Of a stretch of DNA of 64,000 nt, positions 1 through 64,000 are shown piece by piece. How positions within the stretch are numbered: position 1 is the stretch's first letter; the number at the start of each line of letters is the position of its first letter. The position numbers and the translations under genes were made by a program. The stretch comes from Clytia hemisphaerica (Eukaryota > Cnidaria > Hydrozoa > Leptothecata > Clytiidae). A model generated the notes under the pieces. The model was not told the DNA's origin and did no database searches. It was given only the letters and a program-made list of their open reading frames with translations. The stretch is from NCBI GenBank assembly GCA_902728285.1, contig CACVBU010000367.1:1240001-1304000 (forward strand), given 5' to 3'.

Positions 1-1
1 A

Positions 2-1903
2 GTTTTTTGCTTCCATCCCTATTTCTGGTGACAGTTTTATAATTACATTGGAGATCTGTTGGTTTCTTCCTATTGTCATACCTTGGCTTTTTGTTATTGT
101 TAATGCATAACCAGTAATCAAAGGAAATCCTTCACGATGACAGCATTTTGCATCGCAAAAAACTTTATTCAAGGGTATCGGCACCCATGTGGGATGGTCC
201 GGGTGCCACTGTGGACCTTTGTATTTAGGGAAATCAACAATTATAACTTCTGGGAAGGCAGGGGGTTTTACACCCTCTTTGTACACGATGCTAACCACAG
301 TACCCAGTGCTCCATTATTTAAACCGAGCCTAGTAAGACTACCTTGATTCTTAGTAAGAATGACCCGACAGCCAGCAGCAACAATGCTCACATTTGGGAT
401 TTGACCCATAGATTCTTTTTCTTTGGAATGATGTTTTCCTACACCAGTGGAAATTATTTCGGCAGACACAGCACGATTCCCATTCACATACTTGCTATTC
501 AACGCATTTTTATTATACATCCTTGCTTCTTTCCATGTTTCAGTGAGACAAATAACGTTCGATACTTCACTGTCAAAATTTCTCTTCTCTTCTTCGCACA
601 ATGAATTATGGCTTCGAGCATTGATTTCCTCCCAGTCTTTCCTTGTAACATTTCCAGTCCGTAAATTATCAAGTCTTTTTAACAAAGCCATCTGATCAGG
701 CTTTTGTCTCATAATCTCCTCTAAAACTATAACATCTTGAAAATTACTATAAACTAAATTACCAGCAGCTTCTATTGGAGTAGTAGAATCTACAATCGGA
801 TCACCTAAATTGCTTGAACCAATAGCCCCTAGTTGAAATATATCTCCAAAAAAATTAAACGCTGGGATACAACCAAATGGGATGACACCTTCTCTTTTTA
901 ACAAACGAATAGAAAGCTCCATAAACCTGTGATGAAACCAAGCAAGTACGTATTCTCCTACCATTCCTCTTTCATCAGCATTAATACACATCAGCGAGAG
1001 ATGTTCATTTTCATCAAGAGTAAGATCCTTTAGCTCTTTGTACTTACCAGCAGACATGGGCTTGTCAACTAAAGTTGCAGTGTTCGAACCTGTATTTCGA
1101 GGAATATGAACAGCCGAATGAATAGTACCGCCATCAGGTAGAAGTACAGCTGCAGCCCCAGTTGGTGCAACATTCAAAACAGAACGGTTAGATTGAAACA
1201 TTCTCCTGACCATTCTAGTAAGAATCTTGATGACTTGGCTTTTCCCTGTACCTGCACAACCCTGGACAACCAAGCGTTTACAATTGTCATAACTAATGTC
1301 AATATTCCCTCTAGCATATTGCAGTAAGGTTTTTAGATTGAAATAGACAATCGTCATTTGAAGTTCGTTCACAAGCTTGGGGTCGACGTCTGGGAGCGTA
1401 CACAGCCGACTCGATCTTTCAAACTCAAGAGATGCCGCACCAGAAACTTGCGAGAGCCAGTCTTTCATTTCCTGATACTGGTCTTCAGAAATCGTATCAA
1501 TGTTTAGACAATCCGTCCCATGCTTATGCCAATCAAAATCATTTGTACCAGCATAAAGAACAGGCTCATCAGCCTCGGCGTTTGACATTTGCACCCTATG
1601 GTTTCTAGCTATATCTCTCAATAAATCATTTCCAAATGAGTCCAAATTTGATCCTTGAGAAGATTGCTGACTATTTTGTGTAGACTGTGAAAATGGAAAG
1701 CTGTCAGTATCTAAATCTATTTGTCTATCATCGTTTTTGTTCTTATTTTTTCTGAGCATTTCTTTATCAAAATCAATTTTGGCAAATTTCAACATCATTA
1801 TTACTGCTTCTGGACAGCTTTCGCTATCTAAAAAGTTTGCAAATGACTCTGTGAAGGTTTCGAAAGGCTCTTTTAAGTCCTCAACAATTTCTCCATGTGC
1901 CTG
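2..1903 (-). pseudogene. Helitron Pif1/RecD-like helicase domain, frameshifted and partial
   Basis: Reading the minus strand with codons whose low coordinate is 2 mod 3, I found no stop from about 1903 to the window edge (over 630 codons). It begins AHGEIVEDLKEPFETF and contains Walker A GCAGTGKS (about 1239-1262), a Walker-B-like ADERG (about 975-1000), GDIFQLGAIG (about 826-855) and GYALTITKSQGMT near 80-125, the helicase motif before the final arginine finger. It is joined to the Rep frame by a one-base shift near 1893-1908, next to CCCC/TTTT homopolymers. The last helicase motif is outside the window. The break may be real decay or a homopolymer sequencing error; otherwise the frame looks intact. 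Confidence 0.88.
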
Positions 1904-4900
1904 GGGAAAATTTCATCAATAATTCTTTGGCAAATTTTTCAGAAACAGGCCATTTCCAAAATCTTTGACATCCAGTAAAAACAGGCACATGATCTTTGCC
2001 ACATGATTTACTTTTTGGGCAGGTACATATCTTTGCCCAATCATAAAGTGAAATGTTAGGGTAAAGCGTTCTTCGTGAGTCACCTAAAAATTTATCAAGA
2101 GATGATTTTCTGGTTACTTCTCCATCTTTGTTTCCTTTCGGGTCAAACAAACGAAAACCACTCAAGCCTATCCTGTTAAATCTTCTCGAACATTGATAAA
2201 GTTTACCTCGCACATTAATGTAATCAGCACTGGATGAGGGTGTGTCAACTATACCAACAGTCTTCAAAATCAACTTCTGCGCTACTGATCTCATGGTTAT
2301 ATTTGGCTCTGATTTAACAAGAATGTTCCGATAGATTTGATGCAGTTCTGCTGTTGTGGCTGCCCCTTTACAGCAATAACCGGTTATATATTTGATTAAT
2401 GCTAACAAATCTTTGGAAACAATGGCTTGTGTGTCACATTGCCCCATCCATGACAATGGACGTAAAAATACATGTTGTACCATCCTTGGGTGATCATTTC
2501 TTCCTTCATAGCGCGGGACTTTACCTTCAATAAAGCGTGGTTTAAAAGGATTTGTTTCTTTCCCAACAGAGCGTTTTGTGCTTTCATCATATTCACCAAA
2601 GTGATGGCGGCAATACCGTACAACTTTTTTCTTTCTTTTTCCTGATTCATCCCTTTCCTTAGTTGTGACAGTTTTTCGTCTCAAACAATACTTACTGCAC
2701 TTGTGAACCATTACTTTATTAACAACACCCATCTGAAATCGGTTCAAGCTGTCGTTGGTAGTTTTACATAGCAGACAATCCTTCAAAATATTTGGATCAT
2801 TTTCCTCAAGCGTTCCATCTGGCTTAGGCCAGAGATTCTTATTAGGAAGCCAGGTTCTTTCTTCAGTTTCTTCGTTAACATCAATTGTTCCTCCAGCAGG
2901 GTGCATTGAAACAAAATGGGGCGAGAATGTCTCGTTTGTGTTCAATTCAGTTGATTGTAGCCATTGTTCAATATCACTTGCAATATCAACATTGGGATCT
3001 GATGTATCTTGGTCCAATATGGATTTGACAATATCATAATGAGATTTGGAAAAGTACAACGCATGTGTGTGAATGGCACCCCGACTCTTTGCAAACTCAT
3101 ATCTGCTCCAATCATCTTCATATTGAAAAAGACTTTTTAAAACCGTGTCTTTATAATTCAAATGTCTTGCATTAAAGTAAGTCGTAATGATATGCTGATT
3201 TTGTAAAATAACTTGATGGCGAAATTGTGCATCTGTTTGAAATCTTTCTTTGATGGTGTGAATATTGTCGCTTGATGTCTTTGCAAGATATTTGATGATA
3301 ACATCATGAAGTGGTACCCAGTGGTGTTCAGCACAGGATGAAGTATCAAAATAGGATGGATATACGTTGTCCTCTTTTAGCTTAAAAAAGCACAAAGAGT
3401 CAAGTTCGTGCTTTCTTTCCTTCCAGTATGGATCAGTATTGACTAAATTTGAGCTCATTGAAATAAATTTGTTTGGAATACTGTCATCTTTGTCTTGAAG
3501 TCTTTCTAATAGTTCGTCTCTGGTAAGATGTTTTTCATTAACCTGCTGATTAACACAAAAGCTTCCTTGATTTAAAGCTTTCTTGCGGAGTCCAATATTC
3601 AGAAGATGAAATTTCAAAAATCTATGAGCTGATACACGGTTATCTGAGCAAAAATATATATGATCTACCCACATGTCATAATCAACAGCCCTTGTTGATG
3701 GAATAGTTATGTCACACGTTCCATTTATGAAAATATGTGGATAAGCCATTGTGAAAAAACCTTCAGGGAGAGGCTTCTCTTTGTTATCAGACTTCAAGTT
3801 CCCAAGATCAGCAACAGCACCTTGTTTGATTATGTTTTCTATTTCACCACTGTTCTCTCCAAGAAATAGTTTCAATGCATTCTTTATGTTGTCATCAACA
3901 TCAATGTTTGTTAGCTGGGCTGCAAATCCCGATGTTGTCACCAACTCTTCTTCAGCCTGCAGGGAATCAAACTGTTTTGGACCAGGCCCTAAGTCCTCCT
4001 CTTCAGTAGCTAAATTATTTGCTGTCGATACAACTGGTAGACCTTTTAGCTCTCCTTCTTTCTCTGGAATATGCATCAAACGATCAACATCAATTACCAC
4101 ATCCCAATAATATGGATTTGGCTGGTACAAAAAGAATCTCCCATTTAGCCCAATACCAGACACATGGTCTTTACCTGTATAGCGGGTAAATCCTGGTCTT
4201 GGTGCACTTTCACCATACTTTGGAACACCAAATATTAGACCAACCAAAGCCTGCTCAATTCTTTGCCTACAAGCCATGTATGCTTTTGAGCTGTTTTTAC
4301 CACCTCTTATAAGAAGAATACCAACTTCAGATGGCAGTTGTGGTAGTTTGGTAAATTTTCTAAGGTCATGTGGTATAGCTACTGCATGACCTTTGGAGGC
4401 TAACATCCCATACTTAAGACAATGCACATAAATGGCAATGGATATTTTTCTTATCAAAAGACTTTCGACAAATGTCAGGTTTTGAAGAAAAGGGGGAATT
4501 TCCTTGAAGTGTTGGTTATTGTGATAATGCATGCCATTTTCCAAGAAACAATCTTCAACTGGGGAATACAATCCTGAGAACATCAACGACCTATTGATGT
4601 GTTTCTTGTATTTGTTCTTTTTTATCTCATCTGTGCATCTTTTACATCTACCATTGAGAAACCTTTTTTCTTTCTCGGATAATACATGATAAATAGGCCT
4701 AGTCTCATAACAACTCATACAATGTTCCACTGAGTGCAGCCTCTCAGCATCATTGAATTCTTGAATTGCTCTTTCAACAGCAGGATTTGAGTGAAGCGGA
4801 ACCTCTCTTTGAATATGTGAATGTTCAATTTGATCAACAGTAATTTCTCGGTTTCCTTCAATATGTGGATGTTCAACCTCTTCAACAGTATCTTCTTGGT

Positions 4901-5894
4901 TTCCTTCAATATGTGGATGTTCAGCTTCTTCAACAGTGTCTTCTTGGTTTCCATGCTGCAAATTTGTGGATGGGTGTTGGCTTTCGGTCGGCTCAACAAC
5001 AAAATCAACACAGTGAGATTTTCTAGCAGCAATTTTGCGTTCCACATAACTTTTATCTTTAAAGATACTCCTCAAAATATCATCAATCTCTTCTTCAGTC
5101 TGCTTACTACATGTAGCCTGATTTGCTAATCTTACATTTTTCCGACGTGCATAATTATGCTCGTCAGTTGTAGAATGTTTTCTTTTGAGTCCTCTTTGAT
5201 CTTCTCTGGAATCCCTACGGGGCATGATACTTTGATCCTTGGGTATTTCCCCATGCTTAAGCAAACTACTTTTACTAAAGACATGGTGGGTGGATGTACT
5301 CTGCAGAAGATTAGCTGATGATGTTGCATCATTCAGAAAGTAAAGACTTTGGAAGTGGTTGTATTTGTGAGATATTATAATTTTTGGACCATCAAAGTTT
5401 TCGATGATTTCGCTATTCATTCTACCAGCTGTAGCTGGGTGATGAATATTTTCAGGCCAAAAAGTCAAGTATTGAAAATCACGGTTGCTGTTATATTTTG
5501 TACAGAAGATAATAATTCCAAGCTTTTTAGCAGCAGCTAGAATGAATAATTCCGAACCATACTCCGCATTACGATACTGTCGCTGAATAACATTATCTAA
5601 GCTTACAACTTGTCCATCATCATCTGGTTGATCTACGTTCGATAGGACCCATTGTTCAACAAAGTCTAAGTGCCTATTATGATCAACAAAACTAACAACC
5701 TCATTCCGCAGATCCAAATGGCTGCCCCAATATGGTCTTTCAGTTATGGAAAGGCATTCAACAATGGCTCTATAAAGGCAATTTCCATCCCCAAGTGTGG
5801 AACATACAGCGCCAACATTAAGCCCGATTGATCGGGCTTTGCGTACCATTGCCTGCCATGATGTATCTTTGGCTTCATCATAGACTTCAGCCAT
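1881..5894 (-). CDS. Helitron Rep protein with N-terminal OTU cysteine protease domain
   Basis: The reading frame has 1,337 codons. Residues about 25-185 form an OTU-like domain: GDGNC at 35-39 supplies the Asp36/Cys39 pair, YGSELFILAA lies at 112-121, and HKYNHFQSL at 176-184 gives the probable catalytic His180. Residues about 395-600 are Cys-rich and resemble the conserved N region of Helitron proteins (paired CxxC motifs). The Rep nuclease follows, with HTH at 942-944 as the HUH metal-binding motif and Tyr1169/Tyr1173 (KYITGYCCKG) as the paired tyrosines that cut and join DNA. Three short acidic repeats around HIEGN lie near residues 330-365. The start is the first ATG, with MAEVYDEAKD leading into the OTU fold. 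The frame closes at 1881, just after the helicase frame has opened on the same strand, so this is a frameshifted part of one polyprotein. Confidence 0.88.
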   Translation of the reverse strand: MAEVYDEAKDTSWQAMVRKARSIGLNVGAVCSTLGDGNCLYRAIVECLSITERPYWGSHLDLRNEVVSFVDHNRHLDFVEQWVLSNVDQPDDDGQVVSLDNVIQRQYRNAEYGSELFILAAAKKLGIIIFCTKYNSNRDFQYLTFWPENIHHPATAGRMNSEIIENFDGPKIIISHKYNHFQSLYFLNDATSSANLLQSTSTHHVFSKSSLLKHGEIPKDQSIMPRRDSREDQRGLKRKHSTTDEHNYARRKNVRLANQATCSKQTEEEIDDILRSIFKDKSYVERKIAARKSHCVDFVVEPTESQHPSTNLQHGNQEDTVEEAEHPHIEGNQEDTVEEVEHPHIEGNREITVDQIEHSHIQREVPLHSNPAVERAIQEFNDAERLHSVEHCMSCYETRPIYHVLSEKEKRFLNGRCKRCTDEIKKNKYKKHINRSLMFSGLYSPVEDCFLENGMHYHNNQHFKEIPPFLQNLTFVESLLIRKISIAIYVHCLKYGMLASKGHAVAIPHDLRKFTKLPQLPSEVGILLIRGGKNSSKAYMACRQRIEQALVGLIFGVPKYGESAPRPGFTRYTGKDHVSGIGLNGRFFLYQPNPYYWDVVIDVDRLMHIPEKEGELKGLPVVSTANNLATEEEDLGPGPKQFDSLQAEEELVTTSGFAAQLTNIDVDDNIKNALKLFLGENSGEIENIIKQGAVADLGNLKSDNKEKPLPEGFFTMAYPHIFINGTCDITIPSTRAVDYDMWVDHIYFCSDNRVSAHRFLKFHLLNIGLRKKALNQGSFCVNQQVNEKHLTRDELLERLQDKDDSIPNKFISMSSNLVNTDPYWKERKHELDSLCFFKLKEDNVYPSYFDTSSCAEHHWVPLHDVIIKYLAKTSSDNIHTIKERFQTDAQFRHQVILQNQHIITTYFNARHLNYKDTVLKSLFQYEDDWSRYEFAKSRGAIHTHALYFSKSHYDIVKSILDQDTSDPNVDIASDIEQWLQSTELNTNETFSPHFVSMHPAGGTIDVNEETEERTWLPNKNLWPKPDGTLEENDPNILKDCLLCKTTNDSLNRFQMGVVNKVMVHKCSKYCLRRKTVTTKERDESGKRKKKVVRYCRHHFGEYDESTKRSVGKETNPFKPRFIEGKVPRYEGRNDHPRMVQHVFLRPLSWMGQCDTQAIVSKDLLALIKYITGYCCKGAATTAELHQIYRNILVKSEPNITMRSVAQKLILKTVGIVDTPSSSADYINVRGKLYQCSRRFNRIGLSGFRLFDPKGNKDGEVTRKSSLDKFLGDSRRTLYPNISLYDWAKICTCPKSKSCGKDHVPVFTGCQRFWKWPVSEKFAKELLMKFSPGTWRNC

Positions 5895-6328
5895 TATTTC
5901 AAAAGAGTACGTGAAAAAGGGTACATGCGTAGTCTAAGTGGTCAGTGGGTATAAACAAAAAATTCATTCTTACCACCCACCCACCCCCACAGGCCTACAG
6001 GCAAGTAACTGAGTACAATTAACTGTGTTGTGATCTCAGTTCAGACAGACAGATCACACAGATAATTAAAAGCACCAAATATCAGAAACAGAAAAGTAAA
6101 AAAAAAATAGTCAGTAAAAACACAAAAGAATGGTAAAATACACAAGGTAAATAATTTGTTAACAAATTTCTTTCATATATCTTGGATGTTTAGATTTCAA
6201 ATCAAACACAAGAATCAACATTCAGCAATCCAAATATTTTTTGAATGAAATAAAATTGTTCGAAACTTTCGCGGGTATAACATTGTCATTGGCAACTGTG
6301 ACCCACAGTGCTTCAGATTTCTGATTGT
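5895..6328. other. Helitron upstream flank, no gene seen
   Basis: AT-rich sequence upstream of the Helitron start codon. It may include the element's promoter and 5' end, but I see no clear terminus, repeat or exon. Confidence 0.5.
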
Positions 6329-6651
6329 AGTCCGTGTTTCGGCTTCCGGTAAAATTTTGATGTTCACTGCTAGGGTACACCATTTTTGCGAAGCGAATTT
6401 ATGAGCGAAGCAGTTTTGCTATATTGTGCACGTACCTTTAACTTCTATCCCAAGCGAAAATTTGCTATAAAATTTGCTATATAAATCACATCTTCAAACC
6501 GATGATTTTATCAAAATGACCTTGAATGGTTTGGCTTGAAGCCACGAAAACTTTCTCGGTTTGGTAGCTAGGACTGCGAAAAATGCTGTTTTAAAATGGT
6601 GTACCCTAGCAGTGTACAGCAACAAAATTACCGGAAGCCGAAACACGGACT
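6329..6651. repeat. MITE-like element with about 58-bp inverted ends
   Basis: The left end AGTCCGTGTTTCGGCTTCCG (6329 onward) is the inverse of the right end finishing at 6651, and the match continues through GGGTACACCATTTT / AAAATGGTGTACCC. The body (6383-6600) has a second, inverted copy nearby at 7347-7562. I could not fix a target duplication. Confidence 0.7.
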
Positions 6652-7562
6652 TAGAATCTGAATTTGATCAAATTGCCGCCGCGCCGCGCGGGCGGCACGC
6701 ATCTAAGCAATCTAACCAGTGGTTCTTCGGTTTTAAGTGTTTATTTTGCTGTTAAATGGAAACAAATTAGTTTGAACGTTGACAGAAAGGATCTTCATCA
6801 TCCCTTGACTTTTAACAGCAAGTATCAAGTATCAAATAAGGTCAATTAATGAGAGGTTTTTGCAAGTCGCGAGGGCGGGCGGGGAGTGCTCTTTTAATGA
6901 ACGAAACTTACCTTGCAAAACCAAGTGGATATTCTATGATAAAGAAGTACGGAGGTAATCAAATTTGTCGAATTTGTCAAGAAAGAACCAACAAGCCATC
7001 TTTGTACATTTTTGTTTTTGTTTTATTTTTATGTTTTGATGATTTCGACAGACGATTCGTGATTCGAATAAAAATGTTCGAACGTTCGACTAATATCTTC
7101 GATTTTATTAAGGCACCATTTACACTAGAATAACTAGAAGGAAAAAAAAGAGCGATGCGCGGCGGGCGGCAGTGGGTGGTGTTGTGCCTCCGTGGATTAT
7201 GTGGTGTGTTTGGGGCATTAAGGTAAGGCTCTTATCTTACGACCCTGTCTCCATAGAGGGATTTTTAGAGTGTCTCTTATTTTGCTAGCAACTTGCGAAC
7301 TGAGGTGGAGTCTGGATCGCTTCGCAACCCTTATACAATACGGCTAGTAAAACGGCCATTTTTGCAGTCTTATCTATCAAACCGAGAAAATTTTCGTGGT
7401 TTCAAGCAAAACCGTTCAAGGTCATTTTAACAAAATCACCGTTTTGAAGATGTGATTTATATAGCAAATTTCTGCAAATTTTCGCTTGGGATAGAAGTTA
7501 AAGGTACGTGCACACTATAGCAAAACTGCTTCGCTCATAAATTCGCTTCGCAAAAACATTTT
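6383..7562. repeat. Long inverted repeat, about 215-bp arms
   Basis: Bases 6383-6600 and 7347-7562 are reverse complements with moderate divergence. Shared landmarks are GCGAAGCGAATTTATGAGCG, GTGCACGTACCTTTAACTTC and ACATCTTCAAA. The left arm is also the body of the 6329-6651 element. The roughly 745 bp between the arms hold no gene I can support. This could be one large foldback element or two oppositely oriented copies of a small one. Confidence 0.75.
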
Positions 7563-7841
7563 GTCTTATATGCCCACTCTTTGTGTCACAATTATTCTGT
7601 GTTTAGACAAATACAAAAATAATTTTTTCAAACAGCTAACACAACTTCTTGACATTCTTAAATGCAGGCTTAGCAAATTTGCCACTGCTGTGATCTTTTG
7701 TTGGTCAATAGTAATTGAAACAATCCAAATATAGCAATGCCTTGCGTTGAAAGCACCTCAAAGTAATCAAGATAACCACTAGATGCTGTTTTGCAATACT
7801 TTGCCAGTTCAGTTTTTTATAATGTGATTGTTGTTTTTTAG

Positions 7842-7940
7842 ATGGTGGAGATATTCCAATGGATCCAGGACTGAGAGCAACCTATGCACATAATACACCA
7901 TCTGCTAGAGTTACTTCTAGACCTCATCAGCCCCCAACTG
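7842..7940 (+). CDS. Internal exon of an Mdm2-like gene (candidate)
   Basis: A T-rich tract ending in TTTTTTAG precedes the exon, and it ends at G|GTAACT. It is 99 nt, enters in phase 1 and leaves in phase 1, encoding 32 full codons (GGDIPMDPGLRATYAHNTPS then ARVTSRPHQPPT). The exit phase matches the entry phase of the RING exon at 11160, so a direct splice would keep frame and give a Glu at the junction. The peptide is low-complexity and not diagnostic; assignment rests on splice signals, phase and position upstream of the RING exon on the same strand. Earlier exons were not found between the Helitron and this point and probably lie left of the window. Confidence 0.55.
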
Positions 7941-8443
7941 GTAACTCGCTTAAGTTCTTATGTAGTTGTCCCTATTTTGATGGTATTTTTAATTTAAGAT
8001 TTAAAAAAGTGTTCCTTTTTCTCTGTTGGGAAAAAATTAGCCCCAGACTCAAAATTTCAGAAAAAAAAGTCTTACCTTAACATATATTTTCATTTGTTAA
8101 AATTTAAAATCCATATATTATTACTGTCAGTTTCACGCCTTGTGCGATCATCAGATATACTATACTACAAATAAAATTTTCTCTCATAAGATGTATACAC
8201 TATGCTAGAAATTGCAAAACCGTTACGAATGAAAGAAATTTAATAAAAATGCTCATGGGAAAAAAATTGATAATAAAAACAATTAGTTTAAGACATGTGG
8301 CTGAAGTTACCTTAACATAAAATTTTAAAGTCTGGTGCAACTAAAACAGTATGGTACAGTTTGAATCACACAATCTGCGAGTGAACCCTCGTTGACAGAA
8401 TCTCAAAACTTTGGAAACCCAGCCAGACACACATAATTACTTA
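7941..8443. other. Intronic sequence, nothing recognised
   Basis: AT-rich sequence between the candidate exon and the hAT-like insertion. No exon, RNA gene or clear repeat seen. Confidence 0.5.
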
Positions 8444-8451
8444 CCATAAAT

Positions 8452-10383
8452 GAGGCCCCCCCAGTCGACCCTCAATTCACGTATTCACGCAAAATTTTTT
8501 GCCAATTCACGTATTCACGTGCGAAAAAAAACATTTTCACGTTCACGCGCTGATTTTGCTTTTAATTATTTTGTTAAACGATTGTGACCTTTTATGGCCA
8601 ACATAAAGTTTTCTGCAGTTTTTTGACCTTATTCTCGACAGCATCGACCTTTTAAGACCTCTTACAATTATTGGAGCTTTCATAGGGCAATGTTTAAGGT
8701 CTTTCTATCACGTCTATCACGCCAAAGTTACAAAAAACTACCTCTCTGGCGTACGGTGGTATAAACCCTGCCTGAATTTGCTTTTTAAGGGAGGTAAGTG
8801 CAAAGTTAAGCCTTAGCTTTAAGGTTTCCCCCCAAATTTCTTCCTCGCAGGCCCTAAATATGTTTTATTCTGAGAATAAATTTAAATCGAGGTTTGGCCC
8901 AAATTCATGGTCTGGAAAATCGCGAGCTTCAAAGAGGTGGTACAACCAGAGGACGCAAATTCCCAAGTTTGACCCCCTGTCTCTCATTGAAGAAAAGCTG
9001 TGGAAAGGAAAAAGCGAGCGAAGCGAGCGCGAAAATTTTTTGACAACTTTCACTCTTTCATTGCTGAGAAAACGGCCTTAACACACTATTGTTACCCTAA
9101 TATGCCTACCGTGAAAAGCACAGCTCAAAATCATATATTTACGCTGTGCCGACGAATCGAGATTCTATTCATCGCGCAATCAGCGAAGACAAAAGTAACC
9201 ATGACGACCATCCAAGATCTTGGATGAGTGTCATAGTCGATATTTTTATTTCCGTCGTTGAAAACACAACTTACAAAAAGTCATCAATGCTTTGTAAAAA
9301 GAGTCAGTGATAGAGAATCATAACATAAAGTCTGTCTATTATTTCGATTCAATTAAAGTGACATTTCCATAATTAAAAGTTTAGTAATTACTGTTATACA
9401 TTTGGGGATCATGTAAAAGATTTCTTTCGAAATAAACTCATTTCAACTACACTTGGAGGTTTCTGGGGAATTGGTAAATAGTAAACTGCACACTGATACA
9501 GTCTGCTAGACATTAATATGGTAATATTTGCTCTTCATCTTTGATTTTTTCTACAGTGATTAGATTGACACATGCGCGATAAAATTTATATTATTTGTCT
9601 TCAGAGGTTACTATTTTCTTTGAAAACTTAACCTCTGATACTCAGGGTATAATATGCCTTGTTTGGTCAAAAAATTTATTCAGAATCTTTGATTATTTTC
9701 AACACTGACCATTTACTGGTACAAATCTGGTACGGCGAGTGACGTACCTGCCTTACACGGTGCGGCGTCGCAAAAGTATTTTTCTGAATGTTCGATGATG
9801 CAATCATATAAAAATTTTTAGAACTATCTACCTACTTTTGTAAATTATCAAAGAATCAAATGCCCTTCACTGTTTCCAAGTTCATGCGGTATCATTTTAT
9901 GTACTGCATTTAGTAACAATATATAAGCGATTACAGAAAGACGACCATCATAAGCGCCGACGAAGAAAATTTTCTCATTTAGACTTTTCTGTTTTGGCTC
10001 AAAACACTCTCGCTGGATGCAATATTTGCATCACAAAATGCGCCCTTAGAAAAATAAGTAAAAAATATTTGTTTCTGTTTCAGTTTTGATTATTTTGAAT
10101 AACTTTACAATGGTAATAGGTCAATATGATATAAAGGATTATGCGAGCGAAGCGAGCAAAAAATTTTTACATATTTAGGTTTATTCAGTTTTGTTTTAGA
10201 CAATAATTTGCTTTTCACGTTCACGCTCAAAATCTCGATTCACGAATTCACGCTGGTAAAATCTTATTTTCACGTTCACGCGGATATCTCAATTCACGTA
10301 TTCACGCGTTGAAAAAGTCCAATTCACGTATTCACGACAGAAAAAAGGGTCATTCACGCGTCACGCCAGCCCCTGGGGGAGCC
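8452..10383. mobile_element. hAT-like non-autonomous element with subterminal TTCACG repeats
   Basis: CCATAAAT occurs on both sides (8444-8451 and 10384-10391), an 8-bp duplication typical of hAT elements. The ends are C/G-rich and imperfectly inverted (GAGGCCCCCCCAG left; GGCTCCCCCAGGGGCTGG on the opposite strand right). Inside each end is a cluster of TTCACG motifs, mostly as ATTCACGTATTCACG pairs: 8474-8550 on the left and 10215-10365 on the right. Subterminal repeats of this kind are transposase-binding sites in hAT elements. No transposase is encoded. GAGCGAAGCGAGC occurs twice inside (about 9015 and 10145). Exact ends are uncertain because the poly-C tract allows other alignments. Confidence 0.6.
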
Positions 10384-10391
10384 CCATAAAT

Positions 10392-11159
10392 CCTCTTTTA
10401 CAAACTCAAAAGCCTTTCAAAACTACTTTAAACTACATCCAAACTTCAGCCACATTCATAAAGGCTCCTTTCTATCAGCCATTTTGTTTTAGAAATGAAC
10501 CTGTGTTTTCATTTTAATTTGTTTATCTTTTCTTGCAATGTCAGCTTTTTCCATAAATTATGCACACGCATCGAAAAATTCTGCTCAGTGACTAGGCGCG
10601 TACTGACTAATTACATGCAGTCGCATATGCAGCTGGACAGATCTTAAAAAAACTAGACAGTGCTGGACAGTGAAATAGTTTACGGTCTGGATATCCAGTC
10701 TAGGAAAAAATTAGAGAGTAGACTTTTAAATCAAGACAAGGGGAGGGAAAAAGTTAGATGCTATAGAATATATCAAGGTGAGAAATGAATTTAGACTTCA
10801 CTGGTGAAAATCCAACTCAAAAGAACTTGGAATCCTTTTGTTTTGAAGGGGGGGGGGGTACAGATAGACTTTTGACCTACTCTTTTGGATGTTTATCAAT
10901 CTTATTGATAATTTTGTGTAGTTGAGCAATTTTAGCCAAATATATTACTCAAATCATTCAAATTTCTTGTTTAACTTTAGGCCCCTTTATTTCAAAATTC
11001 TCAATAAATTACTAATCAGCTAGCTGAACTGAAATTGTGGAAACTATTATATTATATTTCAAGTCATTATCATTTGTGGAACTCTGAATGCTTTGCCTAG
11101 CATAGCTGAGCATAGAGAGGTAAATGCTCAAATTGTTAATAAAACATAATTTGATTTAG
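10392..11159. other. Intronic sequence before the RING exon
   Basis: No gene seen. Bases about 10661-10705 contain a segment around CTGGATATCCAG that recurs at about 52273-52316, and a run of G lies near 10850. The 3' splice site ends at TTGATTTAG, base 11159. Confidence 0.5.
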
Positions 11160-11383
11160 AGATTTTGGTTGACGATGATGATGATGTCAACATTGAAAAT
11201 CTTGATGAATCAGAAAGATGTGTCATTTGTTGTTCCAGACGTAAAAATGCAACCATTGTTCACGGAAACACTGGTCATGTTTGCTGTTGCATATCATGTG
11301 CTAACACTATGCAACAGAGAGGCGACAACTGTCCCATTTGCAGGGCACCAATTGATCTTGTAATTAAGCAATTTAATTCTTGA
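11160..11383 (+). CDS. C-terminal exon of an Mdm2-like RING E3 ubiquitin ligase
   Basis: The exon follows TTGATTTAG, enters in phase 1 and ends in TGA after 74 codons. An acidic stretch (DDDDD) precedes a RING: CVIC at about 11219, then KNATIVHGNTGHV, CISC, CPICRAPIDLVI and a short tail IKQFNS. The two His in VHG..TGH, the C2H2C4 order and the stop a few residues after the last zinc ligand are the hallmarks of the Mdm2/Mdm4 C-terminal RING, which recruits E2 enzymes, dimerises through its tail and ubiquitinates p53-family proteins. IAP and Mex3 RINGs lack the KNxxIVHGxTGH signature. The p53-binding domain and RanBP2 zinc finger are not in the window, so orthology rests on the RING alone. Confidence 0.75.
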
Positions 11384-11523
11384 ATGGAAATTGTCAAGAT
11401 TGTATACAATGGTGCACTATCTATCCAAAATGTAATATGACACAATTTTCCTACACAAAAGGTTGGTACAAAAAAAAGAAAATTCAGATCAGATGCAGGT
11501 TGATTAATATGGCAGAATACAGG

Positions 11524-11818
11524 CCCGGGGGGGGGGTACTAGGGCAAAATGGGTTACGGGGATGCTCCGCTGGTCAGGGTACCTTTTTTAACCTCCACGA
11601 GTCCCAGGTAGGGTCGCAAAAACACCAAAATAGAAAAATCAGTCCCTCGTAGGGTGCCTATTTTTGGAAAATTTGGGGAAATAGTAGAAAATTTTGCAAT
11701 TTAAGTCCCATTCAGGGTCACTTTTTTCGCAAATTTCGAGTCCCACGTAGGGTCCATTTTTCGAACCTCAGCGGAGCACCCCCGTCGGTCGACAAGGGTA
11801 GTACCCCCCCCCCCCGGG
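11524..11818. mobile_element. MITE with CCCGGGGGGG ends and 8-bp target duplication
   Basis: A 295-bp element bounded by CCCGGGGGGGGGGTAC and its inverse, flanked by a perfect AATACAGG duplication (11516-11523 and 11819-11826). Inverted similarity continues inward to GGGGxTGCTCCGCTG. Internally there are repeated AGTCCCxxGTAGGGTC motifs. The 8-bp duplication points to hAT-like mobilisation. It lies about 140 bp downstream of the RING exon stop. Confidence 0.85.
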
Positions 11819-11826
11819 AATACAGG

Positions 11827-12345
11827 GCTTAGATTTTTGAGAAGAATCCACTGGGATACAATATTTTGAAGGAAAACTAGGAGATTCTGCGGAAAATTGC
11901 ATTAATGCGAAAACTTTGCATGGCACTGTTGATTTTTCACGTAAAAACTGGTTTTCCAAATTTGGATTTGGATTAAACTGATTAGATGTAGCGTTAGAAT
12001 GTTTATGATGAAAGCTTTGTTTTGTTATTCACAATCTTCTGATCAATTTATTAGAATTTCTGGTTTCAATCAATCTCTCTTCTTTTCACTTCACGTTTTT
12101 GTCTGCGTTTTCATTATACTATTTTTGCCATTTGTTTCCTATTTTCTTACATCATTCTTAAGGCCCTCAGCATGTTATTTGCTTATTTAAGTATGTCAAA
12201 ATAGTCACCGTTGATGAAAAACGTCATGTCATGAAAACAGGGAAAAATATTGAGACTTTTACATTCTCCTTCATAAACGAAATGAACATAAACTCACAAA
12301 TTATTGTTATTATATTTTAAAAAATCTTTTGATTATCTATTCTAG
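11827..12345. other. Intergenic, nothing recognised
   Basis: AT-rich. It ends in a plausible 3' splice site (GATTATCTATTCTAG, base 12345). No RNA gene or repeat recognised. Confidence 0.45.
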
Positions 12346-12666
12346 ATAAGCATAAATATAATGGCTTCTCAGCCCTCAACTAAGATATCGATGTCAGAAA
12401 TGAATACTGGTCAACGAATATTGAGGTATTTGATCATCAAGAAAGAGAATCTAAAAAGAATACTGTTCTTTGGTTTGGATATCTTGAAGAATACAAGTGT
12501 AGCTTCACCAAATATTGCTCGTAAACATTTTAACCTCTCCAAATATGGTCATTGCTGTAAACTGGTCTTTCCAGAACGTCTAAATGGTACAGCAGTAAAC
12601 GTAACAGAATCTTACTTTTATGATATGAAAGGGTTATTTTATGTTGTTTGTATTCAATTATTATAA
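12346..12666 (+). CDS. Unrecognised protein, upstream exon(s)
   Basis: An open frame follows a splice-like TCTAG; ATG is at 12361 and the frame is also open back to 12346. It encodes about 100 residues beginning MASQPSTKISMSEMNTGQ, with a basic stretch and a His/Cys-containing segment (ARKHFNLSKYGHCCKLVFP). It probably splices out near 12632-12634 (ATGAAAG|GGTTATT), because the continuing frame soon stops. The only obvious acceptor before the next exon (12674) would give an intron of about 42 nt, which is implausibly short; the duplication breakpoint at 12648 lies inside it, so the intron may have been altered. I do not recognise the family. Confidence 0.45.
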   Translation: MSINIMASQPSTKISMSEMNTGQRILRYLIIKKENLKRILFFGLDILKNTSVASPNIARKHFNLSKYGHCCKLVFPERLNGTAVNVTESYFYDMKGLFYVVCIQLL

Positions 12667-12676
12667 TTTCAAAGAG

Positions 12677-12803
12677 CAAATTGCGATTGTCAGGAGTTGT
12701 TTTGAGGAATGGTCAGCTATGGATATCACAGACAAGTTACCACAATTTTTGAAAATTGATATGGGGGATATATTGAATGAGAAGTTTGAACCTGAAGTTA
12801 TTG
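12677..12803 (+). CDS. Unrecognised protein, small exon candidate (copy 1)
   Basis: The frame QIAIVRSCFEEWSAMDITDK is open from an AAAG acceptor region (12671-12676) to a GTGAAA donor at 12804. It looks helical and coding-like. The next acceptor (TTCTTCTACAG, ending 12878) would define a 75-nt intron, but the phases disagree: the donor leaves one base while the downstream frame starts cleanly at 12879. Either another junction is used or the gene has a one-base lesion, which is then shared by both copies. Confidence 0.35.
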
Positions 12804-12878
12804 GTGAAAACCGAACTATTTGCTGCTGTAAATGTATTGACAAACCAGGACAAACAACATAGTGATTTTCTTCTACAG

Positions 12879-13865
12879 GATGGTCAACCTGCATTAAATG
12901 CCAAGGAGGCGATCATTTCTGATAAGTCCCATATATCCAAACATGTATTAATACCAACATTGGAAGACCTCAACAAAAGTGTATTTGAAATACCAGGAAA
13001 ATCTCGCAGTGATTCATTTAGCCGTAAACAAGGCAACATTCAGCCAGCAGAATATACACCAGATTTAATTTTAAAGAAGAATAACCAAGAAATGTGGAAG
13101 AAACTTGATGAAGTGATGCTCACTAGAAGTACACAGACATCTATTGCAACAAAGGATGCCCACATTCAAACTGAATCTGATATTAAGATCTCGAAACCAT
13201 TGGCTATGAGCATGGCTACACAAACAGAAAACAAGAAAAGAAAATTACAGACAATACCTACCTTGGATTCCAACAACCACCATCAGAGTTCACTCAATCT
13301 TCTAGAATCCATGTCTAACATATTGCAAGAATATGTCAGTAAATATCTAGACGATATTTTCTTCTTCAAAGTGTACAGTCTAGTTGATTCCTTTCTCTAT
13401 CTACTCAAGGATGAACTTAACCTGGTTATTTCCACAACCACAGGGATTTTCCCTTTTCATTTAATGCTGGATTATGCTAATATCAAGAAATCAAATATCC
13501 CAAAGAACCTTCATAGTAACTTGAACCTCTATTACCAGGATGGCTTATTGAATTTGTTCAGCAAATGGCTTGGCATGCAGTTCTGTAACTTTAGATCCAC
13601 CATTTCCAACCAAATTGGTGAATATAAAAAATTGTTAATTCAGAGTAACCAATTTTTACCACCTGCTTTAAAAGTTTTGAACGAAGAAAAATTATTCCCA
13701 ATTTGTATGGTCATGTTTTTGAACCATTGGTTGAATAAGAGACTTGAGGATGAGGAGTTTCAATATTCTAAAATTTTGTTGGTTTTGGAATTGATGAATG
13801 ATGAATTGTTAACAGGTGTTGGTCACGTGGTCTATGCTAAGTTAAAAAGTATTCGATCGATGTGA
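12879..13865 (+). CDS. Unrecognised scaffold-like protein, long last exon (copy 1)
   Basis: From a good acceptor (TTCTTCTACAG) the frame runs to TGA at 13865, about 328 residues. The frame upstream of 12879 back to an ATG at 12777 overlaps the small exon and is probably not used. The first half is polar and holds three TQT-type motifs (RSTQTSI, AHIQTES, MATQTEN) of the sort bound by dynein light chain LC8. The second half is hydrophobic and helical (YLDDIFFFKVYSLVDSFLYL; LNEEKLFPICMVMFLNHWL) with no transmembrane pattern I would defend. It is repeated, with identical protein, at 16146-17132. Family and function unknown; a transposon origin is not excluded but no transposase or RT motif is visible. 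Confidence 0.55.
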   Translation, partial: DGQPALNAKEAIISDKSHISKHVLIPTLEDLNKSVFEIPGKSRSDSFSRKQGNIQPAEYTPDLILKKNNQEMWKKLDEVMLTRSTQTSIATKDAHIQTESDIKISKPLAMSMATQTENKKRKLQTIPTLDSNNHHQSSLNLLESMSNILQEYVSKYLDDIFFFKVYSLVDSFLYLLKDELNLVISTTTGIFPFHLMLDYANIKKSNIPKNLHSNLNLYYQDGLLNLFSKWLGMQFCNFRSTISNQIGEYKKLLIQSNQFLPPALKVLNEEKLFPICMVMFLNHWLNKRLEDEEFQYSKILLVLELMNDELLTGVGHVVYAKLKSIRSM

Positions 13866-13957
13866 TCATTTTGCATCACGTTTCATTGTAATTATACCTA
13901 CTTTGTACAGACAAGTTTTTCAAATATTTTTGGACCTACCTAAGGTAGTCCTTTAAA

Positions 13958-14585
13958 TTAACCCTTGTCCGTTCGTTCGTTCGTTCGTTCGTCTGTTCGT
14001 CTGTTGCCAGCTTTTCTCGGGATTGGCTCATTAGTTTTTTCTAATTTTTTGCACAATGATGCAAAATGGCAATGCCCAAAATGTGACGGAGCACGATTTT
14101 CGAAAAAAAAATTTTTCCGGCCAAAAATGGCGGAAATATGCTGGAAAAACTGGTTTTTCGGCATTTTCTCGAGATTTCATCATTAGTTTTTTCTGATTTT
14201 TTGCTCAAAGATGCGTATCAACAATGCCCAAAACATAGCCTAGTCCGATTTTTGAGAAAAAAATTTTTCCGGCCGAAAATGCCGGAAATCGCCGTTTTTC
14301 TGGATTTTCCTTAGACTTTTCCTTATAATTGGTTGTTTTTTCATTCAAAAAGATTATTAATAGCAATGCCCACCATCAAGCATGTTTCAATTTTCAATAA
14401 AATTGATATTTGAAGCCGGAACTTTCTAAAAATCGCCGGAACAGCCGATTTTCGCCGGAAAAACGGTATTTCTTGAATTTCTTGAGCTGTACTTTATATT
14501 TTTTCATGAAATTTTGCACACTGATGCAAAATGTCAATACCTAAATTGTGACGGAGCCCGATTTTCGAAAAAATTCATTTCCGGC
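13958..14585. repeat. 470-bp satellite, first block
   Basis: After a TTCG microsatellite (13973-14003), CCGG-rich sequence begins. Landmarks GCACAATGATGCAAAATGGC (14050) and GCACACTGATGCAAAATGTC (14515) recur about 466 bp apart. Inside, TTTTTCCGGCC.AAAATGCCGGAAAT segments form roughly 95-bp sub-repeats. Confidence 0.8.
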
Positions 14586-14639
14586 AAGGATTGTAAATTC
14601 ACATTCTTTGCTTAATATAATATACAAAATATTTAGTCA

Positions 14640-15330
14640 ATTATGATGTATCGGATGGAAATATGTAGCATTTTAACAGAGATTTCATTTCCATAAGGGT
14701 GGATGTAAACAAATCTCAGACTGAAATGATTTTGTTTTTCCAGGAATATTCACAGAATACTATCACTTCAAAAAAATTTGGGTCCATGTCTATTGTCATT
14801 TTAGAGCAATTTTTATTCAAAAACGGGGTTTTTGCTTGAAACGTTGTATTTTAGCCAGTTTTAACACATATTTCAATTCCATAATGGCGGATATACCCAA
14901 ATCCTAAACCCAAACAATTTTGATTTCCCTGGAGTATTTCCAGAAGACTATCACTGCAAAAAGATTTTAGGTTCATGTCTATTGCCATTTTTAAGATTTT
15001 TTGAGTCAAAAATTGGATTTTTGATTGAAATATTGCGTTTTAGCAGGAATTTCCATTCCAAAATGGTGGATATACCCAAATCCCAAGCCCAGATGACTTT
15101 GATTTTCCTGTAGTATTTCCAGAATACTTTCACTGCAAGAAAATTTGGACTCATGTCTATTGACATTTTAGAGATTTTTTCAGTCCAAATTTGGGTTTTT
15201 GGCCTGAAAAATGGCTATTAGCAGGGATTTTATTTCCATAATGGCGGACATAGACCCATCCCAGACGCAAATGATTTTGATTTCCCTGGAGTATCTCCAG
15301 TATACTATCACTGCAAAAAAAATTTCAGTC
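14640..15330. repeat. 178-188-bp tandem repeat, four copies
   Basis: CCATAATGGCGGATATA-type landmarks lie at about 14692, 14880, 15058 and 15236. Each is followed by CAAATGATTTTGATTTCC, a CCAG.ATACTATCACTGCAAA segment and CATGTCTATTG.CATTTT. The copies are clearly diverged. The array sits in the spacer between the two copies of the duplicated gene segment. Confidence 0.85.
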
Positions 15331-15914
15331 AGCATTTAAACTCAGTTTGTAGAAGCTTGCCTTAAAGAATGCTATTTTTTGAGAAATATGATTTTTTTTT
15401 GCTAAAAAGCGATTTTTGAAGACGCCATTATGATTTTTTGAAAAAAGTGAAAAACTTGAAATTCATTTTGCTTAAAGACTTTATTGAAGACTTCCATCTC
15501 TGGAAATTTGAGGCATGTGAATCGATAAGTTTAAAGTTTATGAGCTTGCAAAATTGGCCTTAAAAAGCATTTTGCTACCCAAAATTGGCTTAAAACGGCT
15601 CTTTTAGGGCTCTAATGGGCACAATTTTCAATCCAATATGATTATTTTGTTGTTTCTTCATAAAATTTAGTACAGCAAGTGAAAAAAATAAGATTTGCAA
15701 TAGTTTTGACATATTTACAGGCCTGAAAAGGCCAGAAAATGCCATTTTTTCCAATTTTTGCCTGTAGTGCGAATCAGTACCCCCAGGGGGGTTCGGCCAA
15801 TTTTGAACTTCTGACCTTAAAAATTGCGCAGAATGCCTCACAATAGGTTAAATTTTCATAAAAAAACACTACATCTTGAATTTTCTGACTTTGACATTTG
15901 ACGCCCCACCCTAG
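15331..15914. other. Spacer before second duplication copy
   Basis: T-rich sequence without a supported gene. It contains CCCCCAGGGGGG near 15780 and ends at the duplication junction 15914/15915. Confidence 0.5.
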
Positions 15915-17852
15915 TTGTATTCAATTATTATAATTTCAAAGAGCAAATTGCGATTGTCAGGAGTTGTTTTGAGGAATGGTCAGCTATGGATATCACAGAC
16001 AAGTTACCACAATTTTTGAAAATTGATATGGGGGATATATTGAATGAGAAGTTTGAACCTGAAGTTATTGGTGAAAACCGAACTATTTGCTGCTGTAAAT
16101 GTATTGACAAACCAGGACAAACAACATAGTGATTTTCTTCTACAGGATGGTCAACCTGCATTAAATGCCAAGGAGGCGATCATTTCTGATAAGTCCCATA
16201 TATCCAAACATGTATTAATACCAACATTGGAAGACCTCAACAAAAGTGTATTTGAAATACCAGGAAAATCTCGCAGTGATTCATTTAGCCGTAAACAAGG
16301 CAACATTCAGCCAGCAGAATATACACCAGATTTAATTTTAAAGAAGAATAACCAAGAAATGTGGAAGAAACTTGATGAAGTGATGCTCACTAGAAGTACA
16401 CAGACATCTATTGCAACAAAGGATGCCCACATTCAAACTGAATCTGATATTAAGATCTCGAAACCATTGGCTATGAGCATGGCTACACAAACAGAAAACA
16501 AGAAAAGAAAATTACAGACAATACCTACCTTGGATTCCAACAACCACCATCAGAGTTCACTCAATCTTCTAGAATCCATGTCTAACATATTGCAAGAATA
16601 TGTCAGTAAATATCTAGACGATATTTTCTTCTTCAAAGTGTACAGTCTAGTTGATTCCTTTCTCTATCTACTCAAGGATGAACTTAACCTGGTTATTTCC
16701 ACAACCACAGGGATTTTCCCTTTTCATTTAATGCTGGATTATGCTAATATCAAGAAATCAAATATCCCAAAGAACCTTCATAGTAACTTGAACCTCTATT
16801 ACCAGGATGGCTTATTGAATTTGTTCAGCAAATGGCTTGGCATGCAGTTCTGTAACTTTAGATCCACCATTTCCAACCAAATTGGTGAATATAAAAAATT
16901 GTTAATTCAGAGTAACCAATTTTTACCACCTGCTTTAAAAGTTTTGAACGAAGAAAAATTATTCCCAATTTGTATGGTCATGTTTTTGAACCATTGGTTG
17001 AATAAGAGACTTGAGGATGAGGAGTTTCAATATTCTAAAATTTTGTTGGTTTTGGAATTGATGAATGATGAATTGTTAACAGGTGTTGGTCACGTGGTCT
17101 ATGCTAAGTTAAAAAGTATTCGATCGATGTGATCATTTTGCATCACGTTTCATTGTAATTATACCTACTTTGTACAGACAAGTTTTTCAAATATTTTTGG
17201 ACCTACCTAAGGTAGTCCTTTAAATTAACCCTTGTCCGTTCGTTCGTTCGTTCGTTCGTCTGTTCGTCTGTTGCCAGCTTTTCTCGGGATTGGCTCATTA
17301 GTTTTTTCTAATTTTTTGCACAATGATGCAAAATGGCAATGCCCAAAATGTGACGGAGCACGATTTTCGAAAAAAAAATTTTTCCGGCCAAAAATGGCGG
17401 AAATATGCTGGAAAAACTGGTTTTTCGGCATTTTCTCGAGATTTCATCATTAGTTTTTTCTGATTTTTTGCTCAAAGATGCGTATCAACAATGCCCAAAA
17501 CATAGCCTAGTCCGATTTTTGAGAAAAAAATTTTTCCGGCCGAAAATGCCGGAAATCGCCGTTTTTCTGGATTTTCCTTAGACTTTTCCGTATAATTGGT
17601 TGTTTTTTCATTCAAAAAGATTATTAATAGCAATGCCCACCATCAAGCATGTTTCAATTTTCAATAAAATTGATATTTGAAGCCGGAACTTTCTAAAAAT
17701 CGCCGGAACAGCCGATTTTCGCCGGAAAAACGGTATTTCTTGAATTTCTTGAGCTGTACTTTATATTTTTTCATGAAATTTTGCACACTGATGCAAAATG
17801 TCAATACCTAAATTGTGACGGAGTCCGATTTTCGAAAAAATTCATTTCCGGC
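15915..17852 (+). repeat. Segmental duplication, copy 2 (1,938 bp)
   Basis: Near-exact copy of 12648-14585. It lacks the upstream exon at 12346-12666, so this gene copy begins inside the intron and is 5'-truncated unless spliced from elsewhere. Beyond 17852 the satellite continues with further units, whereas copy 1 switches to unrelated sequence at 14586. Confidence 0.95.
16146..17132 (+). CDS. Unrecognised scaffold-like protein, long last exon (copy 2)
   Basis: Same protein as 12879-13865, with the same acceptor (CTACAG ending 16145), same TQT motifs and same stop. The small exon candidate corresponds to 15944-16070. Because the upstream exon is missing from this copy, it could serve as an alternative terminal exon of the gene starting near 12346, or be a silent copy. 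Confidence 0.5.
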   Translation, partial: DGQPALNAKEAIISDKSHISKHVLIPTLEDLNKSVFEIPGKSRSDSFSRKQGNIQPAEYTPDLILKKNNQEMWKKLDEVMLTRSTQTSIATKDAHIQTESDIKISKPLAMSMATQTENKKRKLQTIPTLDSNNHHQSSLNLLESMSNILQEYVSKYLDDIFFFKVYSLVDSFLYLLKDELNLVISTTTGIFPFHLMLDYANIKKSNIPKNLHSNLNLYYQDGLLNLFSKWLGMQFCNFRSTISNQIGEYKKLLIQSNQFLPPALKVLNEEKLFPICMVMFLNHWLNKRLEDEEFQYSKILLVLELMNDELLTGVGHVVYAKLKSIRSM

Positions 17853-18560
17853 CGAAAATGTCGGAAATATGCCGGAAAAACTGGTTTTTTGGCATTTTCT
17901 CGAGATTTTATCATTAGTTTTTTCAGATTTTTTGCTCAAAGATGCGTATTAACAATGCTCAAAACATGGCCGAGTCCGATTTTTAAGAAAAATTTTTTTC
18001 CGGCGGAAAATGCCTGAAATATGCCGGAAATCGCCGTTTTTCTAGATTTTCATTGGACTTTTCCGTATAATTGGTTGTTTTTTCATTCAAAAACATTATC
18101 AATAGCAATGCCCACCATCAAGCATGTTTCAATTTTCAATAAAATTGATTTTTGAAGCCGGAACTATTTTAAAAGTCGCCGGAACAACCTATTTTCGCTG
18201 GAAAGACAGTATTTCTTGAATTTCTCGAGCTGTACTTTATATATTTTTATGAAATTTTTGCACACTGATGCAATATGACAATACCTAAAATGTGACGGAC
18301 TTTGTTGTGACTTTTTCTCGAATTTTCATTTATAGTTTTTTTCTGATTTTTTGCAGAAAGATGCGTATTCGCAATGCTCAAAAAATGGCCGAGTTCGATT
18401 TTTGAGAAAAAAATTTTTCCGGTTGCCGGAAATCGCCGTTTTTGCAGATTTTCATTGGATTTTTTCCTTGTATTTCTATGTTTTTTCACACAAAAACATT
18501 ATTGATAACAATGCTCACCATCAAGCATGATTCAATTGTCAATAAAACTGATTTTTGCGA
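17225..18560. repeat. 470-bp satellite, second block (three units)
   Basis: After the TTCG microsatellite (17240-17270), landmarks with GCACA.TGATGCAA lie at about 17317, 17782 and 18258, a period of about 466-474 bp. CATCAAGCATG.TTCAATT recurs at about 17640, 18116 and 18522. Sub-repeats rich in TTTTTCCGGC and GCCGGAAATCGCCG fill each unit. The first part belongs to the segmental duplication; the rest is extra. Confidence 0.85.
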
Positions 18561-18930
18561 CCAGAACTTCCTATTTATTTTTTCCCTACAACCTTCTCTC
18601 TCCCCCCATCAACAATCAATGATGAATTTATTGTGTTGTGTATTTTCGCTAAATGCTATATTTTCTGACTGATTTTTTTCATTTTTCTTTTCGCATTGCT
18701 ATCAATGCTAACTAACTTTCATCATCAGGTAGGTCCATTCAGCATGTTGCTTGTTTTACTTATAATAAAATAAATTTTACCTTATCGGGGGAAAAAATGT
18801 CGAGGGAAAGTGACGAAATTTTGAGGGGGTGACGAAATTTTCCCCCGACGAATTTTTTCCCCGATATTTTATCACCTGACCAAAACTTTTACCCAGCAAT
18901 TTTTTTATCCCCCAAAACTCTTACCCCGAC

Positions 18931-19051
18931 TAAACAATTATGTCCTTCTTTGTACTTATTTTTCAGTTAAAGAATGTATAATATCTAAACGAAAAGAATA
19001 AGATATGAAATATAACACAAATTAGCCGTAATATAAAGCCGTAGTCCTACA
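18931..19051 (-). repeat. 3' LTR of Ty3-type element
   Basis: Starts TGTAGGACTACGG and ends AATTGTTTA on the minus strand. One mismatch to the other LTR. Confidence 0.9.
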
Positions 19052-19342
19052 TCTCCCCCCAGATCGTTAAGTCACAACGTGAGGAGCGATCTAAAAAGTT
19101 AAAGTTAATATGTGATCAGTCCCAAAAAAGTTCTGAAAAAGGTATTAGATCACAATTCAAGTCCTTGTCACCAATCAACATAAACAACAACGAGAGTTCA
19201 AAGTTCAATAAAGTAAAGTGCATCCAGTTCAAACAAAACGAGAGTGGTGTAACAAACCAACGACTCAAATCCATGTGCAATGCATTAAATGTCTTTGCAT
19301 AAAGTCCATATAAACAGTCTCTTTAAGTTCATAAAAGCAATA

Positions 19343-22300
19343 TCATGGATTCTGGTTGGTGTAACAACCAGTTGATGGGTCGTAAAATTGACGTGCTTTA
19401 CGAACGCGGCTTGATTGACGTGTTGGCTGACATGGAGTTGTGACTGTCTCTTCATTCGGAGTGCGAGACAGTGGAGTGATGATAGGTGACCTGATGAGTT
19501 CTTCTGGGGTGGGGGAAGCTGGCTCGTCTTGCTGTGACTGGTTGCCACGCGCTTCCTTGTCATCATGGATGGCAGGTGTAACTGGTGCTGGTGTAGGTGT
19601 GGTTAGTTGGCAGAATGGTGTCGAGCTTGTGGGGATCGGTGGTACATGCTGGAGATGTTTGTAATGGTTAACTGTTGGCGGTGATGATTCCTTGATCTTG
19701 CGAAGAAAGCGTCTGTTTCTTGGTGTAAGACGTCCAGTACCAGAAATTTTGACGATGTACTGGTCGTTTGGCTTGATCTCCATAACCACACCAATGCGAT
19801 CCCATTTACGTGGTGTCGATCCATGCTGATTTTGTACGAATACTCTGTCATTGATCTGGAGTGGTGGTAATGCACGCGAGTGCTCATTCAGGGTGATGAG
19901 CTTCTTGTCATATTGCTGCCGCATGGTTTTCTCTTTCGATTGCCAAAGGTTCCTCCATTGATCTTGAAATTGCAGGTTCTCAAAGCTGATCAGGTCTTTC
20001 TTGATGTAGGGAAGAGTGTCGCGAAGTGCACGTCCAAAGAGGATCTGGGCTGGTGAAAGCTTGCTGATCGGGTCTGGAGTGTTTCTTTGAGTGAGTAGAG
20101 CCTGTACCATCTTGTCGGTGTTGAGGTTGCCATCTTGTCCGACATTCTCCATCAGTAAACGCTTGGTTGATTTGACTGCAAGTTCTGCTCTACCATTTGA
20201 TGATGGGAAGTAGGCTGATGATACCCTGTGGCGGACTCCCCATCGTTGTAGGAAATCTTCGGTTTGCTTGGCAGTAAATTCAGGGCCACCATCACTAGCA
20301 ACTTCAACAGGTACACCGAAAGTTGAGAAGAGCGAGCGAAGAGCATTGCAGAGACCTTTGGAACCAGAGTTGCCTTCAGTTGCTTTTATGCGGCTTTGTT
20401 CCGTCCAACCTGATAATCGGTCAGCTGCTACAAAGTAATACCAGCCACAAAAAAGAAAGTAATCACATACGATACCCTCGAAGGGTGTGGTCGGGATCCA
20501 GGGTTCAATGGGTGGTTGTCGTGGTTGAGATGGAGCGATCTTGTTGCATGGGGCACATCTCATTCTTGTCTCATTGATGTCGTTGGTGATACCTGGCCAG
20601 AAGATAGCAGATTTGGCTCTCTCGTTCATTGCAGAGGTGCCTTGATGAGCCGCGTGAAGGGATAGAAGAGTTTCCTGGCGTAGATTGTAAGGGATGGTGA
20701 CACGGTCCTCCATCATGATTACACCATCGAGGGTCCATAGTTTAGATCGAAGATTCCAATATGGTTGCAGCTGGGCCTGCAGGTTTGATCTGTTGGATGG
20801 AAATCCTGACTCAATGGTTTGCATGAGGGACAACATCTCATCATCAGAAGCGGTTTCAGACTTGATGATGTCCCAAGTGATTGCACGGATGTTGGAAGCA
20901 GCCGAGACGTAGAGAGCTGTGAGTTCAGCGTCGATATCGTCGTCTTCATCTGAGTCGTCTTCATCTTCTGGGTTGTTGACAGGACTCCGTGATGTAGCGT
21001 TTGCGAAATGATTGGACTTGCCTGGTAAATGTTTGATTTTGAATCGCCATGGCAGTGTGCGTTGTTTTAATTTGAGGAGTCTTGTGTTTGAAATTTCGTC
21101 AAGGGTGTGGTCTCCAAGGACTTTTGTTAGTGGTTTATGGTCGGTAACAACCAGCAAACCGTCGCAACCGAGAGTGAAGAATTTGGTTTGCTTTAGGGCA
21201 TAGACGATGGCGAGAGCTTCACCTTCCACCGGGGCGTACCGCGTTTCAGCTGGTTTAAGGAATCTTGATCCCGCCAGGGTGATTTTCCATCCATCTTTGC
21301 AGCAGTCTGGTGTCAGTGATGTGCAATCGCAGTGTTTTTGACATAGGTAGAAGCCAATTCCTGTCTTGGACCAATCAGGGCGAAGGCATGTTGGTTTTTG
21401 CATATCGAAAATTTCTACGCCATTCTTGATTGCTTCAATGATGATGTCTTTTGATGACTGGAAAGCAGATTCGAGTTCGTCGGACCAAGAGAATTGTGAC
21501 TTGGGGCTGAGGAGTGGTTTGAATGGGGCCATAACGTCTGTCAATTTAGCGTAATGACCAACTTGGTTAACTAGCCCAAACCATGAACGAATGTCACTGA
21601 GCTTGGTGGGTGTGGGGAAGTCTCTTATTGCTCTGAGAAACTTCTCAAGGGGACGGATTTCGCTCTCGGTCACTTCGAATCCTGCGAATTGGACTTCTCG
21701 CTTTGCAAACTGGAATTTGGATTCGTTCAGCACGATGCCATTTTCACCGACAAGCTGGAGGAAATCAATGACTCGCCACCAGTGATCAGAGAGTTCATTA
21801 TCCCACATTACGGTGTCATCAACACACTTGGTTTTGCGTGGGACGTCCTTGATGATCTCATCGAATCTCCTTGCATAACCGTCTCCACTGGCTAGGAATC
21901 CTTGTGGGGCTGTTTTGTATCTGAATCTTCCCCATGGTGTTAGAAATGTGGTGAGATGACGGTCGTCAGGGTGAATTGGAACTGAGTGGTAACCATTCCA
22001 CGCATCGGTTACAGTCTTCCATGTCATGGGTGGAATTGATTTGGCTTGCTGGAAAGGTGGTTGGACGTGGTGGGTTTCACGCAAGCAGTGTTTGTTGAGG
22101 GGTGAAAGGTCAACTGTTCTTCTGGGTTTACCATCCGGCTTACGTACAATAATCATACGGTGACACCATTCGGAAGGTTCTCCCATTGGAACCTCTTCGA
22201 GTACCCCTAGTGCGACATCGTCCTTGATTTGCTGTTCAACTTCAGCTTGCCAGTGCAGTGGCACTGGAATTGGTTTGTGGATAGATGATGGTGTAGCATC

Positions 22301-23452
22301 TGGGTTGACGTGCAATCTGATTTCAGGGCCAGACATGCCTGGGAGTTGTTGGTGAGGGCACTTGTTGAATGTTGATGCTGCATAACGCTGGATTAACCAG
22401 TCCCTCATCTTGTTGTTATTCTCTGGCGTGGCGTTGAATGGGAGCTTGTCTGGACGGCTTGGAGGTAGAGTACGTTTAGGACAGCCGCAAGAATTCTTCG
22501 TATGTTCAATAGCAGATATGTCAGCTGAACCGATTTTTGGGAAGCCTTCTGGGATGATACCGAGTTGGACACAAGCATAACGTGAAAGGTAGAAGTTTCC
22601 AGCGTCTGGACTGATATATGCCATAACAGGAGCTGTGTAGGAGTTTCCATGAATGTCACGGCCCTCAAGTCGTAAGAATATTGCGCCAGAAATGTTTATC
22701 TCTTCCTTGTTTGCTGTTGAAAGTGTTCGTTTCACAGGGAAGAGGTCACGGTCAGTGAAGCCGGAGCGATAGAACTCGTGTTGGCTCCATAAACAAGATT
22801 GAGCCCCAGTGTCTGTTACAACAGTGACAAGTGAGGGGTTTACTTTAGGACATTCAACCCCAAACTTTTCATAATCGTCCTTGTTCACAGAGAGTTCAAG
22901 TTCAAGCGTTGGGTGTTTCACAGATGAGGCTTGCTTCCATCCGGTTGTTGTGAAAATGTGGTGATCAAGGAGAATCGTTTTATGTCGTCGGGTGTTGGCG
23001 CTGACCTCAAGGTTATTGCTTGCAATTATAACTACCCTGGTTTCGTTTTGATGATCTTTCCTCCTGTCTGTTGTAGGTGGCAGGTTATTGGAAGGTTTTC
23101 GTGGGTTTGCTTGCTTCCAGCATGGCAAGCAGAGAGTTACTTCTATCATCTTGCGTTGACGTTTGTTATATGTAAATCTATCAATCTCAGTTTTACAGTT
23201 CTTACATTTTCTTTTGTCAGTTTTATTTTGTCTAATACCAGCATGCTGGATTTGTTTGTTTAAGGCATCACGTGCCATCTCTTTAGATTCAATAAAAGCA
23301 ACAGTGTCTTTTACACTTTTGGTATCAAGATCTGACCATCCGAGTATATCTTTTCGGATATCATCATCAGATAATCCGGAAATTAAAACGTCTTTGACGA
23401 TTTCATCAGTGAAGTCAACTTGGGAGTCACAGTCATTATTCGGACAGTTCAT
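19343..23452 (-). CDS. Pol polyprotein of Ty3-type retrotransposon (PR-RT-RH-IN)
   Basis: 1,369 codons from the first ATG after the LINE; the frame is open further upstream to the LINE tail. A Cys-rich knuckle-like region (CKNC...CLPC) lies at 83-111. Protease DTGA is at 214-217; RT spans about 395-600 with CVDD at 543-546 in place of YVDD. RNase H acidic residues are D693, E743 and D771, but the usual fourth Asp is Asn in FANATSR (about 818). Integrase has an HHCC finger (H933, H936, C966, C969), catalytic D997, D1054 and E1090, then a C-terminal strand-rich region. No chromodomain is evident. The enzyme set is uninterrupted, but Gag is broken, so the copy should depend on other copies for particles. 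Confidence 0.93.
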   Translation of the reverse strand: MNCPNNDCDSQVDFTDEIVKDVLISGLSDDDIRKDILGWSDLDTKSVKDTVAFIESKEMARDALNKQIQHAGIRQNKTDKRKCKNCKTEIDRFTYNKRQRKMIEVTLCLPCWKQANPRKPSNNLPPTTDRRKDHQNETRVVIIASNNLEVSANTRRHKTILLDHHIFTTTGWKQASSVKHPTLELELSVNKDDYEKFGVECPKVNPSLVTVVTDTGAQSCLWSQHEFYRSGFTDRDLFPVKRTLSTANKEEINISGAIFLRLEGRDIHGNSYTAPVMAYISPDAGNFYLSRYACVQLGIIPEGFPKIGSADISAIEHTKNSCGCPKRTLPPSRPDKLPFNATPENNNKMRDWLIQRYAASTFNKCPHQQLPGMSGPEIRLHVNPDATPSSIHKPIPVPLHWQAEVEQQIKDDVALGVLEEVPMGEPSEWCHRMIIVRKPDGKPRRTVDLSPLNKHCLRETHHVQPPFQQAKSIPPMTWKTVTDAWNGYHSVPIHPDDRHLTTFLTPWGRFRYKTAPQGFLASGDGYARRFDEIIKDVPRKTKCVDDTVMWDNELSDHWWRVIDFLQLVGENGIVLNESKFQFAKREVQFAGFEVTESEIRPLEKFLRAIRDFPTPTKLSDIRSWFGLVNQVGHYAKLTDVMAPFKPLLSPKSQFSWSDELESAFQSSKDIIIEAIKNGVEIFDMQKPTCLRPDWSKTGIGFYLCQKHCDCTSLTPDCCKDGWKITLAGSRFLKPAETRYAPVEGEALAIVYALKQTKFFTLGCDGLLVVTDHKPLTKVLGDHTLDEISNTRLLKLKQRTLPWRFKIKHLPGKSNHFANATSRSPVNNPEDEDDSDEDDDIDAELTALYVSAASNIRAITWDIIKSETASDDEMLSLMQTIESGFPSNRSNLQAQLQPYWNLRSKLWTLDGVIMMEDRVTIPYNLRQETLLSLHAAHQGTSAMNERAKSAIFWPGITNDINETRMRCAPCNKIAPSQPRQPPIEPWIPTTPFEGIVCDYFLFCGWYYFVAADRLSGWTEQSRIKATEGNSGSKGLCNALRSLFSTFGVPVEVASDGGPEFTAKQTEDFLQRWGVRHRVSSAYFPSSNGRAELAVKSTKRLLMENVGQDGNLNTDKMVQALLTQRNTPDPISKLSPAQILFGRALRDTLPYIKKDLISFENLQFQDQWRNLWQSKEKTMRQQYDKKLITLNEHSRALPPLQINDRVFVQNQHGSTPRKWDRIGVVMEIKPNDQYIVKISGTGRLTPRNRRFLRKIKESSPPTVNHYKHLQHVPPIPTSSTPFCQLTTPTPAPVTPAIHDDKEARGNQSQQDEPASPTPEELIRSPIITPLSRTPNEETVTTPCQPTRQSSRVRKARQFYDPSTGCYTNQNP

Positions 23453-23518
23453 AATGTAAGCGCATGTGGCAGCTTTTCCATTGATTCTGGCATAAAAGGA
23501 GCGAACGTTTTCTCCATA

Positions 23519-24819
23519 ATAATAATAATAATAATAATTTATTTACAACCACCCATTGCTGGGTAAGGTTGGACATAGAGTCATGACTCTCGCCCATGAG
23601 GCCTATTCACTTCAGAGAGTTACGACTCTATGTCGAGCTATCAAAAAAGAAAAAAAACTTCAAAATTATTTTTTCTTGCTTAAGGCAAGAGTAAAATATT
23701 GGTTTAATGAAACATTTTTAAACTCCATAGCTTGGTCAAGTAACGATTTCGTTGGCCGACCTCTTTTAGTGTAGTGATCGTTATTGAAAGTTAGTAATTT
23801 GACAGTTCGTGTTACTGGCATACGAATGATATGACTAACGTAATGATGTTGCTGAGATTTTATAAAGAAGCTAACATCAGATGTTCCACATATATTATGA
23901 AGTTGATTGTTGTTAATTGCATATCGATAGTCATTAGCATCCGGATTCACAAATCTGAATCCACCACGAATCATTCGACGGAGGAGTTTTCGATACACAA
24001 CATCCAAACGGTCAAATTGTTTTTGGGTCAGATTCCAGTTCTGACAGGCGTATACTAGCCTACTTCGCACAAAGCTGTTCAGGAAAAGTATGCGAGTTTT
24101 CAGATTAATTCGAAAATTCTGAATTAAATTTGACATTTGTTGAAATTTAGTGTTAGCAAGCTGGATGCGGTGGTTTATCTCCTTTTCACCAGTGTTCGGC
24201 TGGTTACAATCGAGATAGGCTCCCAGGTATTTGAATTCAGAAACATTGGCTAGATGGCATTCGTTTAATTCGACAATTGAGTTTGGATATGGAGAATCTA
24301 CTGGATAATTGAGAATCATCGTCTCTGTCTTTTGAGCATTGACAGATAGACCGAACTTGACTCCAGGGTAATATTGATAAGTTTGAGAGATTAATGTTCT
24401 TTTTACGAGTCGATAATCTCTCTGCTCGCGAAAGAGAGCTAGTGCTGATTTGGTATTTGTGATCAAAGAACTTGATATCATCATTTAAGTGTGATTTCTC
24501 GAGTATCAGACGCATGACGAAATCGAGATATAAGTTGAACAAAAACGGGCTTTCTGGCCCACCCTGGCGGACTCCAGAAGATGTTTGGAATAATTCTCCT
24601 TCATAGGTTAGAGAGGTGTGTTGATAAAGTTTTTCCAATATCTTGATCATAATCGGTGACTTTTTGTCGGTGAAACGAAGACAAATTGTATCAAACAGCC
24701 ATTTACGGGGTATATGATCGAAGGCGGCTGAGAGATCGACAAATAATAGATACAACGGCTGTTGTTTTCGATGACTGATTTGGTGTATTCTCTTTACTGT
24801 GTAAATCCCATCAGTAGTG
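23519..24819 (-). mobile_element. 5'-truncated LINE inserted in gag
   Basis: Bounded by a CCAT duplication (23515-23518 and 24820-24823) and ending in an (ATT)n tail at the minus-strand 3' end (23519-23540), the signature of target-primed reverse transcription. It begins in the middle of the RT domain (TTDGIYTVKRIHQ...LYLLFVDLSAAFDHIPR). GVRQGGPESPFLFNLYLDF is present, but the FADD/YADD box is missing where it should follow (about 24440-24510), where the frame also shifts. The C-terminal part is open at 23666-24484. It is a dead copy. Confidence 0.9.
23666..24484 (-). pseudogene. LINE reverse transcriptase C-terminal half
   Basis: The frame includes VKFGLSVNAQKTETMIL (RT segment after the active site), FKYLGAYLDC and the thumb/C-terminal region (RLVYACQNWNLTQKQFDRLD...RKLLRRMIRGG), then a stop close to the (ATT)n tail. 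The open frame overlaps the chimeric Gag-RT frame, from which it is separated by a shift near 24440-24484. Not autonomous: the catalytic box and everything N-terminal to the mid-RT are absent. Confidence 0.8.
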
Positions 24820-24820
24820 C

Positions 24821-25262
24821 CATGGTCCTGCCTGATTGATAGCAAATCTGATCTGCGGACGCTAATGGCGACAGGGGTTACGGCTAAGCGCTTGATAGCA
24901 GTAAGTAGATCATTCTCTGTACCTCCGGTTGCGTTTGGATTGCTTTGTAGGATGTTGTCTCCAAGGTCCTCATCGCAACATTGGAAAAGTTGTTGTACTG
25001 TTTCGCCTGCAGTTAGTCGTGTTCCTCTTTTGAACATGTTCCATCTGGCAAGGAAAGCATTCCAATTTTCCTCGGTGGATCCTTGGATGACGGAAGGGCG
25101 ATCAATTTTCGGGGCCTTCTGTCTGACGTCACCCGGGGCAGCAGCGTGACCAGTATCTACGTGGGTCTTGCCGTGTATGGACAGAACTACAGCAGCAAGA
25201 GCAGCATCTACATCGTCTGTGACGAATTGACAGCCAGGATACGGGCATCCAATCGCTGGCAT
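24821..25262 (-). pseudogene. Gag N-terminal part of Ty3-type element, interrupted by LINE
   Basis: The first 148 codons start MPAIGCPYPGCQF and carry a C2H2-like finger (C6, C11, H30, H34), then a capsid-like helical region (WNAFLARWNMFKRGTRL; VQQLFQCCDEDLG). At codon 148 the frame runs into the inserted LINE and continues in frame through RT sequence to 24237, creating a 341-codon chimera. The rest of Gag resumes after 23515 in the same frame as pol, so the parent element had one continuous gag-pol frame. Confidence 0.85.
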
Positions 25263-25281
25263 GTTGATAAGGTATTATACA

Positions 25282-25402
25282 TAAACAATTATGTCCTTCT
25301 TTGTACTTATTTTTCAGTTAAAGAATGTATAATATCTAAACGAAAAGAATAAGATATGAAATATAACACAAATTAGCTGTAATATAAAGCCGTAGTCCTA
25401 CA
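25282..25402 (-). repeat. 5' LTR of Ty3-type element
   Basis: Same 121-bp sequence as 18931-19051. The Gag start codon is only about 20 bp downstream of it (25262), leaving a very short leader. Confidence 0.9.
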
Positions 25403-25854
25403 CCGACCAAAATTAAAATCTAAATTTTTTACACCTTTATCAACCGAAATTAGTGCTTTAACGGTCGAATTACAAGATCTTTTTTCAAGATAGTGAAGGA
25501 AACCATTTCATTTGGACAATTTAGTTGGGTGAAAGTGACTCAATTGTAAATTTCGTCGGGGAAAAGTGACGAATTTGAAATTTTGGTCGGGGGAAAGTGA
25601 CGAGAATGCCTCTAGGTGACGAAATTCTTCCCCGATGAAAAAAAAACCCGACTAAATAAAACTCCGACATTTTTTCCCCCGATGAGGTATTAAACAAGTT
25701 GAGAATCGCTTCTCCGGCTTATGTTATATGCCATCATCATTCAAAAGATGTTTTGATGTTCCCGCGCCAGCTGGGTACGATTACGCACATTCTATTTTTA
25801 TTTTTTTTTAGAATTTGAATGTCATGCTCCAAAAGCAACCATGGTAAGCAATTA

Positions 25855-25951
25855 CCAGCTGGCACACAACGTTTTTTCAACATTCTTCTAACGTTAAGTT
25901 GACGTTATGAACATTAGATAAACGTTGAAAAAACGTTGTCTGTCTGTTGGG
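25855..25951. repeat. Small palindromic element, CCAGCTGGCACACAACGTT family
   Basis: A 97-bp near-palindrome: starts CCAGCTGGCACACAACGTTT and ends AAACGTTGTCTGTCTGTTGGG, with internal AACGTT repeats. Related copies are at 27304-27401 and 54836-54924. Confidence 0.8.
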
Positions 25952-26590
25952 AGTAGTAAGAGTTTTTCTTTATTCTCGAGATGACTCTACGGATTAGACT
26001 ATCTTACTATACTACACTAAATGGTCATTTTAGGCTGTCACCCATGATGGTAGCAATGCTGTTATTTTTCCATACTTTTTAGGGGGTTGGTTTTAAACCT
26101 GATTTATATAAAGGATTTACTCCAGTTTATGAATTAGAGAAACTTAACTTTTCTTGAAAAATAGCGTACATATCTGCATGTTTTTGATACGAAAACTCAT
26201 TGACCCGGTCATGTAGCGAACTTGGGCCTTTCATCTCGCTTTCGTCTTTATATGCTGTCATTGTGTATGGTGTAACCAAGTCCTAGGTGATGTTCCACTG
26301 TTATTGTTACAATTTTTTACGGGCTAATCGATTCCATCGCGCATGCTCAGAAACCAAAACAAAACAAAAAAGTTTTTTCCCTTCCTCTCTTTTTATCCAG
26401 ATTATATCTTTTTCTCTACAAATTTTTGCGTGGGTCATTACTTTTTGCATGGGTCATTATTTTTTGTGTTCCTATTTTATTTTTTGATAACATTCCACTC
26501 CGGATTATCTTTTCACAAGCACAAAACTGCTATCTTATTCGAATTCTATCAAAAGTTATAGCCTTTTTTGTCTCTGCTGCAAATTATATT
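25952..26590. other. No gene seen
   Basis: AT-rich. It includes TGGGTCATTACTTTTTGCAT direct repeats near 26431-26465. Nothing else recognised. Confidence 0.45.
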
Positions 26591-26599
26591 GAGACAGAC

Positions 26600-27060
26600 T
26601 TTAGTTCGAATGAATCGAACGCCGATTCAATTGAATGCAATCGAACACAATCGAATAATTGCGATTGGATTGTCGAACGCAATCGAATCGCAATCGAATA
26701 TTACCCAGGATTTGCTGTTCGATTGTAACGATTGTATTCGATTGATTCAATTGTATTCGATTGATTCAATTGTATTCGATTTTATTCACTCTCGTACCGT
26801 ACTTACGCGCTCGGCCGTCCACGCTAAAAAAGCTCTAAACGAGTGATTAAATTTAATTTAATCGCAATCAAACATAATCGAAGGTAATTTACAATCAATC
26901 GAACCAATCAAACGTCTCGAACACAATCGAACACAATCGAATATTACCTAAGAATCGGCCGCTTGATCGAGATTCGATTGCGTTCGACAATCGAATCGCA
27001 ATTATTCGATCTCGTTTTATTACGTTCGATTGGTTCGATTGCGATTTTCGTTCGAAGTTG
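26600..27060. repeat. AATCGA-rich imperfect palindrome
   Basis: Dense ATCGAA/TTCGAT words. Arms at 26650-26689 and 26971-27010 are inverse copies with one mismatch around CGAATAATTGCGATT and GATTGTCGAACGCAATCGAA; weaker inverted similarity extends outward. The centre (about 26790-26850) is not repetitive. It could be a foldback element grown from a simple repeat. Confidence 0.7.
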
Positions 27061-27303
27061 TTCGATTGGCACCGTCTGGTCATCTGTTTATGGAAACATT
27101 ATTAATGTTCTTTCTTATAAAAACAAAAGGCCAACTCAATTGCCAGAAAATGGCTATAACCTTATTTGCTTATAGAGAAATAATGTTCTTAAAAGAAAAC
27201 ACTTCACTTGCTTTTTCTATGTACACATTGGTACACAAAATGTTCAATAATGTGTGCATGCGTGAATGCGTCTTTCTGGGTTTTTCTATATTTTCAGGAC
27301 TTT

Positions 27304-27401
27304 CCCAGCTGTCACACAACTTTGTTACAACGTTTATATGATGTTCATAACGTCCATATAACTTTAGATGAACGTTGAAACAACGTTGTGTGTCAGCTGG
27401 G
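27304..27401. repeat. Small palindromic element, second copy
   Basis: Starts CCCAGCTGTCACACAAC and ends GTTGTGTGTCAGCTGGG; same family as 25855-25951 and 54836-54924. Confidence 0.85.
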
Positions 27402-27899
27402 TTTTCTATTCGCTATATTCCAGGCCTCGTGAGCCTCGTGAGTTTGAATTCGACTTTCAAACCTTCAGCCCTCTGGGCTTCCTGTCTTCATTTTAATGAG
27501 AAAAAAATAGCCTTGCTTTCAGATAAATTCCCGTCTAAATTAAATACTTTAGTGTATTATTGGAAACTTTTCTTATATCTTCATTTGCTAGATTGTAGTT
27601 AGAGAATCGCGCTCAACAACAGATATCTTATACAAAATGCTAGATAGAGCTCCTTTGTTTTTCCTATTAGCATGACAGGTAAAGCCACAACCACCAAGAC
27701 CACAACGATACAAAAAAAAATTTTTCCGTCAGTGCTCGAAATCCAGCTCTACCGGCCGAAACCAAGCTGTAGCGGCCAAAAGCAGCATCTGTTATCAAAT
27801 TTGCCTTCAGCAGCCATTAGTTATGTAAAAAGTAGATTTTCTTGAATTACAAAACATGTATTGTACCACTAAGCAAGGGCGCCTTACTTTTCGTATCTA
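27402..27899. other. No gene seen
   Basis: Contains AGCCCTCTGGGCTTC near 27468, a motif also present near 61712, possibly a SINE-like fragment. Otherwise nothing. Confidence 0.4.
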
Positions 27900-28473
27900 C
27901 CCTAATGCCCTTAATTTTCGCGCACTACCACTGCGCGGAAATTAAAGGGCGCGCGAAAAAGGCCTATTTTCGCGCACTAGGCCGTGCCAAAATTAAAAGG
28001 TGCTCGAATTAGGAAATAAGGAATTTTTTAGCCACTTATGGCATTAAGGATCGCCTCTTCTCTTTGCTCCCGCCCCTCACCAAAAATAAGAGTATAGAAA
28101 GAAGAAAATAGCTTTTTTATAGTTAATAGTCATAAAAGAAGCAATATAACTTGTGTCTCGCAATTAATCATGATTTTTGAAAAAAATATATGCAGTGGAG
28201 CCTCTAATTAGCGGACACCATTGGGGAAACAGATTAGTGTTCGCTAATTAGAGTGCCCGCCTTTTGGAGACTTTTTATGAGGATTTGACTAGAAAACGGC
28301 CAGAAAAAAAATATGTAAAATATGTGATGAGAAACAAATTTAAGGAAGCGCGAAAATTGATAATAATAGGGGTGCGCGAAAATTAAAGGGTGCGCAAAAG
28401 GTCGTTTTTAAGGGGTGCGCGAAAATTAAAGGGCTCGAAAATAAAAGGCGCGCGAAAATTAAGGGCATTAAGG
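27900..28473. mobile_element. TA-flanked MITE with GCCCTTAATTTTCGCGC ends
   Basis: Left CCCTAATGCCCTTAATTTTC and the inverse of the right CCTTAATGCCCTTAATTTTC, flanked by TA (27898-27899, 28474-28475). Several internal GCGCGAAAATTAAAGGG repeats lie near both ends. Inside, 28194-28262 holds a second hairpin (CAGTGGAGCCTCTAATTAGC... GCTAATTAGAG) resembling the end of a pogo-like transposon. Confidence 0.85.
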
Positions 28474-29025
28474 TACTCTCGGTTACCTAATAGCTGTCTC
28501 CTCCCCGGACTTTCTAGTCCGGCTGCAAAAAACGTCCGACAATACATTTGAAGATTGCGCATATTTCCCAAACAGATATTGTACGACAACGAGTGATAAA
28601 ACAATTAATGTCTCAGCAAAAACAACAGCAGCATGCTGCAGAGAATAAACCTGTAATGTCTGTCTATTACACAGGCTTATAATCTAAAAAGATTTGATCT
28701 TTAGTCGCAATTAGAAATAAACCAGCCGAGGCTGGAAGGTCAGCCAATAGAGCTTAGCTAGATAGCTTTAATAAGTGGGTTAACAGATGTAAGAGATGTA
28801 CTGAAACAGAGTAGACTAAAAATGTTGAATAATGTACAAATTGTGAAACATTTGATAACTTGATTTAAAATTATTTAAAACAAGCCTGAGAGCTCCTCCA
28901 ACCCCCCCCCCCCCCCACGAGAAGCTCAAAGTATACTTCTCTTTAGCATTGTAGCACTGTTTCTATGACATCAAACAATTAAGCTATAGTTCATTACTAT
29001 AAAATAAAAGGCATACAGGAAAAGT
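28474..29025. other. No gene seen
   Basis: Includes a poly-C run near 28902-28917. No exon or element boundary recognised. Confidence 0.4.
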
Positions 29026-29230
29026 GGGAACCGGGAGGCGGGAGGCTGAACCGGGAGCCGGGAGTTGGGAGGCTGAAATCGAAAGTGGGAGGCGGGAGGC
29101 GGGAGGCTGAAAACGAAAGTGGGAGGCAGGAGGCTGAAATCGAAAGTGGGAGGCGGGAGGCTGAAAACGAAAGTGGGAGGCGGGAGGCTGAAAACGAAAG
29201 TGGGAGGCGGGAGGCTGAAAAAAAAGTGAG
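29026..29230. repeat. G-rich 27-bp minisatellite
   Basis: About six units of GGGAGGCGGGAGGCTGAAA plus (A/T)CGAAAGT. The period is nine codons, so both strands look open in places. Dense GGG runs give G-quadruplex potential. Confidence 0.9.
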
Positions 29231-30545
29231 AGGCTCATTATAATGCCACGCACAAACGTTTTTGGTCAAGGGATAGGGAACAAAGAGCTAAGAAAAAACA
29301 GATCATTTATTTTTTATAAACACACACAATACATTTTTTACATACAGTTTTGAAACCAAGTGTTTTCTCCGTTCTCTCTTTTTTCCTTTAATCCTAGGAA
29401 GCGTTTCTCTTTATAAAAATAATCTGTCCGCAGTTCCGGACGCAGATTGTGTTTTTCTAACCTTTTCTAACCTTGGCGCACGTTTTGACTGAATGATGGA
29501 ATGGAATAAATGGCGATAACAGTTTATACATATCTCTTATCAGACTCGCAGAAAGCGGACTGCAGAAAGTTATGAAAAACACTCTCATCACAACTTGCAC
29601 AGCCATAACAAACAGATCCATCTGGTCTTCATTTAACATTGTTTTAAAGTTTAAAAAACACTGCCAGTGCTTGGCACAGAAGAGAGGACTCCCAGTTGAA
29701 ATTAATTGCTACTCCGCTGCCCTGTTGAATTTATTTATTATGGTCGTGTGTTTATTCCGCCAAGGCGGTAAAGCAATCACCCGAATTCATAGACCAATCA
29801 AAAGCGAGTTTAAAGCAAGAACTGTTTATATTAATATTAATATAATTGATCAAATTCCAAAGACCATTTGTCATAATTTTGCAAGTCCAATAATAGGAGA
29901 TGTGATGTCATTATTTGGTTCCCGTCATCTGACCGACCCTGATTTACGGTCAGCAGGTAGAGTTGGAGAGTCGGAAAGCTTTTCGGCTGCTTTGCTGGAT
30001 TTCCACTGTCGACCTCTGCACGCTCTGTGTTTACAAGTTTTCAAATCGAAGTAGCGAGCCGCATTAGATTGATTCTTGCTTTGATTTGATGTCATTGATT
30101 TTAATTCATGCTATTTTGCCAAAGAACCTGCCTACCACCCGTATGTCAAATATTATATTGTTTATTTTTGGAGAAAGGCGGTGTCCCCATCGGTATAAAA
30201 GTCGTCGGTTGAATGTAAATGTGATCAAAAATGTTTCCGCGCCATTGTCCTGTCATGAAGTGAGAGATTTTGTTTTTTATTAATAATACAAGGTGCTAAC
30301 AGGGTTCAATATTTAGCAAGTTAAGATTTTAAAAATGATGATAGATTTTTACATGCGAAATTTTTAGGAGAGGGGAGAAAATATCATCTAAAAACATAGC
30401 AGCACTGTCGGTAGGTGGCTCGTTTTATTGTTGTTTATGTAATTTGATTAAAACTTAATTGTCATTATTTAAAGAAAATAAAAGAGTTTCTCATTGATAT
30501 TTTATTAATCTTTTATCATCATTATTATCATTATTCCGTCGTTTT
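29231..30545. other. No supported gene
   Basis: A 160-codon open stretch (29572-30054) has no recognisable domain and AT-rich low-information composition; I do not call it. GGTATAAAAG near 30191 resembles a TATA box without a following gene. Confidence 0.4.
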
Positions 30546-30679
30546 GGATCAGGTGCAGTTAGCGTGGTCACTGGTTGGATTCTTTAGTAGTGGAGAGCAC
30601 TGTTAAAGAATATAACCTAATGTCGTTTAACCTAATAATGTTATAAAATACAGACCAGAAAGTATTTCACTGTTAAACA

Positions 30680-31470
30680 ATCCAACCTAGTCCACTGTTA
30701 AACAATCCAACCTATAGTCATGTCCAGTTCACTGTTTAACAATCCAACCTAGTCCACTGTTAAACAATCTGACCTAGTCCACAGTTAAACAATCCAACCT
30801 AGTCCACTGTTAAACAATCTGACCTAGTCCACTGTTAAACAATCCAACCTAGTCCACTGTTAAACAATCCAGCCTATAGTCATGTCCGGTCCACTGTTTA
30901 ACAATCCAACCTAGTCCACTGTTAAACAATCCAACCTAGTCCACTGTTAAACAATCCAACCTATAGTCATGTCCGGTCCACTGTTTAACAATCCAACCTA
31001 GTCCACTGTTTAACAATCCAACCTATAGTCATGTCCAGTCCACTGCTTAACAATCCAACCTAGTCCACTGTTAAACAATCCAACCTAGTGCACTGTTTAA
31101 CAGTTCAACCTAGTCCACTGTTAAACAATCCTACCTAGTCCACTGTTTAACAATCCAACCTAGTCCACTGTTAAACAATCCAACCTAGTCCACTGTTTAA
31201 CAGTTCAACCTAGTCCACTGTTTAACAATCCAACCTAGTCCACTGTTAAACAATCCAACCTATAGTCATGTCCGGTCCACTGTTTAACAATCCAACCTAG
31301 TCCACTGTTTAACAATCCAACCTATAGTCATGTCCAGTCCACTGTTTAACAATCCAACCTAGTCCACTGTTTAACAATTCAACCTAGTCCATTGATAAAC
31401 AATCCAATCTATCCATGTCCGGTCCACTGTTAAACAATTTAACCTAGTCCACTGATAAACAATCCAACCT
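30680..31470. repeat. 25-bp satellite, left arm
   Basis: About 30 units of CCTAGTCCACTGTTAAACAA+TCCAA, with interspersed 37-bp variants containing TATAGTCATGTCCGGTCCAC. Variation is mostly TTAAAC/TTTAAC. It is the inverse of the array at 39449-40580. Confidence 0.95.
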
Positions 31471-31541
31471 ACTCAACAATCCAATCCTTTCCTTCGAGGA
31501 TTGGCCATATTAATGACCTTATTTCGAAATTTCCAATCTGT

Positions 31542-32056
31542 GGCTGCGTTTAAACCAACTGGCATTTGTAATTTGGCATTTGCTCATGAGGGATTCGATT
31601 TTAATAGCTTTTCCATTGTATTTTCTGTCATGGCATTTAAGGAATCGTCTTTTTAGAGTCATTACTGAAAAGGTGATTCCCTCAAGTTCAACTTTGACAG
31701 ATCAAACAATGAAAAACATGGAATTTCTCAAAAACTGCAGTCATTAAGACTGAAACTTTTTGCCGTAGGGCTAGGCTATGGCAAATCTTGCAATATCTAT
31801 AGAAAGAACTGAATAAAAAACGTCAAATACTTTAAAATATCAAAAATGTCACTTTTTCTCTCTGTTTTGGTTCTTTGTTTGATTCGAAATACCAGAAAAG
31901 GGGATTTCTTTGCTCAAAATGGCATTTCAAATGCCAACGAAATGCCAACACGCTGGCATCATTAGGCATTTGACAAACCGAACAATTGCGCGGAACATTA
32001 GAATTCAAAAGAAAACTGCAAGCAATTACAAATGCTAGGCTGGTCTAAACGCAGCC
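31542..32056. mobile_element. MITE with GGCTGCGTTTAAACCA ends
   Basis: Left GGCTGCGTTTAAACCAACTG and inverse of right GGCTGCGTTTAGACCAGCCT; both continue into GCATTTGTAATT. 515 bp, non-coding. Flanks do not show a clear duplication. Confidence 0.8.
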
Positions 32057-32231
32057 ATTATCAATAATGTTTGACATTTGATTTTAATACTGATGGTTTT
32101 ATGTGTAAGGCTTGGGGTATGTTTTGTTTCTTTTCGTTCTTAAGACTTAGGGTAATTCTTACATTTTCCGTAAGTCTATCTTGTGGTTTATTTTTTTGTT
32201 TTTTTTCTTAACATTTTTTTGGTTGTTCTAT

Positions 32232-32411
32232 ATGCAGACAGAAGCCTGTTCCATATGCGCTAGAAAATTTAAAATCGAAAATTCTAACTACTGTCCTAGG
32301 TGCAAAAGACGATCCCATGCTAAGTGTAACGGCATAGAAGCAAAATTCATTAAAAATATCTGCCTCTGCAAAACTTGCAGAATTGACGCACTACCTAATT
32401 TTGATTCTGAT
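32232..32411 (+). pseudogene. LINE PHD-like zinc-finger segment
   Basis: Starts MQTEACSICARKF; the zinc ligands CSIC, CPRC, HAKC and CKTC follow a C4HC3 order. In CR1/L2-type elements such a finger sits upstream of the endonuclease. The frame is cut by the hAT-like insertion at 32412 and resumes at about 32995 (SDDELPAGKDISYLK) in a matching frame, then stops at 33237. Function in the element is presumed nucleic-acid or chromatin binding. Confidence 0.75.
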
Positions 32412-32993
32412 CAGGGGGGGCACGCAGTTACTACAAGACATGATGTGTAGTAAGTGCTTTTTCAACACTTTTTTTCAGGACCACCACCCTTTGCAGTTAC
32501 TACACCTTGGTAGTAACTGTTTTCAGAAAAGATTTCCAGGTACCACCCCTGTTTTTGAGTGATATCATCAAAAAGATCCTCGAAATTACCCTAAATTGCG
32601 ATTATTTTTCAACCTAAAGCCATTTTTGTGCTAGATTTTCTTTTAATTTACTTGGTTAACAGCTGTTGAGAACATTTTAATGATAATTAGGCAAAGCATA
32701 ATTTCAAAGTTGGGTCTGAGAAAAATTTCAAATTTTTTTTCGTCCATTTATAACAAAAATATTTTTTTAACAAAGAATTTTTTCACACATTTTTGTGAAA
32801 AATTTTGAAAGTTCTTTAAAAAGAATTAAAATATAAGCACTTACTACACCAAAAGTGCTAGCTTTAGTGTTTGGCACCACCCCCAAACAGCAGTTACTAC
32901 ACTGTGTAGTAACTGTTTTCATAACTTCTGAATACAATACCACCACGGTAGTAAGTGTCATACTGTCTTGTAGTAACTGCGTGCCCCCCCCTG
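32412..32993. mobile_element. hAT-like non-autonomous element in LINE
   Basis: Inverted ends CAGGGGGGGCACGCAGTTAC (left) and its inverse (right), continuing TACAAGACA. The TTCTGAT duplication lies at 32405-32411 and 32994-33000. 582 bp, with TAGTAACTG/CAGTTACTA words repeated inside. Removing it restores the LINE reading through SDSD/SDDE. Confidence 0.9.
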
Positions 32994-33246
32994 TTCTGAT
33001 GATGAATTACCTGCTGGTAAAGACATAAGTTACTTAAAATCATATTTTGAGCATTTGAATTCTATTTCGAATACTTTTTCTAACTTTGATTCGCAAAAAG
33101 ACGACCAGATTAACGAGTATGACTATAATGACCACGTGATTAATTTTAACTGTAAATATTACAGTACTCAGGAATTTACCTATCTTCCTCTCAACAAAAT
33201 TCACTCTCTTGTTTTCATCTTAACATATGTTTTCTAGATAAACACC

Positions 33247-33641
33247 ATGACAATATTATCTAAACTCAATCATAACTTTGATTATCTTGGTATTAGTGAG
33301 ACCCGACTAAAATCTTCTATCAAAAACTCGAAAAACACAAATCTTTCTATCAAGGGTTACAAATCTTTTGACACACCAGCTGTTTCTTCAGTTGGAGGTA
33401 CTGTTTTCTATATTTCTGAATCTCTCGATAGTAAACCTCGCCAAGACTTTTCTAAAATCATCTCTTTTAATAGTGGCAATCTTGAATCTACTTTTGATGA
33501 AATAATTTTTAAAAACCGAAAAGATTTTATCATTGGGTGCATCTACAAACATCCTTCTTTCAAAATCGATCTTTTTAATGAACAATATTTATCACCTCTT
33601 TTGAAAAAACCATGCAAAGAAAATAAAAAGCTCAGTTTAGG
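33247..33641 (+). pseudogene. LINE endonuclease domain, N-terminal part
   Basis: FDYLGISETRLKSS carries the SET(R) motif of exonuclease-endonuclease-phosphatase endonucleases, followed by GGTVFYISESL and FIIGCIYKHPSFK. It nicks target DNA in active LINEs. The frame is interrupted at 33642 by a hAT-like insertion. Confidence 0.85.
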
Positions 33642-34417
33642 CAAGGATTTATTATACACTGGATATACAAGTAACCGATTTTTGCCGATTTCTCGTGTAC
33701 TAGCTATGTCCGCAGTAATGATATTATTGTTCACTCTCCTGCCCTCATTAAATGTTTTTTAGAAGCATTTTTATGCATTTCTTATCGAAAACCACTCATC
33801 CAATTCCCAAAAGAGACTTAAAACTTTCCTGTGAGAGTCAGATTCTTCCACTTAATTGATAATTATAAGTCGTTATGACGTTTCAAGCTGTGAGAAAGAT
33901 GCAAAAGACGTGTTGTGTATAAGAAATTGAATGTTGACACCGGAAATTTTCAAACTTCAACCTCAAAAAAACCACCTTGCCACCACGTGCCTCCAAAGGA
34001 TTTTCATACCACAGTGGAGCCAAGACACTCAAGTCTTATGTATGCTAATTTCAGCTCTTCTGGGGACAGTCTTGGAAAGATATTTTCAATTTAAAATTTC
34101 GTGTCACTATAAGCATTGTGTCTGAATTTCTTGTTTAATGATGATTTTCTCACACCAGATTTCACAAATGTATCCAGCTTGGTATGCTAGCCTTACTTTC
34201 AAACTTTTTTTCTGCAATTGTACAAAAAGAAAGAGCTAGCGAACTTTTTAAAAATAAGACTGATAAACATTTTTTAAATCAGACATCTTCGAGCCGCCAT
34301 GACAGTTGTCCTTTGCGGACAAAGCTTGAACATCAATTGTTTTCTGAAACAATGAAAATACAATGATCGCTCTCCATCGTTGTATGAGTCGTTTATCCAG
34401 TGTATAATAAATCTTTG
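33642..34417. mobile_element. Second hAT-like element in LINE
   Basis: Inverted ends CAAGGATTTATTATACACTG and (opposite strand) CAAAGATTTATTATACACTG, with a GTTTAGG duplication at 33635-33641 and 34418-34424. 776 bp, no transposase. The LINE endonuclease motif GDFNIDLL resumes right after it. Confidence 0.9.
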
Positions 34418-36082
34418 GTTTAGGTGACTTTAATATTGATCTCCTTACCTGTCATACTGAAATCTCTCACTCTAAGTTTCTTGATACACTTGGTGCATAT
34501 CAAATTCTTCCATCGATCATACTTCCTAACCGACACATCCAGCACTCTCATCGACAACATTTTCACCTCAAATACTGACTGTTCTTCGATATCTGGAAAT
34601 CTTACAGTGGCTTTATCTGATCATCTACCACAATTTTTAATATCCTGAATACTTCTAATTCAAAACTTAAGCCCCATTTTCCCTTTCGTCGTGAATGGTC
34701 TAAATTTCGTGCACATATCTTTAAACGTGAATTTGATAGCATTGACTAGAAAGGCTTGATCGATATTGACAAAGGTGATGTTGAATCTTCTTTTAATGCT
34801 TTTGATACTCGTTTTGCTCTTTTATGTACTTTTATATGAAAACCATGTACCTCTTAAACAAGTTACTAGACGTGAAAGCAGGTCTTTTCTGAAACCCTGG
34901 ATCTCTAGAGGTATTCTCACTTCGATGAAAATTAGAGATGGCTTATTTGACTATCTAAACACAAACCTACCTGATCTGAAGGCTTTCTTGCGTGGTAGGT
35001 ATAAATGTTATCGTAACCGAATCGTTTTTCTCTGTCGTTTGAGTAAAAAACTTCACTATTCTAAATTCTTTTTTCATAATTCAGGAAATATTCGAAAGTT
35101 ATGGGAAGGCGTTCGTGGAATTATATCCTCTTCCTCATCTTCTAGCTGCAGCTCTCTTAATATTGACGACACCCTCTCTTCTAATCCCAAAGAAGTTTCT
35201 GAAACTTTTAATGACTTCTTTGTAACAATCGCAGGTAGCATTCGTTCCAAAATTCCTTTTACTCGTCATCGTTTCTCTGAGTGGTTGAAAGACGAAAATC
35301 TGAATGCAAACTCTTTTTTCATTGTTCCCACGACCCCTAATGAAGTATTTACTGTTCTCAAGTCCTTAAGTGATAACAAATCCACGGGTCCAAGTAGTAT
35401 ATCCTATCCGATAATCAATTCAAATCTTTTCTCTGATTCTTTCTGACATTATCAACTTGTTTTTCTATTCTGGTATTTTATCATCTAAACTCAAAGAAGC
35501 CAAAGTCATACCTATCTTTAAAGAAAAAGGCTCTCCTGCACTTGATGCTGAAAACTACCTAGGCCCATCTCTCTGCGCTCAAACATTGATAAAATCTTTC
35601 AAAAACTTATGCACAAACGTCTTATGACTTTTCTTGATCAATCAGGCTCTTTGTATCCACTCCAATTTGGTTTCCGCTCAAAACACTCTACAGAAACAGC
35701 ACTTCAATATTGTGTTGATCAAATCTTAACTGCTCTGGATGAAGGTGAGTATGGCTGCTCTATTTTCATTGACTTACAAAAAGCTTTTGATACCGTTGAC
35801 CATAAGATTTTAACTTCAAAACTAGAATTCTATGGGGTTCGTGGGACAGCTCTTGATTGGTTTCGCTCTTTTTTATATGATTGATCACAATTTGTGTCTA
35901 TTTCTAGCATTAGTTCTAAAACTAAGCCTATGCTTCACGGTGTTCCCCAAGTCTCTGTTCTTGAACCATTATCATTTCTTCTTTACGTTAACGACTTGCA
36001 TATCGCTCTTCCTTTTTGCCTAGTTAATTTATTCGCTGATGCCACAATGCTTTTTATCAGAAACGAACTCTTGAAACTGTAA
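34418..36082 (+). pseudogene. LINE endonuclease end and reverse transcriptase, with frameshifts
   Basis: GDFNIDLLTC (34426) is the endonuclease core. RT follows: NDFFVTIAGSI, SLSDNKSTGPSSIS (34766-35446), then QFGFRSKHSTETAL, CSIFIDLQKAFDTVDH (35609-35884) and a stop at 35882-35884. Then MLHGVPQVSVLEPLSFLLYVNDL and FADATMLF, where FADD has become FADA, removing a catalytic Asp. At least three frame breaks lie between 34640 and 35900. Confidence 0.88.
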
Positions 36083-36740
36083 CAATCACCTTTTTGTTGT
36101 TACTAAAGTATATTCCGTAAGTCTTATTTTCGAATGACTCCAAATAATGATTTAACACGATATATTTATGGGGTTCGCTATTAATTAATTTCCCTTAGAT
36201 TCTTTTCTTCTTCCTTTAAATTCAAATTCGTAATTACAATATAGGATTATCTTAGTGCAGGCTGATGGCCTTGCTATTTGTTTCTTAGGCTGATGACCTA
36301 TCTTCTTTTGCTTTATTTCTTCTCTATTTGCTTGCTTCCCCCGACTGACTTCCTTGATTTCGACTCCTGTATTTATACTGTTTTTGAGGTGGTGGAGCGC
36401 CACTCCTTCTTCTTGTTTTTCCCATGATTTCTTTCGTTTGATGAAGAACGTTGCTCCGACGTTGCCTTCTCTCGCCAGTACGTATTTTTTTTAAGAATTT
36501 TGTGTAACGCAATTTGCGGTTAGGGTTTTTCCATTTGCTAGGACTTGCCCAAACCTTTTTCTTGGGGAATTTATAACACTCCTTATTTGGGCTTTACGGA
36601 TTATCTTTTTTCTCACGGTTGAGTGGATCGTTTTGTAAACGTTTATCTAAAATTTGTTCTCTTGGTTTGATTGGTGGATTCTTTACAACATTAGGTAATG
36701 TTTTTGTCAGGTTTGTATCGAAAATCTCGTCCTTACGTAG
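36083..36740. other. Unassigned segment inside LINE
   Basis: Sequence between the RT active-site region and the LINE C-terminal motif. 36180-36490 does not look like LINE coding sequence and may be a further insertion, but I found no convincing inverted ends or duplication. Confidence 0.4.
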
Positions 36741-37020
36741 TTGGTGGTTTGGTCTCTACCGAGAGGAATGTTCGAATTCCAGGGATTATCTTTTAATATT
36801 CTTTTTATTTACAAAATCTTTAATCGAATGTTACCACCTCTTCTGCAAGAACACTTCATTTTGACTCGGCTTGATGATGTTGAGCGTCATGAAGTCATAT
36901 GCGATGTAAATCTGGTCTGTTAAAACTTCCCGAGGTCTCCACAGTAACTTATGGCAATTACTCAGTACTATATTAATCCATTTTATCTTGGAATGAACTT
37001 CAGAAATTCTTGACCTTTGA
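36741..37020 (+). pseudogene. LINE C-terminal region
   Basis: Contains FNILFIYKIFNRMLPPLLQE, matching the conserved IYK-LPPLF-type segment after RT in CR1/L2-like elements, then a remnant around WNELQKFLTF near 36991. Broken by stops. Confidence 0.65.
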
Positions 37021-37024
37021 TATG

Positions 37025-37723
37025 ATAGTCGAACGTGCGCAACGCACTGGGCTCAACTTCAGTGGCTTCAAATTATTCCTAGGCCCAATTGTAGACCCCC
37101 AGATATTTACCCAATGAACAAGTGTGCCAAATTTCAACCAAGTCCGACCATTTTGGAGGCCTGTAGTCTGCTTCAAAGCTTTAGCCTCGTTTTGGCAAAA
37201 AACTCGTCCCCAGGCCCCAAAAATATAAATTTTTGAAAAATGCAAAAAGCGCCCCCAGATATTTACCCAAGGAACAAGTGTGCAAAATTTTAGACAAATC
37301 GAACAATTTTTGAAGTCTCCAGGCTGCCCCAAAATTTTAGCCTCGTTTTGGCGAAAAACTCTCCCCAGGCCCCAAAAATCAAAATTTTCAAAAAATGAAA
37401 AACACCACCACCAGATATTCACCCAAGGAACAAGTGTGCAAAATTTCAGCCAAATCGAACAATTTTTGAAGTCTCCAGGCTGCCCCAAAGTTTTAGCCTC
37501 GTTTTGGCGAAAACTCGTCCCCAGGCCCCAAAAATCAATAATTTTGAGAAATGAAAAAAACACCCCCAGATATTCACCCAAGGAACAAGTGTGCCAAATT
37601 TCAGCCAAATCGAACAATTTTTGAAGTCTCCAGGATGCCCCAAAGTTTTGGGACATACACACACACAGACAGACAGACACACACACACACATTCTCAGAT
37701 TCTAACTCAACTGAAGTTGAGAA
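37025..37723 (-). mobile_element. 155-bp tandem-repeat element, copy 1
   Basis: Ends ATAGTCGAACGTGCGCAACG (37025) and AACTGAAGTTGAGAA (37723), with a TATG duplication outside (37021-37024, 37724-37727). It contains four units of about 155 bp with landmarks CCCAGATATT.ACCCAAGGAA and CCCCAGGCCCCAAAAAT, plus an (AC)n/(AGAC)n stretch. The same element, with more units, lies at 55157-56170 on the other strand. Confidence 0.9.
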
Positions 37724-37995
37724 TATGTCAACCTTATAATTGGATCGTCTTAAGGACTTAATTAAATTATATTACCTGTCGCAATATTTCTAATTATTTT
37801 TATCAAATTACCTATTCTAGCCATAGATTCATTTATATCTTACATTAACATAGGTACTTATTTTTATAAAAATGTTTGTAGATTTATTTCTTGTAACTTA
37901 ACAATTTTGCGACAACCTCCTTAGTTTAGATTTTCTTCTATGAGTGTGGTCGCTAGTCTTGTTATAGACAAATAAATAAACACTACTACTACTTG
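37724..37995 (+). other. LINE 3' end
   Basis: Reads GTGGTCGCTAGTCTTGTTAT then ACAAATAAATAAACACTACT and a short (ACT)n tail, the expected 3' terminus of a CR1/L2-like LINE. Confidence 0.7.
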
Positions 37996-38164
37996 TCACG
38001 AGTAGAAAACCTAACCTAGTTTCATTCCTGGTCACTGGGCTCTTAAAGAAAGCAGAGACTCTCAGCTATCCAACGAGCTATAAAAAAAACTCTAAATCTT
38101 TCTGGTTCAGGAGGTATTGGTATTTATACTTATACTTGGTGGAAATACAGTACATAGTGTGATT

Positions 38165-39450
38165 TGCGTTGTTACTAAAAGAGGTAACGAGTGGTAACGA
38201 TGTGGTAACGAGGTGGTAACGAGGTAACCAGTTAAAAGCGGTGGCCCTAAGGGCTGTAATTTTGAATAACTCGATTCTGGTGAATGTAGAGCAGGACTTA
38301 ATGTTTCTAGTGAATGTGATAGTGGAGTCGATGGTCCTGTTGAATGTGCAGCAGGGGTTGGTGGTTCTGGTGAATGTGCAGCTGAATATGGTGGTTTTGA
38401 TGATTGTGCAGCAGGAGTTGGTGGCTCTGGTGAACGTGATAGTTGAGTTGATGGTTCTGGTGAATGTGATAGTGGAGTTGGTGGTCCTTGTGATTCTGCA
38501 GCAGAACATGATTGTTCTGTTGATTCTGCGATATGAACTGGTGACTTTGCAACAGAACCTTGTTGTTCTGGTGATTCTGCAACAAAACCTAAAGGATCTG
38601 GTTATTCTGAAGCAGCAACTTGTGATTATGGTGATTATGCAGCAGGAACTGGTTGTTCTGGTGGTTATGCAACAGATCCTTGTGGTTATAAAGGTTCTAC
38701 AGAAATACATGTCGGTTCTGATGCTTCTTAGCACAAAACTGTTAGTTTTGGTAGATCTACATCAGGACTTGGGATGGATGGATTATCATGATTTTCGAAC
38801 ATGTTGTATTCAGGTGTTTGACAGTTTTCTATAGGGCTAGAATTGTGATAAATGCTATCTAAAGACATTAACAACTGTCAGTGTTTGACTTATTTTGCCA
38901 GATACCTAATACTAGTAATAATGTGTTGGCTTATAGGTTTGGACTATAAGCTCCACCATTACATCCACAAGGAACTGAAACTCCTGCTACACAATCATAT
39001 GCACTCCAACTTCATCAGCAACTCAAACTCCAACGTTGCATTCAACAGAACCATCAACTCCACCATCACATTCACCAGTACCGGTATATTCACCAGAACC
39101 ATCAACTCCTGCCTCCAATTCACCAAAAACACCAATCCCTGCTGCTAATTCAACAGAATCACCGACTCCTTATGCACATTCACCAGAACCACCAACTCCA
39201 TGATCACATTTACCAGAACCACCAACTCCTGCTGTACAATCATCAAAACCACCAACTTCGGCTGCACATTCACCAGAACCACCAACCCCTGCTGCACATT
39301 CAACAGGAACACCAACTCCACTATCACATTCACTAGAAGCATTAAGTCCTGCTCTACATTCACCAGTATCGAGTTATTCAAAATTAGAGCCCTTAGGGCC
39401 ACCGCTTTTAACTGGTTACCACCTCGTTACCACCTCGTTACCACTTGTTT
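38165..39450. repeat. Inverted 30-bp minisatellite core of foldback element
   Basis: GGTAACGA repeats (38180-38225) and a 30-bp minisatellite (GTGCAGCAGGAGTTGGTGG+TTCTGGTGAAT) run to about 38690; the inverse runs 39085-39450. The two arms share CGGTGGCCCTAAGGGCT and GAATAACTCGAT. The spacer 38740-39000 is unique. The period is ten codons, so long spurious open frames appear on both strands. Confidence 0.9.
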
Positions 39451-40710
39451 AACAGTGGACTAGCTCAAATTGTTTAACAGTGGACCGTACATGACTATAG
39501 GTTAAATTGTTAAACAGTGGACTAGGTAGGATTGTTTAACAGTGGACTAGGTCAAATTGTTTAACAGTGGACCGGACATGACTATAGGTTTGATTGTTAA
39601 ACAGTGGACTAGGTAGGATTGTTAAACAGTGGACTAGGTTGGATTGTTAAACAGTGGACTAGGTTGGATTGTTAAACAGTGGACTAGGTTGGATTGTTAA
39701 ACAGTGGACTAGGTTGGATTGATAAACAGTGGACTAGGTTGGATTGTTTAACAGTGAACCGGACATGGCTAGGTTGGATTGTTAAACAGTGGACTAGGTA
39801 GGATTGTTTAACAGTAAACCGGACATGACTATTGGTTAAATTGTTAAACAGTGGACTAGGTAGGATTGTTTAACAGTGGACTAGGTCAAATTGTTTAACA
39901 GTGGACCGGACTTGATTATAGGTAGGATTGTTAAACAGTGGACTAGGTAGGATTGTTTAACAGTGAACCGGACATGACTATAGGTTTGATTGTTAAACAG
40001 TGGACTAGGTAGGATTGTTAAACAATGGACTAGGTTGGATTGTTAAACAGTGGACTAGGTTGGATTGTCAAACAGTGGACTAGGTTGGATTGTTAAACAG
40101 TGGACTAGGTTGGATTGATAAACAGTGGACTAGGTAGGATTGTTTAACAGTTGACTAGGTCAGATTGTTTAACAGTGAATCGGACATGACTATAGGTTAA
40201 ATTGTTAAACAGTGGATTAGGTTGGATTGATTAACAGTGGACTAGGTCAAATTGTTTAACAGTGGACCGGACACATGACTATAGGTTGGATTGTTAAACA
40301 GTGGACTAGGCAGGATTGTTAATCAGTGGACTAGGTTGGATTGTTAAACATTGGACTAGGTTGGATTGTTTAACAGTGGACTAGGTTGGATTGTTAAACA
40401 GTTGACTAGGTTGGATTGTTAAACAGTGGACTAGGTTGGATTGTTAAACAGTGGACTAGGTAGGATTGTTTAACAGTGGACTAGGTTGGATTGTTAAACA
40501 GTTGACTAGGTTGGATTGTTAAACAGTGGACTAGGTTGGATTGTTAAACAGTGAACCGGACATGGCTAGGTTGAATTGTTTAACAGTGAAATACTTTCTG
40601 GTCTGTATTTTATAACATTATTAGGTTAAACGAAATTAGGTTATATTCTTTAACAGTGCTCTCCACTACTAAAGAATCCAACCAGTGACCACGCTAACTG
40701 CACCTGATCC
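39449..40710. repeat. 25-bp satellite and terminal sequence, right arm
   Basis: About 45 units of GGTTGGATTGTTAAACAGTG+GACTA, the inverse of the left array, then about 145 bp of unique terminal sequence (40567-40710) mirroring 30546-30690. Confidence 0.95.
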
Positions 40711-41356
40711 GGACTTTATATGCTTTGGGAGGGTTTCCTATATTTTGATGATCAATTTATTCGATATCCCTTTTGCTTTTTTGTTTTTTTATCAATATCT
40801 CTCATCTCCCCTAGAAAAAAATATTCTAATGATAACTAGCCGTTTATAAAGAAATTTGTCTTTTAAAGCACAGTTTCCGCCATTTTATGTTGTTATGGTA
40901 ACTTTGACAAGTGAGGGTGAGAAATTGTTAGGAAAGGTTTAGAAATGGTTCTCTTGGCTTTGGATAAATGATTCATCTTGGTTTTGATATTACTTTAGCA
41001 AATACATTTTTTTGTTTTTTGGAAAAATAGTTGACCCAAATTCTGGCTTTTAACCTCTTCTAGCCACTTTTTTTATTTTGACTGTCGAAATCCTGACTTA
41101 CATGCAAAATAGGTTATTTCGAAAAACACTCTGTCAGAGGCATATTTAAACTCATTTTTGTTCTTTATCCAATCCAGCGTTTGTACAAAAACCACGCGGG
41201 TCGCACAACTTATGTACGATTTCAGTGGCTTCAAATCCTACGTAGAAGATTCGACTTTAAACTTTGTCTTTATCTTATTGCTGGGTGGAACTGCAATAGG
41301 AAATTGACCTCAAGATAGTAGCCAGACGTTTGATTGGCTAGAAGATTTTTCCCGAC
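40711..41356. other. No gene seen
   Basis: AT-rich flank to the right of the foldback element. No exon, RNA gene or repeat recognised. Confidence 0.45.
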
Positions 41357-41359
41357 TTA

Positions 41360-41513
41360 TAGACGATATCGGCTTCACATGAAAACTCAGATTTGACCCC
41401 TGAGAATTCCCTTGTGTGGAAAAAATTTCACCGTGAACTTTTTTCCGCGCAAAGCATTGTGGGCAATATTCGGGGGTCAAATCTGAGTTTTCACGTTAAG
41501 CCGATATCGTCTA
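41360..41513. mobile_element. MITE with TAGACGATATCGGCTT ends and TTA duplication
   Basis: 154 bp. Ends are inverse copies over about 40 bp (TAGACGATATCGGCTTCAC; continuing AAAACTCAGATTTGACCCC). TTA lies at 41357-41359 and 41514-41516, the 3-bp TWA target of PIF/Harbinger-type elements. Confidence 0.85.
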
Positions 41514-41516
41514 TTA

Positions 41517-42189
41517 ATGAACTATTTTTTAATCAAGCGGTATTTTTTAAGTGATTTACCCCTCATGTCAAACCTTTTTACCCCTAAAAAAGGGATATGA
41601 CTAAGTCCTGGTATAGTTTGAAATGTCAAAATTCAAATAGAAATCTTGTAAATAAAACCCTGTGTGATTCAGGGCCATTCAGTTTAATGTAATGCCATCG
41701 TCTATTTATGTCTATAGATTTGTCAGTACAGGTAGTTCATTTCCGATGTTTTGTTTTGACATCCTTAATTGAAATCCATAGGAAGTTTATTTATCATTAA
41801 GTTAACAGATTTAATTAATTTATTTGATTAGAGTAAAACTTGGTATGAGGTCCAAGGTTTCTGAACGATAATAGTAAATTAAAGATTTCTAGACTGCATT
41901 GACTGCACACAGTTTTTTTATTTGCCAGTATATAAAAACATCGTTTTAAATTTTTCAATATATTCTTTAACCTCATGTTGCTGTATATAATATTTAAAAT
42001 ATTTTTTTTGACATTTTTTTGCCCGCAGTGTGCAATTTTATATTCCTATATTGCTGATTTTTTTTCACTCGCAGCGGCGGAATAAAATATCAAGCCACTG
42101 AGAATCTCTTTTGGCCTCCTGCATTGTTGAGCAATTACAGTATATAATTAGCTTCCGGAATTTTCGCAATACACATTATTAGGTAGAAT
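41517..42189. other. No gene seen
   Basis: AT-rich. No supported feature. Confidence 0.45.
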
Positions 42190-42672
42190 GCTTTTTGATA
42201 TAGGGGATACTTACCTTATCGGCCAAAACTTAGTCGGCCTTAATTATTAGTTGGCCCTAATTTCAGTCACTTCGTCAAAATTTAGTCACTAAAGGCCGAC
42301 TAATAATTAAGACCGACTAAAAATTTGGGCCATTTCTAAGTTTACAAGCAGATGGAAAATAGGAGAAAGCTTAAAATACTGGAAAATAAGGAAAGCTGAA
42401 TTATAAACTTTTAAATTAGCTAAAATTTTTAGTCGGCCCACATTTTTAGTCGGCCCTAATTTTATTCACCAAGCCAAAATTTAGTCACTTAGGGTCGACT
42501 AAGTTTTGGCCGATAAGGTATCGTGTATAAAATTCCCGTCCGAGAATTATCCAAATTTTGGGGTTACCAGTTTCAATTTTTTTAAAAGCTTTAAAAACCC
42601 AATGATTGTAACTCTCGGACGAGAATATCATACACAATATACGCATCCCCTAAAAAACATATCAGAAGGGAT
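42190..42672. mobile_element. MITE interrupted by a second MITE
   Basis: The left end (TTTTTGATATAGGGGATACT, resuming after 42520 as CGTGTATAAAATTCCCGTCC) matches the inverse of the right end (GGGGATGCGTATTGTGTATG, ATATTCTCGTCCGAGA). The match only aligns if 42214-42518 plus one TA is removed. Confidence 0.75.
42214..42518. mobile_element. TA-flanked MITE (CCTTATCGGCCAAAACTTAG ends)
   Basis: 305 bp. Inverted ends CCTTATCGGCCAAAACTTAG, with TA at 42212-42213 and 42519-42520. Internal TTAGTCGGCC repeats. Shares the CCTTATCGG terminus with 18781-25687. Confidence 0.9.
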
Positions 42673-45600
42673 GCGTGCAGCCTAATTATTAGGGAGAATA
42701 TTTTGGAAATCATGAGACAGTTTTTCACCTTTTTATAAAATGAAAATTAACCTTAAAACCAAGGTTAGCCAAAATATGTAGACAACATGGATTTCAAATT
42801 TTCGACCACGCCTCTTATTTTTTGTTTGTTTGTCCCAGGTCACGTCGACTTTTTTTCCCATATTTGGAAATTGACAATAACGTGACTACCCAGTGAGGAT
42901 GAGTCTTTTTGTTTGAGACGCCCATTTGAAAACAAAAGAGAAACGGATGTTCTATTTTTCTGTTCAGCCAATCAGATGGCTCTATTTGTGAACGTTCGAA
43001 TGTTCTATTTTTGTGACATGTAAACAAAAATTTTTCTTTCACGTGTTGTCATTTGATGAACAAAGGTCAACGAGGAAAGTCAGAAAGACTGCCTTGGGTA
43101 AGAATTTTGACTGTTTTGAATTTTTTACTTTTTTTATATAAAAGCATATTAGATTTTTGTTCGGCGTAACGAAAAAGTTTCTTAGATATTCACAAAGGGT
43201 ACTCTTCACAGATTTCTGTAAAGCCCAAAGGGCTAGAGAAATAGGAAAATTTCAACTTTTTATCCCTTGAAAGATCGAAATTTGGTCAAAATTGGTCAAA
43301 TTTGCCCCAATAAGGGTTGTAAAATTCACAAAATTTTCCTTTGTTTTTTTTTTCCTTTTTAGTCCCGGTAGGGTTCCAAGGGTCGAAAGTCGGGTGGTCT
43401 TTTTAAAAGAATATCGAAAGATTTTCGCCCTTTAACATTTGATACTACAGTTAGCTTATTTTCTCGTCATAAGTTTGAGCAAAACATTAGAAAAATCTTT
43501 TCTTCACATTCAAAATTGGTCGGATAGTCAAATGAAAAGTTTGAGTTCATGAAATTTATTTGGATGTCGGAAATAGGAGGTTCTATTTTCTTCTGCCTGT
43601 TTCTTTACATTATGAGAATTCCAACTGGAAACAGGAACCCCATAGGAATTTAATCAGTTCCACCATTTCCTATTGATAATAGTAAAAATGTTTTGGTCCT
43701 AAATATTGTTTTTTGGTCACTAGTATATATTTAGTGTGAAAAATTTTTGGTCCATTTTATGTCAAAATATTATTTTCCTCCTCATTTGTTTTCTTTCGTC
43801 ATTCTTTTCTAATTGCAAAACATTTTCTCAGACTTTATCAAAATACTTGAACATATATTACAAATTTATAATGATAAAAGATGAAATGAACAGTTGTTCT
43901 ACCTCAAATGAGTAGGTAATGATTTAAATAAGTCATTCAATTTTAAATGCTTGCATTTCTTTTTGCAACTTTCATCGCGACAGAAATAAAATTTCCCTTT
44001 ATTAACTGGCGCCATAACGTGTACAGACTGCGTTTTGTTTGCGAAAACCAAAACATCCGAACGTTCGAAATGTAAAACGTTCGAAATGTAAAAACGCTCG
44101 AATTTGTAAACAAAAAATAGACAAGGCTGGTGGGAAAGAAATGTGAAACATTTTGTAGGTCAGAGATTATTTTAGTGGCGGTTGAGTTTAGAGACCATGT
44201 CAAATCATTTTTCATTCATATGATATTGAAAAAGGGGACATTATTATCTATAGATAACATATTATTGTAATCACAAGTTTTTAATGGGGCAACAAATTTT
44301 AAATTTCAACGAAAATATTCATGCGTATTCCTTATCTTTTCGCAAGGTTTACCGTTATTTGCTTATTTTCAGTGATATTTTTTAAACAAAAGGGAGGACC
44401 AGAAAATCAAGGATTTCTCCCGAAATCTCCGTGATATGCTACTGTGCTCTTAAAATGTCGATTATAGTTAACTATCTTCATAATTGCTAAAGAGTTTTGG
44501 ATGAGATTAAGGGAGTAGTCACGGAAAAACTAGGTCTTGTCAAAAAGGACCATTTTAATCATCGGGCACTCATTTTTCGCTGTTGAATCAGTATAAAATT
44601 TACTTAATACAGTTAATAGACTTATTTTAAAGTTTTTGAATGTTTTTTCCCAGAGTATTTCGGAGTAAAATATGATAAATTAATCCAAAGCTTTACTAAT
44701 AAACATATTTTCTGTACGAAAATGACAGGACTATAATTAATCCTCTGGCACTCTTCAAAAGAGTTTTTTTGCCGTAAAAATGTTTTATAGTGTATTCAAA
44801 AGACAAACCGCAAGCAAAACCCCCAAAATTATAAGAGTAGATAAAGCTAATGGAGAAAATGTTATTTTCTAAGAAATCGAAAATGACCCCTCAAATCATC
44901 AAATACTCCTGAATTTCCAAATGTTTTTGGCTAAACCCAATCTTAAGGCCTAAAAGCACTCATATCAAAAGTTTTAAGTTCATATTTGAACTGCAACATC
45001 TAAAAAATTGAGATGACTTTTTGTATCTTTGCTTGGAGGGACTAAATCGAATCATTTACTACTCATAACTTTAGACCAATATTGCTGTAAGCCTATTAAT
45101 GCTAAACATCTCTAAACTTCAAAAATGGAAGGACCAATCTTATCTTAACCCTTTAAGACTTTGCGTCCCCGTACTCTGCAAATGACGTCTTTCTAGCTTT
45201 AAAAGTTTTATGGCTATCTTACAATTAGTGATGGAGGTGAAAAATAACGATTTTGATACAGCCAAAAAAAAACAAGTCCATATGCTTTGGAGAGAGCGAT
45301 TTTTAAGTAAAGTTTTAAAGGTATTTTATTCATGTTTGAAAAGGTGTATTTTGAAAGAATTGTCAGAAAGTAAATTTCATTTTTGTTCACTTTCCGAGGC
45401 GAGAAAGTTAACATTGAATAAGATTGTCGAACATGTGCCTGTGGAACTCAAAACTCGGAAAAAGTTTCGGTTTGGTTCGGTGTTAAATAACTCTCCTTAA
45501 CCACACTCTATAACTCGGACAATTTGCGATTGATATTTAGCCTGTTTGAGTTATGGAGACTTTGATGTACCATTACAGACCCTTGTGTCACAGGTTTCGG

Positions 45601-46430
45601 TGGGAGCCCCGCCCCACGTGAAAATTTCGCCAAAATTTCGTTCCAGATGAGAAAAAAAACCCCTCATTTTCAGCCCAACTGGGAAATTGACTTCGTTTTT
45701 ATTCGCATTTTAAATTCAATGACTTCAATGGAAAAACTGTACTCCAAAACTAACCCACTGTATTTTTTGACCTAAGAACAATAAAATTTTCATCCTAACT
45801 GTGAGAAGAAGCTCCATTGGGGCTCCGAGACAGGAAATATTTAGTCTTAAGATATTTTTTCATGATATAGAAAGGGAGTGCACCTCTTATGCTCCCCGGG
45901 AGGGGGCGAGGGAAGGGGGAGAGTTGTTATCTCTTTTGCTGAATTGTAGGAGATGTTAAAATGATATCCTTAATGGAAGAAACAACGAAACGATTCACAT
46001 ACCTCATGACATATCGAACTTCTTAAAATCAGTGTCCTGTTTTCTCTTTACATCAAAGCCCCTTTATTTACCCCCTCCCACGTATTTCCGTTTTGTGCGA
46101 ACTAACTTTCCCCTTTTTCTCCGTTGAAGGAGTGTGCCAATATCCATATAAGGGATGCGATAGAAAGAAGCACTCTCCCTCTCCTGTCCCACATCTCAAC
46201 CATCTTTGTTCTCCCGTTCTCAGTTGAATTTTTTTTGGTATTAAATTTGTAAAAGAGTGACATCATTTCCTTACATTAGAGTTTAGATATGGTATCATAA
46301 AGCCATTTTTGTTTTGAAATACCTCGAATATTTTGTAAGACTCATCCCATCCTTTACTTAAATCATTCTGATATTCTTTATAAGGTCTAACACAAAATAA
46401 CAGTTATTTATCGAACACAGTTGACCCTCT
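42673..46430. other. Long stretch without supported gene
   Basis: AT-rich. GAACGTTCGAA words with nearby TGTAAACAAAAA occur at about 42985-43035 and 44055-44120, possibly element ends in opposite contexts. A 96-codon open stretch at 45210 has no recognisable features. No RNA gene seen. Confidence 0.5.
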
Positions 46431-46500
46431 CCTAATTCGATTTCCAAGGGGGCATTGGATTTTAATCGAATAAGGGAGCGTATGGAATAAGGGAGCGTCG
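46430..46500. repeat. Transposon-end fragment
   Basis: CAGTTGACCCTCTCCTAATTCG followed by TCGAATAAGGGAGCG resembles a pogo/Tc1-like terminal repeat with its internal hairpin. Only one end is visible. Confidence 0.4.
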
Positions 46501-46944
46501 TTAATGAGAGTTTCTTGTTGATGAAACTGACTTTCAATATTATCAAATAATGGCGCGTATTTAGAGAGTATTGACAAAATCCGATAATTTGTGTATTTAT
46601 TTGTTCAAACGATTTATATAGGGTCATAAAAAGATTTTTTGATTAAAACCTATGTCTATGTATGTTTTAATGTAAGATTTTTTTAATAGTATTTTTTAAA
46701 GAAATTTGAGCAAGTTTTGTATCTGGTTACAGAATTCAATTTGCAAAATTATTAAACATTCCAGCAAACTTCCTACGCTGTTTGTTGATTGACTGGATTT
46801 TCATTTTCTGGTAGATTATGTTTTTGGCGTGTGATCAAGGTTTCAACATTAACGAGTTTTCTTTTTTGTGGAAATAATTCAGAGGAAGGATTTTACAGAA
46901 CACTTGTTTGAGTTTGTAATGCGGTGATGTAGTGTTGATAAACT

Positions 46945-47592
46945 TGTGACACGGGTATTTTATCTGCGTATGACAAGACTGAATGGTCAGACCCTAGTTC
47001 TTCCTAAAGTGTCACGCAATCCGAGTTCAAACAGGTAGCTTTCGCACGATCTATATATGAAGATATAGAAAGGCCAAGACACAAGAAACTGACAAGATAG
47101 ATCTCCACTTAGAGATATAAAATAAAAAGTATTATTTTGAATTAGAACTTGTTACAAAGATGACGATTAGAAAATCAAATAAAACCTACTTAGTATATTA
47201 GTCTCTATCTTCCAGACGTGTGGTATATGATAGCGTTATTCCGTTCAGATATAAGTCATCCGTTCAGACATAAGTCGTCCGATGTGAACTGTAGTTGCGA
47301 GATCTTGTTGCGCTTTACTTCACGACCGTTCTCCTTTTCTCCGTTCTTCTTCTTTCCCTTTCGTTTTCTGTCTCCGGTTATCTCTCTCTTCTGTCATGTT
47401 TTTGGGTCCTATTTATATCATTTTTCTGATATGCAATTTCACTATGGATTGTCGTTAGGACCCGGACGGAAGTCGTTTTGTGTATTATATAACGTCGTTT
47501 ATGGGGCCTAGCGGAAGTGTCGTTAGCCCCCAAATTGATTTCCTGTTTTTTAGCAATTAATGTTTCTTATTACATGAAAACGCTTCATCACA
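46945..47592 (-). repeat. 3' LTR
   Basis: Almost identical to 52429-53075. I noted G/A at about 46995, a C/T near 46969 and one extra base near 47411. Confidence 0.95.
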
Positions 47593-47604
47593 CTCCTCCC
47601 AACC
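47593..47604 (-). promoter_or_regulatory. Polypurine tract
   Basis: GGTTGGGAGGAG directly precedes the 3' LTR start TGTGATG on the minus strand; it would prime plus-strand DNA synthesis. Confidence 0.7.
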
Positions 47605-47810
47605 ATAGCGTACTGATGTCCTCATCAGTTCATAAGTTCATCATAGGCGGTTATTTATTAAATACGAAATTAATGTTAGTTTAGTTAAAGCTAGCAGCAT
47701 TGCTTAGTAAAAAAAAGGAAATTAAAATAAAATCTTCGTCTAAAACGAGTATCGTTTGGGTCCTTCAACGTGCCATCAATCATCTTGGTTACGGATACGA
47801 TTTCATTTCG

Positions 47811-50800
47811 TTAACAAAAATATCTTTTTCGAGTGTTTATCACTTGGAGTCTTTGTTTGATGAAAAATTTTTCTTTGCAGTTTTCATAATTTTGATTTGT
47901 TTCAACGTGGATGAAAGGCTTGCCTTGCTTTCTTGATTTCGTTTTTTCATTATTTGTGAAATTGAAATTCGGTGGGTAAGGTTGAGGAACCGGATCGGAT
48001 GGAAAAGGAACAGGAACAGGTGTATTACAATAAGGGGGAGCAGGATCAAGTAGACCAAGTGGAGCAGAATCAGGTGGAACAGGATCAAGTCGATTGGGAA
48101 TAGGCGGATCAGGAACAGGTGCATCGTAATTCGGTGGATCAGGATCGCATGGATCAGGAGCAGGTGGATCACAATCATGTGGTACATGAACAGGTGGAAC
48201 AGGATCAGGATCAGATGGAACAGGAACAGATGGAACAGGATCAGGTAGACCAAATGGAACAGAATCAGGTGGATCAGGATCAGGTGGCTCAGGATCAAGT
48301 GGATTGGGAACAGGCGGATCAGGAACAGGTGCATCAGGATCAAGTGGATCGGGAACAGGTGGAACAGGATCAGTTGGAACAGAATCAGGTGGATCAGGAT
48401 CAGGTGGATCAAGATCAAGTGGATTGGGAACAGGTGGATCAGGAACAGGTGCATCAGGATCAAGTGGATCGGGAACAGGTGGAACAGCATCAGTTGGAAC
48501 AGAATCAGGTGGATCAGGATCAGGTGCATCAGGATCAGGTGCATCAGGATCAAGTGGATCGGGAACAGGTGGAACAGGATCAGTTGGAACAGAATCAGGT
48601 GGATCAGGATCAGGTGGATCAAGATCAAGTGGATTGGGAACAGGTGGATCAGGAACAGGTGCATCAGGATCAAGTGGATCGGGAACAGGTGGAACAGCAT
48701 CAGTTGGAACAGAATCAGGTGGATCAGGATCAGGTGGATCAGGATCAAGTGGATTGGGAACAGGCGGATCAGGAACAGGTGGATCAGGATCAAGTGGATC
48801 AGGAACAGGTGGAACAGCATCAGTTAGAACAGAATCAGGTGGATCAGGACCAGGTGGATCAGGATCAAGTGCATCAAATGGATCAGGATCAGATGGGTCA
48901 TAATCAGATGGATCATAATCAGGTGCATCATAATGAGGTGCATCATAATGAGGTGGATTAGGATAAAATGGGACAGGAACAGGTGGATTAGGCTCAGGCA
49001 GATTAAATGGCACAGAATCAGGTTGATCAGGATCAAGTTGATCGGGAACAGGCGAATCAGGATCAAGTGCATCATAATCAGGTAGATTAGGATAAGGTGT
49101 GGCCGGAACAGGTGGGTCAGGAACAGGTGAATCATAATCAGGTGCATCGCAGTCAGGTGGATCACAATAAAATTGAACAGGAACAGGTGCATCGTAATCA
49201 GGTGGAACAGGATCAGGTGGATCATGATCAGGTGAAACATTGGCTGGAATAGGATTCGAATAGTCGTCTTCGAGAATAAGGGTTGGCAATATAATCTCAT
49301 TTTTGCATTTAGGTTGATCTTTACGTTCTGTAGAATACTTTTTGAAAACATGTTTCAGGAATTGATAATCTGCAGCAGTTTTCTCCCATGATTCCGAGTA
49401 CGGAACAAAGTTATCTTCATTGTTTTCGAAATTATTTTGAAGGTTTTTCGGTTCGCTTGCTTTGATGAGGCAGTTATGGTTGGCAGGGTAACTGGAATGA
49501 TTTCTGCTCTGGTGAGAGTCGCTTCCTCTGGCTTTGTTGTTGTGATTGTCGTCGTAAGGGTCATCGTGGCGGTGGTTGTTCGGAAAATGGTTGTCGTCGT
49601 AGGGATCATCGTGGCGGTGGTTTTTCGGAAAATAGTTGTCGTCGTAAGGATCATCGTGGCGGTGGTTGTTCGGAAAATGGTTGTCGTCGTAGGGGCCATC
49701 GTGGCGGTGGTTGTTCGGAAAATGGTTGTCGTCGTAGGGATCATCGTGACGGTGGTTGTTCGGACAATGATTGTCGTCGTAGGGGCCATCGTGACGGTGG
49801 TTGTTCGGACAATGATTGTCGTCGTAGGGGCCATCGTGACGGTGGTTGTTCGGACAATGATTGTCGTCGTAGGGATCATCGTGGCGGTGGTTGTTCGGAC
49901 AATGATTGTCGTCGTAGGGGCCATCGTGACGGTGGTTGTTCGGACAATGATTGTCGTCGTAGGGGCCATCGTGACGGTGGTTGTTCGGACAATGATTGTC
50001 GTCGTAGGGGCCATCGTGACGGTGGTTGTTCGGACAATGATTGTCGTCGTAGGGGCCATCGTGACGGTGGTTGTTCGGACAATGATTGTCGTCGTAGGGG
50101 CCATCGTGACGGTGGTTGTTCGGACAATGATTGTCGTCGTAGGGGCCATCGTGACGGTGGTTGTTCGGACAATGATTCTCGTCGTAGGGGCCATCGTGAC
50201 GGTGGTTGTTCGGACAATGATTCTCGTCGTAGGGGCCATCGTGACGGTGGTTGTTCGGACAATGATTGTCGTCGTAGGGGCCATCGTGACGGTGGTTGTT
50301 CGGACAATGATTGTCGTCGTAGGGGCCATCGTGACGGTGGTTGTTCGGACAATGATTGTCGTCGTAGGGGCCATCGTGACGGTGGTTGTTCGGACAATGA
50401 TTGTCGTCGTAGGGGCCATCGTGACGGTGGTTGTTCGGACAATGATTCTCGTCGTAGGGGCCATCGTGACGGTGGTTGTTCGGACAATGATTCTCGTCGT
50501 AGGGGCCATCGTGACGGTGGTTGTTCGGACAATGATTGTCGTCGTAGGGGCCATCGTGACGGTGGTTGTTCGGACAATGATTCTCGTCGTAGGGGCCATC
50601 GTGACGGTGGTTGTTCGGACAATGATTGTCGTCGTAGGGATCATCGTGACGGTGGTTGTTCGGACAATGATTCTCGTCGTAGGGGCCATCGTGACGGTGG
50701 TTGTTCGGACAATGATTCTCGTCGTAGGGGCCATCGTGACGGTGGTTGTTCGGACAATGATTCTCGTCGTAGGGGCCATCGTGACGGTGGTTGTTCGGAC

Positions 50801-51415
50801 AATGATTGTCGTCGTAGGGGCATCGTGACGGTGGTTGTTCGGACAATGATTCTCGTCGTAGGGGCCATCGTGACGGTGGTTGTTCGGACAATGATTGTCG
50901 TCGTAGGGATCATCGTGACGGTGGTTGTTCGGACAATGATTCTCGTCGTAGGGATCATCGTGACGGTGGTTGTTCGGACAATGATTCTCGTCGTAGGGGC
51001 CATCGTGATAAAGGAGGTAATGTTGTTTATTCATGGTGTAATCTTTGTAATGAAGTAGAGGATGGTCATCAGGATAGTCGTAAGGAGGATTTGTGTCATC
51101 ATAATTGTCGTAGTAGTAATAGTGGTTGTCCGTATCGCCGTTGTATTGGTGTTGATGAATGAAGTCATCGTGGTATGGATGTTTTTCATGATTGTTGTAG
51201 TGATCATTGTAAGCGTGGGTGTCGTATTGGGAATTCCAGTGGTGATCTTCATAATCATCGTCAAAGTAGTTTTTGTCGTCATATGGGTCGTGGAGTGAGT
51301 TTTCATTCTGGTTTCTTCTTTGGGCGGCAGCATCGGCATTACGTTGTTGTACGTCTGCCAACTCTCTTCTCAACTGCTGTATTTTTCGAATACATAATAC
51401 ATGTTCGAGATCCAT
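47811..51415 (-). CDS. Cys/His- and Pro/Asp-repeat protein of LTR element (one frameshift)
   Basis: Starts at ATG 51415 (MDLEHVLCIRKIQQLRRELA), a short coiled-coil-like, Gag-like N-terminus followed by a His/Asp/Tyr-rich stretch. Then about 30 copies of a 15-residue unit, PYDDNHCPNNHRHDG (one Cys and three His each, 45 bp). A linker (about 49250-49550; SESWEKTAADYQFLKHVFKK) follows, then a Pro/Asp repeat (DPDPPVPDP type, about 48000-49250) and a basic tail ending at 47811. A single C is missing at 50820/50821 compared with all other units, so the N-terminal 198 codons and the remaining roughly 1,000 lie in different frames. Both flanks of the lesion use the same repeat frame, so this is one gene. 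No known domain recognised; zinc or RNA binding is only a guess from composition. Confidence 0.8.
48000..49250 (-). repeat. 18-bp coding repeat (Pro/Asp) with higher-order units
   Basis: GGATCAGGATCAGGTGGA-type words on the plus strand. Higher-order blocks of roughly 160-200 bp around GGAACAGAATCAGGTGGATC recur several times between 48360 and 48860. Confidence 0.9.
49556..51005 (-). repeat. 45-bp tandem array, about 32 units
   Basis: The unit (plus strand) is ATGATTGTCGTCGTAGGGGC+CATCGTGACGGTGGTTGTTCGGACA. Variants: GATTCT/GATTGT (Glu/Asp), GGATCA/GGGCCA (Asp/Gly) and, in the leftmost units, GGCGGTGG and GGAAAATGG. Neighbouring units are often identical, indicating recent homogenisation. Because 45 is divisible by three and the unit lacks stops in several frames, long spurious open frames occur on both strands. 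Confidence 0.95.
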
Positions 51416-51862
51416 CGCGCTTACTAAAAGAGAGATAAAATCCCGAGAAATATTCTGTTCTATTTGAAGAAAATTTTTGAAAGCATGATTGTTTTAGAAA
51501 AATGACGTCACTCACGTCACAAAGAAAATTTTGTAAATATGTAAGAAGGAAGTAAATTTCTCTTGTAAAAAATATTTTACTACGTTTAATAAGATTCAAT
51601 TAAAAAATTCTATTTCTCCTCTCTCCTGTATTCAATAATTATACATTTTTTTCTCAACAAATTCATCAATTAAAATTACCTTCAGGAGAGAAATCACAAA
51701 TTAAAATAACAAGTATTGCAAAATTAACAAACGCAGTATCGTGTAAATGACAAAATAAAGTTTTTCCTTCAAATCAATTAATTCAATTTAGCCTGGATAT
51801 CCAAGCTCAAAATTTAAGAAAAAACAAAATTTACCTCAACATACAAAGTTCTTAAATTATAG

Positions 51863-52251
51863 AGCTTGGTCTCCCTAGAGAATGAAAGTGAAAACCCATG
51901 TTTCCTAGCCAACCCAGGGCAGCAAAACAGAAATTAATAAAAAGCAGTCTTACAAGATCTAAAACTATTAAAAACATCCAAAGATTACACCAAAGTCCAT
52001 AAAAAAGTTTGCATGCATTATCATGACCAACCATGTTTTCTTGGAAAATGAACTTGCCTCTGTTTTCTTCTTTTTCATGTTTTCGTGTAACAGAAAGCCC
52101 TATCTTCACTAGCAGCTGGAGGACTATCCTATTTTTGTTTCAGAATGCTCCACGCCGTGTAGATTGGTCCTTACGGCTTTAGCAAAGTGAGCGCAAGCAA
52201 GCGGACTGCATTCTCATACGAGAATGCAAAACGCTCTAGGGAGACCAGGCT
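51863..52251. mobile_element. MITE in leader of LTR element
   Basis: Inverted ends AGCTTGGTCTCCCTAGAG (51863) and AGCCTGGTCTCCCTAGAG (inverse, ending 52251). Nearby CTGGATATCCAAGC (51796) and CTGGATATCCAGGC (52302) flank it and may be an older surrounding element. Non-coding. Confidence 0.7.
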
Positions 52252-52409
52252 GTAAATCAGAACATAAAATATCTAAAACTAGACTGTGAAATAATTTACA
52301 GCCTGGATATCCAGGCTAAATTCAATTTTGTTTAGTCGTGAGCTTGCAAAATCTTTCTAAATAAACAAGTATACAAAAATTTGTTCAGATAAAACAGCGG
52401 CTACCAGAG

Positions 52410-52427
52410 ATCTCGGTAGAACCTCCA
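52410..52427 (-). promoter_or_regulatory. Primer-binding site, tRNA-Gln-like
   Basis: TGGAGGTTCTACCGAGAT starts with TGG (complement of CCA) one base from the LTR. It complements, with one wobble, the tRNA-Gln 3' end as I know it from animals. Confidence 0.65.
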
Positions 52428-52428
52428 G

Positions 52429-53075
52429 TGTGACACGGGTATTTTATCTGTGTATGACAAGACTGAATGGTCAGACCCTAATTCTTCCTAAAGTGTCACG
52501 CAATCCGAGTTCAAACAGGTAGCTTTCGCACGATCTATATATGAAGATATAGAAAGGCCAAGACACAAGAAACTGACAAGATAGATCTCCACTTAGAGAT
52601 ATAAAATAAAAAGTATTATTTTGAATTAGAACTTGTTACAAAGATGACGATTAGAAAATCAAATAAAACCTACTTAGTATATTAGTCTCTATCTTCCAGA
52701 CGTGTGGTATATGATAGCGTTATTCCGTTCAGATATAAGTCATCCGTTCAGACATAAGTCGTCCGATGTGAACTGTAGTTGCGAGATCTTGTTGCGCTTT
52801 ACTTCACGACCGTTCTCCTTTTCTCCGTTCTTCTTCTTTCCCTTTCGTTTTCTGTCTCCGGTTATCTCTCTCTTCTGTCATGTTTTTGGGTCCTTTTATA
52901 TCATTTTTCTGATATGCAATTTCACTATGGATTGTCGTTAGGACCCGGACGGAAGTCGTTTTGTGTATTATATAACGTCGTTTATGGGGCCTAGCGGAAG
53001 TGTCGTTAGCCCCCAAATTGATTTCCTGTTTTTTAGCAATTAATGTTTCTTATTACATGAAAACGCTTCATCACA
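52429..53075 (-). repeat. 5' LTR
   Basis: Contains TGATATAAAAGGACCC on the minus strand (about 52890-52906), a good TATA box position for retroelement transcription. Confidence 0.95.
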
Positions 53076-53972
53076 AACTGATAAGTGGTTTCTGTATGGG
53101 TAGAAAGTCTTGAGTGACAAGTCAGTTTATTTTTATATCCTCTAATAAGTTTCATTGCGGTTTTTCTCCTTAAAGTTACATTATAACAATCATTTCTATA
53201 ACACTATAACATCCGAGCTTAAGAATTTTGTGGTCTTCACAAAACTGGGTTTACACTATGATGAAGGTTTTCCTAAGGGGTTGTTTCCACTTTGAATACA
53301 TATCGTCGGTTCCTCATCTTTGAAATTAATATCGGCATGGTGTAAAAAGTCACGAAAAATGAAAAATGATTGACTCCTATGGGGTGTACTTCTTTTCTCT
53401 ATAACTTTGGGAGAAGGGAAGAATTCTAAAGAAACAGTTCACTTTGTTATACAATGTTTCATCTACAAGAGGAGAAAGAGAGATTCTTCTCAATGTTGCG
53501 AAATGAAAATATTGTGGAAAATTTCGTGCAGCTTCGCTGGTTAATATCACAGCATGATTTTTCAATATACAATATCCTTGAACTAAAAAAAAAAGAGAGA
53601 ACCAAAAAGTCATGACTCAAAACCACCCTCTGTTATATGTTATGGGATGCCAATGAAAGATTAATTTTTCCATCTATTCAGTATAATTGAAGTTATTCAT
53701 TTTACCCCATTACTAATTGATTTCCTTTTTTCATTGACAGAATTTGAAAACTGAATTGTTGAATCGTGAAAGAACACTATTGAAGGAATTGAAAGACGTC
53801 AAAGTTGCGTTCGTTACGCACTCTTGGATCGGTTACAAACACAGCCCGAAATAGTCATTTACGCAGAAGAAAAAAATCGAAAAGTTTTGATTTGTCATAT
53901 TCACAATTCTTTTGGTTGGGTTTGAGAAAGTTGGTATGCTATAAATTTTCGTTTGGTTGAAAAACTGTAATC
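53076..53972. other. 5' flank of RGM gene
   Basis: Non-coding. TTTCATTGACAG at 53731-53742 is a plausible 3' splice site of a 5'-UTR exon that would carry the start codon at 53973. No promoter assigned. Confidence 0.45.
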
Positions 53973-54701
53973 ATGAAATTCTACGCTATATTTGTATGTT
54001 GTATGGTTACAATAATAAACCTGGAGCTATGTTACGCCCAAAAAGAACCGCCTGCTGACAGTCAGCGTCGCCCGCGACCACCACTCATCGAAAAACCAAA
54101 TCTAGTTGAAGAAAAAGAAACTACGTCAAACGCTAACGAGAAGTCGACAGAGTTGGAAAAATCCGTGAAAAAGACGTCGCGCCGTGACTACAACAAACTG
54201 TGTAATATTTGTAGACAAATGTATATCATGTCGGATAAAGAATTTGAAGAGAAGAAAGATGTAGACAAGTTTTGTGTTCGCGTGAAGCAAGTTATGGAGT
54301 GCATGGCTTACCTGAAGAAAGAGCGTATCCAATGTGGCATGTTCTTCAACCTTGTCTTTCGTACGGGTGTTTTTATTCAGAACCGAAAACACAAATGCGA
54401 CGAACGCAACATCACAGTTGGCGACTTGGACAGTATTTTCAATAAGCGGGAAACGGAAAGTACAGAACGAGTGAACGTCGGTCAAAATTGCCGATACCGA
54501 AAACGTAATACTACACAAAGCAAACTTAAATACTGCGGGATGTTTGGAGACCCGCACTTAAAAACATTCTTAGGTGTTCGACAAACTTGTATCGTTGAAG
54601 GGACATGGACACTACTTGATAATGAGTATATGAAAGTGGAAGTCACCAATCGCATGGTTCAAAATGTTGATGTGTCTAGAGCCGCAACAGCAACCGAAAA
54701 G
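53973..54701 (+). CDS. Repulsive guidance molecule (RGM/hemojuvelin family), first coding exon
   Basis: 243 codons ending K|GTATTA, phase 0. Residues 1-22 form a signal peptide (MKFYAIFVCCMVTIINLELC). A low-complexity polar segment (23-70) precedes the RGM N-terminal domain (about 75-175; Cys 77, 80, 101, 110, 121, 142, 173). The partial von Willebrand D domain opens with CGMFGDPHLKTF at 188-199. GDPH is the conserved site where RGMs self-cleave between Asp193 and Pro194. CIVEGTWTLLDNEYMKVEVT and RAATATEK match the RGM family order. RGMs are GPI-anchored ligands of neogenin and BMP co-receptors. NIT at 146-148 is a potential N-glycosylation site. Confidence 0.93.
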
Positions 54702-54835
54702 GTATTAACTTTTGATTGCTTTTTATCTCTCTATCATGTCTCTCTTTCTCATGTCTGTTTGTATATATTTGTCCTCGTGATCTCCAAATTACGCACTGGT
54801 ATCCGTCAAAATGGATAGAATATATTTGTCATTTT

Positions 54836-54924
54836 CCCAGCTGGCACACAACGTTGTTTCAACGTTTATCTAACGTCCATTTAACGTTAGATTAACGTTT
54901 AAACAACGTTGTGTGCCAGTTGGG
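54836..54924. repeat. Small palindromic element, third copy
   Basis: Starts CCCAGCTGGCACACAACGTT and ends AACGTTGTGTGCCAGTTGGG; same family as 25855 and 27304. Confidence 0.9.
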
Positions 54925-55156
54925 ATTATTTAGATACACGTCCTAGTTCTCGAGTTCTCTCTGAGTGGACCAATTTACAAGATATTCGTGTGTAATTTTT
55001 ATGGAACTAGTGAGAACTAGAGCTAAATTAATTGCTACACCCTTATGTCTCAAGTTTAACCGGCCGGCGCTTTATTTTTCATAAATTTAAGGTCTGCATA
55101 TTGAAACGTTTTGGTTTTCGGATTTTTCTGATTTCAGTCGAGTTTCGTTAGTTTAG

Positions 55157-56170
55157 TTCTCAACTTCAGTTGAGTTAGAATCTGAGAATGTGTGTGTGTG
55201 TGTCTGTCTGTCTGTGTGTGTGTGTATGTCCCAAAACTTTGGGGCAGCCTGGAGACTTCAAAAATTGTTCGATTTGGCTGAAATTTGACACACGTGTTCC
55301 TTGGGTGAATATCTGGGGGTGTTTTTTTCATTTTTCAAAATTTTTGATTTTTGGGGCCTGGGGACGAGTTTTCGCCAAAACGAGGCTAAAACTTTGGGGC
55401 AGCCTGGAGACTTCAAAAATTGTTCGATTTGGCTGAAATTTTGCACACTTGTTCCTTGGGTGAATATCTGGGGGTGTTTTTTTCATTTTTCAAAAATTTT
55501 GATTTTTGGGGCCTGGGGACGAGTTTTTCGCCAAAACGAGGCTAAAACTTTGGGGCAGCCTGGAGACTTCAAAAATTGTTCGATCTGGCTGAAATTTTGC
55601 ACACGTGTTCCTTGGGTGAATATCTGGGGGTGTTTTTTTCATTTTTCAAAAATTTTGATTTTTGGGGCCTGGGGACGAGTTTTTCGCCAAAACGAGGCTA
55701 AAATTTTGGGGCAGCCTGGAGACTTCAAAAATTGTTCGATCTGGCTGAAATTTTGCACACTTGTTCCTTGGGTGAATATCTGGGGGTGTTTTTTTTCATT
55801 TTTCAAAAATTTTGATTTTTGGGGCCTGGGGACGAGTTTTTCGCCAAAACGAGGCTAAAACTTTGGGGCAGCCTGGAGACTTCAAAAATTGTTCGATTTG
55901 GCTAAAATTTTGCACACTTGTTCCTTGGGTGAATATCTGGGGGAGCTTTTTGCATTTTTCAAAAATTTAGATTTTTGGGGCCTGGGGACGAGTTTTTTGC
56001 CAAAACGAGGCTAAAGCTTTGAAGCAGCCTACAGGCCTCCAAAATGGTCGGATTTGGTTGAAATTTGGCACACTTGTTCATTGGGTAAATATCTGGGGGT
56101 CTACAATTGGGCCTATGAATAATTTGAAGCCACTGAAGTTGAGCCCAGTGCGTTGCGCACGTTCGACTAT
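55157..56170 (+). mobile_element. 155-bp tandem-repeat element, copy 2
   Basis: Same ends as 37025-37723 in the opposite orientation: TTCTCAACTTCAGTTGAG (55157) and GCGCACGTTCGACTAT (56170). Six units, landmarks GCAGCCTGGAGACTTCAAAA at about 55246, 55400, 55556, 55711, 55868 and 56024. TTTA lies at both edges (55152-55155, 56171-56174), possibly the target duplication. CTCAACTTCAGT is inverted near both ends. Confidence 0.9.
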
Positions 56171-59100
56171 TTTACAGTTCGAATTGATAAATAGATCCCA
56201 AAGGTTTTTAATAATTCATTCCGCACAAAGAAAAGGGGTCTTTATAGCGAAAAGGGGGCGGGCTATTATTGTAATCTATCTTCCCTTAATTAAATCCCGT
56301 GTTTCTATGTAAAAATGTTAGAATGTGAGAAAATTATAATTCCGTTCTGTTTCTTTTTTCGAACACTGAAATCCTAATCCCAACAAAAATTTCAATCCAG
56401 TAAAGCCTTAATGACAACAAAAATTTTGAAAACTGGATAGATAACGTTTTATTTGATTAGACTGGACCCTTCATTTATACGGAAGTGGATTTAAAATTTA
56501 ATCTCCCAGGCTATAATCGACTTTTCACTTACAGGGAATCATTAGATAAATATTTAGAGATAAGTAACTAGGCTATAATCGGGTTGTATTGAGTCTTTGG
56601 ATAAACAGCTTAGAAGCTTATTTTAGATTTGTTGATTTTTCTTAAAATCTTTTCTTAGTTGACACGCTCTTGCGTGTATAACTTACTGTGTTACTCTGTA
56701 ACATAAAGTCTCTGCCGAAAGTCTTATCCCAAGTGTCAGAAAGTAAAACTGTAGTCTGGAGTCGTTAATTTCCCGTGTAATACAATAATATGGGTGTTAT
56801 ACGATAATACGATAATTGTTACGGGATAGTATCACATTGCATAAACTACAATTTGTCCTTTCCGTCATTTTTTGCATATCTTTTACATTGTCTGAATTAG
56901 TCCTCCAGCGTATACTAGACTTGTAAAACTACGTTTTAAAAGAGCACCGTCACTGGTTTCAGCAGATTGTGGGGTATTTTTACAGTTCGTCTTGCTCTCT
57001 TTGTGCAAGAGACAGTCTTACAGTTGTGAAGCTGCGTTTAAAAACGTTCTTTCGAAGCGAATGAACTCTCACAGTTCTTAACTGTGTTTCTATACTCATT
57101 CTTTTTCGCAATAAAAACTAACTTTTATTTATTTTTCAAGCATCGCGACCTCTTTTCTGATTGTCTTTAATACTAATGACAGCATGTCACTCTTTTTATC
57201 ATCATATCACTATAAACCGGTAATTTTTTTGTCCGGGAATTAATACAGGATATTACCGGGGTTCTGCACTTTGCATATCTATGAGAAAGCTGTTCCTTTG
57301 ATCATTTAGTATACTAGTGAATATCTTTTTCTCATCAAAAACTCGTTAAAAAGTGAAAACGGCGCCCCGATCAAGTCTTGCGAACTTTCTCATAGAATTT
57401 CGAAACAGAAATCTCGCATGAATAAATTTTAGAACATTCGCTTATGGTTTATTTTGGACAGTTTACTTTCATTTAAACCTTACTAAAGAGAGTTTGAAAC
57501 TTTCTTATAAAACGATCATGTTTTTTTTTAGTATATGAGTTCTAATATTGATTTTCTCATTCCGTTTTAAGCGATCAGTTCTCGCATTCTGGTCACGAAT
57601 TTCGAAGGTCTTCTTTTTAACATTGTACTAACAAATCAGTGCCGATTCAATTAGAATTCAATTTTGATAAAAATGGCACCTCATTGGAATCATATATCTT
57701 TATTTATTTGAAGTGAAAAGAACGTTTTGATTGTAAAGCACTTTTCTAACATCTTCATAAGAGGTTTCGAGGCTGCTTTTTTCTCATGATTCTGTGATTT
57801 TACGGATAACTTTTTATTAAACCGGGGGTATTGTGGTTTTTGATCTCCTACATCTCCTACTTTGTTTTAAATGGATAACGAGACTATTCTAATTTTCCTA
57901 TCGGGACCACCAAATAAAAGCAAATTTGCAATTTCTTCGAGCTCCAATATTATCAGCAATTATCGGTAGAAGTAATAGCTACCCAACTCTATATTGGATG
58001 AGTTCCAACGATTTGACTTCAAGTATTTGATTATTCTAAGTAAAACTAGATCTAAAGAATTCTCAATTGGTTTTCCAGAAAGCATTTAGGATAAATAAAT
58101 AAATCTCGATGTAATGAAAAATCAACAGTTTCTTTTTTAATTGAACTGTTTACAAATCCATTTTATCCCCACCTGATATTTCTATCAAAATTTGAAACAG
58201 TTCAAACAAAGGATAAGTAAGTTTAATTTCATATCATAGTAAATTTTGATAAAGGCTTACAGTAGTAGAAAACTTGTCAATTTTATAGTGCTTATAAGAT
58301 ATGTTATGCTTTCCCGATTTTACCTTTTTTACATCTCTCTTTTTTAAGAATGTTATAGACGCAAGTACATTCAAACTTCTTATAATTCATAATGAATTTC
58401 GATTATTATTTTAAGCGGTGCTGAAATGCGTTGTCTTTTAAAATATTGAAAGTACCAAAGATGGGTGGTTTAAGAGATCTGTCATTTTGAATATTATTCA
58501 CAATTTTGTGTCTTTTCATTATGTTCTTAGATGTTTTTAAACCTCTATGTGTGTGTATTTTGTCAAACAGAAATAATTGTACAAAACTCTTAAGAGAAAG
58601 GGAAAGTTGGGAGAGATAATATTATCATTCCCCGCCTTCTTTCTCATTACGATTTCCCCTCCTCATAAAAGGATATCCCTTTCAAATAGTAGAAAAATTA
58701 TCATCAAATCAAAAAATTGATTTATTTATCTTCCCCTAAACTCTCTCCTCAATTTAAAATTGGATCGTTCCGGTCAATGTTATATCTTTCCGTTTTAACC
58801 CTTTCTTTTATAAGTATTCCGAGACTTATGGTTTGGTCTTGTAACAATATGATTTGTTTTTTTTTTTAAGACAAATACACCCCTGTTTCAGGGATTGACA
58901 AGAATCGTTTAGCCAGTAGATAAAGAATAAGGAAGATCAAAAAGAAAATGTCCTGTTTAAGATTCTAGTGTCGTCTGTTCAAAAACCATGTAATGGTTTT
59001 CACATTTTGTAGTATCTTTCCCAGTGGGAATAACTTTATTTCTCATGGGGATATTTCACGGGTAATTTTTGCAATGATAGTCTTTCACTTGGCCTGATAC

Positions 59101-59224
59101 AGGGGTGTAGCAACAGTTTGAAAAAATACAGGGAGAAACGAAAGGTCAAATGAACTTCACTGAGATCTTGTCTTTCGTATATTTTTAGCACTTATCTAAT
59201 GACTGTTCATTTTTTCCTCAATAG

Positions 59225-59932
59225 ATCGCTATCCAATTCAAAGAACGTGACTTAGTTTGTTCTCAAGAGAAAAATTACGTTGCCACATCTCAATACCTAC
59301 CCGAAGCTTTCTCCGATGGTTCACGTACGAACGGCCCGCCTGGTTGCTTGACGACCATTTCCAAATATGACCAAGATTCAGTAAAACTAAAAGCTTGTCG
59401 CTCCAACACTACCATTTTGATTCGTCGCGTTGGTAGATATCTAACGTTCAATATCTTATCACCCTTCGAGATTGTAAACAAATCCAGTGGACTTTGTCAT
59501 GGTGGATGTCCAACCAGTGAACTTTTCGATTATCTCTCTTTCTTTGCAAACCTCATCAACCAAAATGACGTCACCAATGACATAAGAACGGCACCGCGCT
59601 CCAATGACGTCAGTGTTACGTCACAACTTTCGTATCACGAAGCAATGCACTTGTGCTCAGTGAGAAATGTAACAGACTTTTATTACGACTCTTGTGTCTT
59701 CGATCTTTTGATGACTGGAGAAAGACAATTTTCACTAGCAGCTAAGCTGGCAATGCTTGATGCACAGAGCATGGACCCTAAGTTACGACTGCGCCGCTCT
59801 AATAGCGTTGTATTACAAGTCGCCAGTCAACAGCAGCAGAGAGTACAGCATTATTCATCATCAAGGACTTTAACTCACTCTTCTGTACTGGTAGTATTAC
59901 TGACCTTATGGTGTGTACTAGCCCTAAGGTGA
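59225..59932 (+). CDS. Repulsive guidance molecule, last coding exon
   Basis: Enters in phase 0 (IAIQFKERDLVCSQEKNY) and encodes 235 residues, for a total of 478, slightly longer than typical RGMs. It completes the vWD-like domain: AFSDGSRTNG, ILIRRVGRYLTFNI, CHGGCPTSE, then SCVFDLLMTGERQFSLAA, which matches the family's conserved SCVFDLLTTGD segment. The C-terminus (SVLVVLLTLWCVLALR) is a hydrophobic GPI-attachment signal with a Ser-rich stretch before it. NTT (near 59405), NKS and NVT are possible glycosylation sites. Polyglutamine QQQQ lies before the tail. Confidence 0.93.
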   Translation: MAIQFKERDLVCSQEKNYVATSQYLPEAFSDGSRTNGPPGCLTTISKYDQDSVKLKACRSNTTILIRRVGRYLTFNILSPFEIVNKSSGLCHGGCPTSELFDYLSFFANLINQNDVTNDIRTAPRSNDVSVTSQLSYHEAMHLCSVRNVTDFYYDSCVFDLLMTGERQFSLAAKLAMLDAQSMDPKLRLRRSNSVVLQVASQQQQRVQHYSSSRTLTHSSVLVVLLTLWCVLALR

Positions 59933-60025
59933 CAGCATTAAAGCCCTGGTCAGACTGTAGATGATTTTAAATTATGTTCACATTATGAGTTGTTTTTTGT
60001 TTTTATTCAGAGTGTTTGTTGGGTA

Positions 60026-60584
60026 CACCGAACTCTAAAATTATGGATTTCCACTCAACAGCTGAAACTGAACAAGCAAAATTATTAAGCTTAGTTTCCA
60101 CTGTGTGATAACATGTGATAATGTGTGACAGACAGCCTGTCTGGAACACACTATCACAAAATAAAATTCTATCTCATAGTGGAAACGTTTAAAAAGAGTT
60201 TTTATCACGCGTTATCACACTGTGACAACGTGTGATAGTGTGTTCTTGGATTGAAATGAATTTCAATCCAAGAACACGAAAATTGTGTGAGATAACGTGT
60301 GACAAGAAAGTTCAAAAGGCGCCCCGACACACCTGGTGTATTCTACGTCACATTTCTTTGTTATTTCAATTTTCCTTTGTTAAAAATATAATAGAAAGCA
60401 AATTCCATAGTTTGCTATCACAAATTTTCCCTCTTTCTACGAGCGGATATGACAGATGCGTTTCCACTAAACAAAATTTTATCTCAAGTTTTTTGTCACA
60501 CACTATCACACACTATCACAAGTTATCACACAGTGGAAACCAAGCTTGAGACTTCCATTTCAATCCTTATTTTAGAGTTCGGTG
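60026..60584. mobile_element. hAT-like MITE downstream of RGM
   Basis: Ends CACCGAACTCTAAAAT (60026-60041) and inverse (60569-60584). GTTGGGTA on the left and GTTGGATA on the right form an 8-bp duplication with one change. Inner inverted blocks are TTTCCACTGTGTGATAACAT (60093) and its mirror (60519-60543), with TGTGATA repeats and an ATTTCAATCCAAGAACAC hairpin at 60240-60275. It begins within 100 bp of the RGM stop, so it may lie in the 3' UTR. Confidence 0.8.
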
Positions 60585-61590
60585 GTTGGATACCTGTTTT
60601 GGATGGGTCTCGCAATACCACTATAGTATTTTTTATCACAAATAAATTAAAAAGGGTGGTTGGGAATATTTTATGGTTCCCATACCTCCTTTTTAGAAAT
60701 TTTATGCATTGTTATAAATTTATAGAAGAGAGAGAAAAATGAATGATATATATTTTTGAGAGTGATAATTTCAAAAAGAGAATTTTTTAGTTTCTATTGA
60801 GCGTGCGAGTGTGCGAAGTGCGAGCGTGCGAGCGGTGCGAGCGTGAAAAATGGAGAGATTTAAGTTATATTTGAAAAAAGTTAAAATTGTTTATGTTTTT
60901 TTCGCCACGTTTTTGACGTCCTTGTACACATTTGAATGTGAATATAAAAAAACAATATTAATATTATTATTATTTACTGCGCTATTTTTTTGCTTATTTT
61001 TCTGTTCAATTTATTATTTTTAACACTTAAAATTTTCATACAACTGTTCAAGACTGGCTGCACTACTGCACTCTAAAAATTGAGCGTGAAAAACAATCAA
61101 ACTTGAACTTCTTAGTAGCAGAAGAAAGTTTGTCTTAACAGTTTTAATATTTTTGGCCCAGCTAGCTTTAGCGTAGTGGGCCTTTCATTAGCATTCTGCC
61201 CGGTGTCAGTGTGTAACAATTTACTAGGCGATACGCGTTTTCAAGCACAGCACAGGCTAGTACATATTGTGAAGGATTTGATTGGCTGTTAGAACATGAT
61301 TGACAGAATAAAAAACAATTGAAATCGTCTTTATTGGTTGAAAACATGAAAGGAGAAAATACAATTAACTATTAAAACTATAAGAATATAACAGATGTAG
61401 TACGTTTTAAGAAAAACAATGTGATTTACACAGAAATAACCGTAACAAACCTTCTTCTCTTTAGGAAGATGTTCTTTTAAAAAAGTTGTTTATACATTTC
61501 TCTATCATGTGAACAGTTCAGTTGTTCACGTGTTAGGAAAAAAACATCTCTCTATATAAGATTAAATATTATGAATTATTTCTCATTGTT
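60585..61590. other. No gene seen
   Basis: AT-rich. A GTGCGAGC-rich stretch lies at 60800-60845. Nothing else supported. Confidence 0.45.
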
Positions 61591-61593
61591 GTA

Positions 61594-61665
61594 AATAAGA
61601 GAAGTCGAATGGTCTAAGGCGTCTGTGACTTGTATTAGCGACTCCAGGTTCAAATCCCCTCTGCT
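61594..61665 (+). tRNA. tRNA-like segment (pseudogene or SINE head)
   Basis: AGTCGAATGGTCTAAGGC resembles a D-arm/A-box region and GGTTCAAATCC a B box, followed by CCTCTGCTAC as the 3' acceptor strand. The 5' acceptor strand does not pair (AAATAAGAG where GTAGCAG is expected), and the anticodon arm is irregular. Followed at about 61712 by GCCCTCTGGGCTTC, also seen near 27468, so a tRNA-derived SINE is more likely than a working tRNA gene. Confidence 0.4.
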
Positions 61666-61669
61666 ACTC

Positions 61670-62215
61670 AAGTCTTGTTCAGTTTATATTTTTATTCGCT
61701 GGGCCTTCATGCCCTCTGGGCTTCTTGTTTTTGTTTCTTTTGTTTTTATTTTTTTGCTTACTTGATTTTTGTTCCCATTTTGCAGAGTTCTGAAAATGAT
61801 AAATTTGCACGAATTTTTGAAAAACAAGAGCTGAAAATCTTTAATACAGTGAAAATTCTACATATTGAAAGTTTTACCATCGTAAATTACAGGTTCTCTC
61901 ATTTTATATTTTTTTCAGTTAAAATTTATTTTTCAATCATCCAGCCCCTAAGTTTTATTTATTTTATATTTTTTGCTCACTCACTGTTTTTATTTTATAG
62001 TGATTTCACACCTATTAATTTTACCCCTCTTTTTCATCATTATTTTTTTTTGAAAAAAAGGAGGAGTTTTATTCCGTTGGAAATTAGAAAGACAGAAGCA
62101 AAAATGAAAAAAAGAAAGCAAAAGAAATGACACGAAACGTTTTTACTCGTTCCTTTACTTTTCCTTACACCCTCTGGTTATCGGAAAAGCCTTTGAAACT
62201 TCTGAGGGGGTTTAT
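61670..62215. other. T-rich, no supported gene
   Basis: A Phe-rich open stretch (61675-62130) reflects T-rich composition only. Confidence 0.5.
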
Positions 62216-62412
62216 CTAAAGAATCCTGCATTACTAAAAATAGACAAAAAGAACGACAAATTTCATAAAGAACGACATATTTCGCCGTCCACAACCCCGA
62301 CCGACCGCACCACCCCTAGAGATGCATTCCTTTTCGTTTATCACGGGAATTAATTACATGTGGTCTAAAATAACGACAAATTACGCATGCGTGTTACAAT
62401 GCAGGATCCTTT
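62216..62412. repeat. Small inverted-end element (candidate MITE)
   Basis: CTAAAGAATCCTGCATT (62216) and AATGCAGGATCCTTTAG (about 62396-62412) are inverse with one change. About 197 bp, containing AACGACAAATT repeats. Confidence 0.5.
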
Positions 62413-62957
62413 AGAGCAACAGACTGTCTCATCAAAGTTTAGCCTGTTTTCCCTCACAAACTCGTTCCCAGTCTCGGAGATTCTGATACACTTTAATTTG
62501 GATGGATGTGATTTTTTAACATTTTCGAGCCAAAATGGTCTTGAAATTACTTCACTTAAATTTACAAAAGTACGAGTTTAGACAAAGCTCGACAAAATTG
62601 AATATTATATTCACTCTCCAGACAATTTTTTTTTCTTTTTTGTATTTTGCCAAAATAGCCCCTAAAATTGCTCAAAAAACGCAAAAAGGTTTAGCCCAGT
62701 TTTAGCCTGTCATTCGCCAAAATAAGTGAATTTATTTACGGTTTCGTAGAAAATCAAATCAGGAAAAGGTAAGGGGCGTTCTTTTTAGACTGGGCGGTTT
62801 TTCGTATTTGGGAATTTTATCGTTCTGTAAATTATAGCTTTTCGGACTTTCTGCGTGGTCATAAAAATGGTAGATTTCAAGGAGTACATCACACGTCGTT
62901 CAAACCTGTTCAAGTCGTATTCTAGAAAGGAGGATGTTTAAGAAAATCAAAAGCATT
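62413..62957. other. Leader of DIRS-like element
   Basis: Possible terminal repeat and leader; TTTAGCCTG occurs at about 62440 and 62702. A short frame (62868-62940, MVDFKEYITRRSNLF) stops just before the Gag start. No inverted terminal repeat can be tested with one end visible. Confidence 0.35.
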
Positions 62958-64000
62958 ATGGCACCAAACAGGAGAAGAAAACTTCAAAATGCTTCAGAGA
63001 CTATCACGAGAAGAACAAGAAGCAGAAACGATCTAATCTCGGTAGAAGACCAGGAACTCGACAATATATTAAGACAAGATACTGAGGATGAAAATCCTTT
63101 TATCTCAATACAGATACAAAGGGATGTTCAGGAACAACAACAAGGAAATCCACAACACCAAGGTAACCCACAATTTCAAGGTAACCCACAGCCACAAGTT
63201 AACCCACAGCCACAAGGTAACCCTCAGCCACAAGTTAACCCACAGCCACAAGGTAACCCACAACCACAAGGGGCAGTTCAACAGCAGGCCAATAACCAGT
63301 TCGATCCTATGGCTTTTCATAATGATTTGTTGACTCTCTTGGAAGACAAATTTGATAAGGCAGACGAGAGAAGGGAAAGGGACAATTCTTTTCTAAAATC
63401 CCAAATAAAAAGCATGAGAAACAAACATATGTCTTATGATTTTAAAACTTTATCAAATAAACTACAATACAATTTCGTGCAAGAGTTATATGAGTTAAAT
63501 AACGAAGCCAAGGTTCTGTTTGAGGCAGGTTCTAGGAAACGGTTGTCATCTGTTCTCGACAAAATGGAGGAGCAGTTGGTCAAACGGCAGAAGATCGTCA
63601 AATACGCAGATCGGTCAATAGCAGGTTGGGATGCCATCAATGAATATTTGCCTAACGATTTGGCGGATAACTCGGATGACGATACCAGGCTCCGAAGAGC
63701 AGAAGGTAGAGCCATGACAAAAAGAAAACAAAAATCGGTTTTCTTCAACCAGCCACCAGCCAAAAGGTTTATGCCAACTCAGCAAAATCCAAACCAAAGT
63801 TTACCTTTTCCACATCTCCAAAATCCGATCCAAGGTTTGTCTTTGATACCTCAACAGGTCGTACAGCAGCATTTGCCACAGCATCAATTGGTCACGCCTT
63901 TTCAACGGCCCTTTCTATATCAAGGAGCCGCAGGAGTCGGCCCACAAAACCTCCACTTCCACAACAGAGTCAACCGGCCAGGTATCCAGTCCCACTCAAC
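62958..64000 (+). CDS. DIRS-like retrotransposon Gag-like protein (partial, runs off window)
   Basis: ATG at 62958 opens 347 codons without a stop to the window end. Basic N-terminus (MAPNRRRKLQNASETITRRT), then eight hexapeptide units of the GNPQPQ/VNPQPQ type (63147-63290), an acidic/coiled segment (LLTLLEDKFDKADERRERDN), a helical core and KYADRSIAGWDAINEYLPND, followed by SDDDTRLRRAEGRAMTKRKQ. The Gly-Trp..EY...SDDD..R..A..RA..KR pattern is what I know from the first ORF of DIRS-type (tyrosine-recombinase) retrotransposons in marine invertebrates. A Gln/Pro-rich tail follows. RT and recombinase would lie to the right. No other domain recognised. Confidence 0.6.
   Translation, partial: MAPNRRRKLQNASETITRRTRSRNDLISVEDQELDNILRQDTEDENPFISIQIQRDVQEQQQGNPQHQGNPQFQGNPQPQVNPQPQGNPQPQVNPQPQGNPQPQGAVQQQANNQFDPMAFHNDLLTLLEDKFDKADERRERDNSFLKSQIKSMRNKHMSYDFKTLSNKLQYNFVQELYELNNEAKVLFEAGSRKRLSSVLDKMEEQLVKRQKIVKYADRSIAGWDAINEYLPNDLADNSDDDTRLRRAEGRAMTKRKQKSVFFNQPPAKRFMPTQQNPNQSLPFPHLQNPIQGLSLIPQQVVQQHLPQHQLVTPFQRPFLYQGAAGVGPQNLHFHNRVNRPGIQSHS

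What the first reader, a model, noticed from the sequence alone, without database searches (positions are those of the whole stretch)
46945..53075. Young LTR retrotransposon whose only gene is a giant Cys/His- and Pro/Asp-repeat protein
Nearly identical 648/647-bp LTRs, a 4-bp target duplication, a tRNA-like primer site and a polypurine tract all place the element on the minus strand, and the single long gene is in sense orientation. No retroviral enzyme is present. Non-autonomous LTR elements usually lack coding capacity or carry remnants of gag/pol; one with an apparently maintained protein built from about 30 CxH repeats and a Pro/Asp domain is unusual. It could be a modified Gag, an acquired host gene, or a selfish scaffold that helps packaging. 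Sequence shows the structure; function is inference.
Basis: partly seen in the sequence, partly recalled or inferred. Interest (0 to 1): 0.85.

Follow-up and report, generated by a model that had tools for sequence, protein, structure and literature searches.

The report
Parasitic retrotransposon carrying a repeat-rich gene
A young jumping gene in an animal lacks its own copying enzymes, apparently borrows those of a retrovirus-like relative, and carries where its capsid gene should be a huge repetitive gene of unknown role, which is frame-broken in both copies found.

Summary
The element is real: 647/648-bp LTRs with 2 substitutions and 1 indel, AGTT target duplication, tRNA-Gln primer site, polypurine tract. 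In the 417-Mb host assembly the repeat gene was found at two loci, the window and C523, both young insertions with their own target duplications. The same LTR, primer site, tract and adjoining hairpin occur in a 10.5-kb Ty3/Gypsy-type element (C170) with gag, protease, RT, integrase-chromodomain and a viral fusion-glycoprotein gene. Its pre-gag leader is homologous to the leader before the repeat gene, so that gene sits in gag's place. Best reading: a non-autonomous satellite moved in trans by a C170-type element, with LTR segments recombining. Non-repeat parts look coding-derived, but purifying selection is weak at best (non-coding interior diverges no more than coding), and the Pro/Asp array shows no sign of it. 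No similarity to C170 Gag, to Pfam (in the pieces scanned) or to another host locus was found. Wheat Sabrina elements with GAG replaced by unrelated ORFs are close precedent.

The parts
52429..53075 (-). 5' LTR, 647 bp, TG...CA; TATA-like box near 52900
46945..47592 (-). 3' LTR, 648 bp; TATA-like box near 47417, where the 1-bp length difference between the two LTRs lies
53076..53079 (.). target-site duplication AGTT, 5' side of the element (minus-strand reading)
46941..46944 (.). target-site duplication AGTT, 3' side of the element
52410..52427 (-). primer-binding site, 18 nt, complementary to the 3' end of tRNA-Gln(TTG) plus CCA
51789..52318 (.). 530-bp insert in the leader with about 35-bp terminal inverted repeats and a 9-bp duplication AATTGAATT; absent from the C523 copy
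51424..51781 (-). leader just upstream of the gene, 66% identical (E = 2e-32) to the leader just upstream of gag in C170; both end in a T-rich tract plus AG
49355..51415 (-). ORF from ATG 51415: about 137 non-repeat residues, four DPYD...CPNNHRH units, then the Thr-rich frame of the array; 686 aa
49543..51008 (-). array of 45-bp (15-codon) units, 32.6 copies by TRF
50819..50862 (-). 44-bp unit that shifts the frame
47811..50891 (-). second ORF (the TTG start is only mechanical): most of the array in the DPYD frame, a non-repeat middle, the Pro/Asp array and a basic tail
49242..49544 (-). non-repeat middle piece, 101 aa, found at only two loci of the genome
48059..49234 (-). 15-bp repeat array coding Pro/Asp in this frame
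47612..47629 (-). ACTGATG AGGA CATCAGT inverted repeat (hairpin by inspection, not folded), part of the flank shared with C523, C170, C97 and two C40 copies
47593..47604 (-). polypurine tract GGTTGGGAGGAG

Best explanation
A non-autonomous (satellite) LTR retrotransposon that parasitises an env-bearing, chromodomain Ty3/Gypsy-type element of the C170 kind. It keeps what is needed in cis: LTR promoter and ends, tRNA-Gln primer site, leader, a hairpin-containing flank and the polypurine tract. Gag, protease, RT and integrase are supplied in trans. A repeat-rich gene of unknown origin occupies the gag position. Shown: anatomy, shared cis signals, youth, two independent insertions, LTR mosaicism. 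Inferred: mobilisation in trans, exchange of LTR segments by template switching or conversion, and that the protein is now dispensable for spreading and behaves mainly as repeat-driven, frame-unstable interior sequence.
For: LTR search of the own genome: 51 matches (40 of 43 candidates scored, a lower bound); three loci have a same-strand pair of full-length LTR matches: window, C523 and C170. Each has its own 4-bp duplication (AGTT, GTAT, ATAA) and 2, 2 and 1 substitutions between its LTRs. The first 18 bases after the LTR (17 of the 18 primer-site bases) and the 12-base tract are identical in all three, and the tract with its hairpin recurs at C97 and twice in C40. C170 carries Retrotrans_gag, retropepsin, RVT_1, integrase, chromodomain and Monjiviricetes fusion-glycoprotein matches; C97 carries env and C40 IN and env remnants next to the same LTR. 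Leader homology directly upstream of gag and of the repeat gene. Window and C523 LTRs differ at 38/643 sites (MAFFT; 30/643 by another alignment) but the interior outside the 45-bp array at 32/2306 (p = 2e-9, or 3e-6 with the lower count), and the window LTR lies 2% from C170. LTR segments 0-200, 200-400 and 500-600 give different nearest relatives.
Against: No RNase H match was found in the seven C170 ORFs scanned, and its reading frames are interrupted; it was the only close PR-RT copy among 78 scored of 720 candidates, so no intact helper was seen. Only two copies of the satellite were found. Non-repeat parts are stop-free in one frame beyond chance, and N/S change (13/1273 vs 9/350 sites) leans to constraint, so the protein may matter. 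Different divergence in LTR and interior could have causes other than recombination.
Confidence: 0.75

Rival explanations
1. (About the gene, compatible with the satellite reading.) The repeat gene encodes a maintained protein that helps the satellite spread, for instance a coiled-coil plus disordered, His/Asp-rich RNA- or Gag-binding scaffold in Gag's place; the frame breaks are assembly errors.
For: Three non-repeat pieces are stop-free in the frame (0 of 2000 shuffles, 0.0055 and 0.02); the gene sits behind a gag-type leader; one helix, residues 3-40, then low confidence, in a single-sequence prediction; the C-terminal ORF runs open to the same stop in both copies although its length differs by 513 bases, a multiple of three; the shared 44-bp unit form GATGCC versus GATGGCC in both copies could be a context-specific error.
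Against: Frame-shifting units in both copies; weak N/S signal, and neither coding versus non-coding (p = 0.85) nor non-synonymous versus non-coding change (p = 0.39) differs; Pro/Asp array varies least at third codon positions.
Confidence: 0.2
2. The gene is a host gene captured by the element.
For: No supported similarity to Gag, Pol or Env pieces of C170 and no Pfam family in the pieces scanned.
Against: tblastn of N-terminal, middle and tail pieces and a pattern search for the array unit find only the two element copies in 417 Mb.
Confidence: 0.08
3. The gene is a strongly diverged gag that kept an N-terminal coiled coil and an acidic/Tyr-rich region and expanded its repeats.
For: Same position and leader as gag; C170's second gag ORF also has an acidic Tyr-rich stretch; best alignment score 75.
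Against: 42 of 300 composition shuffles reach that score; no Retrotrans_gag or zinc-knuckle match in the pieces.
Confidence: 0.15
4. The interior was never a gene: non-coding filler whose tandem repeats happen to be open in several frames.
For: Several frames of the arrays are open, on both strands; no third-position excess; coding and non-coding interior diverge alike.
Against: Each of the three non-repeat pieces is stop-free in only one of six frames, the one that agrees with the repeats, beyond shuffles.
Confidence: 0.2

Closest known systems
RLG_Sabrina NA variants of wheat (PMC9744471; sections 2.7 and 2.8 and passages read)
   Same: Non-autonomous Gypsy LTR elements in which GAG-Pro is replaced by different sequences coding short proteins, four of them without homology to other wheat proteins; primer site and LTR 5' ends shared with the presumed autonomous partner. 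For RLC_Angela the same paper reports LTR and internal trees that conflict, with gene conversion or template switching proposed.
   Different: Plant, many copies, short proteins, minimal homology to the partner; here an animal, two copies found, 97% LTR identity with the partner, and a very long tandem-repeat gene.
Retand elements with arrays of tandem repeats and additional ORFs (PMC11963269; abstract and passages read)
   Same: LTR element interior expanded by tandem repeats and carrying extra ORFs; some copies non-autonomous.
   Different: Plant; repeats lie between pol and the 3' LTR, extra ORFs mainly antisense; here sense, in gag's place, with no pol.
Gypsy elements associated with Jingchuvirales glycoproteins (PMC10084718, outline and abstract read)
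   Same: Gypsy sequence associated with a glycoprotein of negative-strand RNA virus type, like C170.
   Different: Relevant to the presumed helper only; the satellite has no env.
TRIM/LARD-type non-autonomous LTR elements (search listing only; e.g. PMC3532108, PMC4558846)
   Same: LTR elements without pol that keep LTR, primer site and polypurine tract (recalled).
   Different: TRIMs are small; LARDs are recalled as long and non-coding; this element has a coding-derived repeat gene.

Membership tests
LTR retrotransposon | Two near-identical LTRs with TG...CA ends and a short target duplication | tested here: met
LTR retrotransposon | tRNA primer site after the 5' LTR and polypurine tract before the 3' LTR | tested here: met
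Ty3/Gypsy (C170 relative) | Order gag, PR, RT, IN; 4-bp duplication | tested here: met
   no RNase H match in the seven ORFs scanned
Ty3/Gypsy (C170 relative) | Placement in an RT tree | not tested
   no tree was built
Non-autonomous satellite of that family | Shared LTR, primer site, tract and leader with an element that has gag-pol | tested here: met
Non-autonomous satellite of that family | Mobilisation in trans by the partner's proteins | not testable with these tools
   only inferred from shared signals and youth
Sabrina-NA-like (gag replaced by an unrelated ORF) | ORF without detectable homology to gag lies in the gag position | tested here: met
   absence of similarity is not proof of non-homology
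Sabrina-NA-like (gag replaced by an unrelated ORF) | Replacing ORF intact in copies | tested here: not met
   frame-shifting units in 2 of 2 copies in the assembly; read errors not excluded. So I say it is built like a Sabrina-NA element, not that it is one.
Modified Gag | Sequence similarity to gag or zinc knuckle | tested here: not met
Captured host gene | Homologous locus outside the element | tested here: not met

The most novel reading that the evidence does not exclude
A retrotransposon counterpart of a satellite virus: the element lost all enzymes but replaced Gag with its own giant modular protein (coiled-coil head, about 30 CPNNHRH metal-binding-like modules, Pro/Asp rod, basic tail) that biases packaging or reverse transcription in a shared helper particle toward itself, with array length evolving by slippage and the frame breaks being assembly errors.
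Probability: 0.1. Interest if true: 0.8.

Novelty: new variant of a known kind. Interest (0 to 1): 0.42.

Why it matters
Non-autonomous LTR elements that put an unrelated ORF in gag's place are documented in wheat (PMC9744471). An animal case with a matched env-bearing relative in the same genome, few young copies and clean cis signals lets one ask what a satellite retroelement must keep. If the repeat protein proved translated and selected, it would be a new sort of selfish structural protein; if not, it shows a tandem-repeat gene losing frame while the element still moves.

Tried and rejected
Modified Gag, by local alignment of three gene pieces against six C170 protein pieces, 300 shuffles each: rejected on sequence. 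Captured host gene, by three tblastn searches and one pattern search of the genome: no other locus. RNA family in the element: 0 matches in Rfam at E up to 1 over 46900-53100. Relatives of the N-terminal and middle pieces in IMG/VR: none; no eukaryotic collection was on hand. Fold prediction of the N-terminal 193 aa: mean pLDDT 53, one helix at residues 3-40; not worth a fold search. C355: only a leader relic starting at the primer site, no gene. C394: LTR pieces that by coordinates are one LTR split by about 4 kb; C294: two partial LTR pieces about 4 kb apart; longest ORFs 109 and 90 aa. Partial LTR matches at other contigs (for example C207, C792, C635, C531) were not examined. C40: the stretch also holds another Gypsy-like element with its own 96.5% LTR pair; no intact partner for this LTR seen there. 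dN/dS: 140 + 95 + 307 codons were compared; 176 window codons absent from C523, 7 C523 codons without partner and the whole 45-bp array were left out. Literature searches for coding or repeat-rich non-autonomous LTR elements (open-licence PMC only) gave the wheat and Retand precedents; no animal case like this appeared in the rows listed, which were capped in most of these searches. Bdelloid LTR elements with captured ORFs (PMC5408684) were seen in a listing only; Troyka (PMC12440569) by abstract only, judged not relevant (3-bp duplications, other termini).
Full report
Setting. The window is G000:C261:1240001-1304000 of a 417-Mb assembly in 951 contigs. An ORF at 53973-54818 matches RGM proteins of the PDB (best E = 6e-14), so the host is taken to be an animal; I did not identify the species.

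Anatomy. On the minus strand the element runs 53075 to 46945. The LTRs are 647 and 648 bp with 2 substitutions and one 1-bp indel, the indel lying in a TATA-like box. AGTT flanks both ends. The primer site is the complement of the 3' end of tRNA-Gln(TTG): the 20-base tRNA end has 70 matches in the genome, and ARAGORN calls tRNA-Gln(ttg) at the matched place in the 3 loci scanned of 6 fetched. The tract GGTTGGGAGGAG abuts the 3' LTR.

The gene is not one ORF. The ATG at 51415 opens about 137 non-repeat codons, then four 15-codon units, then a 44-bp unit (50819-50862) moves the reading into a Thr-rich frame that stops at 49355. The other frame holds the remaining units, a non-repeat middle, the Pro/Asp array and a basic tail, and stops at 47811. 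Of 33 units found, 31 are 45 bp, one is 44, and the last, degenerate one was cut at 43 by the end of the stretch scanned. In C523, of 29 pieces found, 20 are 45 bp and nine have other lengths (44 four times, 42, 37, 47, 89, 74); its fifth unit, 44 bp, has the same GATGCC form as the window's fourth. This is either inherited or a context-specific sequencing error; I cannot tell.

Is it coding-derived? The three non-repeat pieces are free of stops in the frame that agrees with the repeats, and in none of their five other frames: 0 of 2000 dinucleotide shuffles match this for the N-terminal piece (405 bases), 0.0055 for the middle (303) and 0.02 for the tail (246). Against present constraint: over 542 codons compared between the two copies (140 + 95 + 307) there are 13 non-synonymous changes at 1273 sites and 9 synonymous at 350, Fisher p = 0.036 without allowing for transition bias. 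Non-coding interior differs at 3/100 (next to the primer site), 4/363 (leader) and 3/217 (3' region), in sum 10/680, against 22/1626 for the coding pieces (p = 0.85); non-synonymous change alone is not rarer than non-coding change (p = 0.39). In the Pro/Asp array third codon positions are the least variable at all 13 lags tested, opposite to what protein constraint gives, though higher-order repeats make these counts non-independent. No Pfam match in the 193-aa N-terminal and 577-aa C-terminal pieces. AlphaFold2 on the N-terminal 193 aa (single sequence) gives one confident helix, residues 3-40, then low confidence.

Family in the genome. The LTR finds 51 matches, 40 of 43 candidates scored, so a lower bound. 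Three loci have a same-strand pair of full-length matches: the window, C523 (5 kb) and C170 (10.5 kb). Each has its own 4-bp duplication (AGTT, GTAT, ATAA) and within-element LTR differences of 2, 2 and 1 substitutions. C197 is a solo LTR with GTAT on both sides. C97 (env) and C40 (IN and env) carry remnants of the C170 kind beside the same LTR. Several partial LTR matches were not examined. The N-terminal, middle and tail pieces each have exactly two hits at E <= 0.001, window and C523. The array-unit pattern with up to 3 mismatches has 57 hits, all in those two loci, and 0 in the reversed control.

The presumed helper. C170 has Retrotrans_gag, retropepsin, RVT_1, integrase core, chromodomain, and a Monjiviricetes fusion-glycoprotein match. 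In the assembly no RNase H match was found in its seven scanned ORFs, and gag and pol are split over several ORFs. Its PR-RT has no close relative among 78 scored of 720 candidates, the other matches being 28-58% identical. So an intact helper was not seen; the youth of the three insertions implies recent activity somewhere (inference).

Gag's place. The leader just upstream of the repeat gene (51781-51424) is 66% identical over 375 columns, E = 2e-32, to the leader just upstream of C170 gag, and both end in a T-rich stretch plus AG. Beyond it I found no supported similarity: the N-terminal piece versus the second gag ORF scores 75, reached by 42 of 300 shuffles, and none of the other 17 comparisons is better supported.

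LTR exchange. Window and C523 5' LTRs differ at 38/643 sites in the MAFFT alignment, 30/643 in a pairwise one; the interior outside the 45-bp array differs at 32/2306. With either count the LTR is more diverged (p = 2e-9 and 3e-6; against non-coding interior alone 1e-5 and 7e-4). An earlier count that left out the 3/100 piece gave 29/2206. In 100-column steps C523 matches C170 in the first 200 columns (1/196 differences) while the window differs from both there (7/196 and 8/196); the window matches C170 in columns 200-400 (2/199) while C523 differs from the window at 26/196; and the window equals C523 in columns 500-600 (0/100) while C170 differs at 3/100. Mosaic LTRs over a conserved interior fit template switching or conversion, as proposed for wheat Angela elements (PMC9744471, passages).

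Comparison. Wheat Sabrina NA variants have GAG-Pro replaced by unrelated sequence coding short proteins (PMC9744471 section 2.7). Section 2.8 lists five criteria for a partner: similar population structure, same activity period, same primer site, conserved LTR termini, similar promoter. Here primer site, termini and LTR similarity are met and all three insertions are young; population structure cannot be tested with so few copies. Retand elements carry tandem arrays and extra ORFs (PMC11963269, passages). The present element is a variant of this kind in an animal with an unusually long repeat gene.

Verdict. The element and its unusual content are real, but 'apparently maintained protein' is not shown; the simplest account is a satellite element with a repeat gene that is losing frame. 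Interest 0.42.

Noticed in passing
window 51789-52318: 530-bp insert with about 35-bp terminal inverted repeats and a 9-bp duplication inside the element's leader; absent in C523; end pieces also match C478 sequence (locus L035). Looks like a small non-autonomous DNA transposon.
   Followed up: partly
L009 9275-9973 (C170): The first gag ORF of the helper-like element shows no Met in its 233 residues (save the mechanical GTG start) and opens at a T-rich AG, which suggests that a spliced or otherwise supplied start may be used.
   Followed up: no
L009 1613-2788 (C170): ORF downstream of the fusion-glycoprotein ORF has a hydrophobic stretch and weak, below-cut-off aspartyl-protease matches (E 0.0012): a possible second protease in the env region.
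   Followed up: no
window 12648-14322 and 15915-17589: Exact 1675-bp direct duplication at lag 3267 carrying an identical 362-aa ORF without Pfam match.
   Followed up: partly
window 2-5894: Two minus-strand ORFs with Helitron_like_N, a sub-cut-off OTU match and PIF1 helicase: a Helitron reaching the window edge.
   Followed up: partly
window 19343-23452: 1369-aa ORF with RT, RNase H and integrase matches: another LTR-type element.
   Followed up: partly
window 53973-54818: RGM-like ORF begins about 0.9 kb from the element's 5' end, on the opposite strand.
   Followed up: partly
window 30726-31471 and 39445-40553: Arrays of a 25-bp unit in opposite orientation, flanking about 8 kb that also holds 30-bp repeat stretches near 38275 and 39088.
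   Followed up: no
G000 C940:10795-37485 and C291:70740-77893: tRNA-Gln ends recur mostly every 400 bp on C940 and about every 1.2 kb on C291; on C291 with tRNA-Ser and tRNA-Val genes: tandem tRNA gene arrays.
   Followed up: partly
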